A stretch of DNA of 64,000 nucleotides from Chloroflexota bacterium (GTDB lineage: Bacteria; Chloroflexota; Anaerolineae; JAAEKA01): contig JAYELL010000076.1 in the NCBI GenBank assembly GCA_034717495.1, positions 1 through 64,000 of the forward strand, written 5' to 3'. A program made the position numbers and the translations under genes. Position 1 is the first letter of the stretch. Each line of letters begins with the position of its first letter. Shown in pieces: positions 1 to 64,000 of the stretch. A model generated the notes under the pieces. That model was not told where the DNA came from and made no database searches. It worked only from the letters and a program-made list of their open reading frames with translations.

Positions 1-314
1 CCAGAGGGGGGAATTTCCGGTCGCTCCCGCTGCAAGGGGCCGGGAGGGATGTGCGAAGGCCGTCCACGAATAGGGCCGGCCATAGATCGCGGTCCGTCGT
101 CCGTTGTCTGCGGTCTTCTGGAAGCGGTCTGCCGTCTGTCGTCCGCTGTCTTCCGAAAGCCGCGTCCCCCCTCCCCGTGTCTCCGTGTCCCCGCGTCTCC
201 CCTCCCCGCGTCCCCCCTCTTCGTGTCCTTCGTACCCTTCGCGCTTCGCGTCCTTCGCACCCTTCGCGCCTTCGTGGTCCAAACCCTCCCCGCGTCCCCG
301 ACTCGCCACAATAT
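1..314. other. non-coding low-complexity region left of tRNA-Leu
   Basis: No gene is supported here. The sequence is strongly C/T-biased on the plus strand. It contains short degenerate repeats of cggtcnntcgtcc type (about 85-165) and a run of ttcgcgcc/ttcgtgtcc-like units (about 220-280). Open frames exist in several phases at once only because stop codons are rare in such DNA. Their predicted peptides are Arg/Pro/Ser-rich and have no domain character. Confidence 0.6.
221..280. repeat. degenerate 8-9 bp tandem repeat (ttcgNNNcc units)
   Basis: Seven or so consecutive units begin with ttcg (ttcgtgtcc, ttcgtaccc, ttcgcgc, ttcgcgtcc, ttcgcaccc, ttcgcgcc, ttcgtggtcc). On the minus strand this reads as the cgaagga/cgaaggg motif that recurs in intergenic DNA of many environmental bacteria. 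It lies upstream of the tRNA promoter. Function is unknown. Confidence 0.55.
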
Positions 315-344
315 TTCCACATTTCCCCGATTCCATGCTATAAT
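315..344 (+). promoter_or_regulatory. promoter of tRNA-Leu
   Basis: A perfect TATAAT lies at 339-344, preceded by TGC (extended -10). A weak -35 (ttccac, 315-320) sits 18 bp upstream. The tRNA 5' end is 15 bp after the -10 box, which fits a very short leader. Confidence 0.6.
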
Positions 345-358
345 CCCTGATACCACTT

Positions 359-441
359 GCCCCCGTGGTGGAATTGGTATACACGGCAGGTTGAGGGCCT
401 GTGCCCGATAGGGCGTGTCCGTTCGAGTCGGACCGGGGGCA
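359..441 (+). tRNA. tRNA-Leu (anticodon GAG)
   Basis: This is a class II tRNA of 83 nt. The 7-bp acceptor stem pairs GCCCCCG (359-365) with CGGGGGC (434-440), followed by discriminator A441. The anticodon stem GCAGG/CCTGT encloses loop TTGAGGG, giving anticodon GAG with G37, typical of tRNA-Leu reading CUC/CUU. A long variable arm (GCCC-GATA-GGGC) and a T arm (GTCCG-TTCGAGT-CGGAC) complete the fold. The bases after A441 are CCT, so the terminal CCA is not encoded and would be added after transcription. Confidence 0.95.
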
Positions 442-466
442 CCTGAGGAAGAGAACCATGGCACCC

Positions 467-506
467 CGAGAAAGGTCGTCGCACCGGCACCTTTCTCGTT
501 TTGTTT
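467..506 (+). terminator. rho-independent terminator after tRNA-Leu
   Basis: A perfect 10-bp stem (cgagaaaggt / acctttctcg) with a 12-nt loop is followed by ttttgttt. It lies 26 bp past the tRNA and would terminate the monocistronic tRNA transcript. Confidence 0.8.
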
Positions 507-653
507 CCGGGGCCTGAATTCCCCCACCACTGTTTCTCTATTCCACCAACTTGCGGTATCATCCACAACAATCACTTCTTTCACTGAGAGAGGGTCTACG
601 CGAAACTATCGAGTGGTACCGTTCCTTGGCCGATGGATTTGGGAGAAAACAAT
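507..653 (+). other. leader region of the PHP-type gene; weak promoter candidate
   Basis: No gene is seen. A possible promoter is tttctc (533-538), an 18-bp spacer and TATCAT (557-562). A purine-rich gggaga at about 641-646 is the likely ribosome binding site for the ATG at 654. Confidence 0.35.
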
Positions 654-2666
654 ATGAATCGCTTTGAGCGAAAGCTGGCTGCATCGTCGATAACAATGAT
701 GGTTTTTGCGGTTTGCCTCCTGATCGCCTGGGCAAGCGGCCTCGGCCCCGGTGGCTGGTCGATCCCCCCGGTCTCCGCCCAACTGGCACCACATGACGAA
801 TTTCCCCATTTCGACGAGGACGAGTGGCACTCCACCCAGATGCACATCCACGGCTGGAGCAACCACAACGCGGGCTCCCAACCTGCTTCCGTTCAGTTGC
901 ACACCGACTGGGCCCACGACGCCGGGCTCGACGTGATCTGGTGGAGCGAGTACAACAAGGTCTTTACCCAGGACACCGATTTCACCATCAACCTGCCCGA
1001 AGCCACCATCAGCAACACGTTGGATATCCAGATGCCGCCACCACCTGATACCCACATCTACATGATAGGGTGGCAGGTTGGCTGGCTCGCAGCCAGTACC
1101 AGCGCCGATGGCTCACAATCGGTGGCGTTGGAAGATGGTTCATTGCGCATGAGTGCCCATGGAGAAGGAACAGATTATTCCTGGCTCACCTATCGCGCCA
1201 TGCGGAATCCCAGTACCAACCTCAGGGGGCACGGTCTGGTACGCCCGCTGGCCAGCGATCCGGTCCTGGGCCTCGATGTTTCGCTGTGTGTGGACAGCGG
1301 CCCGGACGCCTACGCACAGATGGAACTGGGACTCTCCTGGCATGATTACGGCCAGCCCCGATCGCAATCCCTGGTCTATCGTTTCGTTGATCCAGACCAG
1401 CCGGCCAGTGTCATCATCGGCACGCACCGGGTTACGACCACGGTGCCCCTCACCGGTACTCATGTGGAACTGCCCCTGCTGGATGGTGTGAGTGTATTAC
1501 AGGACGGCAACGATAACGCGATTCAGGAGCTCTATTTCTCGGTCGGCGGCCGGGAAGGCGCAGAAAGCTGCATGGAGATCAGCAATTTCAACTTGCATAG
1601 CCACCAACCCGATGCGGTGTCCAATGTAGCAGACCATCATGCCACCATATCCGATTACCAGAGTCGTTACCAGGTTGTAGGCCTGGAGGGTTGGGAACAG
1701 AATGCCGGTCTCAGACACCTGAATCCCTACTTGCCATCGGATGCCGGCCTGGTGCCGGGATGGGACGATGTCCAGGCCCGGGATTTCGTTCCCCTGATTC
1801 ATGACAACGGCGGGCTGGTTGCTCTCAATCATCCGTTCGGCGCAACCTATGGCGCTCCGTTGCCCGACGATGAGCAGGAGGCGATTGTCCAGGATCTTCT
1901 CGATATCCTGTTGCCGGTCTCGGCCTGGCATGTAGACATCCTCGAAATCTATCGCAATCGGGCCAACATCGATTGGAATCACCACATCCGTTTTTGGGAC
2001 CTGCTGGCCATCAACCAGGTTCCCCTATGCGGCATTGCGGCCAGCGATCAGCACAGCGGACCGTTTGTTCCGGGAAGAGCCAGCATGGTATCATGGATCG
2101 AGGCGACCGAATCCAGCCAGGACGCCATGTTGCACGGCTTGCGGCGCTGCCGGGTCTTTTTTGGCGACCTGGCCCTCTTTGATGGTGCGTTGGATCTTCG
2201 GCTTGCAGATACCCTCATGGGTGGCGTCTACCCGGTTCATGACGGGCAGGCCTTGTTGGATGTTCACATCGACCCCTGGCCCGACGATGTCCAGGTTCAA
2301 TTGGTACAGGTGCTCGAGAGCCCCGGCCGGGATTTGGTCTATCTGCGCGATCACGAGCCAATCTCGGCCGGCCAGCCGGTGTTGATCGACACTGGGCAGC
2401 CCAGCTTTGTGCGCATCGAAGTGCGGGATCTTTCGGGTTACCCGATTGTTTTCAGCAACCGGATTTACATTCGGGACATCCAGTGTGATGTGAATGATGA
2501 CGGCACCGTCAGCATCGCCGATGTCCAGACAGTTGCAGGAATGTTCAATCTGTCGGTGCCCCCGGCCAGCCCGGCCGCCGACCTTCAAAAAGATGGCATC
2601 ATCGATATTCGTGATGTGATTGTGGCGGCTCAATGTTGGACGGATCACGTTGGTGAGATGAGGTAA
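654..2666 (+). CDS. secreted PHP-superfamily metallohydrolase-like protein with C-terminal dockerin-like domain
   Basis: A secreted protein of 670 residues. The start is ATG654 rather than the in-frame ATG633, because GGGAGA lies just upstream of 654. It opens with a signal-peptide-like stretch (FERK, then a hydrophobic run ending in SAQLAP). The mature part carries PHP-type metal-ligand motifs: MHIHGWS (HxH), a DHH, LNHPFG and SDQHSG. These suggest a phosphoesterase or amidohydrolase-like metal centre, with substrate unknown. The final 60 residues contain two Ca-binding-loop-like segments (DVNDDGTVSIADV and DLQKDGIIDIRDV) typical of type I dockerin modules. A long beta-rich insert, with residues such as PASVIIGTHRV, separates the PHP motifs. 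The gene is followed 3 bp later by a GTG-initiated glycosyltransferase. The PHP assignment is by motif only. Confidence 0.75.
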   Translation: MNRFERKLAASSITMMVFAVCLLIAWASGLGPGGWSIPPVSAQLAPHDEFPHFDEDEWHSTQMHIHGWSNHNAGSQPASVQLHTDWAHDAGLDVIWWSEYNKVFTQDTDFTINLPEATISNTLDIQMPPPPDTHIYMIGWQVGWLAASTSADGSQSVALEDGSLRMSAHGEGTDYSWLTYRAMRNPSTNLRGHGLVRPLASDPVLGLDVSLCVDSGPDAYAQMELGLSWHDYGQPRSQSLVYRFVDPDQPASVIIGTHRVTTTVPLTGTHVELPLLDGVSVLQDGNDNAIQELYFSVGGREGAESCMEISNFNLHSHQPDAVSNVADHHATISDYQSRYQVVGLEGWEQNAGLRHLNPYLPSDAGLVPGWDDVQARDFVPLIHDNGGLVALNHPFGATYGAPLPDDEQEAIVQDLLDILLPVSAWHVDILEIYRNRANIDWNHHIRFWDLLAINQVPLCGIAASDQHSGPFVPGRASMVSWIEATESSQDAMLHGLRRCRVFFGDLALFDGALDLRLADTLMGGVYPVHDGQALLDVHIDPWPDDVQVQLVQVLESPGRDLVYLRDHEPISAGQPVLIDTGQPSFVRIEVRDLSGYPIVFSNRIYIRDIQCDVNDDGTVSIADVQTVAGMFNLSVPPASPAADLQKDGIIDIRDVIVAAQCWTDHVGEMR

Positions 2667-2669
2667 CAG

Positions 2670-5432
2670 GTGGCGACAGACAATTCCAAGCCGGCGATGC
2701 CGCGCTGGTGGCCAATTGTTGCGCTGGCAGTTCTGATTCTATTCCACGCGGCAGCCAATATGATCTGGCTGTGGCAGGACACCCGAATCCTGTTTGGTGA
2801 TACAGGCAACCACGCTCGCATCAGCATGAAGATCGCTCACATCCTGAGCGAGCCAGATGTGGGTGTCTTTGGTGGTATCAGTGAGGCCACCACCTTTTGG
2901 CCGCCCCTCACTTATCTATTCACCCAGCCCCTCTACCTGATCTTCGGGTTCAACCCCGACGTCTCCGTGGCGACCAATACCGTCCTTCTGGCCCTGTTGA
3001 TCATTTTGACCTACCTGATCGGCCAGAGGCTCTACAATCAGACGGCCGGAGTCCTGGCCGCGGCCATGGTGTCGTTTTATCCCATCGTCGCCACCATCTC
3101 GCGCACCTACTATCTGGATATATCCCTGGCGGTGATGGTCGCGGCTGCTTTCTACCTCCTTCTGAGATCGGAGGCGTTTTCCCAGACAGGTTCCAGCCTT
3201 GTTTTTGGCGCGCTTCTCGGCCTGGGTCTCTTGACCAAAAAGACCTTTTTTATCTTCGCCCTGGGTCCCGGCATTGCAGTTGCAATCATGGCCCTGACCG
3301 CCGAGAAGGGTAATGGCTGGCGCGACCTGATGGCCTGGCGACCACAGCAACCCATGGGACCTGACGGTGCCAAACTGCTGCGACGCCTGGCCAACCTGGC
3401 AGGCGCGGTGGTCCTGGCTCTGATCATCGCCTTGCCCTGGTATCTCGCCCACATGGAGACGATTAGCAGACAGGCGAGTGTCGTCGAAAACGTTGCCAGC
3501 GGTGGTTTCCGTGACCGGCCCATATGGTGGTATCTTTCCTGGCTGGACGATATCCTCCTGTTATTGCCGTTCATCCTGTTCATCGTCGGATTTGTCACCG
3601 GGCTGCTCGAGTTCCGCCGAAACTGGTTCCCCATCATCTGGATTGTGGTGCCAGGCATTATCTATCCGTTGGTCTCTCGGGGGCATATGCGATACATGAT
3701 ACCGCTCTTGCCCGCCGTTGCGCTGCTGTCGGCCCAATGGATGGTTGGCATTCGCCGTCCCGCGCTGCGGCGAGGCCTGATCGCGCTGACGATCGGTTTC
3801 CAGCTGGTCGCTTTTTTCGTGGTAAGCTGGGGTCTGCCTTCCACGTTGCAGGAACGCTATGCAGGACCCGTACAGGACTCCTTCCGCCCATTTAACGTCA
3901 AATCGCCAGAAGAAAGGCCGCTAGTCGATCTGGCGGCACCTATCTACTTTCAATTCCCGCCCAAAGCCCATCCCTGGCCTGTTCGACCGATCCTTGATTT
4001 CGTTTGGCGTGATATCGAGGCAGGCGCATCCCCTGAAGAGTCACAGCGATTGACACTGCTGTTCAAGCTGGTGGATTTCGGATATTCCTCCTTCTCCTAC
4101 GAAAATCAGCTGGCCAGGGAACGGGGCCGGCCCGCCGCTCAATCCCTTACCATAGGCGACGTTCCAGGGATAAGGGATTTTGCGCTCATGCTGATGGATC
4201 ATGATTATTTGATCTTCAACAGCGGTGTGGGCGGTTGGCGGGAAGAAGCGAACCTGATCAACCAGCGCTGGCTGGCCGGCGACCAGGTTCTCAAGGACCG
4301 TTTTGCCAGCATCAGCACCATTTCCCTTGGCGACGGAAACGTCGTGGAGGTGCTCAAGCGCACCGGGCCACCAGTCAAACAACTGCCCCCCGATGAACAA
4401 CGTCGCATACTCGAATACGTACTGGAACTGTCACCTGAGAGCACCCAGGCGCAGAAATTGCTGGCCCGCTTGAACGGAGAGCCAGTGCCCCTGTCTGCCT
4501 CGACGCAGCAACAGACAATTGATCCTGCCGTACAGGCTATCCTGAATGACGCGGAATCTCTGCGAGCCGCCGACAACCAGGCCGGGGCCGAGGCAGCGCT
4601 ATTGGAAGGGCTGCAAACCAGGCCGGATTCCCTGGCACTTTGGCTGGCTTTGGGTGACCTGTATGCGCTGGGCAACAGAGTTCAAGAGGCAGACCAGGCC
4701 TTCTCCCAGGCGCTGGAGATTGCTCCGGATGATCCTTCAATCCTGCTGGAGCAAGGAAAACTCTGGGAGGCCATAGCCAAGGCAGGAGATAATCCCGATG
4801 CCGGCGATGCATGGGACAAAGCTGCGAACGCGTATCAGCGAGTCATCGAGGTGAATCCAGATGCAGTTCGCGCTTACCTGGGCCTGGCCAAATACCACAG
4901 AACTCGCGACGACAACGAGGGGGCTATCGACGTCTACCGCCGGGGGCTGCGGCATATTCCCGACAACCCCTGGCTCAATTTTGGCCTGGGCCAGACCTAT
5001 TTCGCGATCGATAGGGCTGAGGAGGCCCTGCCTTATTATCAGAAAGCTGTCGAGTTATCGCCTGACAATGGCTCCTATCACTTTCAGGTTGGACGGGCTT
5101 CTATCGAATTGAGCAGTTGGGATCAGGCGGCTGATGCCCTTGCCAGAGCACTGGAGCTGGATCCGAATTATGCCGATAACCTGTCCTTCCAATACAACCT
5201 CGGTAAGGTACATTTGGGCCTGGAGGATTACCGTAAGGCCGTTAACTCGTTCACCCAGGTGCTCGACGTGAATCCCAGGCATCAGGGGGCCCAGTTTCTG
5301 TTGGGCGAAGCCCAGCAGGGTGCTGGTGATGACGCTGAGGCCGCAGCAGCCTATCGGGCGGTCATCACCCAATGGCCCAACTCGACTCTTGGCCAGGAAG
5401 CTGCCCGGCGCCTGCAGGGGTTGGAGAACTAA
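2670..5432 (+). CDS. GT-C (ArnT/PMT-like, GT39-type) membrane glycosyltransferase fused to C-terminal TPRs
   Basis: A 920-residue membrane protein starting at GTG2670, after AGGT in the preceding stop region. Residues about 12-390 hold many hydrophobic helices. The first outside loop contains FGDTGNHA, where the Asp is positioned like the catalytic acid of GT-C/PMT enzymes. A later segment reads RTYYLDISLAV, as in ArnT/GT39 proteins. Residues about 390-610 form a soluble domain. From about 614 to the end come TPR units (for example ALEIAPDDPSILLEQGKL, ALELDPNYADNL). GT-C enzymes use polyprenyl-phosphate sugars and place their C-terminal domain outside the cytoplasm, so the TPRs are probably extracytoplasmic. 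This matches the domain order of eukaryotic TMTC O-mannosyltransferases. It is a paralogue of the 2538-residue protein at 13297-20913. Donor and acceptor are unknown. Confidence 0.8.
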   Translation: MATDNSKPAMPRWWPIVALAVLILFHAAANMIWLWQDTRILFGDTGNHARISMKIAHILSEPDVGVFGGISEATTFWPPLTYLFTQPLYLIFGFNPDVSVATNTVLLALLIILTYLIGQRLYNQTAGVLAAAMVSFYPIVATISRTYYLDISLAVMVAAAFYLLLRSEAFSQTGSSLVFGALLGLGLLTKKTFFIFALGPGIAVAIMALTAEKGNGWRDLMAWRPQQPMGPDGAKLLRRLANLAGAVVLALIIALPWYLAHMETISRQASVVENVASGGFRDRPIWWYLSWLDDILLLLPFILFIVGFVTGLLEFRRNWFPIIWIVVPGIIYPLVSRGHMRYMIPLLPAVALLSAQWMVGIRRPALRRGLIALTIGFQLVAFFVVSWGLPSTLQERYAGPVQDSFRPFNVKSPEERPLVDLAAPIYFQFPPKAHPWPVRPILDFVWRDIEAGASPEESQRLTLLFKLVDFGYSSFSYENQLARERGRPAAQSLTIGDVPGIRDFALMLMDHDYLIFNSGVGGWREEANLINQRWLAGDQVLKDRFASISTISLGDGNVVEVLKRTGPPVKQLPPDEQRRILEYVLELSPESTQAQKLLARLNGEPVPLSASTQQQTIDPAVQAILNDAESLRAADNQAGAEAALLEGLQTRPDSLALWLALGDLYALGNRVQEADQAFSQALEIAPDDPSILLEQGKLWEAIAKAGDNPDAGDAWDKAANAYQRVIEVNPDAVRAYLGLAKYHRTRDDNEGAIDVYRRGLRHIPDNPWLNFGLGQTYFAIDRAEEALPYYQKAVELSPDNGSYHFQVGRASIELSSWDQAADALARALELDPNYADNLSFQYNLGKVHLGLEDYRKAVNSFTQVLDVNPRHQGAQFLLGEAQQGAGDDAEAAAAYRAVITQWPNSTLGQEAARRLQGLEN

Positions 5433-5487
5433 CACTACAACACATTTTTATTGAGTCATTCCGTCAAAAGCCAGAGCCAAACGCCCT

Positions 5488-6528
5488 ATGTCGCTACTTC
5501 GGATTGCCGGTCTCATCGTCAGCCTCACCCTTTTCGCCTTCGTGCTGGTAGCCAAGCGCGGCAGGCGAATCAGCAACCAGGACGCTCTGCTGGCCTTGTT
5601 CATGGCGGCCGGCCTGCTGCTCGTTTCCCTCTTCCCCGATGCCTTCAACACGGTCCTGGGCTGGTTCAGCTTCAACAAGGGGGGCGGCGGGCGACTGATC
5701 GGGCTGTTGATCTTTTCCAATTTTCTGCTCTTCCTGCTCTATCTACGCACCCGGGCCGGCATCGCCGAAAACCAGCAGACTCTGAACCGCCTGGTGCAGG
5801 CCATGGCACAGGCGGAGTTTCGCCGCCAGTACGGTCAGGAGGGCGGCGCACCGATCGCAGTAATCATCCCAGCCTACAACGAGGCCGAGAACATTGGAAA
5901 TGTGTTGCAGCGCTTGCCCCAGCAGGTCGGCGGGTTGGATGTGGACGCCATCGTGGTGGTGGATGGCGCCACCGACGATACGACCGACGTGGTGCGCCAG
6001 AGTCAGGCCGCGGCCGTCACCCATATCATCAACCGGGGCGGCGGCGCGGCCCTGAAAGCGGGCTACGAATTGGCGCTGGAGCGGGGCGCCGAGATCATCG
6101 TCTCCCTGGACGCTGATGGCCAGCATCTGCCGGAGGAAATTCCTCTCCTCGTGGCGCCCATTCTCGACGATCAGGCCGACCTGGTCAACGGCTCCCGCGT
6201 GCTGGGCTCCTACGAGAAGGAGAGCGAGGTGCGAGCCCTGGGCGTCGTACTCTTCAACTGGCTGATCAGCGCATTGACTTTGACCCACATCACCGATTGT
6301 TCCAACGCCTTTCGAGCCATCAGAGCCGGGGATCTGGCCCGGCTCGACCTGCGCCAGACTCAGTATCACAGCACGGAGATGCTCATCGAGGCATTCAAGA
6401 AGGGCTTGCGGGTTATCGAGGTCCCAATCACCGTTCGGCGCCGAGCCAGCGGCGAGAGCAAAAAGGGGCCGACTGTGCGCTACGCATTGGGCTTCACGCG
6501 GGCGATTTTCTCCACGTGGCTGCGCTGA
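5488..6528 (+). CDS. DUF2304-GT2 glycosyltransferase (polyprenyl-phosphate sugar synthase-like)
   Basis: A 346-residue fusion. Residues 1-110 contain three hydrophobic segments arranged like a DUF2304 domain. Residues about 120-346 are a GT-A fold family 2 glycosyltransferase resembling dolichyl-phosphate mannose synthase: VIIPAYNEAENI, a VVDGATDDT segment, and LDADGQH as the metal-binding DxD-type site. Such enzymes move a sugar from a nucleotide donor to undecaprenyl phosphate on the cytoplasmic face, making the donor that GT-C enzymes such as the upstream gene use. The next gene starts within its stop codon (TGATG at 6526-6530), indicating translational coupling. The sugar is not predictable from the sequence. 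Confidence 0.85.
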   Translation: MSLLRIAGLIVSLTLFAFVLVAKRGRRISNQDALLALFMAAGLLLVSLFPDAFNTVLGWFSFNKGGGGRLIGLLIFSNFLLFLLYLRTRAGIAENQQTLNRLVQAMAQAEFRRQYGQEGGAPIAVIIPAYNEAENIGNVLQRLPQQVGGLDVDAIVVVDGATDDTTDVVRQSQAAAVTHIINRGGGAALKAGYELALERGAEIIVSLDADGQHLPEEIPLLVAPILDDQADLVNGSRVLGSYEKESEVRALGVVLFNWLISALTLTHITDCSNAFRAIRAGDLARLDLRQTQYHSTEMLIEAFKKGLRVIEVPITVRRRASGESKKGPTVRYALGFTRAIFSTWLR

Positions 6529-7667
6529 TGGACAGGCTGCAGAAACGCCCGCACATCCTTCTTGCCAGCCCCGACGCCAGCCTGGAGATGGCCAACCAAT
6601 CCCCGGTCGGTATGCCCATCGCACCAGACCAGGTAGAGGCGGTACTGAACGGGCTGGGCTATCAGGTTGAATGGTGGTCTCCACCTGCCGCAGGGGTGAA
6701 TCAAGTGCTAAAAAATGTGCGCTTACTGCGCCATTACTTGCGTACGGCGGATACCGATTTGTTACATCTTTTCCTGTTGAATCCCAGCCTGGCCTGGATA
6801 TCGGGACTGCTTGTTCGTGCCGGATCGGCACCGGTTCTGACCACCTTTTCGACCCAATGCCACGAAGGTTTTAATTGGCTCCTGCACAATGGATCGCTGG
6901 ACGCGATGAGTTGGTATATGTTCAAATATGTTGCCTACCATCCGCTCTGGGCCAGGCTCAGCGCAAGGATGCCCAACAGTGCTGCCTTCAGTGTCGCCAG
7001 CCAGTTTCAGATCGATCAACTGAAACACCTGGGGTTTCCCGCCGATCGCCTGCATGTTGTGCCGAATACCACTGATATCACGCCCAATGCAATGCCGGCC
7101 CAACGTGATTCCAGGCGGTTTCGCATCGGCTTCATGGGGCACTTTACCCCCTCCAAGGGCGTTGATCTGTTGCTGGAAGCATTCGAACAGGTAGCTGGCG
7201 AGTTAGACTCGTCAGAGCTGATGTTGGCATGGAGCGGGCGTGGAGATAGTGGCGCAGTGCGCCAGGCCATCCAACGCAGTCGCTACGCTGACTGCATCAG
7301 GCTGTGGGGCAGAGTCGACAGGGTTCAATTCCTGCGTGGCCTCGATCTGCTGGTTCAGCCTTATCGACACCTGGTTGGTACACAGCTTTTCCCGAATACC
7401 TTGCTCGAGGCAGTCACCGTTGGGGTGCCCCTGGTAACCTCCGATATCCGCCCTCTCGATGAGTTACCGGGTGGCGAGGCTGCCTCCCTGGTGCGGCCCG
7501 GCGATCCTGCGGCCGTCGCTCAGGCTATTTTGGCACTGGCTGATGATCCAGCGGCGCGGCTCAGGCAACTGGCTAACCAACAGAAGGTCGCCCGACGTTG
7601 CTCGCCGACCGTGGTGGCTGCAGCTTTTCATCAGATTTATCAACAGCTTTTGACCAGGAGAAGATAA
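6528..7667 (+). CDS. family 4 glycosyltransferase (GT-B fold)
   Basis: A 379-residue protein. ATG6528 overlaps the preceding TGA by one base. Upstream in-frame codons overlap the GT2 gene and are rejected as a start. The C-terminal half carries GT4 hallmarks: IGFMGHFTPSKGVDLLLEAF, the donor-binding region around LFPNTLLEAVTVGVPLVTSD, and LPGGEAASLVRPGDP. The first Glu of the usual E-x7-E motif is not conserved, while the second (LLEA) is. It probably adds a sugar from a nucleotide donor to a lipid-linked or small acceptor in the cytoplasm, as part of the 5488-9956 operon. It is followed by a methyltransferase overlapping its stop (TAATG). Confidence 0.82.
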   Translation: MDRLQKRPHILLASPDASLEMANQSPVGMPIAPDQVEAVLNGLGYQVEWWSPPAAGVNQVLKNVRLLRHYLRTADTDLLHLFLLNPSLAWISGLLVRAGSAPVLTTFSTQCHEGFNWLLHNGSLDAMSWYMFKYVAYHPLWARLSARMPNSAAFSVASQFQIDQLKHLGFPADRLHVVPNTTDITPNAMPAQRDSRRFRIGFMGHFTPSKGVDLLLEAFEQVAGELDSSELMLAWSGRGDSGAVRQAIQRSRYADCIRLWGRVDRVQFLRGLDLLVQPYRHLVGTQLFPNTLLEAVTVGVPLVTSDIRPLDELPGGEAASLVRPGDPAAVAQAILALADDPAARLRQLANQQKVARRCSPTVVAAAFHQIYQQLLTRRR

Positions 7668-8377
7668 TGGTTCAGCGAGCCTACCAGGGCGAGTTGGCCG
7701 CTCGCTACGATGCCCGGCGCTTTCGTGGCGCCGGCGGTCGCTACGTCAATATGCGGGAGTTGGACACCGTTCTGGCCTCTCTTCCCTCAGGAACGAGAAC
7801 GGTCCTCGACGTGCCCACAGGGACTGGACGCGTCGCCCTGACCCTGGCCGGGCAGGGCTTCGATGTCACCAGCATCGATCTTTCCCAGGATATGCTGGCA
7901 CTTGTCGGCAGCAGTGAAAGTGGTCCAAACGCGCCGATCCTGGTCCAGGCTGACGCCTCGGTCTTACCCCTGCTGCCATATAGTTTCGACGCCTGTGTTT
8001 GCCTGCGCTTCATCCACTTCTTTGGGCCCGACAGGCAGGATCAAGTGGCCAGGTTGCTGCGTGAACTGGCTCGCGTCGTCAAACCGGGCGGCACACTTAT
8101 CGTGGATACCAACCGCCGGAGCCCTCGGCATCTGGGTTTCGCCGGAAGGCAACTGTCCACGGTCCATTATCACCGGGATTCCGATTTTGCCGAACTCCTG
8201 GTGCAGGCTGGGCTGGAGATCACCCAGCGGCACGAGATGTTTTTCCTGGCACCGATGTTGTACAATCGTTTGCCAGAGTTGATGGTACGGCTGCTGGAGC
8301 AGGGAGAATTAGCCTTGCCTTCCAACTGGCGGGTGCGAGTTTTCTGGATATGTCGCAAGACAACGAACACACGGTAG
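7667..8377 (+). CDS. class I SAM-dependent methyltransferase
   Basis: A 236-residue protein starting at ATG7667 inside TAATG, with AGGAGAAG just upstream; longer in-frame extensions overlap the GT4 gene and are rejected. Motif I reads VLDVPTGTGRVALTLA, followed by the acidic strand TSIDLS and a post-motif around VCLRFIHFFG, typical of Rossmann-fold ubiE/COQ5-like methyltransferases. The position inside a glycan-assembly operon suggests methylation of a sugar or lipid-linked intermediate, but the sequence does not fix the substrate. The downstream flippase-like gene overlaps it by 28 bp. Confidence 0.82.
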   Translation: MVQRAYQGELAARYDARRFRGAGGRYVNMRELDTVLASLPSGTRTVLDVPTGTGRVALTLAGQGFDVTSIDLSQDMLALVGSSESGPNAPILVQADASVLPLLPYSFDACVCLRFIHFFGPDRQDQVARLLRELARVVKPGGTLIVDTNRRSPRHLGFAGRQLSTVHYHRDSDFAELLVQAGLEITQRHEMFFLAPMLYNRLPELMVRLLEQGELALPSNWRVRVFWICRKTTNTR

Positions 8378-9399
8378 ATGCCGACCTAAGGTCCGGGCGC
8401 CGGCGGCGCTGGACTCGCCTGCTGGCAGCGATGGCTATGTCGGCCATTCTGGTCGCCCTGTTATCGCGCCAGACCTCCCTGGGCGAGATCGCAGTCGTCC
8501 TGGCATCCAGCGACCGGCGACTGATCCTGCTGGGCTTTGCCATCTATGCGGTGGCCAACTGGTTCAAAGGCCTGCGCTTCCGCCTGGCCACGTCGACCGA
8601 CCGACCCGTCACCAGACTGGATGTCTACGAAACCACTTGCCTGTACAACATGGCGACCGGCCTGCTGCCCTTCGGCGCTGGCGAGATTTCCTATCCCTAT
8701 CTCATGCGTCGTTGGCATGACGTGGGCATCAGCCAGAGTACCCCGGCGCTGGTGGTTACCCGTCTCTTCGATTTGATCATGGTCAGCCTGATCTTCCTGG
8801 TCTCCGCGCTGGTCATTCGCCAGCAATTGGCCATGTCGTCACAATTGATCTTCGTTGCCCTGGTGGTGCTGGCCGCAGCTATCGTCGCCTTGATTCTGGC
8901 GCCGTGGATGGGCGACCGATTGTTGAAAATCCTTGAAAGTCTCCACACGCGTTGGTCGCCCGAACGCCTTCGGCAAGGGGGTAACCGGGTCCTTGCTGCG
9001 GGCCATCGCTTTATCGATAACCTGCGCCAGATCAGCAACATTGGCCAGGTCGCCGCCATCGGTTTCTATTCATTCCTGATCTGGGGCATCAGTTATCTGG
9101 TATTTCTGGTCGTCATTCAGGCGTTGGGCTACGATTTCAACTACTGGATGGCCGCTTTTTGCGCTTCACTGGCGCTCATGACCAATTTGCTGCCGATCCA
9201 GGGCATTGCCGGACTCGGTGTTAGGGAAGTAGGCTGGATACTGGGATTGACCGCCCTCGGGTTTTCCACGGCTGAAGCAACCACGCTGGCTTTCAGCATC
9301 CATGCCGTGACGTTGAGCTACCTGATTTTGTTGGGACTGCTGGCGGGCCTGACTTCGACAGTTCGTCGCAGCATCCGCCGCCAGGAAGGAATCGCATGA
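8350..9399 (+). CDS. LPG-synthase-TM/AglD-type (UPF0104) integral membrane protein, putative lipid-linked sugar transport or flippase role
   Basis: A 349-residue polytopic membrane protein starting at ATG8350, inside the methyltransferase gene. Diagnostic features of the lysylphosphatidylglycerol-synthetase TM family are NWFKGLRFRL near residue 65, YNMATGLLPFGAGEI with the following RRW, and the late loop LPIQGIAGLGVREVGW. The family includes the MprF flippase domain and AglD/YbhN-type proteins, often found beside glycosyltransferases. A role in moving or presenting a lipid-linked intermediate is inferred from the neighbours. It ends in ATGA (9396-9399), overlapping the acyltransferase start. 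Confidence 0.8.
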   Translation: MSQDNEHTVDADLRSGRRRRWTRLLAAMAMSAILVALLSRQTSLGEIAVVLASSDRRLILLGFAIYAVANWFKGLRFRLATSTDRPVTRLDVYETTCLYNMATGLLPFGAGEISYPYLMRRWHDVGISQSTPALVVTRLFDLIMVSLIFLVSALVIRQQLAMSSQLIFVALVVLAAAIVALILAPWMGDRLLKILESLHTRWSPERLRQGGNRVLAAGHRFIDNLRQISNIGQVAAIGFYSFLIWGISYLVFLVVIQALGYDFNYWMAAFCASLALMTNLLPIQGIAGLGVREVGWILGLTALGFSTAEATTLAFSIHAVTLSYLILLGLLAGLTSTVRRSIRRQEGIA

Positions 9400-9956
9400 C
9401 CGGGAAAGAGCAGCAACCTTCACAGGCCACGTTCCTGGAGCAATCCGCCTGGACCAGCCGTTGGCGCATCTTTGCCAGGCCCCGGCGGCTCCTAAACAAG
9501 CTTCTCGGTCACTGGGCCCGCCACAGCGTGTGGGTCACGCCTCGAATGAGAGCTGGCATCCACGCCTGGCGTGGCGTCGATTTTGTCGATCATCGTCGGG
9601 TGTTCATCGGCGATAACGTGGTATTTGACCAACTTCACCCGGAAAGAATCCATATCGGCGTCAATGTGAAGATCACCGACGGTGCCAAGATATTAACACA
9701 TTTCTACGACCCCGCTTACAACGAGCATGCCATGTGGGTCGGGGATGTCGTGATCGAGGATGATGTCTTCATCGGCATGAACGCGATCATCGCTGCAGCG
9801 GTGAGCATCGGCCGCGGGGCGGTGGTGGGCACTGGTGCCGTGGTGACGCAAGACATCCCCGCCGGCGCCATCGCCGGCGGGGTCCCGGCCCGCATCATCG
9901 GCCAGCGCGGCGACAAATCGCTGCCGGAAGAGATTAGCGGTGCCTGGAGCGCCTGA
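9396..9956 (+). CDS. hexapeptide-repeat (left-handed beta-helix) acyltransferase
   Basis: A 186-residue protein whose ATG overlaps the previous stop (ATGA). From about residue 60 it shows hexapeptide [LIV]GxxxxX periodicity (IGDNVVFDQ, IGVNVKITDG, IGMNAIIAAAVSIGRGAVVGTGAVVTQDI), ending in the standard GGVPARIIG turn of LpxA/Maa-type acetyltransferases. ILTHFYDP could supply the catalytic His usual in this family. It is likely to acetylate a sugar hydroxyl or amine with acetyl-CoA, as the last gene of the glycan operon. Substrate is unknown. Confidence 0.85.
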   Translation: MTGKEQQPSQATFLEQSAWTSRWRIFARPRRLLNKLLGHWARHSVWVTPRMRAGIHAWRGVDFVDHRRVFIGDNVVFDQLHPERIHIGVNVKITDGAKILTHFYDPAYNEHAMWVGDVVIEDDVFIGMNAIIAAAVSIGRGAVVGTGAVVTQDIPAGAIAGGVPARIIGQRGDKSLPEEISGAWSA

Positions 9957-10076
9957 GCAACCCTACCCGATCTGGCAGGCCTGCCGTGCCCATCGACGAT
10001 ACCGGCTCCCCTCACGAACTTAACAAGGATGTACCGGAGCACGATGAACACTGACAGACGCAGATCAATCCAAGAA

Positions 10077-10118
10077 AGATCAGCGTGAATCTGCGCCGAA
10101 GGTCTGCGTAAATCAGCG
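10077..10118 (+). repeat. interspersed repeat, copy 1
   Basis: A 42-bp unit beginning agatcagcgtgaatctgcg and ending gtctgcgtaaatcagcg. It matches the copy at 10182 with one mismatch in 42 and has a diverged copy on the opposite strand at 26984-27047. Confidence 0.85.
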
Positions 10119-10181
10119 GTGAAGAGAGAAAAAAACATTACCGCAGATAACTGCCGATAAACGCTGATCAGAGAGCAGAGA

Positions 10182-10247
10182 AGATCAGCGAGAATCTGCG
10201 CCGAAGGTCTGCGTAAATCAGCGTTCCTCCGGCTTGTCCAGGTTAGG
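10182..10247 (+). repeat. interspersed repeat, copy 2 (extended)
   Basis: Contains the same 42-bp unit, then cctccggcttgtccaggtt. This right flank is also present next to the copy at 26984-27047 (cctctggcttgtccag in the same orientation), so the repeat unit is about 60-65 bp. Confidence 0.85.
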
Positions 10248-10288
10248 AGACACGGAGGGATCATTCGTGCTGCAAGAGAAACTCAGTG

Positions 10289-10312
10289 ACCCTTCGGCAA
10301 GCTCAGGACAGC
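10289..10312 (+). repeat. cccttcggcaagctcaggac-type dispersed element
   Basis: A short element of the ccttcgNcaagctcaggac type that recurs between genes in many environmental bacterial genomes. Only one copy is seen in this window, so its repetitive nature is recalled knowledge rather than shown here. Confidence 0.4.
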
Positions 10313-10371
10313 TTTCAGCATGATATAACCGAGTTTCCTCAGGGGAATTGTCGAAGCGGCCCGCAGAAGCT

Positions 10372-10400
10372 TTGCGACGCAATCGGTGTTGGCGTATAAT
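10372..10400 (+). promoter_or_regulatory. promoter of UDP-sulfoquinovose synthase gene
   Basis: TTGCGA (10372-10377), a 17-bp spacer and a perfect TATAAT (10395-10400). The context ctttgcgac...ggcgtataat is shared with the promoter at 13217-13245. The leader to GTG10572 is about 165 nt. Confidence 0.75.
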
Positions 10401-10571
10401 TGTTGTTCGTGAATGAGGCGTGGAAGCCACAGGTGTCGGTGCCAGAAGGTATTGCGGAATCGACGACTCGCTTTCGGCATCTGGAATCGGTACCTATCGG
10501 AGCGTTTGACGCTCCATGATATTTTGTCCCATATCAAAGCCTGGCACTGGCCCGGCAAAAAGGAGCAAGAA

Positions 10572-11762
10572 GTGAAAGTATTCATTGCGGGAATGGATGG
10601 CTATCTTGGTTGGACCCTGGCCCAGTACCTGACCGCCCGCGGCCATCAGGTCGCCGGCGTTGACGCCTACTTCCGCCGCCAATGGGTGGCGGAGATGGAC
10701 AGCCACAGCGCCACGCCGATTGCAGACATGCCCGATCGTCTGCATGCCTTCGAGGAACGATGGGGCGAAGCGCCTTATTACAAAACCGGTGACCTGACCG
10801 ATTGGAATCTGGTCAAGGGCATCTTCGAGGACTTCCAGCCGGAGGCCATCGTACACCTGGGCGAGTGCCCCTCGGCGCCCTATTCGATGATCGATGTCCA
10901 GCACGCCACCTGGGTACAGGTAAACAACATCGTGGGCACCTTCAACATCCTCTTCGCCATGCATGACATCACACCTGACGCCCACCTGGTCAAGCTGGGC
11001 ACCATGGGTGAGTACGGCACGCCCAATGTGGACATTCCCGAGGGCTTCTTCGACATCGAGTTCCGCGGCCGCAAGGATAGGCTGCCCTTCCCCCGCCAGG
11101 CCGGCTCCTGGTATCACTGGAGCAAGGTCCACGGCAGCAACAACATCATGTTCGCCTGCAAGATCTGGAACCTGCGCAGCACCGACATCATGCAGGGCGT
11201 GGTCTACGGCACGCGCATCGACGAGATGGGGGATGACGAGCGCCTGCTGACCCGGCTCGATTTCGACCAGAGCTTCGGTACCGCCATCAACCGCTTCTGC
11301 TGCCAGTCGGTCATCGGCGAGCCCATGACCCCCTTCGGCATCGGCCATCAGAAGCGCGGTTTCCTGCCGTTAAGGGACTCGATGCAATGCATGACCCTCG
11401 CCATCGAAAATCCGCCGGAGGCCGGCGAATATCGGGTATTCAACCAGTTCGAGGAGACCTATGACGTCACCGAATTGGCTCTGAAGGTGCAAAAGGTATC
11501 GCGTGAGCTGGGCCTTGACGGCCAGATTCGCAACATCGAGAACCCGCGCATGGAGATGGAAGAGCACTACTACGAGCCCGACCACCAACATCTGCTCGAC
11601 CTGGGCTACCAACCCACCCACGATATGGAAGCGGAGCTGCGCGTGATGCTGGGCGACCTGATCACCTATAGCGACCGTATCGAGGCGGTCAAGGATGTAT
11701 TGATTCCAGATATTCGATGGGATGGCACGCGGCGCAAATCGCGATGGTTGAATGAAGAATAG
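10572..11762 (+). CDS. sqdB: UDP-sulfoquinovose synthase (SQD1/SqdB/Agl3 type)
   Basis: A 396-residue extended short-chain dehydrogenase that converts UDP-glucose and sulfite to UDP-sulfoquinovose. GTG10572 is chosen because AGGAG lies 6 bp upstream and the protein then begins directly with the Rossmann strand KVFIAGMDGYLG. Family-specific features: T144 in LGTMGEYG, the catalytic pair Y181/K185 in SWYHWSK, and RKDRLPFPRQAGS, which is characteristic of SQD1. The numbering nearly matches plant SQD1 (T145, Y182, K186). The product could feed sulfolipid or, as Agl3 does in Sulfolobus, a surface glycan. No sulfoquinovosyl-diacylglycerol synthase gene lies nearby. It has its own promoter and is followed by a sulfatase. 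Confidence 0.92.
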   Translation: MKVFIAGMDGYLGWTLAQYLTARGHQVAGVDAYFRRQWVAEMDSHSATPIADMPDRLHAFEERWGEAPYYKTGDLTDWNLVKGIFEDFQPEAIVHLGECPSAPYSMIDVQHATWVQVNNIVGTFNILFAMHDITPDAHLVKLGTMGEYGTPNVDIPEGFFDIEFRGRKDRLPFPRQAGSWYHWSKVHGSNNIMFACKIWNLRSTDIMQGVVYGTRIDEMGDDERLLTRLDFDQSFGTAINRFCCQSVIGEPMTPFGIGHQKRGFLPLRDSMQCMTLAIENPPEAGEYRVFNQFEETYDVTELALKVQKVSRELGLDGQIRNIENPRMEMEEHYYEPDHQHLLDLGYQPTHDMEAELRVMLGDLITYSDRIEAVKDVLIPDIRWDGTRRKSRWLNEE

Positions 11763-11824
11763 CGAGGGAGCCGACGTGTTTTCCTGAATGTCTCGGTTCG
11801 CTGGCAGACGCGCGGGAGGAAGAC

Positions 11825-13198
11825 ATGATTACCGGACGGTTGACGCTACAATTCCTGATGGCCAGCCTTATGTTGTGGATCAGTTTGGCACCGGTACTGC
11901 GCGCCCAGGTTGGTACCCGCAAGGCAACCAACACCAGGGCGAACATCGTGCTTCTCCTGACCGATGACCAGGACCTTCGGTTGGGAAGCTTGGATGTGAT
12001 GCCCCGCCTGGAGGATCTGATTGCCAACCAGGGCATGACCTTTGCCAACGCATTTGTGCCGATCTCATTGTGTTGTCCTGCACGGGTATCTCTGCTCACC
12101 GGACAGTATGCCCACAATCACCAGAACTACTACAATCTTCCCCCTTTGGGAGGTTTCCAGAAATTTCATGACAATGGTCAGGAAGAGACCACAATCGCAG
12201 TCACCCTGGAAGATGCCGGCTACCAGACGGCACTGATAGGGAAATATCTGAATAACTATCCCACCATTCCTCCACTGACTCCATCAGAAATCGCAGGTAT
12301 GGACGACTTTCGACGCGGGCAACTGCGGTCGCTGCAGGCGGTCGATGAGTTAGTGGAAAGCGTCGTTTTAACCCTCCAGGATGCCGGTCAGTTGGAAAAC
12401 ACCTACATCTTCTTCGCATCAGACAACGGTCTGCACATGGGGCAACATCGCTATCAAGTCGGAAAGGGCACTCCCTATGCAGAGGATCTTCAGATTCCCC
12501 TGCTGGTAAGAGGTCCAGGTGTTGCGCCGGGAACCAGCGACGGTCGCCTCGCCGCACTTATCGATCTTGCGCCCACTTTTGCGGAGATAGCGGAAACGTC
12601 ACCCCTGGTGCCCAGCGACGGTCGTTCGTTGCTGCCCCTCATGCTTGGCGGAACGCCTCCTGATGGCTGGCGCCAGGCAATCTTGTTCGAACACTGGCGT
12701 CCCGAGTCGAATGCGGCGGCCTTCCCTAATTTTGGCAGCGTGATTCCCGAAGCTCTCACCCACCGATCTATCGGTTCGGATCCGCCGGTACCGGATTTCA
12801 CCGGCTTGCGCACAGAATCGTACAAATATATCTCCCGCATTGGCCCCGCCCGCGAGTTGTACGACATGGTATCCGATCCCTACGAAATATACAACCAGTA
12901 CGATGATGCGGATCTGACTTTCAAGAACCAACTCTCCTCCTGGTTGAATGCGTATTTCGTCTGCGCGGGGTCGGGCTGTCAGGAGATAGACAGTGCTCAG
13001 CCCCCACCATGGGCGCTGCTCTACCATCGAGCTGATATCAACCGCGATGGCAACGTCGATGTCAGCGATGTTACATTGGCTGCTGCATGTTGGAAACAGT
13101 ATGAACCAGGCATCTGCGGTGATCGCATGGATCTGGACTACGATGCCGATATCGATGTCGTCGATGTCCAGCGTGTGGCTGCGGCCTGGAACTCTTAA
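11825..13198 (+). CDS. secreted sulfatase, internally shortened, with dockerin-like tail
   Basis: A 457-residue protein with a signal peptide (residues 1-28) and RBS GGAGGAAG. The sulfatase domain has the metal site LLTDDQD (D47, D48), the formylglycine motif C83-C-P-A-R87, K140 in IGKYLNNYP, and FASDNGLHMGQH. Compared with the usual arylsulfatase/glucosamine-6-sulfatase layout, about 100 residues are missing after P146 (near base 12262). The text jumps from the GKYLNxYP strand directly to the PPLTPxxI...SLQAVDELV segment. The lost part normally includes the PHxP-type His and surrounding active-site residues, so activity is doubtful. The C-terminal 60 residues hold two Ca-loop-like dockerin segments (DINRDGNVDVSDV, DLDYDADIDVVDV). 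The reading frame is intact, so this is an expressed variant or a young decaying gene. Confidence 0.82.
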   Translation: MITGRLTLQFLMASLMLWISLAPVLRAQVGTRKATNTRANIVLLLTDDQDLRLGSLDVMPRLEDLIANQGMTFANAFVPISLCCPARVSLLTGQYAHNHQNYYNLPPLGGFQKFHDNGQEETTIAVTLEDAGYQTALIGKYLNNYPTIPPLTPSEIAGMDDFRRGQLRSLQAVDELVESVVLTLQDAGQLENTYIFFASDNGLHMGQHRYQVGKGTPYAEDLQIPLLVRGPGVAPGTSDGRLAALIDLAPTFAEIAETSPLVPSDGRSLLPLMLGGTPPDGWRQAILFEHWRPESNAAAFPNFGSVIPEALTHRSIGSDPPVPDFTGLRTESYKYISRIGPARELYDMVSDPYEIYNQYDDADLTFKNQLSSWLNAYFVCAGSGCQEIDSAQPPPWALLYHRADINRDGNVDVSDVTLAAACWKQYEPGICGDRMDLDYDADIDVVDVQRVAAAWNS

Positions 13199-13216
13199 AC
13201 GGGAACCGGAAAATCT

Positions 13217-13245
13217 TTGCGACCGCTTGGGTTCTGGCGTATAAT
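13217..13245 (+). promoter_or_regulatory. promoter of the giant GT-C/TPR gene
   Basis: TTGCGA (13217-13222), a 17-bp spacer and TATAAT (13240-13245), within ctttgcgac...ggcgtataat. The -35 block and the ggcgtataat block match the promoter at 10372-10400. ATG13297 lies about 50 bp downstream. Confidence 0.75.
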
Positions 13246-13296
13246 GACGGCCAGGCTGCCCGCGCAGCTATTCATCTTGTTCGTCTGAACAGCGGC

Positions 13297-16200
13297 ATGA
13301 ACCCATCCAATCACACAATAACGCAGCCCAAGGACAAAACCCGCGGGCTGCGGTCCTTTTCCCTGGCAAGCGTCGCCCTCGCGCTGCTCTGGTTGTTCCA
13401 CGCCGTCAGTGCTGTCGCCTGGCTGCGCCTGGACAACCGCTTTCCCATTGGCGAGACAGCCCTGCACCTGACCCGCGCCTTTCGGGTGGCCGATGCAGTA
13501 GCCCATCCTTCCCTGGATCTGGTTAGCCGCCTGGCACAGGCCGCCGACGGCCAACCACCCTTCTACTACCTGGTCACCTCCCCGCTGATCTGGCTCTTCG
13601 GACCAGGCGCCGACGGCGCGACCCTGATCAATCTGGCTTTTCTGGCCCTCCTGCTGGCCGGCACCTTCGGCATTGCCCTTAGGCTGCTGGGACTGATTGG
13701 CTCACCCACCGGTGATGATCCTGCCCGGGAAATCTCGGGCCTGCTAACCGCCACGCTGCTCAGCCTGTTCCCCCTGGTCTTCACCTACACCCGGGTCTAC
13801 AACCCAGCCCTGGCCCTGGCCGCGATGGTAGTCCTGTCCATCTGGTTCCTCTTGCTCACAGACCGATTTCGCAGGCGGCGCTATGCCGTCGCCTTTGGCC
13901 TTTCAGTTGCGGCCGGCATGCTGACCGCCAACCTGTTCTGGGTATTCCTGATCGGCCCAACGACCATTGTGATCATCCAGACGCTGCGCCAGCCGGCGGC
14001 GGAAACCTCCCAGCGCCGCCGCAGCCGCAACGCCATCCAACGTTCGATCCATCGTTTGCCCCTGAAGGCCAGCCAGTGGAACGGCCTGTTCGCTCTTCTG
14101 CTCTCCCTGCTCTTTGTGCCCTATTATCTCACCGCCGGGGTACCGCTGCTGCCGCAACAGGGCTCCGGGTTTCTCTCCACACTCAGTCATCTGGACGATG
14201 CCATGGGCGGTTTTTTCCTGCTGTTACTGATCCTGGGACTGGTCTATGCCCTGTGGCAGGCCATACGCCCGGCCCACGCCGGTATCAGATTGGCATTTGC
14301 CCTGCCCTTGAGCTGGTTTCTCCTGGGTTACCTGATCCCGGCAGCCGCCGCTAACGAGGCGGCACAGGGGCCTGACGCAGGCCAGATCCTTGCGCTGTTG
14401 CCTGCTGCTGCTTTTCTGAGTGTCGTCTGGTGGCGAGACCTGCCCCGGGTCCTGAGAAAGCCTCAAGCCATGGCGCGCCGCTGGTCGAGAGTCGCGACCG
14501 GCATTGCCATCGTCATGCTGGCGGTGGGAACGATCAACTTCGCCATCATCAGCTGGGGCGTGTCCTCCCAGGCGGCTTCCCTGTTGGGTCCAACCGCGGC
14601 AGCGTCAGGCTCAGCGCTTCCGTTGAGCGACGACGCGCCCCTGATCTCGCCGGGCCGCGCGCTGGTTCAGCAACACCCACCGCAACGGGTCAAGTGGCTG
14701 GTCGCCACCACCGGCGACTACATCGACCGTCAGTGCCCGCGAGGCAGTAGTTGCTCAGTGATGGTTCTGCCCTGCCTCAACAGCTTCTCCGACGAAACCT
14801 TCGCGTTTTACGCGACGCGCGAAGGTCTCGAAGACCGGATCACCTTCCAATCGCTGGGGGCCGATGATGATTACTATTACCAGCTCTTGAACTCCGACTA
14901 TATCATCGGTAAAACCGGCGACATGGGTTGTCAGGTCGATACCGGGATCGACGATCCCAACCGGAAGGCTGCGGCAGACAACTTCAACACCCTGATCGAA
15001 ACAATCGACTCGTCACAGGCCTTCGACGACCGGTTCCAGATCAAACGTCGATTCGAGCCCCTGCCCGATGGGTCGACGGTCTGGATCATGCAACAGGTCG
15101 CCCGGCCCTTCGAATTGATGGATCTGGACCAGCAGCTTCTCCTTCTGGACCACATCCTCCAGATCACGCCGCAAAGCGAGCTCGCCCGCGCCCAGTGGCT
15201 CCAAACTATTGCCCAGCTGCCCGACGATGTCCAGGCCGTTGAACGCTGGCAACACACCCTCGATCGTTTACCCGACTTCCTTGCCGGCCATGTGGCGCTG
15301 GCCGATCTCTACCTGGAACAGCACCGCTACCAGGATGCTATCGACCAGTACCAGCTGGCCATCGATCTGTCCGATGAGCGCGACCCGGTCCGGCACCGCA
15401 GTCTTCTCGGCCAGGCAGCTGCGTTCGATGGTCTTCAACAGCCACTGGACGCACTGGCTGCCTACGAAGAGGCCAACCGCGTTTTACGGGACGATTACGA
15501 CACGCTGATCGAACAGGGTCGCTTCCTGATCGATCAGCAGCGCATTTCCCAGGCCATCGATACCTTGACCAGGGCAAGGAGGCTGGAACCCGGGCGACTG
15601 GAGGCTCACCTGGAGTTGGCCAGAGCCGATCTGGTCCAGGAGAAGGTCGACGCAGCCGAAGAACACCTCCAGCAGGCCCGCAAAATCGATCCCCGCTCCC
15701 CTGAACCGCTGCGAGTACAGGCCGCGGCCCTGCAGGGCTTCGGTGACCCGGATGGCGCCCTTGCGCTCTACCAACAGGCGATCGAGTTGGCTCCGGAGGA
15801 GGTTCCGGCCTACGCAGACTCCATCAATCACCTGCTGACCCTGAATCGACCTGAAGAAACGCTCGAACTGGCTCAGAGGCTGGTTGAAACCTTGCCCAAC
15901 GCGGCCGAGGCGCTCCTGGTTGCCGCGCATGCATTCGATTCATTGGGCATGGCGGACGATGCCATCGATCTCTTCCAGGCGGTCATCGAACTACTGCCAG
16001 ACAACGCGGCCGCGCGCCTGTCGTTGGTCCAAACCCTGATTAAAATAGGCCGATACGAGCAGGCCCGGGAGGTTATCGATGCCGGAGTTGCCCTGGGTAT
16101 TGGCCGATCTGAGATGCTCGGCGCCACAGCCGACCTGATGGTCGCAGCGGGCGACCGCGACGCCGCCATCGAGACTTATCTGGCCGCTCTGACAGCCAAT

Positions 16201-19200
16201 CCTGCCTACTGGCCCGCAGCCCACAATCTGGGCCGGCTCTATATGAAAAAAGAGCAACCGGCGCTGGCCTTGAAGATCGCCATAGAGATGGCCAACCTCC
16301 GGCCGGACGTCTACCAGATACGGGTGCTGGCTGGCGACGCATATCGCACGTTGGGTCAGCTTGCCGAAGCACTGCAATCTTTCCGGGCTGCCGAGGCCCT
16401 GGCGCCCGAAGTATCACTGGTCCACGGTCTGATCGGCCAGACCCTTTACGATCTTGGCGACAATCAACGGGCTGAACCGAGCCTTCTCACCGCCGCCCGG
16501 CTTGACCTCGACAACCTGGACGCGCAATTGACCCTGGGGCAAGTCACGTTGAATCTGGCGGTCCAGGAGAGCGGTGGAGAGGTCTCGACGGACGATAGCC
16601 GGTTTGCCCAGGCGGAGCAGGCATTTAACGCAGTGCTGGCGGGTGATCCCGAAAATCTGACGACCCTCATTGGCCTTGGCGATCTCAATGTGGCCTTTGC
16701 TCAGCTCGGCGAAGCTGCCCGTTACTACCAGGAGGCGCTCCTGCTGGCGCCTGGCCTGAAAGATGTGCAGCAGGCGCTGATTGACAGTTATCTATCGCTG
16801 GGCAACACCGAATCTCTGATCGTCTTTGCCGAATCTCTTCTGAGCGACCATCCTGATGATGTGGTCGTGCTGACCTTCCTGGGTGAGGCGCTGATCGCCG
16901 CGGGACAGCCGAATACCGCCGTCGACGCCTTCGATCTGTTCCTGTCCAGGCATCCCGACAACCTGGATGCAATGCTGGCCGAAGCCCACACCCTGGCCAA
17001 CAGCGGTCTCACCGAACAGGCCCTGGCCGCCTTCGATCGCATCACGCGCCGGCGACCGGCCCTGGCCCTGGCCCATGTCGGCCGGGGAGACACGCTGGCA
17101 ACCCTGAATCGCCTGGCCGATGCCGAAACAGCCTATCGCCTGGCCATCGAGAAGATCGCAGATGCAACCGTTGAAAAGGAAACATTGGCATCGGCCAACC
17201 TGGGGCTGGCACGGGTTCTACTGAACCAGGGGCATATCGAGGATGCCCATCGAATTGCCCGGGAACTGGTCGACGGGCAGACAGCTCGCCCCGAAACCCG
17301 CGTACTGCTTGGCGACACCTTCCAGGCGTTGGGGCAGCCGCTCGATGCCCTGGCTGAGTATGAAAGGGCTCTCGACCTGGCGTACAATGATGGGCCGGCT
17401 AACCGCCAGATGGCTCACCGTATGCTCGAAACCGGGGATCTGGCCGACGCCCGGCTGGCTTACGAAAAAGCCCTGGAAGCCAACCCATCGGACGTCGCAA
17501 GCCTGATCGGCCTGGCAAAGGTATTGAATCGAGAAAGCGGGACCGCTGTTTCGTTGGCGCAGGATGAGCGCATTGAGCTGCAGCGGGCGAAGCAGTTGCT
17601 GGAAAGAGCGCTGGCACTTGCGCCCGGCAATCTGCACGCCCAGAGAGAACTGGGGGACACACTTCTGGCCCTGGGCGATGCCGGTAGAGCGATTGAACTT
17701 TTCCAGGCGTTGCTGCTGAATCAGCCTACCCACCCGTCGGCAGGCCACAGCCTCAGACATGCCCTGGCTGCCGCCCAGGATGCTGAAGCAATATTGACTG
17801 GCTATGAAGAGCTCATCGCGGGCGCCGGAGATGGCAAGGTCGGTGAGGAGGCTGGCTTCGCCCTTGCCATGGCGTACCGCAGCCTCGACCGGCAGGATGA
17901 CGCACGGGAGACCCTGACAACTCTGCTCGAGACCAACCCTGATGAAAGCAAGCTTCACCTGGCGCTGGCAGAGTTGCTGCTGGCTGATCATCAGCTGCAG
18001 GAAGCCCAGAGTCATCTGCAAAGAGCCGTCGACATTGATCCGGCCGACGCCCGCGCCGTTCAGCGACTGGGGAGATTTCACCTGGACACCGGCCAGTTGG
18101 AAAAGGCCTCGGCGCTGGCGGACAACCTTATGGAAAACCAGCCGGAATCAGCCTATGGATTCTTGCTTGCTGGCCAGAGTGCCCAGGCCAATCAGGATGA
18201 GGCAGAGGCGCTGCTCGCCTTTCGCCGTGCCGGCGGCCTGGCTCCGGACGACAGTTTCATGCAGACGCAGGTCGGGGAGGGCTATTTGCGGGCCGATCGC
18301 CAGGAAAACGCCAGGACTTCCTACCAATCGGGTGTTGCCGCCGACCGCCGCAATCCCGATGCATTGATCGGGTTGGCCAGGATCGAGTCTGCTCAGGGCC
18401 ATCCCGGTATCGCGCTTGACTTGCTGCAGCAGGCACTCACTCTCGATCCCGGCTATCGGGCTTCTCAAGCTGCTTTAGGCGGTTTTCTGCTGGACTCCGG
18501 ACGTGCCGATGAGGCCATTCCATACCTGAAAAGTGCGCTGGAGAAGGAACTGGAAGCCTATACGACCGGGGAACTGCGCGCCCTGGCCAGGACGAGTGCT
18601 GTGCCCCGTGGCCTGGCTCGAGCCTATCTGGCGACTGGTCACAGGGATGAAGGATTGGCGCTGCTTCAGAAAACTCTGGATCCTGAAAGGGAGCAACTTC
18701 CCTTGATTGTGGCGGAATCATTGCTGGCGGTTGGCCAGATCGAGCAAGCAATCGATGCCTATCAGGAGTTAGTCGCAGCCCAACCCGATGATGCCGGTCC
18801 ACTTATCGAATTGGCTCAGGCCTACAGCCAGATTGCAGACTTCGACTCTGCGCTTGATGCCTATCAACAAGCCTCAGCCATCGATCCTGATGATTTCCGA
18901 ACCTATCTTCGCCAAGGTGCCGTACTGATGGCATTGGACAGAAGCGCCGAGGCGATTCCCATCTTCGAAAATGCCGTCGCTCTGCTGGAATTGATCCCGG
19001 ACGTGGTCGGGCGGACCGGTCCCGGCAGCGACGGCGAGTCCGGGGACCTGCAACTGTGGCAGGCCTGGACTGAACTGGCTCGCGCTTATTCAGAGACTGG
19101 CAGGCCACAAAAGGCTCTCGAAACCAACCTGGCCATCGCAGAAATCCGGCCTGACCTCTACGAGATCCAGGTCCTGATCGGTGACAATTACCGGGATCTG

Positions 19201-20913
19201 GCTGAACCAGGGCAGGCGTTGGCAGCCTACGACGAGGCGATCAGGCTCTCCAGCGGCGCTGCCATGCCCTATAGCCGTCAGGGCTATATCTATCTGGCAC
19301 AACCTGGCCAGTCGCAAGCCGCCGAGACTGCCTTTATGACAGCCCTTGATCTGGATGCGGCCCACGCTGCTGCTCTGGAAGGACTGGCACGTCTCTACGC
19401 CCAGACAGGCCCAGATGGAAGTAACCTGGATTTCCTCAAGGCTGAAGCCCGATTCCGGCAGGCCATTGAGCTGGAATCTGAAAACCCAGATATCCGGATT
19501 GGCCTCGCTGATCTATATGCAAGTTTCGACCGCCACAGCGAGGCTGCTGCCCTCTACAGGTCTGCGCTGGAGATTGCTCCCCGCCTGAGCGAGGTTCGCC
19601 AGAAACTGGCGGAAAGTCTGCTGAGCTCTGGCATGGTGGAGGAGGCCAAACAGGAGCTTCTGCAACTGGCGTCAGAGTTGCCCGACAAGCCAGGCGCGTG
19701 GATCAACCTGGCCCAGATCTACCGCAGCCAGGGCGACTTCGAAAGGGCCGAAGAGGCTTATCTCGAAGTCATGACACGCAAGCCCGGCGATCACAAGCTT
19801 AAGATCGCCCTGGGAGATCTGTACCTGACGAAAGGAGAAATCAGCAGGGCGGAAGCCCTCTACCGGGAAGTAATCGAAGGCATCGAACCCGATGATCGTT
19901 CCGATGAAGCCATGAGCGTTCTGGGGCAGGCACAGAATCAGTTGGGCAAAGCCTTGCTTCGCTTAGGACAGACCGACGATGCCGTTACAGTCGCCGAAAC
20001 GCTGATCGACCAGCAACCCGCGTCCTACCGGGGCTATGGCCTGTTGAGTGATATCTACGGGGGCCAGAACAATCTGGTTGATGCGATGGAGATTCTTGAA
20101 TCAGGCCTATCCATTGTGAACGACAGGATCCCGTTGGGTCTGAGATTGGGCAATTATCTGCTTCGCCTGGATCGGCCTGAGGATGCCCAGGAGCTCTTCG
20201 AACAATTGATCGATGAATCACCTCAGGTAGTTGACGCCCACATCGGTCTGGCCCAATCCCATATGGCGCAGGCGTCCGAACTCAGAACACTGCGTTTTGA
20301 TTTTGCCGATACTGCACTGCGAAATGCGCTGCTCCTTGATCCCGACTCGGTTGCCGCCCATACAGCCATGGGCGATCTGATGATGCTCTACGAGCACCCG
20401 AAAAGGGCCGCCGACGCCTACAAGACCGCTCTTGACATGCGGACCTCGACTGCTGGCGACAGCGCCCTGCGCCTCAAACTGGCTGAGGCCTACGCTGCCT
20501 CCGATCAGTGGCAGGCTGCCCTGCAGGAATACCAACGAGTTGCCATCGCCAACCCCGAAGAGGTGGGCCTGCAGATGACCCTGGGCAACGCGTTTACAGC
20601 CTCGGGAAGGATCGACCAGGCCCTGGAGCAGTTCCGGTTGGTCAACCGGATCGCACCCGATTTCCCTTTCGCCTACATCAAGCAGGCTGAAGTCCTTGAC
20701 TCCTTGGGCGAGTCGGCACAAGCATTGGCAGCTTACCAGGCTGCCGTTGCCGCAGCACCCGATAGCGCCGACGCATACTTCACGCTGGCGACCGCCTACC
20801 GGGCTCGGGATATGATCGATGAGGCCATCGCATCCCTGGAAAGAGGATTGGCAATCGATCCAGACCGCGAGGCACCGCGCCAGGTTTTGGAGGTTCTCAA
20901 AGCTGAACGATAA
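13297..20913 (+). CDS. giant GT-C membrane glycosyltransferase-like protein with about 1900 residues of TPRs
   Basis: A 2538-residue protein, by far the largest here. Residues about 20-430 are polytopic and align in layout with the 920-residue protein at 2670-5432: LFHA near the start, a first loop IGETALHL where that paralogue has FGDTGNHA (Asp to Glu), then QPPFYYL against WPPLTYL. Residues about 430-600 are soluble. From about 608 to the end nearly everything is TPR (for example ALEIAPRLSEVRQKLAESL), roughly fifty units. Longer-than-usual units near bases 16549, 17525, 18547, 19399 and 20271 recur about every 300 residues. The TPR array is probably outside the membrane, as for GT-C C-termini, and may bind or count acceptor proteins. 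No frameshift is seen. Enzymatic activity is uncertain because of the Glu for Asp change. Confidence 0.8.
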   Translation: MNPSNHTITQPKDKTRGLRSFSLASVALALLWLFHAVSAVAWLRLDNRFPIGETALHLTRAFRVADAVAHPSLDLVSRLAQAADGQPPFYYLVTSPLIWLFGPGADGATLINLAFLALLLAGTFGIALRLLGLIGSPTGDDPAREISGLLTATLLSLFPLVFTYTRVYNPALALAAMVVLSIWFLLLTDRFRRRRYAVAFGLSVAAGMLTANLFWVFLIGPTTIVIIQTLRQPAAETSQRRRSRNAIQRSIHRLPLKASQWNGLFALLLSLLFVPYYLTAGVPLLPQQGSGFLSTLSHLDDAMGGFFLLLLILGLVYALWQAIRPAHAGIRLAFALPLSWFLLGYLIPAAAANEAAQGPDAGQILALLPAAAFLSVVWWRDLPRVLRKPQAMARRWSRVATGIAIVMLAVGTINFAIISWGVSSQAASLLGPTAAASGSALPLSDDAPLISPGRALVQQHPPQRVKWLVATTGDYIDRQCPRGSSCSVMVLPCLNSFSDETFAFYATREGLEDRITFQSLGADDDYYYQLLNSDYIIGKTGDMGCQVDTGIDDPNRKAAADNFNTLIETIDSSQAFDDRFQIKRRFEPLPDGSTVWIMQQVARPFELMDLDQQLLLLDHILQITPQSELARAQWLQTIAQLPDDVQAVERWQHTLDRLPDFLAGHVALADLYLEQHRYQDAIDQYQLAIDLSDERDPVRHRSLLGQAAAFDGLQQPLDALAAYEEANRVLRDDYDTLIEQGRFLIDQQRISQAIDTLTRARRLEPGRLEAHLELARADLVQEKVDAAEEHLQQARKIDPRSPEPLRVQAAALQGFGDPDGALALYQQAIELAPEEVPAYADSINHLLTLNRPEETLELAQRLVETLPNAAEALLVAAHAFDSLGMADDAIDLFQAVIELLPDNAAARLSLVQTLIKIGRYEQAREVIDAGVALGIGRSEMLGATADLMVAAGDRDAAIETYLAALTANPAYWPAAHNLGRLYMKKEQPALALKIAIEMANLRPDVYQIRVLAGDAYRTLGQLAEALQSFRAAEALAPEVSLVHGLIGQTLYDLGDNQRAEPSLLTAARLDLDNLDAQLTLGQVTLNLAVQESGGEVSTDDSRFAQAEQAFNAVLAGDPENLTTLIGLGDLNVAFAQLGEAARYYQEALLLAPGLKDVQQALIDSYLSLGNTESLIVFAESLLSDHPDDVVVLTFLGEALIAAGQPNTAVDAFDLFLSRHPDNLDAMLAEAHTLANSGLTEQALAAFDRITRRRPALALAHVGRGDTLATLNRLADAETAYRLAIEKIADATVEKETLASANLGLARVLLNQGHIEDAHRIARELVDGQTARPETRVLLGDTFQALGQPLDALAEYERALDLAYNDGPANRQMAHRMLETGDLADARLAYEKALEANPSDVASLIGLAKVLNRESGTAVSLAQDERIELQRAKQLLERALALAPGNLHAQRELGDTLLALGDAGRAIELFQALLLNQPTHPSAGHSLRHALAAAQDAEAILTGYEELIAGAGDGKVGEEAGFALAMAYRSLDRQDDARETLTTLLETNPDESKLHLALAELLLADHQLQEAQSHLQRAVDIDPADARAVQRLGRFHLDTGQLEKASALADNLMENQPESAYGFLLAGQSAQANQDEAEALLAFRRAGGLAPDDSFMQTQVGEGYLRADRQENARTSYQSGVAADRRNPDALIGLARIESAQGHPGIALDLLQQALTLDPGYRASQAALGGFLLDSGRADEAIPYLKSALEKELEAYTTGELRALARTSAVPRGLARAYLATGHRDEGLALLQKTLDPEREQLPLIVAESLLAVGQIEQAIDAYQELVAAQPDDAGPLIELAQAYSQIADFDSALDAYQQASAIDPDDFRTYLRQGAVLMALDRSAEAIPIFENAVALLELIPDVVGRTGPGSDGESGDLQLWQAWTELARAYSETGRPQKALETNLAIAEIRPDLYEIQVLIGDNYRDLAEPGQALAAYDEAIRLSSGAAMPYSRQGYIYLAQPGQSQAAETAFMTALDLDAAHAAALEGLARLYAQTGPDGSNLDFLKAEARFRQAIELESENPDIRIGLADLYASFDRHSEAAALYRSALEIAPRLSEVRQKLAESLLSSGMVEEAKQELLQLASELPDKPGAWINLAQIYRSQGDFERAEEAYLEVMTRKPGDHKLKIALGDLYLTKGEISRAEALYREVIEGIEPDDRSDEAMSVLGQAQNQLGKALLRLGQTDDAVTVAETLIDQQPASYRGYGLLSDIYGGQNNLVDAMEILESGLSIVNDRIPLGLRLGNYLLRLDRPEDAQELFEQLIDESPQVVDAHIGLAQSHMAQASELRTLRFDFADTALRNALLLDPDSVAAHTAMGDLMMLYEHPKRAADAYKTALDMRTSTAGDSALRLKLAEAYAASDQWQAALQEYQRVAIANPEEVGLQMTLGNAFTASGRIDQALEQFRLVNRIAPDFPFAYIKQAEVLDSLGESAQALAAYQAAVAAAPDSADAYFTLATAYRARDMIDEAIASLERGLAIDPDREAPRQVLEVLKAER

Positions 20914-22189
20914 ACTGGATCTCCTGAAAACGAAACAGGCCGGAAAGTGGGCTGGCATAGCAGTCCTGGTGCTTCTCCCGCTGTTACTGGTACTGCGCCT
21001 GCCTGGCCTTGGCAAGGATGTACAGATGGCTCGGGCTGGTCGTGAGCTGCGCGGGGCATTATTGGGCCGCGCCGGTGCGGGCGACCTTCCCCTTGGAGCT
21101 GACACGCCGGGGATCTGGACGCTGGCTCGAGGCTACGACATGGAAACACCTGGCTCATCGTCCACTGCAGTCCGTCGCGCCGTGGAAGAGCAACGCCTGC
21201 AGCGGGCCGCTGCCCTGCTGAAAAAACTCCCCGCGCCATCGTGGCTCGAGGGGGTAGCTCTGGCATCGGCTGGTCAGTACGAAGAAGCTGAAGTTGCCCT
21301 GTCCGCTGTGCTGGCTTCAGATCCCGAGGATCCCTTTGCCTTGCTTGCCTTGGGCAACCTGCTTGACGAAAAGGGTCGCCAGGAGAATGCCCATGCGATC
21401 TGGAAGCGCGCGAACCTGGATCAGGCTGTCAGCCAACAACTCCACCGTATCGGCTCCAGCCTGGACAGCTCCGAGGGCGAGGCCATGCTGCTCCTGGCAA
21501 CCGAGATCGATCCCCGGAACTCCAACGCTTATCACGCCCTTGCAGGTCGTTACTGGCACAGCGACCGCCAGAAGGCCGTCGAACTGTATGAAAAATCGCT
21601 GGCCAACGATCTTCTGGCACCCTTTTACCGTTACCTGGCCGAGGGGCGCCTCGCTCTGGACCAAGAACGCTGGCAGGAGGCAACGGGCGCCTTCGAAAAC
21701 GCTGTCGCGATCAGACCGAAACGGGCCGACGTGCGCCAGCATTTGGCCACCTCCTTGCGAAAGTTGGGGCGTAACCAGGAGGCGATCACGCAGCTAAAGC
21801 AGGCGGCACAGCTGGCCGAAACAAATCCCTGGCCGCTGGTTCATCTTGGCGAGATCTATGTTGAGGAAAGGGCGTTTGACGAGGCCATCGCCGCCCTGGC
21901 CGCGGCATCGCAGCGTCAAAACGATCTGGCAATCGCCTTTGTCCTCTTGGGGCGGGCATACCGTGCCAATGAGCAGCTAAACCCCTCGGTCGAAGCATGG
22001 GAGCGAGCCGTTGAGCTGGCCCCCGAAAATCCAGGCTATCACTTACGCCTTGCGGAAGTCCTGGCTGCAACAGGAGAAACTGAGCGTGCGATTTTGGCCG
22101 TTCAAGAGGCCCTGCGACTGAACCCCAACAATGCCCATGCCCTGCGGCTATTGGAAAGCCTGGATGCCGGGACCGGGAAGGCTCCGTGA
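20819..22189 (+). CDS. membrane-anchored TPR protein
   Basis: Up to 456 residues. The only ATG in frame upstream of the membrane helix is 20819, which overlaps the giant gene by 95 bp. A CTG at 20903 has an ideal GGAGG 9 bp upstream and would give a 428-residue protein, so the start is uncertain. A single transmembrane helix (WAGIAVLVLLPLLLVLRL) near residue 50 is followed by TPR units (for example ALSAVLASDPEDPFALLALG and AVELAPENPGYHLRLAEVL) to the C-terminus. It probably projects TPRs to the same side as its neighbour and could act as its partner. It ends in GTGA, overlapping the murJ-like start. Confidence 0.75.
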   Translation: MRPSHPWKEDWQSIQTARHRARFWRFSKLNDKLDLLKTKQAGKWAGIAVLVLLPLLLVLRLPGLGKDVQMARAGRELRGALLGRAGAGDLPLGADTPGIWTLARGYDMETPGSSSTAVRRAVEEQRLQRAAALLKKLPAPSWLEGVALASAGQYEEAEVALSAVLASDPEDPFALLALGNLLDEKGRQENAHAIWKRANLDQAVSQQLHRIGSSLDSSEGEAMLLLATEIDPRNSNAYHALAGRYWHSDRQKAVELYEKSLANDLLAPFYRYLAEGRLALDQERWQEATGAFENAVAIRPKRADVRQHLATSLRKLGRNQEAITQLKQAAQLAETNPWPLVHLGEIYVEERAFDEAIAALAAASQRQNDLAIAFVLLGRAYRANEQLNPSVEAWERAVELAPENPGYHLRLAEVLAATGETERAILAVQEALRLNPNNAHALRLLESLDAGTGKAP

Positions 22190-23835
22190 CCGATCAAGGT
22201 CCTGGTGGCGTCGACAAAGGCTTAGAGATCCAGGAAAACGCGGACCAAACCAGCCCCGCCAGGAGACTCGTAGCCAGTTCTGCGACCGTATCGGTCTTCA
22301 ATGGCCTGGGGGTGGTGGCAGGCTTTGCGCTGGATGCCCTGATCGCCGCCTCGTTCGGCGTAGGCACTCAGACCGATGCCTTTTTCGCAGCCTGGCGGCT
22401 CCCTTTCCTGATCACCGTGGTCTTCGGCATGGCCGCCAGTGCTACCCTGGTTCCTCTGTTCGCCCGCGGCGTAGCCGGCGGACAGGAGAGTCCTCTCTCG
22501 GAAACGTTCAGCCGGATTTTCAACGCGGTTGCCATTCTGGCGGCCCTGCTGAGCGGGCTGGGCATACTGCTGTCCCCCTGGCTTGTGAGCACCCTCTTTG
22601 CAGGCCTGCCGGCACCAGGTCAGGCGTTAGCCGCCAGCCTCTCCCAGGTCCTCTTTCTGACCGTTCTGTTCACAGGTCCTGTGGAGGTCCTCCGGTCCTT
22701 GCTCTACGGCCATCAGATCTTTGCCCTCCCGACGGCGATCAATTTCGCGCGCAGCACCACTGCCATTGTCGTATTCATGGCGGGAAGCCTTCTTTTTCCA
22801 TCGCTGACCGAAAGTGACTGGAGCGGTCTGCACCTGCTGGCCTGGGGCTTTCTTGCCGGTGCTGTGGTCCAGCTGCTGGTGGTCACCTGGCAGGCCCGCC
22901 GGCACACCTCGTTGCAGTGGCAACCGCTATTCGACCTGCGTCATCCCACGTTGCGCCGAACTGCTCGACTGGCCTCCGCTCCGACGGCGGGAGCGCTGGT
23001 GCGCCAAAGCATCACCCTGGCCGAAACTGCCGTGGCTTCCTACCTGCCGCCGGGCAGCGTAACTGTACTCAATTACGCCAGCCGCCTGACCTTTGTGCTC
23101 AGTTCGGTGTTTCTCAGCAGTATCACCACCGCAAGCATGCCCGTGCTCAGTCAGGACCTGGCAGCAGGACGCCGGGAAAAGGTCAGACAGACCCTCTTGA
23201 CTGCCATGCGTCTGGTCACGCTTCTTGCTATCCCCCTGGGAATCGGCCTGGCGGCTCTGGGCGTGCCTGTCATTCGCCTGCTGTTTGAACGGGGACGCTT
23301 CGACGAACAGGCAAGCCAGCTGACGGGAACCGTGTTGAGTCTCTATGCGGTGAGTATCCTGTTCCTGGGGTACTTCCGGGTGGTGCAAGCCTATTTCTAC
23401 GCGGCATTTAAGGCGGGTGTCGTTCTGATTCTGTTCATCGTTCTCGCCGTGACCACCATCTCTCTCGATATCGGGCTGGCCGGCCGGATCGGTGTTCAGG
23501 GAATCGCTATCGGCTTTACCGTGGGCACCTTGCTGACCACAATCCTGGGTTTGATGCTACTCTGGCACGAGGTATATCCAGATCGCAGCGCTGACCGTGA
23601 TCGGCAACGACTGGTTTCCCTGCTTGTGCTCAACGCCAAGGTAGCCATTGCCTCCCTCTTGATGGCATTAGCAGCGCTTGGTGTCCTGCGGGTTCTTCCC
23701 GATTCCTCTTGGGCCTTGTTGCCGGCTCTGGCCCTGGGCGGGCTGGTGTTTCTTGCCAGTGCCTGGCTCCTGCAGGTGCAAGAACTTGGACTTGCCTGGG
23801 ACCTCATTCGACAGCGTGGGGTCCGACCGGAATAA
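22186..23835 (+). CDS. murJ: MurJ/MviN-family lipid flippase
   Basis: A 549-residue polytopic protein beginning at GTG22186 in a GTGA overlap with the TPR gene. It has the MOP/MATE-type MurJ fold: the first helices around SVFNGLGVVAGFALDALIAA, then FGVGTQTDAFFAAWRLPFLI and FGMAASATLVPLFAR. These resemble the MurJ motif in which the helix after TDAFFxAxRLP precedes A-L-x-P-x-F. The charged central-cavity segment FERGRFDE is also present. MurJ flips lipid II for peptidoglycan. In this glycan locus the protein could equally be a paralogue moving another lipid-linked saccharide. I cannot tell from one window whether it is the only MurJ. Confidence 0.85.
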   Translation: MTDQGPGGVDKGLEIQENADQTSPARRLVASSATVSVFNGLGVVAGFALDALIAASFGVGTQTDAFFAAWRLPFLITVVFGMAASATLVPLFARGVAGGQESPLSETFSRIFNAVAILAALLSGLGILLSPWLVSTLFAGLPAPGQALAASLSQVLFLTVLFTGPVEVLRSLLYGHQIFALPTAINFARSTTAIVVFMAGSLLFPSLTESDWSGLHLLAWGFLAGAVVQLLVVTWQARRHTSLQWQPLFDLRHPTLRRTARLASAPTAGALVRQSITLAETAVASYLPPGSVTVLNYASRLTFVLSSVFLSSITTASMPVLSQDLAAGRREKVRQTLLTAMRLVTLLAIPLGIGLAALGVPVIRLLFERGRFDEQASQLTGTVLSLYAVSILFLGYFRVVQAYFYAAFKAGVVLILFIVLAVTTISLDIGLAGRIGVQGIAIGFTVGTLLTTILGLMLLWHEVYPDRSADRDRQRLVSLLVLNAKVAIASLLMALAALGVLRVLPDSSWALLPALALGGLVFLASAWLLQVQELGLAWDLIRQRGVRPE

Positions 23836-23902
23836 CCCGGCAACCACATTCCCTTGACTCCCTGCCTTTCGCTCCTCGGTCTCCCTGCCCTCCGCCCAGG
23901 AT

Positions 23903-24607
23903 TCAATTCGAGGTAAGGCGAAATCCGTCCCACAGCGGCCCGCCGGCCAGATCCAGTGTTTTCTTCGCAAAGGTGATGAGGGCCGTGCAGTCGCCTTGAC
24001 AATAGTACTCCCGAAGCGCGTCTGAAAGCTCGACTGGCAACGACGGATCAACCACACCCAGCGCCCGGGGCAGCCATTTGCCCTGGCCTCGCCATTGCCC
24101 ATGGATATCGACGATCAGGTCTGCCGACTGTTCGGCCAGCAACTGGGCGATGAAGCGGCCCTCCGTTTCATCCTGGCAACCGATCAGGTCATCAAGCAGA
24201 TCGGTCAGGCTGTAACGAGCCATGGCGATCCGATCCTCGTCGAGGGGTGGCGGCCCTTGCGCGAGAAGGGCACAGGCATCCTGTTTCAACTGTGTCGCTA
24301 GCCCATCCTGATCCACAAGGATTATGCCTTCACACACCATGCGTGAGGTGGCAGGCCTGCGTCGGGCAGCGTCGCTGGCGGCGAAGCGGCGATGAGTCTC
24401 CTCCGTGTGGACGAAGACCTCGATAGGCCAGCCAAAGTCTCGAAGGGACTCCCGGAAGGTTTCCTGCTCAGGACCTCGAATCACCATGATATCCAGGTCT
24501 GATGTTGCTGTGGCCTCTCCCCGAACCACGCTACCCGCCAGAAAAGCCGCCAGACAGTCGGGAAAGTCCCGCTCAATCAGTGCCCGCGCCGCATCAATCG
24601 CCTCCAT
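23903..24607 (-). CDS. nucleotidyltransferase-fold protein (NTP_transf_2 type)
   Basis: A 234-residue protein. Start ATG24607 is set by AAGGAG 6 bp upstream, and longer in-frame codons overlap the upstream methyltransferase gene. The minimal nucleotidyltransferase signature is clear: G25-S26 in LAGSVVRGEATATSDLD with D37 and D39, then IEVFVHTEE supplying a possible third acidic residue. The C-terminal half is helical, as in aminoglycoside or MNT-type enzymes with substrate-binding helices. It may transfer a nucleotide to a small molecule, protein or RNA; the substrate is unknown. It lies 49 bp behind the methyltransferase at 24657-25538 and probably shares its promoter. Confidence 0.75.
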   Translation of the reverse strand: MEAIDAARALIERDFPDCLAAFLAGSVVRGEATATSDLDIMVIRGPEQETFRESLRDFGWPIEVFVHTEETHRRFAASDAARRRPATSRMVCEGIILVDQDGLATQLKQDACALLAQGPPPLDEDRIAMARYSLTDLLDDLIGCQDETEGRFIAQLLAEQSADLIVDIHGQWRGQGKWLPRALGVVDPSLPVELSDALREYYCQGDCTALITFAKKTLDLAGGPLWDGFRLTSN

Positions 24608-24656
24608 CACATACTCCTTCTTCGTGTCACTCCGACACTCTGACATTCTGACATCA

Positions 24657-25538
24657 TCACCGCTCCGCCAGGTAGACCATCCATTCCTCCCCGTCATACA
24701 GCTCGATACCTCGCCATGCCGGGATGGCCCACGCCTGGCTGAAGCCGGCGTCGTTAAGCTGGCCCAACATCTCCTGGGTTTCGTATCCATTTTCAGAGAC
24801 AGCAACCACCTGAAGATTTCCAGTCGCCAGATCAATGATATGGAAACGATCGATGGAGGCCCGTTGCTCCGGATCCCAGTGGCGTTCCCCCAGGCAGAAA
24901 AAGGCAGACTCGCTCCACAGCCCGGTATCGTCGGTGAACCAGAAATTGCTGTCCTTCTTGTCGATTCGATCGTAGTCGAGCAATTCCACCGCCAGTCTGC
25001 CCCCCGCCCGCAACGAACTGCAGGCCATCTCCAACAGACTGGCCACCTCCTCGCGCCGGAAGACAGACAGTTGTCCGTAGATGAAAATCGCGGCATCGTA
25101 GCCCTGTCCGGCCTGCTCCGGCAGCGCCCCACGGACATCGGCCCGGATGAAGCTGCAGCGGTCTTCTACGCCCTGCTTCTCGGCCAGTTTTCGCGCGTGG
25201 CGAATGCTGGCAGGGCTGAAGTCGATTCCGGTTACCTGAACCCCCCGGCTGGCGAATTCCGTGGCGTAAAGACCGGGGCCACAGGTTATATCAAGAAGCC
25301 TGGCTCCCGGCCGTAGATTCAGGTGATCCCAGAGCCAATCAGATTGTTGCAATATCTCGCGGCTGCGTCGCGAGGCAGCACCATGGCTTTGGTCCAGATG
25401 CTCGCGCAACATCCGCTCACTGAAGTCCGGATCGTCCCATGGCAGGTTGTCACCATCCCGCCACGGCACCGGCGGCTGAGGACGATCATAGATTTCCCAT
25501 AACGTTGTTTGCAGCCGCGATTGCGTTTTTTGTTTCAA
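24657..25538 (-). CDS. class I SAM-dependent methyltransferase
   Basis: A 293-residue protein starting at TTG25538 with a strong GGAGGAG 5 bp upstream. Motif I is LLDITCGPGLYATEFA, followed by VTGIDFSPASI, an ADVR acidic strand, and YDAAIFIYGQLSVF, as in Methyltransf_25-type small-molecule methyltransferases. An N-terminal 70-residue helical extension precedes the Rossmann domain. A promoter with TTGTCA-17-TATACT lies just upstream. It is divergent from the LysM/M23 gene and co-oriented with the downstream nucleotidyltransferase. Substrate is unknown. Confidence 0.8.
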   Translation of the reverse strand: MKQKTQSRLQTTLWEIYDRPQPPVPWRDGDNLPWDDPDFSERMLREHLDQSHGAASRRSREILQQSDWLWDHLNLRPGARLLDITCGPGLYATEFASRGVQVTGIDFSPASIRHARKLAEKQGVEDRCSFIRADVRGALPEQAGQGYDAAIFIYGQLSVFRREEVASLLEMACSSLRAGGRLAVELLDYDRIDKKDSNFWFTDDTGLWSESAFFCLGERHWDPEQRASIDRFHIIDLATGNLQVVAVSENGYETQEMLGQLNDAGFSQAWAIPAWRGIELYDGEEWMVYLAER

Positions 25539-25580
25539 AACAGCTCCTCCGGGAACCTCTGTGCAAGCAGGTCCGTCTTG

Positions 25581-25609
25581 AGTATATTACCGCCATTAAC
25601 AGTTGACAA
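25581..25609 (-). promoter_or_regulatory. promoter of the methyltransferase-nucleotidyltransferase pair
   Basis: On the minus strand, TTGTCA (25609-25604), a 17-bp spacer and TATACT (25586-25581). It is placed for TTG25538 and lies back-to-back with the plus-strand promoter at 25618-25647. Confidence 0.7.
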
Positions 25610-25617
25610 TTGGTAAT

Positions 25618-25647
25618 TTGCTCTTTAGGCCGGTTATCCTGTAAAAT
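25618..25647 (+). promoter_or_regulatory. promoter of LysM/M23 peptidase gene
   Basis: TTGCTC (25618-25623), an 18-bp spacer and TAAAAT (25642-25647). Transcription would begin near 25655, just before ATG25661. This argues against the in-frame TTG at 25610 as the start. Confidence 0.55.
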
Positions 25648-25660
25648 CATCGTCGGATTC

Positions 25661-26830
25661 ATGACATTCTTATCAGGCGCTTCTCAGACAAACCGAAACA
25701 CGAGTGGGTCGTTAGACGTGGGTGGGAAAATCCCCATCTCCGGTTTCGCCTGCCTGCATTTGGGCGCGCTGCCGGCAGTTTTTTTACTGCTGGTCATCTT
25801 GTTCTTGTCAGCACCAAACCTGGTGTATGCAGCGCCACCCACACCGCCGGCGGAAAAGTCGCTTGGCACCACAACTGAAACAGTTACACCAATGGCGCAG
25901 CCAGAAGAGCAACAACTGCTACGCTATTTTCTTCCGCTGGCAGTCACCAATGCCAGCACCTTCCGCGGCCACGAGATCTTGCCACCACCCGGGGAGCACA
26001 GCACCTATATCCTTCAGGAACATGATGACCTGAGTGCGCTGGCCATCGAGTTGGGTCGCGATGTGGATGTCATGGCCTGTGTTTCACCATCCAGTAGTTT
26101 TGCGCTCAGCCTGCTGCGACCCGGGCAGGAAATCATCATCCCGGGCCCGGAATACCTGTGTCATACCGTCACAGAATCCGAGAGCCTTGTGCAGATCGCC
26201 GAGCGCTATCAAGTCGCAGTTTCCGCCATTCTGGAAACTGCCTGGAATGAACTGGACACTGATGGCATAGCTCCTGAAACAACCCTGACGGTTGGGCGCC
26301 GTCTGTTGATTCCCTATGGTGTCAGGTCAGAATCAGATAAACAGGCCGCCGGAAACCGTCGCACCGAAGCCGGGTCAGCGCCAGCGACGACCCCGGACCC
26401 GACTGCAACGCCGGCATCCGAGCCCGTGCCGGAACCAACCGTCGAGCCGCCAATTTGGCCTTATGGCGATGGCGACTTCGTCTGGCCGGTCGACGGAATC
26501 ATCTCCCAGGGTTTTGCTGCCCGGCACAAGGCTATCGACATCGCCGCTCCTGTTGGCAGCCCTGTGCGAGCGGTCGACAACGGCGTTGTTCTCAAGGCTG
26601 GCTACTCGAAGATTGGCTACGGTGGGCGGATAATCATCGACCACAACATCGACTACGTCACCCTCTACGCTCACCTGCACCAGTCCTATGTCGAGCAAGG
26701 CGATGTAGTGAAAAAGGGCCAGATCATCGGCACCGTGGGTTCCACCGGCAACTCCACCGGACCTCACCTTCACTTTGAGCTGCGAGATTTCGGTTATTTG
26801 ATCGACCCGGAGCCTCTCCTGGAACCATAG
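25661..26830 (+). CDS. LysM-domain M23 (LytM-type) murein endopeptidase
   Basis: A 389-residue exported protein. ATG25661 is preferred to an upstream TTG because the predicted promoter lies between them. A hydrophobic export segment (PAVFLLLVILFLSAPNLVYA) ends near residue 55. Two LysM-like modules follow (around STYILQEHDDLSALAIEL and CHTVTESESLVQIAERY), then a Pro/Thr-rich linker. The C-terminal M23 domain has a complete zinc site: H289 and D293 in HKAID, and H369/H371 in GPHLHFEL. It probably cleaves peptidoglycan cross-links at the cell surface, with LysM anchoring it to glycan strands. It is monocistronic. Confidence 0.9.
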   Translation: MTFLSGASQTNRNTSGSLDVGGKIPISGFACLHLGALPAVFLLLVILFLSAPNLVYAAPPTPPAEKSLGTTTETVTPMAQPEEQQLLRYFLPLAVTNASTFRGHEILPPPGEHSTYILQEHDDLSALAIELGRDVDVMACVSPSSSFALSLLRPGQEIIIPGPEYLCHTVTESESLVQIAERYQVAVSAILETAWNELDTDGIAPETTLTVGRRLLIPYGVRSESDKQAAGNRRTEAGSAPATTPDPTATPASEPVPEPTVEPPIWPYGDGDFVWPVDGIISQGFAARHKAIDIAAPVGSPVRAVDNGVVLKAGYSKIGYGGRIIIDHNIDYVTLYAHLHQSYVEQGDVVKKGQIIGTVGSTGNSTGPHLHFELRDFGYLIDPEPLLEP

Positions 26831-27126
26831 ACCGGTCAGGAATAACTACCGACCTTACCTTGTTCACCTCCGTATCCCCCCCACGAAGAACCGCAAACCC
26901 GGTCACACCGATCATCGCCTTAAGGAATCGGGATAAAATTACTGTCTCATTTGTCATTGAGCAAGTAAATGAATTCTCATTCCAAATCTGGACAAGCCAG
27001 AGGACCGCTGATTTGCGCAGACCTCCTGCGCAGATTTCCGCCGATCTTCTCTGATCTTTTCTGATGTCCGATCTGCATCCGTCAGCGTCATCTGCGGTTC
27101 ATTCAGGTCTATCGTGCCCTCGATTG
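26831..27126. other. intergenic region between convergent transcripts, with repeat
   Basis: No gene is supported. It contains a diverged copy of the 10077/10182 repeat (26984-27047, minus strand) and further related pieces (gatctgcatccgtcagcg, tcatctgcggttcattcagg) at about 27068-27107. No convincing hairpin-plus-T-run terminator is seen. Confidence 0.6.
26984..27047 (-). repeat. interspersed repeat, copy 3 (diverged)
   Basis: Read on the minus strand it starts agatcggcggaaatctgcg and ends ctctggcttgtccag. It matches the unit and right flank of the copies at 10077 and 10182, with scattered substitutions. Confidence 0.75.
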
Positions 27127-27363
27127 TCAGGGCAATACAACCCGCGTGAATACAAACCACAGCAAGCCGATTACAACCGCGGCGGCACAGGCGTAGGAGA
27201 GAATGATCAGGAGAAATCCCAGCCCAAGGACAAATCCGCCCATTTTCTGAACGTTTTCGTCGGAATCAAGCGCCGATTCCGCCCGCGGCGGGCTTGCAGA
27301 CCAGTTCTGTCCATAGTCTTGATTTCCGTCCGGTGCATCCCTGGAACTGTTGGGATTATTCAT
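27127..27363 (-). CDS. small single-pass membrane protein, function unknown
   Basis: A 78-residue protein. ATG27363 overlaps the last codons of the penicillin-acylase gene by 8 bp, with GGGG upstream. The first half is polar (Asn/Ser/Asp-rich) and the second half holds a long hydrophobic segment (MGGFVLGLGFLLIILSY and on to VVIGLLWFVF). I recognise no family. Its overlap with the acylase gene suggests co-translation and a membrane role next to that anchored hydrolase. Confidence 0.6.
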   Translation of the reverse strand: MNNPNSSRDAPDGNQDYGQNWSASPPRAESALDSDENVQKMGGFVLGLGFLLIILSYACAAAVVIGLLWFVFTRVVLP

Positions 27364-29830
27364 TGGACATCCCCGAAAACTCCTCAACCGGCTTGAGCCA
27401 AAGTGAAACATCAGCCTCTCGGTCGACCGCATCACGACTCCACAGCATGGGATGTTGATCTCCTTCGCGCCACATGTCGATGAGGTCGGCATAGTGGGCG
27501 CTTCCTGGTTGCCCTGACTGCCCGGTGCATAGAACAGCCGTCGAGCGGTCCCAATCACCGACATCCAACACCTGGCGATAGTTGGCCGTAGCGTTCACCA
27601 GCCCAAAGGGCAATTGCATGTCGGACCCGGTCATCCAGACTGTGTGTCCATCGCCCCCGACGGGATACTGGCCGCGGTTGAAAATGGCGCTCAATAGTCG
27701 CCGGCGTCCCAGGATGTGAGCGAATTCCACCTGATGAACCTTGCCCCAGGCCCACTTCCGGGGATCCTTTCCGATAAGATCCCGCAATGTTGTCGCTGTC
27801 TGTTTTAACGCAAGTTGAAGCAGTTCTTGCCGGTTACGGGTTTGGCCGGTCGCTGCATCGCCGAACCACCAACTTTTCTCCTGGTCCAACAACGCTACGA
27901 GACATTGCCCTGCCTTTCCAGCGAAACTGGAAGCCTTGAACACATCGCTGAAAGTCATTCCCTCATAATAGGTTTCGAGGCCCGCCAACTTATCCCCGAA
28001 CACAAGGCCGGCCAGATGCAAGCGCATCACCTGGTAGGCGGCTGCCCCGAAACTATCCACTTCGACGTGCAGATTCCATGTCTCCAACTCCCGCACGATT
28101 CGTTGTTCAAGCTGGGTACTGCCATTGACCATGATCATGAAGGGCACCAGCGCTTCCGCTTGAACGGAATAGACATCCATCTGCATTCGCTGAAAGTCCT
28201 GCACCGTGTAGCGCGGCTTCACTTCCAACATCCGTTTGATACGGGTCGCCCGGTAGCCGGGCGACCAATCCTCGCCCAGAAAAAAGGAATAGGCATCGGA
28301 TGCGGGCTTGTTGTTGGCGGAGAGCAGTTGCCCTTCCGTTGGATTGAGCGCGTGCGGCAATTCCTCGAAGGCTATCCAGCCATCCCAGTCATTATCAGAT
28401 GCCCAGCCCGGACTGGGCAGAAGCCCGAAGCCCCCTTTTCGTTTGGGAACGCGAGCCACATACTGATAGCCAATGTTGCCTGCCACATCCGCATATAGCA
28501 CGTTCAGTGACAGGTCCGCGACATGAGCCAGGGCGGCCCTGAACTCGCTCCAATTCCCCGCCTTCTGCAGCAAAAACAGCCCTTTGAACGAGGTGGCCGG
28601 CTCATGGCCGGACCAGCGCAACGCCAGCGATGGCAACCTGGCTCGTTGCTCGTCGGGAAGCAGGCCGTCGATCAAGGGGCCGTGGTCGGTGATCAACACC
28701 TCCTCCACGTGAGCTTCGTCCTGGTCGCGGATGCCAATCTCCTCCCGCAAAACCTGTGCCCTGCGCCAGCCGTCCGCCGAAAGAAAACGGCTTGGATCCT
28801 CAGTATCCCGTCGTTCCACGTACAGGTCCTGGGTGTCTGCCACGCCCGCGGTGATGCCCCAGCCGATCTGCTCGTTGTGCCCAATCAGGATCCCAGGTAC
28901 GCCAGGAATGCCTGCACCGGAGACTGCCAGCGAGCCATCCTCAGCCACCAGGTGGCTCTGGTACCAGATTGCCGGCATCGAGACATGAAGGTGGGGATCG
29001 TTCGCCAACAGCGGACGGCGGGTTGCGGTGCGGTCTGGCGAAAGCACCCAGTTGTTGCTGGCGGCCTGACCGCTGCCGCCAAACCACTGGGCTGCCGAAT
29101 CGTAGGCCAGCCGAACCCGGCCGGCAGTTTCGGCAACCGCCTGCCCCTCGATCTCGCCATAGGTCGGCAGAATATCGGGGCTTGTCTCAGGGTAAAGAGC
29201 CTCCAATTCAGCGGCGCGCCCGGGACCCAACAGGTCGAGAAGCTGCAACCGCAGAATCTCTCCTTGCCAGTTGTGGCTGAGCGCCCAGCCCAACACCTTC
29301 ACGATTCCGATGGTATCGAGGGGAGTCCAGGGTCCAGGTTTATGGCCCAGGATGGAAAACTCGGCAGGTAACCGCAGCCGGTTTTGTTCGATAAATGCAT
29401 TGACGCCCGCAGCGTAGGCTGTCAGGTTTGCCAACTCCGCTTCGCCCAGCATTGCCAGGTCCAGTGCAGCGCTGCGTTCCAGCCCTACAATGCGACACCA
29501 GCGATCGGCTGCCAACGTAGCGGATCCAAACACCTCGGACAAGGTTCCTCTGCTCAACCTGCGCGCATATTCCATCTGGAAGAACCTGTCCTGGGCATGG
29601 ACATAACCCTGGGCCTGGTAGGCATCTTGCTCGTTTTGGGCATAGATATGGGGAATCCCCCACCGGTCCCGTACCACCTCGACAGCCTGCCGAAGCCCCG
29701 CGACCGTCTGTTCTCCCTCGGTGCGTGCAAGGGGACGAAGAAAGATGTACCAGATCATGCCGAGGAAAAGCAGCAGCCCCACTGTCACGATGATCAGGGC
29801 CACCAGAGCGATGGAATAACCGGGAGTCAT
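27356..29830 (-). CDS. penicillin acylase family N-terminal nucleophile hydrolase, membrane-anchored
   Basis: An 824-residue protein. An N-terminal membrane anchor (residues 7-32) is followed by the A-chain region with VVRDRWGIPHIYA and GYVHAQDRFFQME, both diagnostic of the penicillin G/acylhomoserine-lactone acylase family. The nucleophile is S258 in QAASNNWVLSP, expected to become the N-terminus of the B chain after autocatalytic cleavage. LLANDPHL and HNEQIGWG complete the active-site region. It hydrolyses an amide bond, with the acyl group and amine unknown (beta-lactam, acyl-homoserine lactone or acyl-peptide). It lies 15 bp downstream of a small coiled-coil-like gene and overlaps a small membrane-protein gene. 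Confidence 0.88.
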   Translation of the reverse strand: MTPGYSIALVALIIVTVGLLLFLGMIWYIFLRPLARTEGEQTVAGLRQAVEVVRDRWGIPHIYAQNEQDAYQAQGYVHAQDRFFQMEYARRLSRGTLSEVFGSATLAADRWCRIVGLERSAALDLAMLGEAELANLTAYAAGVNAFIEQNRLRLPAEFSILGHKPGPWTPLDTIGIVKVLGWALSHNWQGEILRLQLLDLLGPGRAAELEALYPETSPDILPTYGEIEGQAVAETAGRVRLAYDSAAQWFGGSGQAASNNWVLSPDRTATRRPLLANDPHLHVSMPAIWYQSHLVAEDGSLAVSGAGIPGVPGILIGHNEQIGWGITAGVADTQDLYVERRDTEDPSRFLSADGWRRAQVLREEIGIRDQDEAHVEEVLITDHGPLIDGLLPDEQRARLPSLALRWSGHEPATSFKGLFLLQKAGNWSEFRAALAHVADLSLNVLYADVAGNIGYQYVARVPKRKGGFGLLPSPGWASDNDWDGWIAFEELPHALNPTEGQLLSANNKPASDAYSFFLGEDWSPGYRATRIKRMLEVKPRYTVQDFQRMQMDVYSVQAEALVPFMIMVNGSTQLEQRIVRELETWNLHVEVDSFGAAAYQVMRLHLAGLVFGDKLAGLETYYEGMTFSDVFKASSFAGKAGQCLVALLDQEKSWWFGDAATGQTRNRQELLQLALKQTATTLRDLIGKDPRKWAWGKVHQVEFAHILGRRRLLSAIFNRGQYPVGGDGHTVWMTGSDMQLPFGLVNATANYRQVLDVGDWDRSTAVLCTGQSGQPGSAHYADLIDMWREGDQHPMLWSRDAVDREADVSLWLKPVEEFSGMSNE

Positions 29831-29845
29831 CGGGCAGGCCTCAGA

Positions 29846-30070
29846 TCAATCGACGCGCAGTTTGTCGGCCAGCGCAGACAAAGCCGTGCACTGCAAAGCG
29901 AATTCCCGCGATTCGTTGTAAAGCCTGTCGATATATTGAAAAAGATCGGGGTCAATGAAAATCTGTAGCTGCGAGACACCCTGCTCGTCCCAGTAATACG
30001 CCAGGTTTTTTGCCAGCGCTTCAGCCTGTTTCGCCAGATCGTCAAGCTGGTCAGCGACATCACCGCGCAT
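29846..30070 (-). CDS. small helical protein, function unknown
   Basis: A 74-residue protein. Start ATG30070 has AGGGAGA upstream and lies about 40 bp after a good -10 box. The longer GTG30127 start would put codons across that promoter and is rejected. The sequence is helical and acidic (DQLDDLAKQAEALAKNL) with QLQIFIDPDLFQYIDRLY in the middle. I do not recognise a family. It is the first gene of a short operon with the penicillin-acylase protein. Confidence 0.55.
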   Translation of the reverse strand: MRGDVADQLDDLAKQAEALAKNLAYYWDEQGVSQLQIFIDPDLFQYIDRLYNESREFALQCTALSALADKLRVD

Positions 30071-30110
30071 ATGCAGTCTCCCTTTCGTTGGACCAATGGA
30101 AAGTTCTCCC

Positions 30111-30139
30111 TGATTATAGGATTCCACGGTAAAAAGGGC
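30111..30139 (-). promoter_or_regulatory. promoter of the small protein-acylase operon
   Basis: On the minus strand, TTGCCC (30139-30134), a 17-bp spacer and a perfect TATAAT (30116-30111). It lies between the ThiF-like gene and ATG30070. Confidence 0.65.
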
Positions 30140-30156
30140 AAACTCCAGTTATATCC

Positions 30157-31188
30157 CTACAACCCCACATACCTGGCATACACGGTCCTCGCTACCCGTT
30201 CGTCGTCGGTACCCTTGACGATCGCGCGGGCATCGGGAAACAGGGTGACCTCCAGCCCGTCCAGAGTTGCATGCAGCAAGTAGGGATTGACGCTTAGCTT
30301 TTCGATACCGGCGGCCCGCAGCCGTCGTGCCACACCCTCCAGATCAAGGCCCGAATTGCCTGTGATGCTGATCTGCACAGCGTTGCGCCCGCAAAGGGTG
30401 ACGGTGCGGGATCCATGTTCTGCATCCAGATACTCGAAAGAACCCTCGCCACAGGTGGGGCAATCGGATCGCCTCAAAACGCTGAATTGGTCCAGGCTGT
30501 TGTCCAACAGGTCGAAGTTGAGCAGACCATCGTTCAGCTGACCGAAACCTGCCAGCAGTTTCAACGCCTCGCCAGCCGAAATGGAGGCTACCACAGCTAC
30601 CGACGGCCCCAGTACCCCGGCTGTATCGCAGGTAGGCGCTGCACCGGGCGGCGGCATATCAACCATTAAACAGCGCAGGCAGGCCGTTTCGCCGGGACGA
30701 ATCGTCATGCTCATGCCATAGGCAGCGATGACACCGGTGTAGATCCAGGGGATCCCAGCTTTGACGCAGGCATCATTGATCAAAAAACGGGTCTCAAAGT
30801 TGTCACAACCGTCCATCACCAACGTCGCGTCCGACAGCAGGCTCACCACGTTGTCGGGATTCACATCCGCCACAATTCCTTCGATTTCGATATCGGAGTT
30901 GACGGCGGCCAACTTCCGCCGGGCCGCCTCCGCCTTGGGCAACCGCATGGCAATGTCCTGCTCGTCAAAGAGCAATTGCCGCTGAAGATTGTTCAGTTCG
31001 ATGAAATCGCGGTCAATGATGCGCAATCGCCCGATGCCTGAGCGGACAAGATGATTGGCGATGACCGTGCCAGTGGCGCCGCAGCCAAGCAATACCACAG
31101 TCGACTCCAGTAGCTTTCGTTGTCCCGTTTCTCCCAATTCGGGAAAGATCGTCTGGCGAACATATCGGGAGAGATCCTGTGAGCTCAT
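30157..31188 (-). CDS. thiF: ThiF/MoeB-family sulfur-carrier adenylyltransferase (E1-like)
   Basis: A 343-residue E1-like enzyme that adenylates the C-terminal Gly-Gly of a ThiS/MoaD-type sulfur carrier. The ATP-binding loop is VVLLGCGATGT (residues 31-41). Family residues follow: IDRDFIELNNLQRQLLF, CDNFETRFLINDACV, and zinc-binding pairs CLRC and CPTC. The C-terminal 70 residues (LCGRNAVQI, then NPYLL and LFPDARAIVKGT) match the extension of Bacillus-type ThiF. No ThiS, MoaD or ThiG gene lies nearby. Instead it sits 13 bp downstream of a trans-sulfuration PLP enzyme under a SAM riboswitch, so it may serve sulfur delivery for homocysteine rather than thiamine. That role is inferred from context. 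Confidence 0.87.
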   Translation of the reverse strand: MSSQDLSRYVRQTIFPELGETGQRKLLESTVVLLGCGATGTVIANHLVRSGIGRLRIIDRDFIELNNLQRQLLFDEQDIAMRLPKAEAARRKLAAVNSDIEIEGIVADVNPDNVVSLLSDATLVMDGCDNFETRFLINDACVKAGIPWIYTGVIAAYGMSMTIRPGETACLRCLMVDMPPPGAAPTCDTAGVLGPSVAVVASISAGEALKLLAGFGQLNDGLLNFDLLDNSLDQFSVLRRSDCPTCGEGSFEYLDAEHGSRTVTLCGRNAVQISITGNSGLDLEGVARRLRAAGIEKLSVNPYLLHATLDGLEVTLFPDARAIVKGTDDERVARTVYARYVGL

Positions 31189-31201
31189 GCAAGTATCCTG
31201 A

Positions 31202-32413
31202 CTACACCTTCTTCAACGCCTGGGCCAGATCAGCAATCAGATCCTCTGCATCTTCGATGCCACAAGCCAATCGCACCAGCTCTGGCCGAATGCCGATTTC
31301 CTCCAATTGCTCTGGGTCGACGTCGAAATAACTGATCAATCGCACCTGATTGACCAGACTCTCCACCCCGCCGAGGCTCGGCGAAATGTAGGGAATCTGC
31401 AGGGCATCGACGAATCGACTGGCGGTCTCCTGATCACCTGCCAGCTCGAAGCTGACCACTCCGCCGAATCCCTCCATCTGGGCAGAAGCAATTGCATGAT
31501 CCGGATGACTCGCCAGGCCCGGATACCATACACGGCGTACCCTGGCATGATTCTCCAGGAATTGGGCCACGGCCAGGCCATTGTCGTTTTGCCGCTCCAC
31601 CCGCAGCCCCAGGGTCTTCAGGCCGCGCCCTACCAGAAAAGCGGCTTGAGGATCGGCGATGCTGCCCAGCACTCCTTGCATCTGGCGCAACGGCACCGTC
31701 AGACCGCCATTGCCAATTACCACGCCGGCCAACACATCGTTGTGGCCTGCCAGGTATTTCGTGACACTGTGGATCACCAGATCGACTCCCCACGCCAGCG
31801 GCCGCAGGTTGAAAGGTGTCGCGAAGGTACTGTCAATCACTGTGCGAATCTTGTGCCTGCGTCCGATCCCGGCAAGGCGCTGCATATCCAGACATCGCAT
31901 GAAAGGATTGGTGGGCGACTCGGAGAAGATCATGCGCGTCTCAGGGCGAATGGCCGCCTCGACGGCATCCAGATCCCCGGCCGGCACGACGGTGAAGTCG
32001 ACGCCGAAGCGACTCAGGAACGTATTCGCGAAGTCACGAGTGCGACGATAACAGTCAGCGGTCATGATCAGATGGCTGCCGCTGTTCAGGAATACAAACA
32101 GCGTCCCGGTGATTGCCGCCATGCCACTGGGCGAAAGTACAGCATCTTCCCCACCTTCCAGAGCCGCAAGTCGAGCCTCTACCGCACGCACAGTAGGATT
32201 GCCGTAGCGGCCATACTCGACCCGCTTTGGCTCATCCCAAAACAGCCGCTCTTCCATATAGGTCACCAGATCGGCGGTGTCTTCAAAGGTGTAGGTCGAG
32301 GTCTGGAAAACAGGCACCGTAAGGCTGCTATGAGCCTTACGGCGGACTTCGCCGCTATGGACCGACTGCGTCGAAGGTCCCGGTCTGTTGACACTGTCGT
32401 TTCCAACGCACAT
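31202..32413 (-). CDS. trans-sulfuration PLP enzyme (cystathionine gamma-synthase / gamma-lyase / methionine gamma-lyase family)
   Basis: A 403-residue fold-type I PLP enzyme. ATG32413 is chosen for AGGAGG 9 bp upstream. Family motifs: [50 protein letters not shown], and the PLP lysine K219 in [11 protein letters not shown]. Members carry out gamma-replacement or elimination on homoserine esters, cystathionine or methionine, and sequence alone does not separate them safely. The SAM-I riboswitch and terminator in its leader place it in methionine biosynthesis, favouring cystathionine gamma-synthase or a sulfhydrylase-like activity over degradation. It is co-transcribed with the ThiF-like gene. 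Confidence 0.88.
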
Positions 32414-32477
32414 ATTGCAAAACCTCCTGGAACTGGCGCAAGCCATTATCCAGGAGGTTGGGGAAGCTTCGCTTGAG

Positions 32478-32507
32478 AAAAGACCTCTTCACCCGGGTGA
32501 AGAGGTC
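32478..32507 (-). terminator. SAM-riboswitch intrinsic terminator (expression platform)
   Basis: A perfect 13-bp inverted repeat (gacctcttcaccc / gggtgaagaggtc, 32482-32507) is followed on the minus strand by TTTT. The cctctt in its 5' arm can pair instead with aagagg in the 3' strand of riboswitch P1 (32532-32527), giving an antiterminator. This is the standard off-switch logic of SAM-I elements. Confidence 0.88.
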
Positions 32508-32526
32508 GATAACCACAACGTCGCGT

Positions 32527-32644
32527 CCTCTTATCTTCCAGCCGTATCGCTGACGGAATTAGCACCTTGGTCCTCGCCGCAATGGGCGAGTTCCCGGTTG
32601 CCGAGGCTTCACAGGGCCGTTCCCTCCACCTCTCTGGATAAGGG
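32527..32644 (-). promoter_or_regulatory. SAM-I (S-box) riboswitch
   Basis: Read on the minus strand, the 118-nt element has P1 strands CTTATC and GATAAG. Conserved blocks follow in S-box order: AGAGAGGTGGAGGGA, CCTGTGAAGCC, TCGGCAACC, AAGGTGCTAATTCC, and the P4 hairpin before GATAAGAGG. It lies in the leader of the trans-sulfuration gene, between its promoter and the intrinsic terminator. Binding of S-adenosylmethionine should favour termination and so repress methionine-related gene expression. Confidence 0.96.
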
Positions 32645-32678
32645 CGTAATCAACTTACGCTATTTGGATTGTGGCGCA

Positions 32679-32707
32679 GTTTTACCACAGGGCCGCAGCC
32701 TTGTCAA
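32679..32707 (-). promoter_or_regulatory. promoter of the riboswitch-controlled operon
   Basis: A perfect TTGACA (minus strand, 32707-32702), a 17-bp spacer and TAAAAC (32684-32679) with TGG immediately before the -10 box. The riboswitch begins about 30 nt after the expected start of transcription. Confidence 0.75.
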
Positions 32708-32769
32708 GCAGTGCCCTACTACCTCTGTGCATGATTCCCACCGAATCCGATACACTTTCCGCGCTATTC

Positions 32770-34089
32770 CTACTGTTTCTGGTTGAGGAATTCCGCCTGT
32801 ACTTGCCGGAACTGCTCCGTGAACCGGGCTTGATCAGTCTTTTCGGGAAGCAGCTTTTGGACCGCCACCTGGTCAAGCGACTCGCCCGTAGCCATGAATA
32901 TCATGATCGCGAAGGCTACAATCGCCTCCACGGTAGTGAATTCGCAGTGTCCATACCGGTCAATAGGAATATTGATGTGGCGGAATGCCGAGCCGGTGGA
33001 CAGTGTCTTGAGCCGGTAGATGCCCTCGTGATAGTAGGGCACCTGTTGGTCCCTCAGCGTATGCATCGTCACCAACGGCACGCTCAACTGGCCGGAGGTC
33101 TGGTAATGAGCGGTGATTTCGGCAATGGCGGCCGGGTCTGCCCCGAAACGCGCCACACCGGCGTTCAATGCCGCGTCATCCAGTGACCCCGTATACTCAC
33201 GCGTCAGGTTGTGGAAAGGTTGGCCGCCCAGCTTTCCGATAGCATCGTTGGTTGCGAACACGTTGTACCAGAGAGCATCGTGCAGGGATTCGTCCACGGA
33301 GTAGGCGAGATCATTGACATCGAATGGTGCCCCTGTAACGCTGAACAATTGCTGCAGCGCCGCCCGGTTGACTGGATCAAAGACCACCGGCTGGATAACG
33401 TTCTGGTAGAAGTCATCCCAATTGTCGATAAGCGGTTGGGGGATGTTTACGGGGCTTCCCGGCACGAGTCCAGGAAAGAAGTAATCAAATACTGCGCGAA
33501 AATCGCCGAAGTAACTGGTCTGGACGTTGAAATCGCCTACCGGACCACAAGTCGCCAGCCCTCCATCCACCAGGCCGGCGTACTGCTCTGTCACCAGCGT
33601 TGTAACCAGGCCTCCTTCGGAAACACCTACCACAAATACCCGATCTGGCGTGCCATACTGTTGAGCGAAGATATCGATCAAATCGACGACATCCTGAACA
33701 CCAGGTTTGACGGCCAGGCCGTTGGTAGCATAGCTGGTAGTGGCGAATCCGTAGCCCAGGACGTTGGCAATATCGAAAATACAGGTGCCGTCGTCGAGAC
33801 AGAGCTGGTCTTCGGGAATTTGCAGCGGCTCATTGTAGGCGACGTAACCATGGGCATAGATCACCAGATCGCCGTTCCACCACCAATCGGGAGGCATACA
33901 GATGCGATAGATCGCCCCGCTGCTTTGCACACCATCGGGATCACAGCCCACCAGAGCCGCTGGCGCGACTGTCTCTATCGATTGTTCAGGCTTTTCCTGA
34001 GCATCCAGGGGCGCCTGGAAAGCCGGCAAAAGCCCGCTCCCGCCGGCAATCAAAATCAGAACCAGGATGATACGAAGTGAACGGGACAT
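32770..34089 (-). CDS. secreted alpha/beta-hydrolase-like protein
   Basis: A 439-residue protein with a signal peptide (residues 1-30) and RBS AAGGAGAG. The alpha/beta-hydrolase core shows LVIYAHGYVAYNEP (oxyanion-side HG), the nucleophile elbow GVSEGG with S157, a late RDQQVPYYHEG segment where the acid residue may lie, and RYGHCEF as the likely catalytic His. A helical cap of about 170 residues sits between Ser and the C-terminal triad residues. It may be an esterase, lipase or peptidase acting outside the cell. Substrate is unknown. A monocistronic gene. Confidence 0.75.
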   Translation of the reverse strand: MSRSLRIILVLILIAGGSGLLPAFQAPLDAQEKPEQSIETVAPAALVGCDPDGVQSSGAIYRICMPPDWWWNGDLVIYAHGYVAYNEPLQIPEDQLCLDDGTCIFDIANVLGYGFATTSYATNGLAVKPGVQDVVDLIDIFAQQYGTPDRVFVVGVSEGGLVTTLVTEQYAGLVDGGLATCGPVGDFNVQTSYFGDFRAVFDYFFPGLVPGSPVNIPQPLIDNWDDFYQNVIQPVVFDPVNRAALQQLFSVTGAPFDVNDLAYSVDESLHDALWYNVFATNDAIGKLGGQPFHNLTREYTGSLDDAALNAGVARFGADPAAIAEITAHYQTSGQLSVPLVTMHTLRDQQVPYYHEGIYRLKTLSTGSAFRHINIPIDRYGHCEFTTVEAIVAFAIMIFMATGESLDQVAVQKLLPEKTDQARFTEQFRQVQAEFLNQKQ

Positions 34090-34171
34090 GAGTTACTCTC
34101 CTTAAGACTGATGACCGCTGACCACCGACCGCCGTCCTCTGGCTGCGGTCCGCGGTTCTCAGGCCAGCAGG

Positions 34172-36991
34172 CTATCTTCCCTGGCGGGCAGCCACCTGGG
34201 CCTGCAGGTCAACCAGTGAGGGCATCGGTCCAAAGATCTGATCGGGGAAATTGCCACCGCCCGACCAGAAAAGCCAGCCGTCGGCGCCGGCATCGTCCGC
34301 GGCCTTGCGCTGGATCATCATCTCGGGTACCGAATAGTTATAGCCGGCAGCAGGCCCCGAGCTTCGATAGTTGTTGGGATAACCCTGCAACCAGGGCCGA
34401 ATCCGCGTGGGCAGCGCCACGGTGTCCCGTACCCGTTCGGTGCTGTCATAGATTACCTGATAGGGACAAAGCACCGGCTCATCGCAACCGGGGAAGGTCC
34501 CGGGCCACCAAACCTGAGGGTAGATCATTGGACTCACGTAGTCGAGTCCCGCTGCCATTTCGGCCAGATTCTGACCAATGAAGGGTTCCTGGCCTGTCAA
34601 AATAATGCTGCCAAAGACGTCGATCGATGTGAACACGCCGTAGGGCTTCAGCGCATCCATCAACTCGCTGGAAAAGGTGGTAATGGCCTCGACCCGGTTC
34701 TCGGTAGTGCTTTCCACCACGTAGTCAAACTGGGTGTGATCGGGATGGCCTGTGAAGCGGAAGTAATCGAACTGGATCTCATCATAGCCCAGTTCGGCCA
34801 GTTCCTTGGCCAGATCGATTTCGTATTGGCGCACCTCATCCCGATAGACGTCGACCCAGGCAAGCTTTTCGGCGTCCCGCCACAACACACCAGGGGAGTC
34901 CTTCTTGCGGGCGCCCCATTCCGGGCGTCCCTCGGCCAGGGCATTGTCCTTAAAGGTCACAAAGCGGGCAATGGTATAGATGCCCCGCTCCCTGGCTTTC
35001 TCCAGGAACTCCTGAGCGCTCATGAGATTCGGGTCGTAGACCCCGATGTCCCGGGCCACCTCGTTCCTGGGTTCCCAGGCGATTTCACCCAGGTCACTTT
35101 TCATATCGACCACTACCGTGTTCAGCACGGGTGAATTTGCTACCAGGTCCAGCCGTTCCTCGATCAGCGCCCGGTTATAGAGATAGTGGAAGGGAATGTA
35201 AAAGCCCCGTGCCTCGAATGGCTGCAACTCCGCTTCCAGGCAATAGGGAGCGCCGCATTCGCCCTGGTCCAGCGCCTCGGGAAAATAGAGATCGAATCCT
35301 GGCGCCTTGACCATCACCTGGGCATCGGGTGGCGCATCTTCGACCAGAAAGCTGCCGTCGGCGTTTGTATCTGCCATGACCGCCGGTTCAGTACCTTGGC
35401 ATTGCGCGCCCTGGCATTGCGCGCCATCATAAACGTACACCGTGGCACCGATGATCCCTTCGCCCCTCTTGCCGTCGACGGCATGGCCTGCAATCGTATC
35501 CCGGTAGAGCTGCACCTGAACTTGGTCCGCCCCGTCATAAGGAATGACCGCTGTCGAAAATCCATCAGCCGTGACGGTGAAAACCTCGCCAGGATCCAGC
35601 AGACGCAACAGGGCAACCCCCTGGGCATCGGAAGTGTTCTGGCTACGCGGGCCAATCAACGAAATCCCCGGCAGCCTTTCACCCGATTCCAGATCCTCCA
35701 CCGTGATCACCGCATGCCTCGGTTTTAAGGCGACCCGAATCTCCTGGTTGTCGTCAAACCTGGACTCAGCATCGGAGAAGCCCTCAGCGCTGACTACCAC
35801 TTCAAGGGGTGCTTCGGCGCCCCACAAAATGAAGCGGCCATCGTCGTCGGTATCCGCCCCATTGTTGCCGGCAATGACAGTGGCGCCAGCCAGGGGGCTG
35901 TCGGTAACCAGGTTGAAGACACGGCCTGCCAGATGCTTCGGCAGCAGCTCCACGACCAGGTCCTGGCCATCCAACAGGTGGCTGGTCTCATCCACAGCCA
36001 CCCGAACGGGCTCGTAGCCGGCGAGCGACGCCTCCAGCAATAGACCATTGCCGTGCAGCCCTTGGAAGTGGAAACCGCCGGCTTCGTCGGCAATCAGGGT
36101 TTTACCGCCGATTGCAAGCTTCGTCTCAGCCAGGGGCTCACCGGTGCGTCCATCGACAGCCTTGCCCGACAACACCGTCGGCTCCAGGGCTACGTCAAGT
36201 GGTTCTTCCCCCGCCAGAATGGCCGTCGACTCGACTGCGATCGAGGCTGGCAGGTACCCGGGCAAGATCACCTGCAACAGGTCACTGCCGCTGACATGTG
36301 AGACATAGTAGAAACCATCATCCTGGCTTTCGGTGGTGCGGTCACCGAAAAGTACCGAGGCGCCTGGCAAGGTCTGCCCGGTGGCAGCATCGCTGACAGT
36401 ACCGCGCAAGCCGTCGGGCAGCAACTGAAGGGTCAACATACTCGCATTGGCTGCCAGCTGCCCGGCGTCCACCGCCTGCTGAAATGGAATGAAACCATCG
36501 GACTCCGCCTGGAGGATCACATTCTCCCGGGGCACGTTAAGCAACTCGAACTGGCCAGCCTTGTCGCTGGTCGCGGACTGGTCTGCTGCAGTAAGAATCA
36601 CACCGGGCACCGGTTCATTGCTGGAAGCATCGACGATCTGGCCACCCAACCGGTTAGGTTGCACCGCCGCAACGATGGAGGCAGGCAACAGGGGAATCAA
36701 GTTGAACTGGCTCTTCCCTTGCCACGGTTGGTAGCGATCGAGCTCGATACTGGCGTTTACTGGCCGGAAGCGGAAGGTGCGTGTGGAGAAACGTCCTTCG
36801 GCATCGGTTCGAATCTCTTTTTTTCCCAGATCGACCGCCACATCGGCCAGGGGTTGCGCTGTCCGGGCGTCGGTGACTTGACCGCCGACCTTGACCGGAA
36901 TGAGATAGAGAACGAGAAGAACAATGGGAATGGCAATCAGTATAGTGGTCACCGTACGTTGACGGGATTGCACGGTGTTTGCATCTGGCAC
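34172..36991 (-). CDS. DUF4015 putative glycoside hydrolase with seven carboxypeptidase-regulatory-like repeats
   Basis: A 939-residue protein. GTG36991 is preferred to TTG37012 because AGGGAGG lies 8 bp upstream of it. A transmembrane or signal-anchor helix (residues about 15-34) precedes seven beta-sandwich repeats of CarboxypepD_reg/PEGA type up to about 590. Each opens like LGGQIVDASSNEPVPGVIL or LRGTVSDAATGQTLPGA. The C-terminal 340 residues match the DUF4015 (PF13200) TIM-barrel: FYIPFHYLYN, NTVVVDMKSDLGEIAW, GIYTIARFVTFKDNALA, GYDEIQFDYFRF, VFGSIILTG and GLDYVSPMIYPQVW. A surface-anchored glycan-active enzyme is likely. An in-frame 15-bp duplication occurs at 35396-35425. Confidence 0.85.
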   Translation of the reverse strand: MPDANTVQSRQRTVTTILIAIPIVLLVLYLIPVKVGGQVTDARTAQPLADVAVDLGKKEIRTDAEGRFSTRTFRFRPVNASIELDRYQPWQGKSQFNLIPLLPASIVAAVQPNRLGGQIVDASSNEPVPGVILTAADQSATSDKAGQFELLNVPRENVILQAESDGFIPFQQAVDAGQLAANASMLTLQLLPDGLRGTVSDAATGQTLPGASVLFGDRTTESQDDGFYYVSHVSGSDLLQVILPGYLPASIAVESTAILAGEEPLDVALEPTVLSGKAVDGRTGEPLAETKLAIGGKTLIADEAGGFHFQGLHGNGLLLEASLAGYEPVRVAVDETSHLLDGQDLVVELLPKHLAGRVFNLVTDSPLAGATVIAGNNGADTDDDGRFILWGAEAPLEVVVSAEGFSDAESRFDDNQEIRVALKPRHAVITVEDLESGERLPGISLIGPRSQNTSDAQGVALLRLLDPGEVFTVTADGFSTAVIPYDGADQVQVQLYRDTIAGHAVDGKRGEGIIGATVYVYDGAQCQGAQCQGTEPAVMADTNADGSFLVEDAPPDAQVMVKAPGFDLYFPEALDQGECGAPYCLEAELQPFEARGFYIPFHYLYNRALIEERLDLVANSPVLNTVVVDMKSDLGEIAWEPRNEVARDIGVYDPNLMSAQEFLEKARERGIYTIARFVTFKDNALAEGRPEWGARKKDSPGVLWRDAEKLAWVDVYRDEVRQYEIDLAKELAELGYDEIQFDYFRFTGHPDHTQFDYVVESTTENRVEAITTFSSELMDALKPYGVFTSIDVFGSIILTGQEPFIGQNLAEMAAGLDYVSPMIYPQVWWPGTFPGCDEPVLCPYQVIYDSTERVRDTVALPTRIRPWLQGYPNNYRSSGPAAGYNYSVPEMMIQRKAADDAGADGWLFWSGGGNFPDQIFGPMPSLVDLQAQVAARQGR
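35396..35425. repeat. 15-bp in-frame tandem duplication within the DUF4015 gene
   Basis: Two adjacent copies of yTGGCATTGCGCGCC (35396-35410, 35411-35425) differ at one base. The encoded GAQCQGAQCQG adds two Cys residues to the linker of the last carboxypeptidase-regulatory-like repeat. Confidence 0.8.
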
Positions 36992-37059
36992 GAACAGATC
37001 CTCCCTGGTCAAAAAATCGATGGTTCCGACGCTTCATCTTTAAGGTCGGAACGGCCCGT

Positions 37060-37088
37060 ATTATAGCACAGCGCCCCACCGGCGGCAA
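37060..37088 (-). promoter_or_regulatory. promoter of DUF4015 gene
   Basis: On the minus strand, TTGCCG (37088-37083), a 17-bp spacer and TATAAT (37065-37060), with TGC before the -10 box. GTG36991 lies about 70 bp downstream. Confidence 0.68.
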
Positions 37089-37191
37089 TTGTTTTGAAAA
37101 AGCAGAAGGGCATCGACAGGAGAATTTCTCAGGCGCCGCGGTATGCGCTGAACAGCTACCCACCCGTCACGTACACAGTCGACTATTGTGG

Positions 37192-37197
37192 TATAAT
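37192..37197 (+). promoter_or_regulatory. extended -10 promoter of fatty-acid desaturase gene
   Basis: A perfect TATAAT preceded by TGG (tgtggtataatgcgg). No good -35 is seen at 16-18 bp, so this would act as an extended -10 promoter. ATG37324 is about 120 bp downstream. The rest of 37089-37323 holds no gene. Confidence 0.5.
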
Positions 37198-37323
37198 GCG
37201 GATCAACTATTGGCAAACAGGGACAAAAACAGAGTGTTTGGCAGGGTTGCGCGTAAATGGTGGCTGCTGTGTGCCACGGACATGGATTGAGATACGAAAG
37301 CTTCGTCAGACTGGAGCAAAACC

Positions 37324-38370
37324 ATGACTACAACTATGAATCAAGAGCTGCCCCAGGACAAATCGGCCTGGCGGCAGATTGTTGCCAGGTATCAGACGGC
37401 CAGCCTCAACCGAAGTGTGATACAGCTGATCACTTCCGTTGTGCCCTACTTCGTGCTGCTGGTCCTGATGTATTTCAGCCTGGACATCTCGTATTGGCTG
37501 ACTCTGCTGTTGGCCATTCCAGCCGCAGGCTTCGTGATTCGGATCTTCATCATCTTCCATGACTGCGGCCATGGCTCATTTTTCGCCTCCCGAGAGGCCA
37601 ACGAGTGGGTGGGCAGATTCACCGGCGTCCTGACCTTCACCCCCTACCATCGCTGGCGCAGAGCCCACGCCATCCATCATGCTACGGCGGGAGACCTGGA
37701 CCGGCGCGAAGCGGGCGACGTGTGGACCATGACGGTAGATGAGTACCTGGAATCCCCCCCGTTAAAACGGTTGGGCTACCGGGTTTATCGTTTCCCGCCG
37801 ATAATGTTAACAGTGGGGGCATGGATGAGCTTTTTGGTCTTCGAGCGACTCTGGTTCTGGGAGAAGGACAAGCGGGCGCGGAACAGCGTTATCTGGACCG
37901 ATGTGGCTCTGCTGGCCATTGCGGTCGTCGCAACTTTGACAATTGGGCTCAAAGCGTATCTGCTTATTCAAATACCGGTCATCTGCCTGGCCGCCAGTGC
38001 CGGAGTCTGGCTTTTCTACGTCCAGCACCAGTTCGAGGGGGTGTACTGGCAACGGCATGAGGACTGGGACTATGTCGACGCCGCTCTGCAGGGCAGCTCC
38101 TATTACAAATTGCCCAGCCTTCTGCAGTGGTTTTCCGGTAACATCGGCTTTCACCATATCCACCATCTGAGCCCCAAAATCCCTAATTACAACCTGGAGC
38201 AGGCCAACAACGAGAACTCCCTGTTTCAGATTGCCCCGGTGACGCCCAGGTCGAGTCTGAAGTCACTGGGCTTCCGCCTATGGGATGAGGAGAATCATCA
38301 GCTGGTAGGCTTTTCCGAGGCGAAACGGGCAGCTGAGCTTCGATCCGCGCCCGCCAAACCCAACCCATAG
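37324..38370 (+). CDS. membrane fatty-acid desaturase (acyl-lipid, DesA-like)
   Basis: A 348-residue integral membrane di-iron enzyme. All three histidine boxes are present: HDCGH (79-83), HAIHH (115-119, the HxxHH form) and HHIHH (277-281), with GFHHIHHLSPKIPNYNLE typical of omega-3/omega-6-type acyl-lipid desaturases. Hydrophobic pairs flank boxes 1 and 2 (residues 35-75) and lie at 155-235, giving the usual four-helix topology with the active site on the cytoplasmic side. It inserts a cis double bond into membrane fatty acids using reduced ferredoxin or a similar donor. Regiospecificity cannot be read from the sequence. Confidence 0.9.
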   Translation: MTTTMNQELPQDKSAWRQIVARYQTASLNRSVIQLITSVVPYFVLLVLMYFSLDISYWLTLLLAIPAAGFVIRIFIIFHDCGHGSFFASREANEWVGRFTGVLTFTPYHRWRRAHAIHHATAGDLDRREAGDVWTMTVDEYLESPPLKRLGYRVYRFPPIMLTVGAWMSFLVFERLWFWEKDKRARNSVIWTDVALLAIAVVATLTIGLKAYLLIQIPVICLAASAGVWLFYVQHQFEGVYWQRHEDWDYVDAALQGSSYYKLPSLLQWFSGNIGFHHIHHLSPKIPNYNLEQANNENSLFQIAPVTPRSSLKSLGFRLWDEENHQLVGFSEAKRAAELRSAPAKPNP

Positions 38371-38431
38371 TCGAGGCAGGCCTTGCGTCTGGAGAGGTCT
38401 CCGGGAAAGATAGGGAGGTTCACTGAGGATA

Positions 38432-39025
38432 ATGAAATTTGAATTCCTGTCTGAAACACTGCCAGACGCTTTTCGCTGGTTAAATGAGCCCCTGGCCTAT
38501 TCCACTGGTCAGGGGTTAACATTGATGACACGACCTGAGACCGATTTCTGGCAGGGCACCCATTACGGATTTCGCAGGGATAATGGGCACTGCCTGTTGA
38601 CCTCGATACAGGGTGATTTCACTTTGGAAACCAGAACTGAATTTGCCCCTGTTGCCCAATATGACCAGTGCGGTTTGATGGTGAGGGTGGACAGCGCGAA
38701 TTGGATAAAGTGCTCCCTGGAATATGAGAACAGCTCGCTGAGCCGACTGGGTTCGGTGGTGACAAACGGCGGATTCTCCGATTGGGCCACCCAGGATATC
38801 ACAACGCCGGTCTACACAATATCCTATCGCATCAGTAAAAGCGGCCAGGACTTTCTGATCGAATATTCATGGGACGGTGAAAGTTGGTATCAGATGAGGA
38901 TTACCCACCTTGCCAATTGCCCGGAAAGCCTTGACGCAGGTCTCTATGCTTGTAGCCCGGTCGGAGAAGGATTTCAGTGCACCTTTGAGTATCTGGCAAC
39001 CGGTGAGAATCAGTGGGATACATAG
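38432..39025 (+). CDS. DUF1349 domain protein (concanavalin-like fold)
   Basis: A 197-residue cytosolic protein without signal peptide. It matches the DUF1349 family: DFWQGTHYGF near residue 38, GLMVRVDSANWIKCSLEY, LGSVVTNGGFSDW and DFLIEYSWDGESWYQMR. The fold is a lectin/glucanase-like beta-sandwich. Yeast and bacterial members have no well-settled activity. RBS-like GGGAGG precedes it (about 38412), and it lies 61 bp after the desaturase gene in the same direction, so it may share that transcript. Confidence 0.82.
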   Translation: MKFEFLSETLPDAFRWLNEPLAYSTGQGLTLMTRPETDFWQGTHYGFRRDNGHCLLTSIQGDFTLETRTEFAPVAQYDQCGLMVRVDSANWIKCSLEYENSSLSRLGSVVTNGGFSDWATQDITTPVYTISYRISKSGQDFLIEYSWDGESWYQMRITHLANCPESLDAGLYACSPVGEGFQCTFEYLATGENQWDT

Positions 39026-39056
39026 TCGAGCAGGGAGTCAGTCTAGACAAGCTGAT

Positions 39057-39497
39057 TCAATAGCCCCGGGCCAGATCAACCCGGTTGGGAATGGTCTCAC
39101 CCCGGTTGGCCGCATTGAACAGCTGCGCCAGGTGAAGCATCCGCATTCGCTCCGTATAGGGCGAGCCAAAAGCCGCGCCCCGGTGTGGGCTCATGACCAT
39201 GTTGTCCAACTCGTTGAATGGAAAGCGCGAAGGTGGAGTATTGGTCCGGCTTTCCCGACTGTCGGGGTAGTTGTACCACACATCGGAGCCCGCCGCTCGT
39301 AACTTGCCGGCCACGATGGCATTGTAGAAGGCCTCTTCGTCGACAATGGCGGCTCGTCCCACGTTGATCAGAATAGCCCCATCGGGGAGCAAATCCAACT
39401 CATCCGCGCCGACAAGGCCTTTCGTCTCATCGGTCAAGGGTGGTGTGATGCGACCGCCAGCGATGGTGCCGGCCGGTCGACGAACAATCTCCGACAT
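39057..39497 (-). pseudogene. C-terminal remnant of a D-2-hydroxyacid dehydrogenase
   Basis: The 146-codon frame encodes only the last ~125 residues of the family: PPLTDETKGLVGADELDLL, GAILINVGRAAIVDEEAF, LRAAGSDVWYNYP and the catalytic-His region MVMSPHRGA. The substrate domain and the NAD-binding GxGxxG of the usual ~310-residue enzyme are absent. The first 15 codons (SEIVRRPAGTIAGG) do not fit the family and may be junction sequence. ATG39497 lacks a Shine-Dalgarno. It lies 6 bp after the SufR-like gene, suggesting a deletion that removed the 5' part. Confidence 0.75.
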
Positions 39498-39503
39498 GGG
39501 AGG

Positions 39504-40145
39504 TCAGGCGCGCCGGCTGATGCGGTAGGTACAGGCAGCGTCGCCGCTCATGATGTGTTGTTCGCGTTGGACTTCAGCCTCAGGCAACAATGCCTGAATG
39601 AAGTCGATCTCGGTGGCGCATGCCTGACGGTAGCGATAGGCGACGCGGTGGACGGCGCAGTTGAACTCCCTCAGCAGGTAGGTATCGTCGTTCACCCGCT
39701 CCCACTCGGCCAGGTAACCATCCTCGTCCAGCAAACGAGCCAGTTCGGCGATCCTTTGCTCAAAATCGAGTCCTGCCAGACGGGCTCGTCCGACTCGCAG
39801 CCGCCGCGCTGCCCGTCTTTCGAATACCCGAGCCAACTCATCCTCTTCCAGATAGCCCAGAAGCTCATTGGCAAGAATGTGGTAGTTTTTGGGAAAGAGT
39901 TCCTCTGCCAGATCGGTCAGGTGATAGACATAGGCGGGCCGGCCCATGCCTCGCTGCTGGGAGTCGAATGTCACAAGACCATCCTTCTCCAGGGTAGTCA
40001 GGTGGCGACGCACGCCCATGGCAGTCATCCCCAACAACCCACTTAATTCGCCCGCGGTTAATCCCCCTGACTTCTTTAAGGCCAGCAAGATCTTTCGCCG
40101 GGTTGGTTGTAACTGACTGGCAAGGGTTTTACGGCCGGATTGCAT
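39504..40145 (-). CDS. SufR/ArsR-like winged-helix transcriptional regulator
   Basis: A 213-residue protein. Residues 14-75 form a winged helix (TRRKILLALKKSGGLTAGEL, MTAMGVRRHLTTLEKDGLV, wing GMGRPAYVYHLT). A helical middle follows. The C-terminal segment resembles SufR-type Fe-S ligand regions: FNCAVHRVAYRYRQACATEI, then REQHIMSGDAACTYRI, giving three Cys in a pattern like other members. It could sense iron, Fe-S or redox state, inferred from homologues. It has a strong promoter (40216-40244), a long leader with a possible operator, and is divergent from the MFS gene. Confidence 0.8.
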   Translation of the reverse strand: MQSGRKTLASQLQPTRRKILLALKKSGGLTAGELSGLLGMTAMGVRRHLTTLEKDGLVTFDSQQRGMGRPAYVYHLTDLAEELFPKNYHILANELLGYLEEDELARVFERRAARRLRVGRARLAGLDFEQRIAELARLLDEDGYLAEWERVNDDTYLLREFNCAVHRVAYRYRQACATEIDFIQALLPEAEVQREQHIMSGDAACTYRISRRA

Positions 40146-40164
40146 GGCTTGGTCCCGAAGCTAC

Positions 40165-40200
40165 ACTTTTTTGGTCGGCGGACCAGGCTTTTTTGATCCA
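40165..40200. promoter_or_regulatory. candidate operator in SufR-like gene leader
   Basis: Inverted repeat tggtc-ggcg-gacca (40172-40185) sits inside two direct copies of ctttttt-g-r-tc (starting about 40166 and 40187). It lies between the -10 box and start codon of the regulator. Autoregulation is a guess from position only. Confidence 0.35.
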
Positions 40201-40215
40201 CCGATGAACACGCCA

Positions 40216-40244
40216 ATTATACCATCCCTTGCAGCCCTTGTAAA
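40216..40244 (-). promoter_or_regulatory. promoter of SufR-like regulator gene
   Basis: On the minus strand, TTTACA (40244-40239), a 17-bp spacer and a perfect TATAAT (40221-40216) with TGG before it. Confidence 0.72.
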
Positions 40245-40302
40245 CTTCGGATAATAAATAAACGCTTTTGTTTCCAAATTATCCTATTGCAACGCACTCC
40301 TT

Positions 40303-40331
40303 TTGACCAGCAGGCCATTTTGGCGTATCAT
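40303..40331 (+). promoter_or_regulatory. promoter of MFS gene
   Basis: TTGACC (40303-40308), a 17-bp spacer and TATCAT (40326-40331) in ggcgtatcat, resembling the ggcgtataat promoters at 10395 and 13240. The position argues for ATG40375 rather than ATG40303 as the start of translation. Confidence 0.62.
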
Positions 40332-40374
40332 TGTCTCGTTTTTCGCATCCCATTTTCCTGCAAGGATGGGCGCC

Positions 40375-41709
40375 ATGCTCAAGACCCAATTCCATACGAC
40401 CATGCGGTGGTTACTGCGGGCAAATACGCCTATCCCCGAGCGCAGCGACGGCGAGATCGCTGCCGACATGGAGCGAAACTACCACTGGAATTTCACTACT
40501 CATGTGCTGGACGGCGTGTTCTTCTGGCTCGGCGCCAGCTTCATGTCCAGCGCAACCATCATTCCCCTTTTTGTCAGCAAACTTAGCGATAGCCCGTGGG
40601 CCATCGGTCTGGCAGCAGTTATCGCCCAGGCCGGCTGGTATTTCCCGCAGCTCTTTGCCGCCAATGCCACCGAACGTCTGCCGCTGATGAAACCAGTGGT
40701 AGTCAATCTGGGTTTCTTTCTGGAGCGCCTGCCCCTCTGGCTGTTGCCCATCGCCGCGCTGGTGGGTGCCAGCCATCCCCAGCTTGGATTGGCCCTGTTC
40801 TTCATCGGCTATGCTGGCCATATCCTGGGCGCCGGGGCTGTTGCTCCTGCCTGGCAGGACCTGGTCGCTCGTTGCTTTTTCCCCGAGCAACGAGGGCGCT
40901 ACTTTGGCACAGCAACCTTCCTGGGCAACGGAACAGGTCTGCTGGGGGCAGCGTTGAGTGCCTGGATTCTGGCGGCCTTCTTGTTTCCAACCAATTTCGC
41001 ACTGCTCTTCACCCTGGCCGCCTTTTTTGTCACGGTGAGTTGGGTGTTTCTCGCCCTGGTCCGGGAGCCCACTCAGTCCCACATGGTCGCCCGTCAGAGT
41101 ACGCGCCAATATCTGGGCAAGCTGCCGGCGATCGTTCAACAGGATGAGGAGTTTCGCCGTTTTCTGCTGGCCAGGACTTTACTGGTATTCGGCAGCCTGG
41201 GCACCGGATTCGTCACTGTGGCCGCTATCGCCCGCTGGGAGGTAGCCGATGGCGTCGTTGGATTCTACACAGGCGCCTTGCTTCTCGGCCAAACCCTGGG
41301 GACCTTTGTATTCGGCTTCCTCTCTGACCGGCGGGGCAACAAGCTTGTTCTGGAGTCAAGCGCTGCATTCGGCATGTTTGCCTTTCTGTTGGCATGGATG
41401 GCCCCCTTCGCCATGTTGTACTACGCGGTGTTCTTCATGTTGGGCATTGCCATGGGAGGGATCATGCTTTCCAGCATTCTGGTCGTGCTGGAATTTGCAC
41501 CATCCTCGCGCCGGCCAACCTATACCGGTCTGGCCAACACCACCGTCGGCGCGTTCAGCATTGCCGCGCCATTGCTCGGGGCCTTGCTGGCCAGCATCAG
41601 CTACGACTGGTTGTTTGCCGTCAGCGCCGGGTTCAACCTGGTTGCACTGGTAGCGCTTCACTGGTGGGTCAAGGAACCCCGGCAACTGAAGCCGGTTCCA
41701 ACGAGCTAG
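40375..41709 (+). CDS. major facilitator superfamily transporter
   Basis: A 444-residue protein starting at ATG40375 (AAGGA 8 bp upstream; the promoter lies just before). After a cytosolic N-terminus with ERSDGEIAADMERNYHWNF come about twelve hydrophobic helices. The long loop after helix 6 (REPTQSHMVARQSTRQYLGK) and the cytoplasmic FGFLSDRRGNKLVLE between helices 8 and 9 match MFS architecture. FFPEQRGRYFG between helices 4 and 5 is a feature of MFS_1 members of unknown substrate. It is convergent with the gamma-glutamyltransferase gene 33 bp away. Substrate is unknown. Confidence 0.85.
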   Translation: MLKTQFHTTMRWLLRANTPIPERSDGEIAADMERNYHWNFTTHVLDGVFFWLGASFMSSATIIPLFVSKLSDSPWAIGLAAVIAQAGWYFPQLFAANATERLPLMKPVVVNLGFFLERLPLWLLPIAALVGASHPQLGLALFFIGYAGHILGAGAVAPAWQDLVARCFFPEQRGRYFGTATFLGNGTGLLGAALSAWILAAFLFPTNFALLFTLAAFFVTVSWVFLALVREPTQSHMVARQSTRQYLGKLPAIVQQDEEFRRFLLARTLLVFGSLGTGFVTVAAIARWEVADGVVGFYTGALLLGQTLGTFVFGFLSDRRGNKLVLESSAAFGMFAFLLAWMAPFAMLYYAVFFMLGIAMGGIMLSSILVVLEFAPSSRRPTYTGLANTTVGAFSIAAPLLGALLASISYDWLFAVSAGFNLVALVALHWWVKEPRQLKPVPTS

Positions 41710-41742
41710 AATCTCCCCTCATTGCAAGGTGACGCCGGCGCA

Positions 41743-43368
41743 CTAAACAACCTGGGCACAGCCGTCCCGCCGGCTATCCCCCACCCCAAGGTACTGACCG
41801 TCAGGACAGCGGGCGACCACGTGGGTGCCGCCAAAAAACATGTGTTTGCTCGCCCAGATGTTCACGTTGTACCCAGACGCCGCCAACTCGGCTACGACGA
41901 CGGGGTCGTTGCCCCCCTCGACCTGGAGAATTCCCTCTTCCCAGTGAACGCGGGGCGCTTCCACCGCCTGCTCAAGATCAAGATCGAATTCAAAAACATT
42001 CATCAAGACCTGGAGGATTGCACTGCGAATCCGATTTGCGCCACCGCTGCCAATCGCCAGCACTGGCCATCCATCCTCCAACACCACAGAGGGAGACATC
42101 ATGGAGGGAATACGCCGTCCAGCCATCATCTGGTGGAAACCCTGGGGATGAAGGTCTTCCTCACCCATCATGTTATTGGGAACAATGCCCGTGCCTGGAA
42201 CGATATAGCCAGCGCCTTCACCACCACTGGTCGTCATGCTGACAGCCAGGCCATCTTGATCGATGACGGAGATCTGGGTAGTGCTGGAACGGGCATTGAT
42301 AACCTGATCTGTTGGCCGTTCTGGAATCGGCAGGCGCAGCATATCCCGCAATGTTTCTGCCCAGCGATTCACCGTCGCCGGTCCCAGCATCCTGCCAATC
42401 TGCTGCCGCGGCAGCAGATTCAACTGTTCCATTTCGCCGCGCGCCAGGTTGGTCACCCGCATGACTTCTGCGATCAATTCCAGGTGGCAGATGGTGCCGT
42501 GATGCTTCTGTTCAAAATGAAAGTCCTTGAGCAGATTCAGGGAAAAACTGATCAAGAGTCCACCGCGGCTGGGAGGTGGATTGGTCAGTACCGTGCGATT
42601 GCGAAAATGGGTTACCAGTGGCAACCGCCGCCGAACGCGGTAGCGGCTCATATCTTTGGCAGTGATAAGCCCTCCGTTTTCAGCTTGATCCTGCCACAAT
42701 GCCCTGGCAATCTCACCTTCGTAGAAAAGGCGAGGCCCCTCTTTACCCAGAGCTTCCAGGGAGTCTGCCAGGTCGCACATTCGCAACAACTCCCCTGGTT
42801 CCAACAGTCCGCCAGCGCCATTGCTGCGGCCAAAAATGGCGGCGCTGCCAGGCGTGCTGAGGAAAATCGGCTCCAGCATAAGGCTGATGAAATATTGCAT
42901 CTCCGTCACTTGCACACCCTCGCGAGCTAACTGGATGGCAGGCTCCAGCAGTACAGTTAACGGCAGACGGCCCTTGTCACGTGACAGCATACACAGGCCG
43001 GCAATGTTTCCAGGTACCCCCACGGAGCCGCGACCGACATAAAAGTCTTGCTGGGAATCACCATAATCAATCGTGATCTTGCGAAAATCGATTTCTTCCG
43101 GCGCCGGTATCTCCTTGCGTCCCAACCCGGGGGCAGCGCTGAAGAAGTCGTACAGGGTGCCATCACCGCGTCGGGCATCGTAGATCAGTGCGAAACCGGC
43201 GCCTCCCGTTGCAGAAACAGTATATTCTGCCACGAAGGAGGCGAACGCGGCAGCCACAGCGGCGTCAACCGCATTGCCGCCCTGCTCTAATATCTGCGCG
43301 CCCGCGGCGACTGTCAGCGGATGGCCGGCAGCGATTGCGCCATGGCGAGTCGATGATACCAATGTCAT
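41743..43368 (-). CDS. ggt: gamma-glutamyltransferase family Ntn hydrolase
   Basis: A 541-residue protein. ATG43368 is chosen as it places the conserved N-terminus HGAIAAGHPLTVAAG near the start, and upstream codons overlap the M28-like gene. Motifs: GGNAVDAAVAAAFA, ATGGAGFALIYD, and the autoprocessing site ARSSTTQISVIDQDG with nucleophile T363. Downstream are PNNMMGEEDLHPQG, PSMMSPSVV and GSGGANRIRSAI, as in the small subunit of GGT. No signal peptide is seen, unlike periplasmic E. coli GGT, so it may be a cytosolic GGT-like acylase or transferase. It is transcribed in line with the M28-like gene 20 bp upstream. Confidence 0.88.
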   Translation of the reverse strand: MTLVSSTRHGAIAAGHPLTVAAGAQILEQGGNAVDAAVAAAFASFVAEYTVSATGGAGFALIYDARRGDGTLYDFFSAAPGLGRKEIPAPEEIDFRKITIDYGDSQQDFYVGRGSVGVPGNIAGLCMLSRDKGRLPLTVLLEPAIQLAREGVQVTEMQYFISLMLEPIFLSTPGSAAIFGRSNGAGGLLEPGELLRMCDLADSLEALGKEGPRLFYEGEIARALWQDQAENGGLITAKDMSRYRVRRRLPLVTHFRNRTVLTNPPPSRGGLLISFSLNLLKDFHFEQKHHGTICHLELIAEVMRVTNLARGEMEQLNLLPRQQIGRMLGPATVNRWAETLRDMLRLPIPERPTDQVINARSSTTQISVIDQDGLAVSMTTSGGEGAGYIVPGTGIVPNNMMGEEDLHPQGFHQMMAGRRIPSMMSPSVVLEDGWPVLAIGSGGANRIRSAILQVLMNVFEFDLDLEQAVEAPRVHWEEGILQVEGGNDPVVVAELAASGYNVNIWASKHMFFGGTHVVARCPDGQYLGVGDSRRDGCAQVV

Positions 43369-43388
43369 GCTAGACAATCCTCGAAGGC

Positions 43389-44759
43389 TCAGCGCTGTGC
43401 CAGGCGCAAGGCCATGGCACCTGCGATGGCCGCTGCCCAACGCATATCCTGGTAATCCAGCCGCTCCGCGGTATCGTAGGGCGTGTGGCAATAGGGATCA
43501 GGCCCCTTGGCGATGGCCAAGGCGGGTAAGCGCAAATGGGCATAGGGCCAATGATCGGAATATGAAAGGGAGTTTCTGACTGCGATCGGATACCCGGTGG
43601 ACTCGCTGTAGCCCATCTCTTCCGCAAGGTCGGCCGCTGTTTTCGCCAGACTGCTGGGAAATCCATTGAAGCGCAGGGCACCTTCTGGAACGCCTACCCC
43701 GTCCGGCGTAACGATGCCCCGGCAGCGCGCTTTGACTCGAGCAGCGCGCGTGATGACCTCTGACAGCGAACCGACCATGCCTTCCCCGCCGCTGGCAAAC
43801 GCGGCGAAGCGGATCGTTCTATCGGGACGCAGACGACTCTCTGTCCAGACCCGGGCCAGTTCCAGGATACACGCCAGACCAGATGCATTGTCGGAAGCAC
43901 CGCTGTACCAGGCATCGTAATGGGCTGCCAGGATCACATAGTCACGCCGTTTGCCCGGAATCTCACCAATCACATTGGCGGTCAGGCCCGCCGAATAGGC
44001 CGATTTGATGTGCAGCAGCGCGCGCACCGGGCCTTTCGCCAGCTTCTTACGCAGGTATTCCCCGGTCTGATAACTCACGGCCAAAGCAGGAATGCGACCC
44101 AGAGCGGCACCTGATCCATTCTCGATGAGTTGCATGTTGGCCGGGCTTGGCGATTGGTGGGCAAAGACCACGGCGACGGCACCATGGCTGGCGGCTCTTT
44201 TGATCAGGCGACCACGTGGTTCTCGGCTCTTGTCGCTTCGCCTTATCAAATGAACGGCATCGCCAAGTCCACGCCGGGATCGAATAGCATAATCGGTTTC
44301 CGTACCACCCCCCAGGTCGATCACCGGCCGCTCCAGGCCCGTGGGCGCTGTTTTCGGCGAGCCTGTGATCACGATGAAATTGGGCTCGTAGGGCGCGGGT
44401 GTAAAAAAGCTCAGTTGAGAACGGGCCCGCCGTCGCCAGCGCGGGTAGATCACCGGACTCAGATGCACTCGCTTGAGTCCGATCTCGCCGAAACGGTTCA
44501 GAACCCAGTTTCGTGCCTGCGCCTCTCCCGGGGTGCCCCCTCGACGCATATTGATGGACGACAGGGCAACCGTATCGCTGCGTAGTCGGCCCGGATCAAT
44601 CTGCATGGGCAGGCCCCCCTCGGCGCCGGTGCTCGTTCCCAGCCGACCGTAATCTGCCTGAGTCAATGGCTCATAGCGGGCCAACCACCACGCAAGGGAT
44701 GCCCCACCGGTGAAGCCCAAGGCCAGGCCCGCTAACAGCCTTCGAAACATGGAAGTCAT
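43389..44759 (-). CDS. M28-family peptidase-like protein with altered active-site glutamates
   Basis: A 456-residue protein with an N-terminal membrane anchor (residues 5-25). It has a PA-like insert and then an M28 core: AAHYDAWYSGASDNASG supplies the first His and bridging Asp, TPDGVG the next acidic position, and YCHTPYDT the final His. In M28 enzymes the segment after FxAF reads G-A-E-E-x-G-L-x-G-S with a general-base Glu and a zinc Glu. Here it is FASGGEGMVGS, so both Glu positions align with Gly (codons 43785-43790) and a Glu stands one place later. Activity is therefore doubtful or atypical. It lies 20 bp upstream of the GGT gene. Confidence 0.8.
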   Translation of the reverse strand: MTSMFRRLLAGLALGFTGGASLAWWLARYEPLTQADYGRLGTSTGAEGGLPMQIDPGRLRSDTVALSSINMRRGGTPGEAQARNWVLNRFGEIGLKRVHLSPVIYPRWRRRARSQLSFFTPAPYEPNFIVITGSPKTAPTGLERPVIDLGGGTETDYAIRSRRGLGDAVHLIRRSDKSREPRGRLIKRAASHGAVAVVFAHQSPSPANMQLIENGSGAALGRIPALAVSYQTGEYLRKKLAKGPVRALLHIKSAYSAGLTANVIGEIPGKRRDYVILAAHYDAWYSGASDNASGLACILELARVWTESRLRPDRTIRFAAFASGGEGMVGSLSEVITRAARVKARCRGIVTPDGVGVPEGALRFNGFPSSLAKTAADLAEEMGYSESTGYPIAVRNSLSYSDHWPYAHLRLPALAIAKGPDPYCHTPYDTAERLDYQDMRWAAAIAGAMALRLAQR

Positions 44760-44802
44760 GATGGCACTCTCGCCTGGATCTCCGAACAGGTCACATAGAT
44801 TC

Positions 44803-46782
44803 TCATAGTTCCGCTATGACCTCTCCGATCCCGGCAGTATCGTAACCGCCAAGCGCCTCTACCGTACCGGAAAACTCAGCGGAGCGAATCACTGCCATTA
44901 AGGGCTCCAGCAACTCGCTGTCATAGTACTCGGCGGGAATCACCAGGTCGTAGCGTTCGTTGAAGAGTGGTACGAAGCCCAGACGCAGGGCACTTGCCGC
45001 TGCCCGAATTCCCAATCCACAATCTGCGGTGCCCGATTGAACGGCAGCTGCCACCGCCAGGTGTGTAAATTCAGGCCGTTCGTAGCCCTGAATCTGCCGT
45101 CGTTTGATACCCAATTGCTTCAACTGGTAGTCCAATAGCACGCGGGTACCCGCGCCCCTTTGACGATTGACGAAGCTCACATCGGCGCGCGCCAGATCTG
45201 CAAGACTGGTGATCTCCTTGGGGTTTTCGGGTTGCACGATCAATCCCTGAACACGCCCAACGAAGCGCAACAGAATCATCTGTCGAGTGGGCAGAAGTTC
45301 GCGAATGAACTTGATGTTGTATTCCCCTGTCTCTGCGTCGAGCAGATGAGAGCCGGCAAAGTGCGCTTCGTTCCGTTGAAGCGCCAACAGGCCTCCGTAA
45401 CTGCCCACGTTTGAAGAGGCCAGTGTCAGCTCAGGACGGTTCCGTCGAAGTTGATCGGCAAGAACGTCAAGGGTCAAGTCGTGACTGCCGATGGAGACGA
45501 TGGTATTGCGAATCGACTCAGGTGAACGCAACAGCTCGACAGAAACCTGGCTGCCTGCATGTTCTCCTTCACTGAAGCGAGGAATCTGCACGATTCCATC
45601 GGCCCGTACCAGCGACATAATGACTCCTGCCCCGCGCTTCAACGGGGTTGCCACCAGACGATCGCCGACCCGCCCTACGGTGACACGCAAGAATTCATCC
45701 TCTCCCAAAGGAGAGTGGACCTTCTGAGTGAGAGATGCTCTGACGATAGGGCGCTCGGGCGGCATCAAACCCTGCCACCGATAGACCAGCGGCTTGACAA
45801 AAAGTTCGAAGGTCATGGCAGCCGATACCGGAAACCCAGGAATCCCGATCACCGGTTTGCCCCCGGCGATCCCCAGAACCACGGGATGTCCCGGTCGAAT
45901 CGCCGCGCCGTGGACCAATACCTGTCCCAGGTCGTCGACTACGCGGGCGGTGAAGTCCTCCGAGCCCGCTGACGACCCGGCGTTTATTACAACGATATCG
46001 TGATCGGACAGGGCCACCTCGACTGCAGACCGTATCCGATCGAATTCGTCAGGCACGGACGCCAGGCGACTGACCTGGCAGCCCCATTCCTGCGCCATGG
46101 CGCCAAGAACCAATGAATTGTACTCAACAATATCGCCCGGCTGCAAAGATGTTTCCCAGCCAGGTTCTCCGGGTGTCACCAACTCACTGCCGGTTGGTAT
46201 CACCGCTACCCGGGGCTGGCAACGCACCGCAAGATGGGTGTGCCCACATCCAACCGCGGCGCCCAGGTCCTGGGGCCGAAGATAATGGTTGGAGGGTAAC
46301 ACAAGCTGGGTTGCGACGATGTCCTCACCCATGGCGCGCACATGTCGCCAGGGCGGCGTGGCAGCCATGATCTCTATATGGGTTGAGATGTCAGGATCTG
46401 CCGTTTGCTCCCCCGGCAGCAACTGCGTATCCTCGATCATGATCACCGCGTCAGTCCCTGCCGGGATTGGATCACCGGTGTCCACGTAAAACGCCTGCTG
46501 GTTCAGGGCAAGACGAAGCGGAGAGGTCTCGGTAGCGCCAGCGGTGTCTTCGGCCCGTACCGCATAGCCATCCATGGCAGACGCATGGTAATGGGGAGAG
46601 GATATGCGGGCCCATACAGGCGCTGCAGTTACCCGGCCGGCACAATCGCCAACGGGCAATGTTTCACTGGGAAGCGTGCCCAACGCTTCAGCCTGCAGCA
46701 AGGCGGCATACCAGTGTTCGATGGCCTCTTCCAGACCAATATCGTGTAGATAGGGAGTCTCTCGTCGCATCATAGGTTTCAA
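44803..46782 (-). CDS. MoeA-PBP fusion (molybdopterin molybdenumtransferase-like plus substrate-binding domain)
   Basis: A 659-residue protein. TTG46782 overlaps the upstream MoeA stop, and ATGs nearby (46773, 46770) are alternative starts. Residues about 15-410 are MoeA-like: SAMDGYAVRAED, DTGDPIPAGTDAVIMIED, VGCGHTHLAV, VINAGSSAGSEDFT and GIPGFPVSAAMTF. Residues about 430-640 form a PBP-like domain (VSIGSHDLTLDVLADQLRR, ASSNVGSYGGLLAL, RQRGAGTRVLLDY) as in the PF12727 family, often linked to ModE or MoeA in archaea and Chloroflexota. It probably takes part in molybdenum cofactor synthesis, with the added domain sensing or binding an oxyanion or precursor. That last role is inferred. Confidence 0.88.
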   Translation of the reverse strand: MKPMMRRETPYLHDIGLEEAIEHWYAALLQAEALGTLPSETLPVGDCAGRVTAAPVWARISSPHYHASAMDGYAVRAEDTAGATETSPLRLALNQQAFYVDTGDPIPAGTDAVIMIEDTQLLPGEQTADPDISTHIEIMAATPPWRHVRAMGEDIVATQLVLPSNHYLRPQDLGAAVGCGHTHLAVRCQPRVAVIPTGSELVTPGEPGWETSLQPGDIVEYNSLVLGAMAQEWGCQVSRLASVPDEFDRIRSAVEVALSDHDIVVINAGSSAGSEDFTARVVDDLGQVLVHGAAIRPGHPVVLGIAGGKPVIGIPGFPVSAAMTFELFVKPLVYRWQGLMPPERPIVRASLTQKVHSPLGEDEFLRVTVGRVGDRLVATPLKRGAGVIMSLVRADGIVQIPRFSEGEHAGSQVSVELLRSPESIRNTIVSIGSHDLTLDVLADQLRRNRPELTLASSNVGSYGGLLALQRNEAHFAGSHLLDAETGEYNIKFIRELLPTRQMILLRFVGRVQGLIVQPENPKEITSLADLARADVSFVNRQRGAGTRVLLDYQLKQLGIKRRQIQGYERPEFTHLAVAAAVQSGTADCGLGIRAAASALRLGFVPLFNERYDLVIPAEYYDSELLEPLMAVIRSAEFSGTVEALGGYDTAGIGEVIAEL

Positions 46783-48068
46783 TGTAGCTCAACCGTCACC
46801 AATTGACCATCAGCAATGCCATTGCTGTCCAATGGAACTTTGACGGCGCCATCAGACCGGATAAGTGTATAGATTAAATTGCTCTTGCCAAAAACGGGTA
46901 TCGCCCACAATTCACCGGCGCGCGATTCCAGGCGCACCTGTACGTAGTCCTCCCGCCCGCTAACACTGGCGATGTTGCGGGACAGTCGAGCGGTCACCCG
47001 TGTTTTGACGACAGCATCGGCGCCCAACAGGCTACGGATCGCCGGGTTGACGAACAGGTCGAAAATCACCATCGCACTGACCGGATTGCCCGGCAATCCG
47101 AACACCGGCTTGCCGGCGGCGAGAGCCAGAATCGTTGGCTTACCAGGTCGTACACTCACTCCGTGAATCAGGATTCCTGGTGACCCCAGACCTTCGATGA
47201 CCTGGGCTGTCATATCCCGAAAGCTCACGGAACTGCCTGCCGACATCACCAGGATATCTGCGTCGGCCAGTGCCCTCGCTGCAGCACTCTGCAACGCCTG
47301 AAAGTCATCCGGAATAATCGAATATGTAATCGGAATCCCTCCGGCACGGTGAGCCAGCGCGGCCAGGGTGTAGGAATTGATATCACGAACCTGGCCGGGC
47401 CCAGGCTCCTGGTCCGGCGACACTACCTCGTCTCCCTGGGAGAGAATGGCAACCGTTGGCCGCACAGCCACCGTTATCTCTGTGATCCCCAACGCGAGCA
47501 GTCCCCCAATGTCCTGCGGGCGGATTTGATGGCCTTTTACCAGGACAGGCTGGCCCTGGCGGACATCCTCACCGATCTGGATGACATTCTGACCGACAGC
47601 TACTGGCTTCAATACCTCAATCGAGTGGGGATGAAACTCGCTTTCAGGGTCAACTCTCTCTGATTGGCTGCCGGCGCTGGTGTCCTCCTGGCGGATACGC
47701 TGGGTATCTTCGACCATCACCACGGCATCGGAGTCCGAGGCAATCATGCCGCCGGTGTGGACAAGAACGGCCTGTCCCTCATCCAGAGAGATCTGGGGCG
47801 GCTGTCCCATAGATACTTCACCAACTACCTCCAGATAGGCCGGCAAGCTGGCAGTAGCCCCATAGGTATCGATAGCAGCCACAGCAAAACCATCGACGGT
47901 GGATCGCGGAAAGGCTGGCAAATCATGAGGGGAAAAGATATCCTCCGCAAGAATGCGGTCCAGGCTCAGTAGCACGGAGAGTCGTTCGGTTTTCACCGAA
48001 GACCTGAACCTTTCGCTGAATATTCGCCAGGCCTCAGCCGGTGTTTGTACGTCGAATAGCTCGGTCAT
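46779..48068 (-). CDS. moeA: MoeA, molybdopterin molybdenumtransferase
   Basis: A 429-residue protein with the full MoeA fold. Motifs: the N-terminal STVDGFAVAAIDT, VHTGGMIASDSDAVVMVEDT, the MPT-binding core SAGSSVSFRDMT, and FGLPGNPVSAMVIFD. The C-terminal domain IV (residues 350-429) is intact. It inserts molybdate (or tungstate) into adenylylated molybdopterin in the cytosol. Its last bases overlap the start of the MoeA-PBP gene, and it lies 8 bp after the DUF2723 gene. No other Moco genes are in the window. Confidence 0.9.
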   Translation of the reverse strand: MTELFDVQTPAEAWRIFSERFRSSVKTERLSVLLSLDRILAEDIFSPHDLPAFPRSTVDGFAVAAIDTYGATASLPAYLEVVGEVSMGQPPQISLDEGQAVLVHTGGMIASDSDAVVMVEDTQRIRQEDTSAGSQSERVDPESEFHPHSIEVLKPVAVGQNVIQIGEDVRQGQPVLVKGHQIRPQDIGGLLALGITEITVAVRPTVAILSQGDEVVSPDQEPGPGQVRDINSYTLAALAHRAGGIPITYSIIPDDFQALQSAAARALADADILVMSAGSSVSFRDMTAQVIEGLGSPGILIHGVSVRPGKPTILALAAGKPVFGLPGNPVSAMVIFDLFVNPAIRSLLGADAVVKTRVTARLSRNIASVSGREDYVQVRLESRAGELWAIPVFGKSNLIYTLIRSDGAVKVPLDSNGIADGQLVTVELH

Positions 48069-48076
48069 AACCGTCC

Positions 48077-50620
48077 TCAGTTGATCTCGATTTCTGCCAA
48101 TTCAATAGCATCATTGGGCAAGCGCACGCGGGCATCATCATAGGCAGGCAGCCGGTTGAGCGTCAGGGCATCGTAGATCCCGACAACAATTCGATAGGGA
48201 CCCGGTCTGAGTTCAGAGAACAATGGCACTTCGTAAGAATCAGTGAGCAATTCCCCCTGTTCCCATACCGAGGTAGGATACTGTCCGTCAAAAGGTTGAA
48301 CGTCCTGTTGAGCCACAATGCGTCCATTTGAATCCAACACGTGGATAAACACCTTGTAATCCTGCCCGATGGGTCCTGCGGCTTGCCAGCGAACGCTGAC
48401 CTCCAGATCTCCCACCAGTGCCTCTTCGGTAACAACCTGCTTTCCATGGACAGAGCTCACACGATTGCCATCCACGCCATAGCCAATGAGCAGAATGGAA
48501 TCATCGAAATTTGCGTACCCTGGCAACGTGGCCAATTCAAGGGTGGATGACTTGGGGGCCTGCCCGCCGACACTGCCGGGTAGGATTGCAGCGCCAACGG
48601 GCTGCAGCTCGTCGCCCATTAACTCATACATGCCGGCATACACCCGAAATGGACCAGGGGGTGCATCTGCCGGCAACGAAACAACATGGCGATCGACAAT
48701 GATTTCGCCCGGTTTCCACAACCTTGAAGGGTAGTAATCGCCTCCGATCAGTTTATCACTCTGAGCGATCTTCGAACCATCGGGAAGTGTCAAATGAACG
48801 AAACTTGAAAGATCGGTCGCAATAGGTTGCACGGGCTGCCAAAACAAGGTTACTGCGGTATCCTGCCCTGGCGCGGGGTGTAACGTTTCCACATCGTAAC
48901 CGGTCAGCCGAATCTGATCACCGATGGCGATATCTACCGGCTGGGCATCGCCCCGCAGGGTGTTTAGACCCTCGACCCGCGTCAGTCCGGCAGAGTCGTT
49001 CTGGCCCAATTGCGCCTTGGCCTCCAAACCGGGCATGGGCTTGACCAAAAATACCGGTCGCTCATTGGCCAGAGCAATCTCCAACACCTGTCCTACATTG
49101 TCCCAGTTCTCACCGGGCAACATACCGGGAAAAAGGCCCGCAAGATCGGGGCGCATGCCCTCGACCTGCTGAAGATACCAGAGCGGCATCATCTCGTCCC
49201 GGTCGTTGGTCACCAAAATCGAGTCGGCAGGCGGATCGGCTTCGATCAGATTGGCCCACCAACGCTCCGGCAGGGTATGCCCGCTGCGATCAACCTGATC
49301 CGCATGGGATATGAACAACAGCAAGGGCAGAGCAGCCAACGGAATCAGGGTCAAAACGCTGGCAGCGGTGGCCCAGGCCGGTCGCCAGCGCGCAACGAGC
49401 TGCGCGATCTCAGCGGCAATAAACGCGCCTGCGACGGCAATCCATCCCGAGGCAATCAGGTAGGATGGGATATAATACGCGGCAATGTCGTCGATGGTGT
49501 AGAAAAGGTTGAATGCCGTCAGGGCAATGAAGCCACCACCCGTCAGCCACAGCAAGCGGGTTTCCCGATTGATGATCAGATAGAGCACACCCAGGAGCGC
49601 CAGGCCAACCCCAACCGGTGTCAGTTCAGCCATGAAACGCTGGATCAGTGTGAACGGATCGGAGACAGCAGTTGCCGGTCCCTGGAGTTGGCTGGCGAAA
49701 CTGTAACCCAGTGCGTAGCCTGCCAGCCCTTTGGGCGATCTATTTATCAGATCCACGAAGTGATCCGGCCTGAGCTCTACCAACAGATAAGGACTTTGCT
49801 TAACCCGCAGAGGAACATACAGGTAGAGCAGAAGAGGTGCCAGGGTCAAAACAGTCAACGGAACCAACCACCGGGGACGGCGCACGCGATAGCCATCCTG
49901 GCGCCAGACGAACACAAAGAGCACCGGTATCAGGAGCAGCGTCGTTCTGTGGTGGGCAAGACTCAAGCCCAGAACCAGAGCAAGAACCATCAGGGAAAGG
50001 GAAGGGTGCGTTCGGAACTCAGGCTGATCCTCCTGAGCGTAGTGCTTTTCGATTTCGAGCCCTTTTTGCCAGCGCAACGCCAGTCCGAAGATCAGCGCAA
50101 TAAAGGCAGCGTGTAACGAATACACCTCTGTCACCAGGGCACTGCTCCAGAAAGTGGGAGTGAAGGCGAAGGCAAGGGCAGCAAGAAAAGCAGCAATTCG
50201 CTGGGCAATTGGCGGTGCCTGCCGGACACCGAGCTCTACCAACCCATGGGCGAACAGATAGGTCAGTCCCACCGCCACCGCGGCAAAGATCACTGATAGC
50301 AGGTTCATCGCCCTGGCGGGTGTTGCCAGATTCAGGATATCCAGGAGGTGGGTCCATATCCAGCCCAGGATCATGTAAAGGGGATATCCCGTTGGATGGG
50401 GCAGGCCGGCCAACCAGGCCGAAAACTGGAATTCGCCACCATCTCCGAAGAGTAGGCCAGGCGCAGAACCCAGCCAGTACACAGTGCCGGCGATCAGGCC
50501 AGCGATCGCTGCGATTAGCAGATCGACCACTGCCAGGAGTTGCGGTCTGGCCATTGAACCCCCGGAGAGGTCTGTCGCCGCTGTGGTGGCCTCCAATGCC
50601 ATCTGCCCCTCTGCCTCCAT
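48077..50620 (-). CDS. DUF2723-type GT-C-like membrane protein with two C-terminal beta modules
   Basis: An 847-residue polytopic protein. ATG50620 overlaps the preceding stop (TAATG). The first outside loop reads LFGDGGEFQFSAWLAGLPHPTGYPLYMILG, the signature of DUF2723 (PF11028), a GT-C relative. About ten more hydrophobic helices follow up to about residue 440, then a soluble half. The C-terminus carries two copies of a ~110-residue module (about 575-690 and 725-835), marked by SSFVHLTLPDGS...LWKPGEIIVDRH and KVFIHVLDSNG...VWEQGELLTDSY. The same module ends four neighbouring proteins. A membrane glycosyltransferase using a lipid-linked sugar is likely; donor and acceptor are unknown. Confidence 0.8.
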   Translation of the reverse strand: MEAEGQMALEATTAATDLSGGSMARPQLLAVVDLLIAAIAGLIAGTVYWLGSAPGLLFGDGGEFQFSAWLAGLPHPTGYPLYMILGWIWTHLLDILNLATPARAMNLLSVIFAAVAVGLTYLFAHGLVELGVRQAPPIAQRIAAFLAALAFAFTPTFWSSALVTEVYSLHAAFIALIFGLALRWQKGLEIEKHYAQEDQPEFRTHPSLSLMVLALVLGLSLAHHRTTLLLIPVLFVFVWRQDGYRVRRPRWLVPLTVLTLAPLLLYLYVPLRVKQSPYLLVELRPDHFVDLINRSPKGLAGYALGYSFASQLQGPATAVSDPFTLIQRFMAELTPVGVGLALLGVLYLIINRETRLLWLTGGGFIALTAFNLFYTIDDIAAYYIPSYLIASGWIAVAGAFIAAEIAQLVARWRPAWATAASVLTLIPLAALPLLLFISHADQVDRSGHTLPERWWANLIEADPPADSILVTNDRDEMMPLWYLQQVEGMRPDLAGLFPGMLPGENWDNVGQVLEIALANERPVFLVKPMPGLEAKAQLGQNDSAGLTRVEGLNTLRGDAQPVDIAIGDQIRLTGYDVETLHPAPGQDTAVTLFWQPVQPIATDLSSFVHLTLPDGSKIAQSDKLIGGDYYPSRLWKPGEIIVDRHVVSLPADAPPGPFRVYAGMYELMGDELQPVGAAILPGSVGGQAPKSSTLELATLPGYANFDDSILLIGYGVDGNRVSSVHGKQVVTEEALVGDLEVSVRWQAAGPIGQDYKVFIHVLDSNGRIVAQQDVQPFDGQYPTSVWEQGELLTDSYEVPLFSELRPGPYRIVVGIYDALTLNRLPAYDDARVRLPNDAIELAEIEIN

Positions 50621-53460
50621 TACCGGGGGTCCTCCAGGCGCAACCAGTCGAAGGCCACCGACAGAGGCCGTCGATCGGCAGCGACACGCAGGTACGCGCC
50701 ATCAGGCCCGATAGCCTCGGCCGCAGAGCCGGGAGATGCACCCTTGACACCGACCAGGCCATGTCCATAGCCGGGGGTCTGGCGCAGGTCTACCTGGCTG
50801 CCAAGGTCCGCCAGGGCGGCGACCGCCCGATCGGTCAGGAAGCGGCTTCCGTCATCTCGCACTGCAGCTACGACGATCACCCCTTCTTCTATCTCTTCAA
50901 TAAAATCCGCCATCGTCTCCGCTTCGAATTCGTTGGCCCAGGTATCGAAGCCGCGAACGGCCAGCAGTTCACCGGAGTCAGGATCGATGACACTCAGGTT
51001 GTAACCTCGCCGACCCGATGAAGCATCCTGTTCAACCCCCTCAGGGTCCGACACTGTGATGAAGGCAATGTCCTGAGCGGTGCCTCCGCTATTGATCTCG
51101 ATGTCCACCGGGCTCTGAACGCCGCTGCTGCCGATCATGCCCTGACCCTGTAAAACATCGGCTGGTTGCGCGCTTTCGATGAAAGAAAAGTTCAAGCTGT
51201 TCAACCCATCGACGGCGGCCTCGGCAGGCACATCGAAGGCCAATTCCTGCCAACCGGGAGTGACTGCCCGGGTCCCGAGGTCAACGCCGTTGAACCGAAC
51301 ATTCAAAGACTGCGGGGCAGCGTCTGGATAGGAGAAAGGCTGGACCCGCAGGACCAGTCGCAGCGGACGGGTTTCGACCAGCCGGAGGGGAAGGTACAGA
51401 TCAGCCTCTCTCCCCATCGCCCAGACCCCGGTCGCTCCCGATATATCCTGCTCATCAGCACTCCAGCCAACACCCCGGTACGCGCTGGTGTCGGCTGTTC
51501 CGAAATCGAGACCAAAGGGGAAGGGAACCAACGGTTGCCTGACCCGAAAAACCTGGACCCCATCGGCCTGCCAGAGCGGTTCAGGATCGACCGGTAACAC
51601 ATCCAGCGCATAGTCCCGGGCCGCCTGCCAGGTATCGGCATAGGGATATCGACCCGGCACCGGCGGATTGACTACCAGATAGTCCACGTTCCAAAGAGCG
51701 ACCAGATCATCGGCGCTTTGACGCGCGCGCTGGTCAGTGATCTCGTCGGGCTGTTGGTACATCTCCAGGCCCGCGATTGCCTGCAGCAGCGGCTGGCGTT
51801 CGAAATACTCAAACTTAAAAGGAGGATTGCGAACGGCATTGCCGCTGATGATCGGTCTTTTGTGATCGGACTGATACCACTGAACCCGGGTATCTTCTGA
51901 ACCAAAGACCCGGAAGCCGTTTCGCCAGCCCATTGGCAACTGCATGATTGTGCCGTTGCCCTCGCTGCCGGCAAGTTCCTGGTAGACCGCAGGGATGCGA
52001 GAGTCGGTCACCGGCATTGGCCACGCCAGGTGCTCAAACACAATTGCGGCGCCTGCCAGCAAAACCATGGCGACGGCCAACAGGCGACGGCCCGACGATC
52101 CTTCGATCTCAGGCAGAAGCAAACGAGAACCCCCGCGGCCCGAACTCAGGCTCAGGAGACGACCCACAATCCACGATACGCCGTAACCTGCCAGCACGGC
52201 AAGAGCCAGCATCAGCGGGATACTGAAACGATTGGGGGCCCGATATCCCTTGATGAAAGGCAAATAGTGGGTGATGATAAAAGGCAAAGGCACCGTGGTG
52301 TCGAGCCCATCGAGGTGAAATAACGACTCGCCATGGATCTGCAGCAACGGGCCAAGGGCAAACAAAGCGCTCAACAAGGCCAGAATGACCCAGGGCAGCG
52401 TTTTGCGCCGCCCCGCGAGAGCGCCAATAGTGGCCAGCGCCAGGGTCGCATAGCCCAGAAAGAGGGTGTTTATATCGCTGAACCGTCCCTCTCCCGCTTC
52501 CACTGCTCGCAGTTCCGCCGTCCAGTCTCCGCCCCACAACGGGTGAAGATCCGTGGGTGTCACCAGACCGGCCAGATCACTGCTTAGTTTTTGCGCATCA
52601 CCCCAACCCTCCAGCGCATAGTCGCCACTCAATCCTTCTCCCACGGTTGGAACGAGCAAGACTGCACTCACCAGCGCTGCAACCGCGGCGATACCAATGA
52701 CCCCGACCAAGAGCTGGCGAGTTGAAGGTCCGGTGGGATCAGCCCGCGAACCACGCCGGAACAGGGCGAACAAAACCAGTGGCAGGGCAATGGCTGCCAG
52801 TAACACGCCATAGAGCATATCTGTCAGCAGTGCCAGCCCTCCGAATAGCCCTGCCATGATGGCATCGTGCCGGCGAGCGCGATCCAGGGTTTTGATGAGA
52901 TAGAGGACAAAGAAGGGCACCCATTGGGTATGGTAGATATTGTAATGGCCAAGCGATAGATAAATGGCCCGGTTGGAGGCAAAGGCAAATACCAACCCGG
53001 CAATCAGTGCCGCCCCATCGCGCGTAAACGTCCAATCGCGGCCTTGGTGACTCGCTGGCTGATCGACGCCGCTGATTCCACGCCTCAGCAGGTAGCGGAC
53101 CAGCAAGAACGTACCATAGCCGCTGAGTACCGTGGCAAGCAAGTTGATCAAGTTGCTTGCAAGTGGTACCCCGGCCACCAGTTGCAGGGGCAGCGCCAGC
53201 ACGGTGCCCAGCAGATTGTAGGTATATAGGATCAGGTCAAGGCCCAGCGGGAAAAAGATCAGATCGGTGTGAAGAGGCGAGGAAATCTGATCGATAAGGG
53301 AGAACTTGAAATACCACATGCTCCAAAGGAACGTATACTCGTCGAAGGCCCAGGTATCGGTCCCCGGCACATGGGTGGTAAGTTGGGTGACCAATGGAAA
53401 GCTAAGACCAATGGCCAGCACCAACAAAAGAAAGAGCACCAAAAGGTGCGTGAATCGCAT
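50620..53460 (-). CDS. polytopic GT-C/YfhO-like membrane protein with C-terminal ILEI/FAM3-like domain
   Basis: A 946-residue protein with its own promoter. Residues about 1-430 are membrane helices, with an acidic first loop (GTDTWAFDEYTFLWSMWYF). A second soluble part (about 460-700) includes YQELAGSEGNGTIMQLPMGWRN. Residues about 700-810 look like a jelly-roll (NVRFNGVDLGTRAVTPGW). Residues about 819-918 (bases 50707-51006) match the ILEI/FAM3 'GG' domain: GRRGYNLSVIDPDSGELL, FDTW, then DFIEEIEEGVIVVAAVRDDG, ALADLGS and GLVGVKG. In animals this domain occurs in FAM3 cytokine-like proteins and in the POMGnT1 stem. Here it probably lies outside the cell and may bind a glycan. The enzymatic role of the membrane part is inferred. 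Confidence 0.8.
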   Translation of the reverse strand: MRFTHLLVLFLLLVLAIGLSFPLVTQLTTHVPGTDTWAFDEYTFLWSMWYFKFSLIDQISSPLHTDLIFFPLGLDLILYTYNLLGTVLALPLQLVAGVPLASNLINLLATVLSGYGTFLLVRYLLRRGISGVDQPASHQGRDWTFTRDGAALIAGLVFAFASNRAIYLSLGHYNIYHTQWVPFFVLYLIKTLDRARRHDAIMAGLFGGLALLTDMLYGVLLAAIALPLVLFALFRRGSRADPTGPSTRQLLVGVIGIAAVAALVSAVLLVPTVGEGLSGDYALEGWGDAQKLSSDLAGLVTPTDLHPLWGGDWTAELRAVEAGEGRFSDINTLFLGYATLALATIGALAGRRKTLPWVILALLSALFALGPLLQIHGESLFHLDGLDTTVPLPFIITHYLPFIKGYRAPNRFSIPLMLALAVLAGYGVSWIVGRLLSLSSGRGGSRLLLPEIEGSSGRRLLAVAMVLLAGAAIVFEHLAWPMPVTDSRIPAVYQELAGSEGNGTIMQLPMGWRNGFRVFGSEDTRVQWYQSDHKRPIISGNAVRNPPFKFEYFERQPLLQAIAGLEMYQQPDEITDQRARQSADDLVALWNVDYLVVNPPVPGRYPYADTWQAARDYALDVLPVDPEPLWQADGVQVFRVRQPLVPFPFGLDFGTADTSAYRGVGWSADEQDISGATGVWAMGREADLYLPLRLVETRPLRLVLRVQPFSYPDAAPQSLNVRFNGVDLGTRAVTPGWQELAFDVPAEAAVDGLNSLNFSFIESAQPADVLQGQGMIGSSGVQSPVDIEINSGGTAQDIAFITVSDPEGVEQDASSGRRGYNLSVIDPDSGELLAVRGFDTWANEFEAETMADFIEEIEEGVIVVAAVRDDGSRFLTDRAVAALADLGSQVDLRQTPGYGHGLVGVKGASPGSAAEAIGPDGAYLRVAADRRPLSVAFDWLRLEDPR

Positions 53461-53499
53461 AGCGTTTTTTTGCCTCGTTAGCCTGTCAACAGTGAGACA

Positions 53500-53528
53500 A
53501 TGTTACCATAGGCAGTACCAATGAGCAA
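53500..53528 (-). promoter_or_regulatory. promoter of the ILEI-like/DUF2723/MoeA operon
   Basis: On the minus strand, TTGCTC (53528-53523), a 17-bp spacer and TAACAT (53505-53500) with TGG before the -10 box. It is 40 bp from ATG53460, so the 53460-44803 gene series is probably transcribed separately from the genes upstream. Confidence 0.62.
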
Positions 53529-53571
53529 CTGTCGGCGGCAAAGCGATGTCAACGGGACCATCTTGCGCAAC

Positions 53572-55530
53572 TCACCGGTATTCTATGCTGCCAATCACGA
53601 AGGCTGGACGATCCTCGAAGCCGGTGGAACCGGAGGCTTCAGGAAGCCATGGTCCTGCAAATGGCCGAACGCTGACTTCCACTTGATAGTCGCCTGATCC
53701 CCCCGGCTCGGGCACCAAAAGGTAATCGTCGGCGATCGGTTCGTCCGGTTGCCAATGATCGGTGCTATAACGGCCGTCGGCCGGCGCGTGAGTCCACTCG
53801 GCGGCCAGCCAGCCATCGCTGTGAACTAATCGCACCGATGGGCGCAGATCAGCGGAGATAGCAGAAGTGGCCTGCCAGACAAGTCGGACCGCAGCCGGTT
53901 GCCCGGCCTCGATCGGCTCGCCAGGCAACTGGGTATCCACCAGTTCGAATGTTCCTCCAAACAAGGCCAGGGGTTGTCGCACCGGTGCCTGATGGGACGA
54001 GAGAGGTTGTGGTGCAGCAAAAGCAGGTCTGATCACACCCAACAGTGCCGCCAGGCCAAAGAGAGCCATGAACAGGGTGAATACGCCGACGAGTTTGAGG
54101 TCACCAACCCGCCAGGCACCTGCCTGATCCTCACCGCCATAGACCCAATCCAGCAGGCCCACCACGCCCACGCCAACCCAGACGGCGATGGCTGAAAGCG
54201 CGGGCCAGAGCAGGCGAGCCTGATCGGTGCCAAGGGCTATAGCGCTGTAACGCACCAGAGTGACAAATATCAACGCCGGTGCAGCAGCCAGAAGAATCAA
54301 CAATCCCAATTGTCGCTTCCGGGAAATCAGCTCAGATCGGTCGTATGCGCCGCTCGATGGCATTTCCGCGGCCCCTGCATCGCTGACCCCGCTATCCCCC
54401 CTTTCTCCATCTTTGCGACCCTCCGCTTCGCCAATTCGTTGATCTGCTGATCCCCCTTTTACCATCTGCTCCAGATACCGCACGATCCCAACCAGCAGGG
54501 CTGCTCCAAAAAAGGCTGCCGCCGCATAGGCCCAGGCTGGCAGCTGGATCTGTCCAGCTCCCCCGAAGCGACCCCAGAAGGTGCGGTGGAGTCCCCACAA
54601 CAACCAGCGTATGTCTCCAGGAGCCAGCGGTGCCAGTCGTTGGTCGATAGTCATGCGCACCAACTCCCACCCGAAAGGATCCCCGTAGAGACGCCAATTG
54701 CGCAAGTACCAGGGAGACGCGAGCAACGCGCCCAGCCCGAAGACCAACAGCAAATGTCCCAGCAGCGCCTTCCACGACGATCGGGACCTTTCGAGCCACC
54801 AGGTTGCCAGAATCGCCAGGCCTGCCAGTGGCCAGATAGCCAGCGTTCCGACCTTGGAGAGGGCCCCCAATCCTAAAACGATGCCCAGTAAAAGGCTGCG
54901 CCTGGTCGATAGCCCCCGGCGCACCGTTTGCGCCGACAAAAGCATTGCCAGCGCTGCAAAGGCGCCGGCGGCGTTGTCATTGTTGATGGCGCTGCTGATA
55001 AATAGGAATCCCGGCAGTCCAGCCAGAAATGCCGCGGCCAACAACCCGATTGCCTCTCGTTCGGGGAACACCTCCCGCCCCAGGGCCCAGGTGGCCCAGA
55101 GAGTTACTGCGCCAAAAACAATCGAGAGTCCCCGCGCCAGGTGCATGGCCAGTGGCCCTCTCTGCCACGGAAAATCCTCCAGCGTAGTGTGGACGAAAAA
55201 ATTAGGGGGCTTATCCGGCCCCAGCGGCACGGCGTCAGGATTTGAACGCAGGAAATCAAAATCCAACCCGGTCCAGCCGGTGAGTCCGCCTGCGATCGCG
55301 TGGTAGAGCGGCGGGTGCTTGCTCTGGGTTACCGTGGGGCCCTCCGCCAAACCGCGATTCACTCCGATGTAGCGCAGATACGCGTAATGATCCGCCTCGT
55401 CGGGAGCCTCAGCCAATGGCACAACCACCGAATAGGCCACGGCCAGGATCAGGTATATCAGCAGGATGATGAAAAAAACGTGCTTCGGCGACCGCTGATC
55501 ATTGAGAATTGACAATTGATTATTGGTCAT
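53572..55530 (-). CDS. GT39/DUF2142-like polytopic membrane protein
   Basis: A 652-residue protein. After a short polar N-terminus comes a first helix and an outside loop EAPDEADHYAYLRYI, where the DEADH acidic motif stands in the place of GT-C catalytic acids. Then come QSKHPPLYHAIAG, RGLSIVFGAVTLWATWALG and SSAINNDNAAGAFAALAML, as in DUF2142/ArnT-type proteins, with about eleven helices. The last ~110 residues are a diverged copy of the beta module shared by its neighbours (ADLRPSVRLVHSDGW...HWQPDEPIADDY). The start codon and first eight codons lie in an AT-rich repeat (55491-55541), so the true N-terminus is uncertain. It overlaps the upstream gene by 11 bp. Confidence 0.77.
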   Translation of the reverse strand: MTNNQLSILNDQRSPKHVFFIILLIYLILAVAYSVVVPLAEAPDEADHYAYLRYIGVNRGLAEGPTVTQSKHPPLYHAIAGGLTGWTGLDFDFLRSNPDAVPLGPDKPPNFFVHTTLEDFPWQRGPLAMHLARGLSIVFGAVTLWATWALGREVFPEREAIGLLAAAFLAGLPGFLFISSAINNDNAAGAFAALAMLLSAQTVRRGLSTRRSLLLGIVLGLGALSKVGTLAIWPLAGLAILATWWLERSRSSWKALLGHLLLVFGLGALLASPWYLRNWRLYGDPFGWELVRMTIDQRLAPLAPGDIRWLLWGLHRTFWGRFGGAGQIQLPAWAYAAAAFFGAALLVGIVRYLEQMVKGGSADQRIGEAEGRKDGERGDSGVSDAGAAEMPSSGAYDRSELISRKRQLGLLILLAAAPALIFVTLVRYSAIALGTDQARLLWPALSAIAVWVGVGVVGLLDWVYGGEDQAGAWRVGDLKLVGVFTLFMALFGLAALLGVIRPAFAAPQPLSSHQAPVRQPLALFGGTFELVDTQLPGEPIEAGQPAAVRLVWQATSAISADLRPSVRLVHSDGWLAAEWTHAPADGRYSTDHWQPDEPIADDYLLVPEPGGSGDYQVEVSVRPFAGPWLPEASGSTGFEDRPAFVIGSIEYR

Positions 55531-55541
55531 TGGTCATTAAC
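55491..55541. repeat. AT-rich attgacaattgattattggtc-type element spanning a gene junction
   Basis: A low-GC stretch of nested ttgac/attggtcatt units, unlike the surrounding ~60% GC coding DNA. It supplies the last codons and stop of the 761-residue gene (MTNDQ-stop) and the first codons of the 652-residue gene (MTNNQLSILN). A related string, agttgacaattggtaattt, occurs at 25601-25619. Confidence 0.6.
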
Positions 55542-57805
55542 AACCATTCAATGCTTCCCAGATCAACCCGATTGTCAGACGTGGCAGGGTCGGTCGTCAG
55601 GTTGCGCAAGGTTTCCGGTTGATACATCCCCGCCCGGAGGCCGTAGGTTCCCGGCGGCAGATCGGCGGGCAATGGAATGACGTGCCGGTCGACAATGATC
55701 TCACCCTGGCGCCAGCGGGTCGTTGGTGTGAAACCACCGACAGGACTCCCGTCGTCTTGCGCGATCACCTCGCCATGCTGCCCAAGCAGATGGACGAAGG
55801 CTGTGTAATCGACGGTAGTCTCCCGCAAAGCCAGCCAGTAGAGGGTCACTTCTGCCACACCCAGGTCAGGCATCGATTCTGCATCCGCAGCAATCAACGT
55901 GGCAACATCCTCCAGAGTCGCCTGCACCGGTTTCGGAGTCCAGGTCTTGCGGCCGATTCCCTGGCTGTTCAGTGTCAAAATCAGGGCTGCCAGGCCCACC
56001 AGAACACTGGTAACCAACAGCCCTCGTCGGGAACGGGCCTGCCACCACACCAGAGCCGCCCAGGCAACCACGGACAGCAGCGTTACGACAAGACCGGCTT
56101 TTCGAGCCGGTGTGCCGCCGTAGGAAACATGGACCTGATGGTTGCCGGCTGGCAGATCGAGTGTCACCAGCCCCAGTTCGCCCGTGGCAGCAAGCGGTAC
56201 CGGCTTGCCGCCAATCGAAGCTTGCCAGCCGGGTTGATAGAACTGGTGCAGGCGCAGTTTCATGGGTCCCGGCGTGGAAACCAGGGCAGTAAGGCTGTCG
56301 TAGGACAATTCCGTCAGATCAATGGTGGGCGCGGGCTGCAAAGCCGGGCCATCCGCCCCGCCTTCCAGCGACCGGCCCAGGGCCCAGCGCTGCTCGGTCA
56401 CACCGACGGGTAAAAACTCCCCTGTCCACGTGGCGCCAACCTGACCGGCATCAGCATCCTCGCGCCACATGCGATCCGGAAACCAAACGTCGGCTGCGCT
56501 CATCGATAGTGGTTCCAGTTGAAGGCCCGCGGTGGAAACCAGAATGGCAATCGGCGCCATGATGGCGACGATGATGACAGGGCGCACCTTGGGTAGAAGT
56601 GCTGGCAATGCTCCTGCGATTCCCATCAAACCCACTGCCTCCAGAAGCAGAAAGCGCCATGGGTATTGCAAATGCCCCAGAACCGGTGTCAATGGATTCC
56701 AGATCACGAGAGCTGCACCGGTGGTCATGAACATGGCAAAGGCTGTCAGCCCAACATGAAAGGCAGTGGATGGCCAGATTCCCGGCAGCCTTCGCTGCAC
56801 CGCGCGCAACAGCAACAAACCCAGACCGGTCACAAGCAGTGCCACCGCGAACCAGCTGAGCGGATACAGCCGGCCCAGGGTGTCGGTTGCGCCACGAAAA
56901 TAGGCCAGAGCGGGGCGCAGCAGGTCGACAACCGTCAAAAAGTGATTTCGGTAGCCCTCGGAAGCTCCCAGCCCCAGCCCCACCGACGAATTCTCCACCA
57001 GCACCGGCAGCCAGTAGACGGCGGTGATGCCGATCGCCAGGGCCAGCGAGAGCGCGGTGCCGGGCAGTCGCCGCCATCGTCCCGACCAACCTGCCATGGC
57101 CAGAAGGTGCACGCCAGCCACCAAAGCCATCATGAGGGCAGTCAGATTGTGGGTCAGCACCAATCCCGCCCATGCCAGTGTTCCCCAAAGCATGGCGGGC
57201 CATGGGTTATCCTCCAGAAAGGCCGCGGTGTATGCCCAAAGGATCAAAGGTGGAAAAATAAATGCGGCAAGTTCAGGCAACGCGCCGCGAAGATAAGCGT
57301 CAGCCAGGTGATAAGGAGCGTAGGTGTATACCACGGCAGCCAGAACACCGGCGGCAGCATTTCGGGCGGGCCAATTGCCAAAACGTTTGCTGCCGGCCTT
57401 CAGCAGATACCGCAGATAGGCGAAAGCTGCCAGGGCCGCCAGGACAAAGCTCGATGCGATCGTAAGCCTGGCCGCGGCGACCGGAGAGACTCCCAGCAGT
57501 GAAAGCAATGCCCCCGGAAAATAGCTCAGGGGAGAATAGTAGTTTAAAACTGCCTGCCCATAGCCGAAGCCGAAATCGGGAAATAGCCGGGGAAGGATGA
57601 TCCCATGTCGCCAGGCATCTGCCAGCGCGGCCGTGCGGTAAACGTGAAAACGACCGTCATCCGAAGCAAAAAAACCTGATCCCAGCAGTGGCAACAAGGC
57701 AGGAATCAGCAACAGAAGCAACAGTGCCCCGTAGGCCAGCGTCGCATTGTCCTCGAGCCAGCGCTGGATTCCTCTGGACTGCCGGGTCGACATCGTAGCA
57801 CTCAT
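55520..57805 (-). CDS. PTPS-related (PF10131-like) polytopic membrane protein with shared C-terminal module
   Basis: A 761-residue protein. The N-terminal half matches the '6-pyruvoyl-tetrahydropterin synthase related domain, membrane protein' family: DDGRFHVYRTAALADAW, FGYGQAVLNYYSPLSYFPG, VYTYAPYHLADAYLRGALPE and LVLTHNLTALMM. The family name is historical; these are GT-C/YfhO-like membrane proteins. After the helices comes LRLHQFYQPGWQASIGG, a YfhO-type beta segment, one more helix region, then the shared C-terminal module (YTAFVHLLGQHG, WRQGEIIVDRHVIPL, LRAGMYQ). It is a close paralogue of the 784-residue protein upstream. The last residues come from the repeat at 55491-55541. A role in surface glycan assembly is likely, with no known substrate. 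Confidence 0.8.
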   Translation of the reverse strand: MSATMSTRQSRGIQRWLEDNATLAYGALLLLLLIPALLPLLGSGFFASDDGRFHVYRTAALADAWRHGIILPRLFPDFGFGYGQAVLNYYSPLSYFPGALLSLLGVSPVAAARLTIASSFVLAALAAFAYLRYLLKAGSKRFGNWPARNAAAGVLAAVVYTYAPYHLADAYLRGALPELAAFIFPPLILWAYTAAFLEDNPWPAMLWGTLAWAGLVLTHNLTALMMALVAGVHLLAMAGWSGRWRRLPGTALSLALAIGITAVYWLPVLVENSSVGLGLGASEGYRNHFLTVVDLLRPALAYFRGATDTLGRLYPLSWFAVALLVTGLGLLLLRAVQRRLPGIWPSTAFHVGLTAFAMFMTTGAALVIWNPLTPVLGHLQYPWRFLLLEAVGLMGIAGALPALLPKVRPVIIVAIMAPIAILVSTAGLQLEPLSMSAADVWFPDRMWREDADAGQVGATWTGEFLPVGVTEQRWALGRSLEGGADGPALQPAPTIDLTELSYDSLTALVSTPGPMKLRLHQFYQPGWQASIGGKPVPLAATGELGLVTLDLPAGNHQVHVSYGGTPARKAGLVVTLLSVVAWAALVWWQARSRRGLLVTSVLVGLAALILTLNSQGIGRKTWTPKPVQATLEDVATLIAADAESMPDLGVAEVTLYWLALRETTVDYTAFVHLLGQHGEVIAQDDGSPVGGFTPTTRWRQGEIIVDRHVIPLPADLPPGTYGLRAGMYQPETLRNLTTDPATSDNRVDLGSIEWLLMTNDQ

Positions 57806-57814
57806 GGGATCAAC

Positions 57815-57820
57815 ATTATA
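57815..57820 (-). promoter_or_regulatory. possible -10 box before the 761-residue gene
   Basis: A perfect TATAAT on the minus strand (57820-57815), 10 bp upstream of ATG57805. The -35 region (TGGTCG at 17 bp) is poor. If used, the transcript would be almost leaderless. Confidence 0.35.
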
Positions 57821-57858
57821 CCCGACCGGAAACCGTTCGACCAGTCACATTATGTATT

Positions 57859-60213
57859 CTATTCGAGGTCGAACTCAACCAGGAGAACCTGGTCGTCCGT
57901 TGGAACGCCATCGGGACCAAGTATCTTAAGCCGGTTGCCCGTCACCGGATCGTAAAGGCCAGCACGTAGCTGATAGCGTCCTGGCGGCGGCTGGCCCAGC
58001 CATTCCAGCTCGTGGATGTCGATCACCACCTCTCCCTGCTGCCAACGCGTTGTCGGCGAGAAGAAATAACCTGGCTCGCCGTCGTGTTGTGCCCAGAGCT
58101 TGCCACTTGCATCCAACAAATGTACGAATACCTTGTAGTCGGCGGCAGGACGCTGCAAGGCCAGCCAGGTCAGGGTCACAGCGCCATCACCGTCCGATTG
58201 CAATTTTTCGGGCGGTGCATGGTAGCCGATAAGCCGGGCTTCATCGCCAAAGTTGACATTCTGAGGCACTGGCACCACGCCGGCTGGTTCCTGTTGCCGC
58301 TGCGCCAGCACTAAACCACCGTACACCAGAAAGAGGATGAGCAGGCCAAGTACCCATCGCCAGCGACGCATCCAGAGAACACCGGCCAACCACAGGCCCC
58401 AGCCGATCGCAGTCAACACCCACCCCAGGCTACGCAGCGGGGTTGTGCCAAAGCGAAAGACCAGCTCGTGGTCGCCGGCGGGCAACGAGACACTGACCAA
58501 AGCCAGAGGGCCGGCTGGCTCAGCGAGAATGCTTTCCCCGTCCAGCAATACCTGCCAGCCGGGGAAATAGAACTGATGCAGCTGCATGGTCCACGGCTGG
58601 CCGGCCGATACCACAAATCGTTGCTCCATGGGCGCTTGCCGGCCCGGAATCACCTGGACATCAAGCGGCGGTTGGCGTTTTTCGCTGGGGCCGGCCGAAA
58701 GAAAGAACTCGGAGCGTGGCACAGTCACCCATGCCGGCATGTATTCGAACATCCAGGCGCTTCCATGCTCCCTCAGCCAGAGTCCACGGCCGAAATCATA
58801 CTTGGCCATAGTTCGGCGGCTGACATTTTGGTTGGTTACCGGTTCCCGCGACGCAGGATAGGTAGAAGACTCCCAGGGTATCGCCGGCAGTGCAGCGGAG
58901 ATGAGTAACAGACCGATTGCCGTTACCAGAATGGCGCCAGCCAGAAGACCTGTCCCCGGGCGGGATTCTGGGCTCTTGCCCCGTGATCTATCTGTTTTGG
59001 CCCGGCACGACGCGGGCACGCCGGGTGCGAACCCGGCATAACCAGTCACCACGGCCAGCGCAAGAGCCGCGATGGCCTGCCAACGCCAGGGAAATTGCAG
59101 CAGAATCAGGCCAGGCACATGCTGCCAGACCGGCCGCGACAGGCTGGACTGCATGAAGAGAGCGAGCACCGCCACCACCGCAAACAAGGGCAATGCCAGG
59201 CGAACGGTGCGATCCAGATGTCGCCATCGCCAAATGCCCACGGCCAGACCTGAGAGCGCAGCCACAAGTTGTGCCAGACCCAGGGAATGCAGCGTCTGAA
59301 CGCCCTGTGACACGGTGTAGCGATGAATCCAGGATTGGTCGATCAACAGTGGGGGCCGGACCAGAGTTTTCGCCCACTGTTCGAAATCGAGCTCGACGTT
59401 GCCAGCCCAGATGGCCGGCGATTCCAGGATGGCGGGCAACCAGAACATGGCGCTCATCAGGGCACCCAGGAGGGCCATGACAAAGACAGCTCCCAGCGTG
59501 TGCCAGCGGCCGGTGCGATCGCTGCCCTCGACAAACAGGAGAAACAGCGTCCATGAAATCAATACAGGCGCGATGAGAATCAGGCTGAGATTGTGGGTCA
59601 AGGCCAATCCTGCCAGGGAAAGGCTTCCCCATAGGACCGGCACAAGTTTCTTCCCGCCATCCGCGCGGGCAATGCGCAGAATCGCCAGCAGCAGCAGCGG
59701 AAACCAGACAAAGGCCAGATGCTCAGCCAACGCACCGCGCGTCCAGGCATCCGCCAGGTGGTAGGGTGCCCAGGTGTAAGCTACCGCAGCGATGGCGCCC
59801 CCGATCGTCCCGAGAAATTCCCGGGCGAACAGAAACATGGCCAGGGCCGCCAACACCAGGCCGATGGCCAGGGATAACTCAAGGGTGGTCACAAACCCGG
59901 CGCCGAGATAGTGGAAGAGCAGGCCTGCATAGTAACTCAGCGGGGCATAGAAGTTGAGGACGGGAAACCCGTAGGCGAATCCCTCATCGGCCAGCCAGCG
60001 GGCACCCATGTTTCCCGATCGCAACGCCAGGTCCAGGTTGAAAAGGCGAAACAGATGGTGCATACCGTCGTCCATCTGTTGCAGTCCCGGCTGCCAAAGT
60101 GGGCGAAAGGCGGGGATCAACAGAAGAAGAACCAGAACCGGCAACAGCCATTGCGTCAACCTTGCGGCCCGTCGGTCTCTCTTCGGCGCGTCAGGCGTTC
60201 CCCGGGAGGTCAT
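57859..60213 (-). CDS. PTPS-related (PF10131-like) polytopic membrane protein with shared C-terminal module
   Basis: A 784-residue paralogue of the protein at 55520-57805. Matching segments: DDGMHHLFRLFNLDLALRSG, FAYGFPVLNFYAPLSYYAG, AYTWAPYHLADAWTRGALAE and LALTHNLSLILIA, then MQLHQFYFPGWQVLLDGE, an extra helix pair, and the C-terminal module (YKVFVHLLDASGK, WQQGEVVIDIHELEW, LRAGLYDPVTGNRL). ATG60213 overlaps the stop of the upstream gene (ATGA). It is probably a GT-C-type or YfhO-like transferase in the cytoplasmic membrane with its soluble part outside. The acceptor and donor cannot be predicted. Confidence 0.8.
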   Translation of the reverse strand: MTSRGTPDAPKRDRRAARLTQWLLPVLVLLLLIPAFRPLWQPGLQQMDDGMHHLFRLFNLDLALRSGNMGARWLADEGFAYGFPVLNFYAPLSYYAGLLFHYLGAGFVTTLELSLAIGLVLAALAMFLFAREFLGTIGGAIAAVAYTWAPYHLADAWTRGALAEHLAFVWFPLLLLAILRIARADGGKKLVPVLWGSLSLAGLALTHNLSLILIAPVLISWTLFLLFVEGSDRTGRWHTLGAVFVMALLGALMSAMFWLPAILESPAIWAGNVELDFEQWAKTLVRPPLLIDQSWIHRYTVSQGVQTLHSLGLAQLVAALSGLAVGIWRWRHLDRTVRLALPLFAVVAVLALFMQSSLSRPVWQHVPGLILLQFPWRWQAIAALALAVVTGYAGFAPGVPASCRAKTDRSRGKSPESRPGTGLLAGAILVTAIGLLLISAALPAIPWESSTYPASREPVTNQNVSRRTMAKYDFGRGLWLREHGSAWMFEYMPAWVTVPRSEFFLSAGPSEKRQPPLDVQVIPGRQAPMEQRFVVSAGQPWTMQLHQFYFPGWQVLLDGESILAEPAGPLALVSVSLPAGDHELVFRFGTTPLRSLGWVLTAIGWGLWLAGVLWMRRWRWVLGLLILFLVYGGLVLAQRQQEPAGVVPVPQNVNFGDEARLIGYHAPPEKLQSDGDGAVTLTWLALQRPAADYKVFVHLLDASGKLWAQHDGEPGYFFSPTTRWQQGEVVIDIHELEWLGQPPPGRYQLRAGLYDPVTGNRLKILGPDGVPTDDQVLLVEFDLE

Positions 60214-62573
60214 GGCGTCTCGCGTGGCAGCACTTCGAAATGCCGTAACACTGCGACATCGCTGCCAGCTTCGCCGTTCATCAGAACCGGCAACCTTCGA
60301 CCATTTTCGGGATCGTAGAGCAGAACGGCCAGTTTGAACGTGCCGAATGGCAGGTCCTCCGGCAGGGTGATACTGAAGCGATCCAGCACCCGCTCACCCG
60401 GCTCCCAGGTCGGCAGTGGACGGAAACCACCGCCGGGCCGGCGATCGATCCCGGCGATCAGCTCATCAGCCGGCCCGAGCACTTGCAGAGAAACGACCAG
60501 GTCCTCCGGGATTGTTTCCTGGGCCCGCCAGACCAGCTCCACCTGCATCGTGTCACCCGGTGCAACGGCATAGGCAGCCGGCTGTTGGCTCACATGGCGG
60601 ATGACTGCCTGATCGAGAGTAACCTGGCCCTCGAAGACGATGTCCTGAACACCAGTCTCCAGGAGGTCGCCCGGTTGCAGGTTGAATCTGCAAAGACGTA
60701 CCTGGGGACCCGTCCATTCACAGCCTTCGGGAAAACCAACGGTGCCCAACCATTGTTCGACAATGCTGTTGGGATCCCCCTCGGGCACCCGTTCAAGTAC
60801 CAGCCAGGCCCGGGAATATCCATCCAGATCGGAGAGGTGTTCGTTCTGCCAATCGGTCTCCCGGTCGGTCAGTGTCTCCCGGGTGAGATCCAGGCGCGGC
60901 GGACACCCCGCCCGACAGTAGTTCAACATGCCGACCACCGGACCGCTCAGGTTGTCGGTCCAGAGATCGGTTATCAACAGATCACCCGGCTGGCCTTCCT
61001 GTCGAACCCTCTCGGCAGCGCTGGCAAAGCCCATATCCGGTTGGTAGCGCTCATCAAGATAGCTGGCCTGCGCTGCCAGGACTGCGACGGGAAACCAGGC
61101 AAGAACAAGCATTCCCGAAACCAGGAGAGCACCTGCGCGGCGCTGTCGTTTCGATCTCACCACAGAGATCAGCCACAGCAGGCTCAATACAGAGCCAGCC
61201 AGGGCAGGCAGCAGGGCCCTCCAGTCGATGCGCACCGACCCACCGGTGCGATCCACGATCCAGGCCGGGTCAAGGATTTCCGGACGGGCGAAACGCAGCA
61301 TGGCCAGCGGTGGCCACATACGCAGGTTCCATGCCACGTCTGGCCCCGCGATATTGGCAGGAAGCAGGACCTCGCGTGCATATTCGCTGAACGGCACGAC
61401 GACGCCGACCGCTTGAATTGCGATACTCAGCGCAATCAGTGCCACGGCAATAGCCTTTCCTGCGGCGCCCAGACGTTTGTGAAGCCAACGCAGACCGTCC
61501 GGCATCGGCAGGCACAGCAAGGGAATCAACGGCAGCAACTGGCGTGGCCCGTATCCCCAATAGCCCCACCAGAACCGGCTGCCGCTGGCTGCTAAGACAT
61601 ACAACAGGCTGCCACCGATGGCAGCGAAAGTCAGCACAGGATGGCGACGCATGAAGGAAGGCGCGCCAAAAAATGCGATTAGCAGAACAGGCGCAAATGG
61701 CAACAGCCCCCACCCGGGACTGACCCAAAGCGCTATGAAGTTCACCAGGTTTGGTCCGCGCTGCAACACATCGGGGGCGCTTTCACCCACCACGGCAGCA
61801 GCCACTACCACGGCAGCCATCAACATCCACACGACCACAAACAGAATGAACCAGAGCCAACCTGCCGGCACCTGGTCGATCTGTCGCAGCCAGCGGTTGA
61901 CATTCGTCAACCGCGAGGAGGGATGGCTATGACCGTAGCGACTCAATAGCACTACCAGGGTCAGACCGGCCCAGAAGGGAAGAAACGCCAGCAACGTACC
62001 CTTGACGGCAATACTGGCAAAAAAGGAGACCAGCCCCAGGATCAGAATCGCCGGGTGACCCCCACGGTAGAAGCGAGCCGAGGCAAAAAAGCTGAACAGT
62101 AATAAAAAGGCCGCCAGCGGTTCCCGGAAGAGATAATGGCTGTAGGGCCATGCCAGCGTGCCCAGGCCATACGCCAGGCTGCTTACAGCGCCCAACGCCG
62201 GGGAAGCGCCCAAATCCGTCAGAAGGAGGTATAACAGGCCAGCCGTCAACGCCGTGACCAGCATGGTTAACAGCACCGACGATTGAAAGCTGCCGAGTCG
62301 CGGGATAAGCGCTGAAAGCGCGTAGAATGGGGATAAAAGCACTGAATAGAGCCATCCGTGGCGTTGAACACTGCCCAGATCGCCGTCCAGTGCGGCTTGA
62401 GTGCCCTTCAGGAAGAACCACTCGTCGGGGTTGTGGGGGATCCCGCTGTTGGTCAACAGGTAGACGAAAGCCAGAAAGGCGGTGATTGCCATCGCCGTCG
62501 CCAGCAACAGAGTCACTGCTGGTCTCGCCGTCGATGTCTGGCCTGGCGGGCTTTCCGTCTTTTGATCGTTCAT
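60210..62573 (-). CDS. GT39-like polytopic membrane protein with shared C-terminal module
   Basis: A 787-residue protein. The first outside loop has GIPHNPDEWFFLKGTQAALDG, with the DE pair expected of GT-C enzymes, then HGWLYSVLLSPFYAL and YLFREPLAAFLLLFSFF. About eleven helices follow, then a soluble domain from about residue 500 with two Cys-containing loops (NYCRAGCPPRLDL). The last 120 residues are the module shared with its downstream neighbours (VSLQVLGPADEL, TWEPGERVLDRFSITL, LAVLLYDPENGRRLPV). It is the first gene of a run of four overlapping or closely spaced genes (62573 to 53572). RBS and promoter lie just upstream. Confidence 0.8.
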   Translation of the reverse strand: MNDQKTESPPGQTSTARPAVTLLLATAMAITAFLAFVYLLTNSGIPHNPDEWFFLKGTQAALDGDLGSVQRHGWLYSVLLSPFYALSALIPRLGSFQSSVLLTMLVTALTAGLLYLLLTDLGASPALGAVSSLAYGLGTLAWPYSHYLFREPLAAFLLLFSFFASARFYRGGHPAILILGLVSFFASIAVKGTLLAFLPFWAGLTLVVLLSRYGHSHPSSRLTNVNRWLRQIDQVPAGWLWFILFVVVWMLMAAVVVAAAVVGESAPDVLQRGPNLVNFIALWVSPGWGLLPFAPVLLIAFFGAPSFMRRHPVLTFAAIGGSLLYVLAASGSRFWWGYWGYGPRQLLPLIPLLCLPMPDGLRWLHKRLGAAGKAIAVALIALSIAIQAVGVVVPFSEYAREVLLPANIAGPDVAWNLRMWPPLAMLRFARPEILDPAWIVDRTGGSVRIDWRALLPALAGSVLSLLWLISVVRSKRQRRAGALLVSGMLVLAWFPVAVLAAQASYLDERYQPDMGFASAAERVRQEGQPGDLLITDLWTDNLSGPVVGMLNYCRAGCPPRLDLTRETLTDRETDWQNEHLSDLDGYSRAWLVLERVPEGDPNSIVEQWLGTVGFPEGCEWTGPQVRLCRFNLQPGDLLETGVQDIVFEGQVTLDQAVIRHVSQQPAAYAVAPGDTMQVELVWRAQETIPEDLVVSLQVLGPADELIAGIDRRPGGGFRPLPTWEPGERVLDRFSITLPEDLPFGTFKLAVLLYDPENGRRLPVLMNGEAGSDVAVLRHFEVLPRETP

Positions 62574-62612
62574 CGTCGTGAAAGATGGGGCTAACCCCGT
62601 GTCAATCCCGTT

Positions 62613-62641
62613 AGTCTATCACAGGAACGCTTTTGAACCAA
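62613..62641 (-). promoter_or_regulatory. promoter of the 62573-53572 membrane-protein operon
   Basis: On the minus strand, TTGGTT (62641-62636), a 17-bp spacer and TAGACT (62618-62613), with TGA before the -10 box. It lies 40 bp upstream of ATG62573. Confidence 0.45.
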
Positions 62642-62830
62642 ACAACGGCAATATATGAAACTTCTGTCATGGTTCCTTGTCATTTTGTTCATCTTCGTTT
62701 CATATCGCCATGGTAAATTGAAGCGGAAGGGATGTAGGCGTGCCCCCTCCGGGGCACCTCCCCCGTTTCTGAAAATCGATTCACAGGAGTCCAACAATGG
62801 ACGGCAGTGGCAATAAAAATAGTGGGACTT
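62642..62830. other. intergenic region between divergent operons
   Basis: No gene is supported. It contains a GC-rich hairpin (gtgcccc-ctcc-ggggcac, 62740-62757) without a T-run, and AT-rich DNA at 62640-62720. The hairpin lies upstream of the response-regulator promoter, and its role is unknown. Confidence 0.45.
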
Positions 62831-62859
62831 TTGCTGTACCTCTTCCCCGGTGGTATAAT
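62831..62859 (+). promoter_or_regulatory. promoter of OmpR-type response regulator gene
   Basis: TTGCTG (62831-62836), a 17-bp spacer and a perfect TATAAT (62854-62859) with TGG before it. Transcription starting near 62866 excludes the in-frame ATG62797 as the start. Confidence 0.75.
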
Positions 62860-62916
62860 CAGTTCGATTCTATGGTTGCTGTGCAGCCAATGCCAGATGA
62901 GAAGGGGTCCGATCCG

Positions 62917-63600
62917 ATGCGTGTGTTGATTGTCGACGATGATCCTCCAAGTTTAAAAATGACCGCCTTCCTGTTGGCGGAAGAGGGCTATGAAGTAGTC
63001 ACGGCCGACAACGGAACCGATGCCCTGCGCCTGGTGGAAGAGGAGATACCCGACCTGGTCATTCTGGATGTCATGATGCCCGGTCTGGATGGGCTGCAGG
63101 TAACACAGCGTATCCGGCAGAGCATGAATCTGCCCATCATCATGCTTTCGGCCAAGGGCGAAACCAGCGATCGTGTTTCAGGGCTCGATGTTGGTGCAGA
63201 CGATTATCTTGCCAAACCCTTTGAGCCGTCAGAATTGCTTGCACGGGTACGGTCGGTGTTGCGGCGCGCCGAGGCTTTCACCTTCGGCGAGCCCGAGTCT
63301 GCCCTGGTCGCCGACGGTTTTCATCTCGACCCGGTAACAAATATCGTTCGTTTACCCAGTGGGGATAATGTCGAATTAACGCCCATTGAGTTCCGATTAT
63401 TACACTGTCTGGTGCGAAACCAGGGGCGTTCGCTCAGTCATGAGCAGATTATCAGCAATGTGTGGGGCTATGACTACGACGGTTACAGCAATCAGGTTGC
63501 GGTTTATGTGCGCCGCCTGCGTCTCAAAATCGAAGTTGATCCGGAAGAACCCAGGCACCTGCTCACGGTCAGGGGGCTTGGATATAAATTTGTGCTGTAA
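62917..63600 (+). CDS. OmpR/PhoB-family response regulator
   Basis: A 227-residue two-component regulator. ATG62917 is chosen because AAGGGG lies 9 bp upstream, the receiver domain begins directly (MRVLIVDDD), and a strong promoter sits at 62831-62859. The receiver domain (1-118) has the acidic pocket D7-D9, phospho-acceptor D51 in VILDVMMPGLDG, and the Lys of YLAKPFEPSELLARV. The winged helix (about 130-227) shows LTPIEFRLLHCLVRNQGRSLS, VWGYDYDG and the family ending HLLTVRGLGYKFVL. It binds DNA when phosphorylated. No histidine kinase is seen in the window; the next gene encodes a secreted protein that could be a target. Confidence 0.93.
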   Translation: MRVLIVDDDPPSLKMTAFLLAEEGYEVVTADNGTDALRLVEEEIPDLVILDVMMPGLDGLQVTQRIRQSMNLPIIMLSAKGETSDRVSGLDVGADDYLAKPFEPSELLARVRSVLRRAEAFTFGEPESALVADGFHLDPVTNIVRLPSGDNVELTPIEFRLLHCLVRNQGRSLSHEQIISNVWGYDYDGYSNQVAVYVRRLRLKIEVDPEEPRHLLTVRGLGYKFVL

Positions 63601-63633
63601 TCGGCGCCGCCAGCCGTTACGGAGGGCACGCCC

Positions 63634-64000
63634 ATGAAACCACCGATCGGGATGGACAGCTATCGAAACGAACAGCGCGGGGGATGGATCGGCCTGCTGA
63701 CTCGAACCGGCCTGGCGCTGGTTTGCGCGCTGCTGCTTTTTGCCGGCTTACAGCAGGTGATTTCCCGCGCTTCCGCCTCGTCTGTAGATTCCAACAGGAA
63801 GACTACCCGCGCAGCCGCCCCGGAAAGCCCCGAAGCGGAGACGGAATGGAACGACTTCTTTCCCAGCGGCTGGGTTTCCGAGACACCCTTCGACGCGGGA
63901 ATTACCGCCAGCAACCCTGATGGCTTCGAGCTTCAAAATGCCCTGTATCAGGTTTCCACTGACGGCGGCGTTACCTGGAGCGGCTGGTTGACCGATGATT
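63634..64000 (+). CDS. exported protein, function unknown (runs off the window)
   Basis: The frame opens at ATG63634 (GGAGGG 8 bp upstream) and stays open to the last base, giving about 122 residues. An N-terminal signal-anchor-like helix follows a basic start (RTGLALVCALLLFAGLQQV), then a Ser/Ala/Glu-rich linker. Around residues 105-120 is STDGGVTWSGW, reminiscent of BNR/sialidase-type or exo-alpha-sialidase Asp-box repeats (S-x-D-x-G-x-T-W). It lies 33 bp after the response-regulator gene and is probably co-transcribed. The C-terminus is outside the window. Confidence 0.7.
   Translation, partial: MKPPIGMDSYRNEQRGGWIGLLTRTGLALVCALLLFAGLQQVISRASASSVDSNRKTTRAAAPESPEAETEWNDFFPSGWVSETPFDAGITASNPDGFELQNALYQVSTDGGVTWSGWLTDD

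Follow-up and report, generated by a model that had tools for sequence, protein, structure and literature searches.

An ILEI/FAM3-family domain inserted in a polytopic GT-C-type membrane protein is widespread in a Chloroflexota class

FAM3 proteins are signaling factors, and POMGnT1 is a single-pass protein whose stem domain lies N-terminal to its catalytic part. Guo et al. (2006, as cited in PMC10276149) described the GG (ILEI/FAM3) domain in FAM3, POMGnT1, TMEM2, and phage gp35. POMGnT1 contacts beta-linked GlcNAc through R129, D179, and R207, and GlcNAc is also bound by FAM3C, FAM3A, and Caenorhabditis elegans Fam3L2; no binding is seen with C. elegans Fam3L1, in which the last two residues of this triad are missing (PMC9802357). 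In streptococcal phage Tal proteins, a carbohydrate-binding module resembling the POMGnT1 stem has been modeled, with the R and the D kept (PMC9437275). Both the occurrence of the GG/ILEI domain outside animals and the existence of transferases carrying an attached sugar-binding module, POMGnT1 itself being an example, are thus already known.

We analyzed a 64,000-nucleotide stretch of DNA from a Chloroflexota bacterium of the class Anaerolineae (the whole stretch is called the window here), in which a first-pass annotation had described a FAM3/ILEI domain fused to a GT-C-like membrane protein, here 946 aa long. Profile, sequence, and structure searches all bore this out. Pfam PF15711 (ILEI) matched residues 818 to 889 (window 50794-51009, minus strand) with an E value of 1.4e-15 and a score of 58 bits, well over the cutoff of 27, and was the sole Pfam family recognized in the protein; NCBIfam named no family anywhere in it. 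Searching the PDB with the single sequence returned the POMGnT1 stem (8.7e-10, residues 778 to 891), FAM3C (9.8e-8), FAM3A (2.9e-6), FAM3B (1.1e-4), and, weakly, TMEM2 ("cell surface hyaluronidase"). With a profile made from 82 bacterial relatives, the best match was TMEM2 (3.6e-21), and POMGnT1 (1e-19), FAM3B (2e-16), and FAM3C (6e-15) were also found; all 82 family domains matched PF15711 when taken singly. The AlphaFold2 (AF2) model of the domain (pLDDT 95.3, pTM 0.90) has the beta-beta-alpha fold of FAM3, and its 21 Foldseek matches at E≤0.001 were exclusively TMEM2, POMGnT1, or FAM3A/B/C, with TM scores of 0.63 to 0.72, the next match reaching only E=0.33. Because PF15711 matches and the fold is that of FAM3, the original observation stands. 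The span first given, residues 819 to 918, is right at its end, but the true start lies about 40 residues earlier, at about residue 778; similarly, the domain does lie at 50707-51006, where it is read from the minus strand, and in full it reaches 51129 (Table 1).

Table 1. Features of the ILEI protein gene and its neighbors in the window
Feature	Position in window	Strand	Basis
Gene for GT-C + jelly roll + ILEI protein, 946 aa	50620..53460	minus	Open frame; whole-length alignment of relatives
GT-C membrane region, residues 1-478	52027..53460	minus	Full-length model, structural matches, hydropathy
D40-E41, candidate catalytic acidic pair, first outer loop	53338..53343	minus	Conservation in 51 relatives
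Alpha/beta extracytoplasmic domain, residues 480-640, with invariant W512-R513 and R544	51541..52023	minus	Model, conservation
Jelly-roll beta sandwich, residues 649-776	51133..51516	minus	Full-length model
ILEI/FAM3 (GG) domain, residues 778-918	50707..51129	minus	PF15711, PDB sequence matches, AF2, Foldseek
R818, aligned with POMGnT1 R129	51007..51009	minus	Sequence/profile alignment
D869, aligned with POMGnT1 D179	50854..50856	minus	Sequence/profile alignment
G897, at the place of POMGnT1 R207, Arg not kept	50770..50772	minus	Alignment
Last strand, residues 933-943, kept in ILEI-less relatives too	50632..50664	minus	Model, relatives
TMEM260-like (PF11028) transferase gene, adjoining	48077..50620	minus	PF11028 E=7.8e-34; downstream in 23/32 loci
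PMT_2-type GT-C gene, upstream	53572..55530	minus	PF13231 E=2.4e-9

The proposed fusion of this domain to a polytopic GT-C protein was also confirmed. The full-length model (pLDDT 92.1, pTM 0.88), from whose secondary structure the domain borders were read, has the polytopic GT-C membrane fold, its nearest Foldseek neighbors being AftD (the top match), STT3, AglB, ArnT, EmbB, and AftA (E values of 1.2e-9 to 1.9e-4), and it supports the placement of the ILEI domain after the last membrane helix. Acidic residues are expected in GT-C enzymes, and the first outer loop carries D40 in 51 of 51 relatives, followed at position 41 by E or D in all 51; D40-E41 would be the catalytic pair of the GT-C region. 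AftD, STT3/AglB, EmbB, and ArnT likewise have outer accessory domains C-terminal to a GT-C membrane fold, but they lack an ILEI domain and their sequence identity to the 946-aa protein is low (10 to 14%).

This succession of GT-C, alpha/beta, jelly-roll, and ILEI parts is not the whole-protein architecture of POMGnT1 or FAM3. The POMGnT1 stem (PDB 5GGF-5GGP) is homologous to the bacterial domain (TM up to 0.72-0.76), is also attached to a glycosyltransferase, and is tied to O-mannose biology, but single-pass POMGnT1 has another glycosyltransferase fold, its domain precedes rather than follows the catalytic part, and R207 has no Arg counterpart in the window copy. FAM3A/B/C (ILEI, PANDER) share the fold and the Pfam family, whereas they are secreted single-domain signaling factors and the domain described here is inserted in a putative enzyme. 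The GG domain of TMEM2/CEMIP, which gave the best profile match and the top Foldseek match, sits instead within a hyaluronan-processing ectodomain without a GT-C region. Phage tail fibers (T4-type gp35 and the Tal CBM_1 of TP-778L) also have a GG domain, and CBM_1 keeps the same R and D as the window copy, but these are virion adhesion proteins with no enzyme attached.

YfhO-type GT-C proteins of the same phylum (L016-L019, L022, and L023) also bear an ILEI domain in their outer part. They nevertheless belong to a separate GT-C family, in which the C-terminal part of YfhO and a membrane helix come after the ILEI domain, and the residues at the three triad positions are R-D-G in all six. In one of these loci (L022:3144-12430, minus strand), there is a 4-nt overlap between the YfhO-type gene, with its ILEI insert, and a gene for a 2064-aa protein with DUF11 and FG-GAP domains, a possible surface-protein acceptor.

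Three relatives (L063, L067, and L073) lack exactly the ILEI piece. Their sequences run from "SPQDVL" or "SPRDVL" nearly straight into RTLAAAVDYVKF, RTLAVAVDYVKF, or RPLAAAVDWIRW, and the ILEI domain is therefore an insert placed just before the final strand of the jelly roll. A quick, unrooted tree built from the transferase part requires two changes to account for the absences and places the ILEI-less relatives within a set in which both subfamilies otherwise always carry the domain. The simplest reading of these sequences is that the three relatives lost it.

Scanning species genomes turned up 158 relatives. The best 80 of the 158, as judged from their titles, came from Chloroflexota lineages (Anaerolineae, Caldilineae, Ardenticatenia, and others) plus one unplaced bacterium, and nearly all intact copies among them had the ILEI domain. 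Since ranking by score favors copies with ILEI, we also used unranked genome samples. The transferase part was present in 103 of 249 genomes of the class and PF15711 in 98 of the 249 (about 40%), mostly with two or more matches; an earlier phylum-wide search that found PF15711 in 11 of 400 says little about the class. The genome from which the window comes has two copies of the GT-C/ILEI protein, the second (L014) on contig C31. The fusion is thus widespread and kept across the class, and the label "metazoan" that had been given to the domain is too narrow, both because it is frequent in these bacteria and because it was previously known in phage tail fibers (PMC10276149, PMC9437275). We considered spread of the domain by phages or plasmids and rejected it: tblastn with two ILEI domain types matched no phage or plasmid record, and PHROG profiles gave weak tail-protein and tail-fiber matches and nothing stronger. 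At one locus (L094:2970-5950, plus strand), the GT-C/ILEI gene occupies two overlapping frames, which may mean that a frameshift error is present or that the gene is truly split.

The family falls into two subfamilies, which we call "near" (that of the window copy) and "far" (its sister). In the far subfamily, the triad is R-D-R in 31 of 35 copies and K-D-R in 3. R-D-R occurs in none of the 47 near copies, where R818 is kept in 36, position 869 is mostly G or E, and position 897 is mostly G. The window copy has R-D-G, and the other copy in its genome has R-D-R. Because of this difference, a sugar site like that of POMGnT1 is very plausible in the far subfamily and uncertain in the window copy. 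The suggestion that the latter has a POMGnT1-like site for glycan ends thus holds in part: R818 and D869 are kept, but the third residue is Gly 897, although the alignment may be off by one at this position, which falls in a loop, and the full R129/D179/R207 set is absent. The idea of "a module guiding a transferase" has good support as a description of architecture and less as a claim for a POMGnT1-type sugar site in the window copy.

The annotation also described the locus as containing TMTC-like proteins. An O-mannosyltransferase-like neighbor is indeed present, but the gene adjoining the ILEI gene, and sharing one base with its end, is TMEM260-like (PF11028), whereas the TMTC-like layout occurs in a protein encoded about 45 kb from it. 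In humans, TMEM260 acts as a protein O-mannosyltransferase on IPT domains and is classified as CAZy GT117 (PMC11292533); the literature searched contained no statement on the reaction of bacterial TMEM260 relatives. Of the 32 near-subfamily loci with 2 kb or more of sequence past the ILEI gene, 23 had a same-strand TMEM260-like gene downstream, and in 15 of these 23 its start lay within 500 nt of the ILEI gene's end. In the far subfamily, such a gene was found downstream in 1 of 19 loci and was nonadjacent there. The window genome has only four PF11028 genes in 5.0 Mb, which makes chance adjacency negligible by a rough binomial estimate that ignores shared descent. An opposite-strand gene intervenes in several loci; in the one tested (L050), it encodes a family-2 glycosyltransferase.

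Other large genes were observed in the window. Six in a row at 48077-62573 (minus strand), of which Pfam or modeling marks at least five as GT-C-like, encode the TMEM260-like protein, the ILEI protein, a PMT_2 protein, two PTPS_related proteins, and a 787-aa protein without a Pfam family. Next to this run (44803-48068, minus strand) is a tandem pair of MoeA paralogues, one with a fused periplasmic-binding-protein-like domain. The TMTC-like layout belongs to a 920-aa protein (2670-5432, plus strand) that combines PMT_2 with TPR repeats as in animal TMTC O-mannosyltransferases, and a 2538-aa protein consisting mostly of TPR repeats is encoded at 13297-20913 (plus strand).

We propose that the 946-aa protein is a polytopic GT-C glycosyltransferase that probably takes its sugar from a polyprenyl-phosphate donor, with transfer taking place outside the cytoplasmic membrane. 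The outer, C-terminal part of the protein is a stack of accessory domains in which the ILEI domain, inserted ahead of the last strand of the jelly roll, may serve to recognize the acceptor: the product of a partner enzyme, whether glycan or glycoprotein, would be kept close to the GT-C active site, in a manner comparable to the action of the POMGnT1 stem on O-mannosyl glycans. In the near subfamily, the likely partner enzyme is the adjoining TMEM260-like transferase. We consider this proposal probable, if by no means secure. It is supported by the ILEI fold seen by profile, sequence, and structure, by the GT-C fold with its invariant D40 and D/E41 and its top structural match to AftD, a GT-C transferase in its own right, by the class-wide fusion, by the TMEM260-like linkage (23/32 near versus 1/19 far), and by the far-subfamily R-D-R (31/35) taken together with sugar binding by FAM3C, FAM3A, and the POMGnT1 stem (PMC9802357). 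Counting against it are the missing third triad residue in the window copy and the absence of R-D-R from the near subfamily, the failure of Fam3L1, without two of the three residues, to bind GlcNAc (PMC9802357), and the three relatives that manage without the domain.

The weakness of the triad in the near subfamily leads to an alternative in which glycan binding belongs to the far subfamily only and the near-subfamily ILEI is a protein-docking module that couples the GT-C enzyme to the TMEM260-like or another protein. The triad is degraded in the TMEM260-linked subfamily and intact in the unlinked one, and docking to the neighbor is a serious rival in the former because binding of a partner enzyme, fukutin, is another property of the POMGnT1 stem (PMC8478517). 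However, R818 is kept in 36 of 47 near copies, the window copy retains both R and D, and the phage TP-778L domain, in which just R and D are kept, has been interpreted as sugar binding (PMC9437275); moreover, gene linkage is no proof of contact. On balance, we regard docking as unlikely, though well short of negligible. That the domain is placed as an insert in the jelly roll, and that three relatives do without it, could also mean that it is a ligand-free spacer stabilizing the outer domains, a view that we find rather improbable given how strongly a ligand-type triad is conserved in the far subfamily and how long the domain has been retained in both subfamilies. Finally, the window genome and most of the relatives were assembled from metagenomes, which raises the question of an artifact: a chance motif match, eukaryotic contamination, or a misassembled fusion. 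A chance match was rejected on the PF15711 E value, the matching of 82 of 82 relatives, and the Foldseek results, and contamination or a one-off fusion was rejected because the fusion, in a single frame, recurs across the class in many independent assemblies; with strong E values, a strong domain model, and a bacterial gene context besides, we give an artifact almost no credence.

Public annotation already applies the name ILEI to domains of some bacterial proteins, and the mere presence of the domain here would therefore not surprise a database curator. The literature searched contained nothing on ILEI domains in cellular bacteria, and we found no description there of an ILEI/GT-C fusion fixed in a bacterial class, of a split between triad-keeping and triad-losing subfamilies, or of linkage to TMEM260-like genes. 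A more speculative extension of acceptor recognition by the ILEI domain, which we hold to be doubtful, is that Chloroflexota carry out a form of protein O-mannosylation in which the TMEM260-like enzyme would start the glycan and the ILEI-bearing GT-C protein would recognize and extend it, a prokaryotic counterpart, and perhaps the source, of the animal pairing of an O-mannosyltransferase with a FAM3-type stem. Our results suggest that bacteria of this class use an ILEI domain to steer sugar addition outside the cell membrane. The class-wide attachment of a FAM3-family domain to a membrane glycosyltransferase points to recognition of glycans or glycoproteins as a general role of the family. The two paralogous subfamilies, one with the sugar triad and one without, constitute a natural experiment, and the tie between TMEM260-like genes and a second transferase provides a lead on the function of bacterial TMEM260 relatives.
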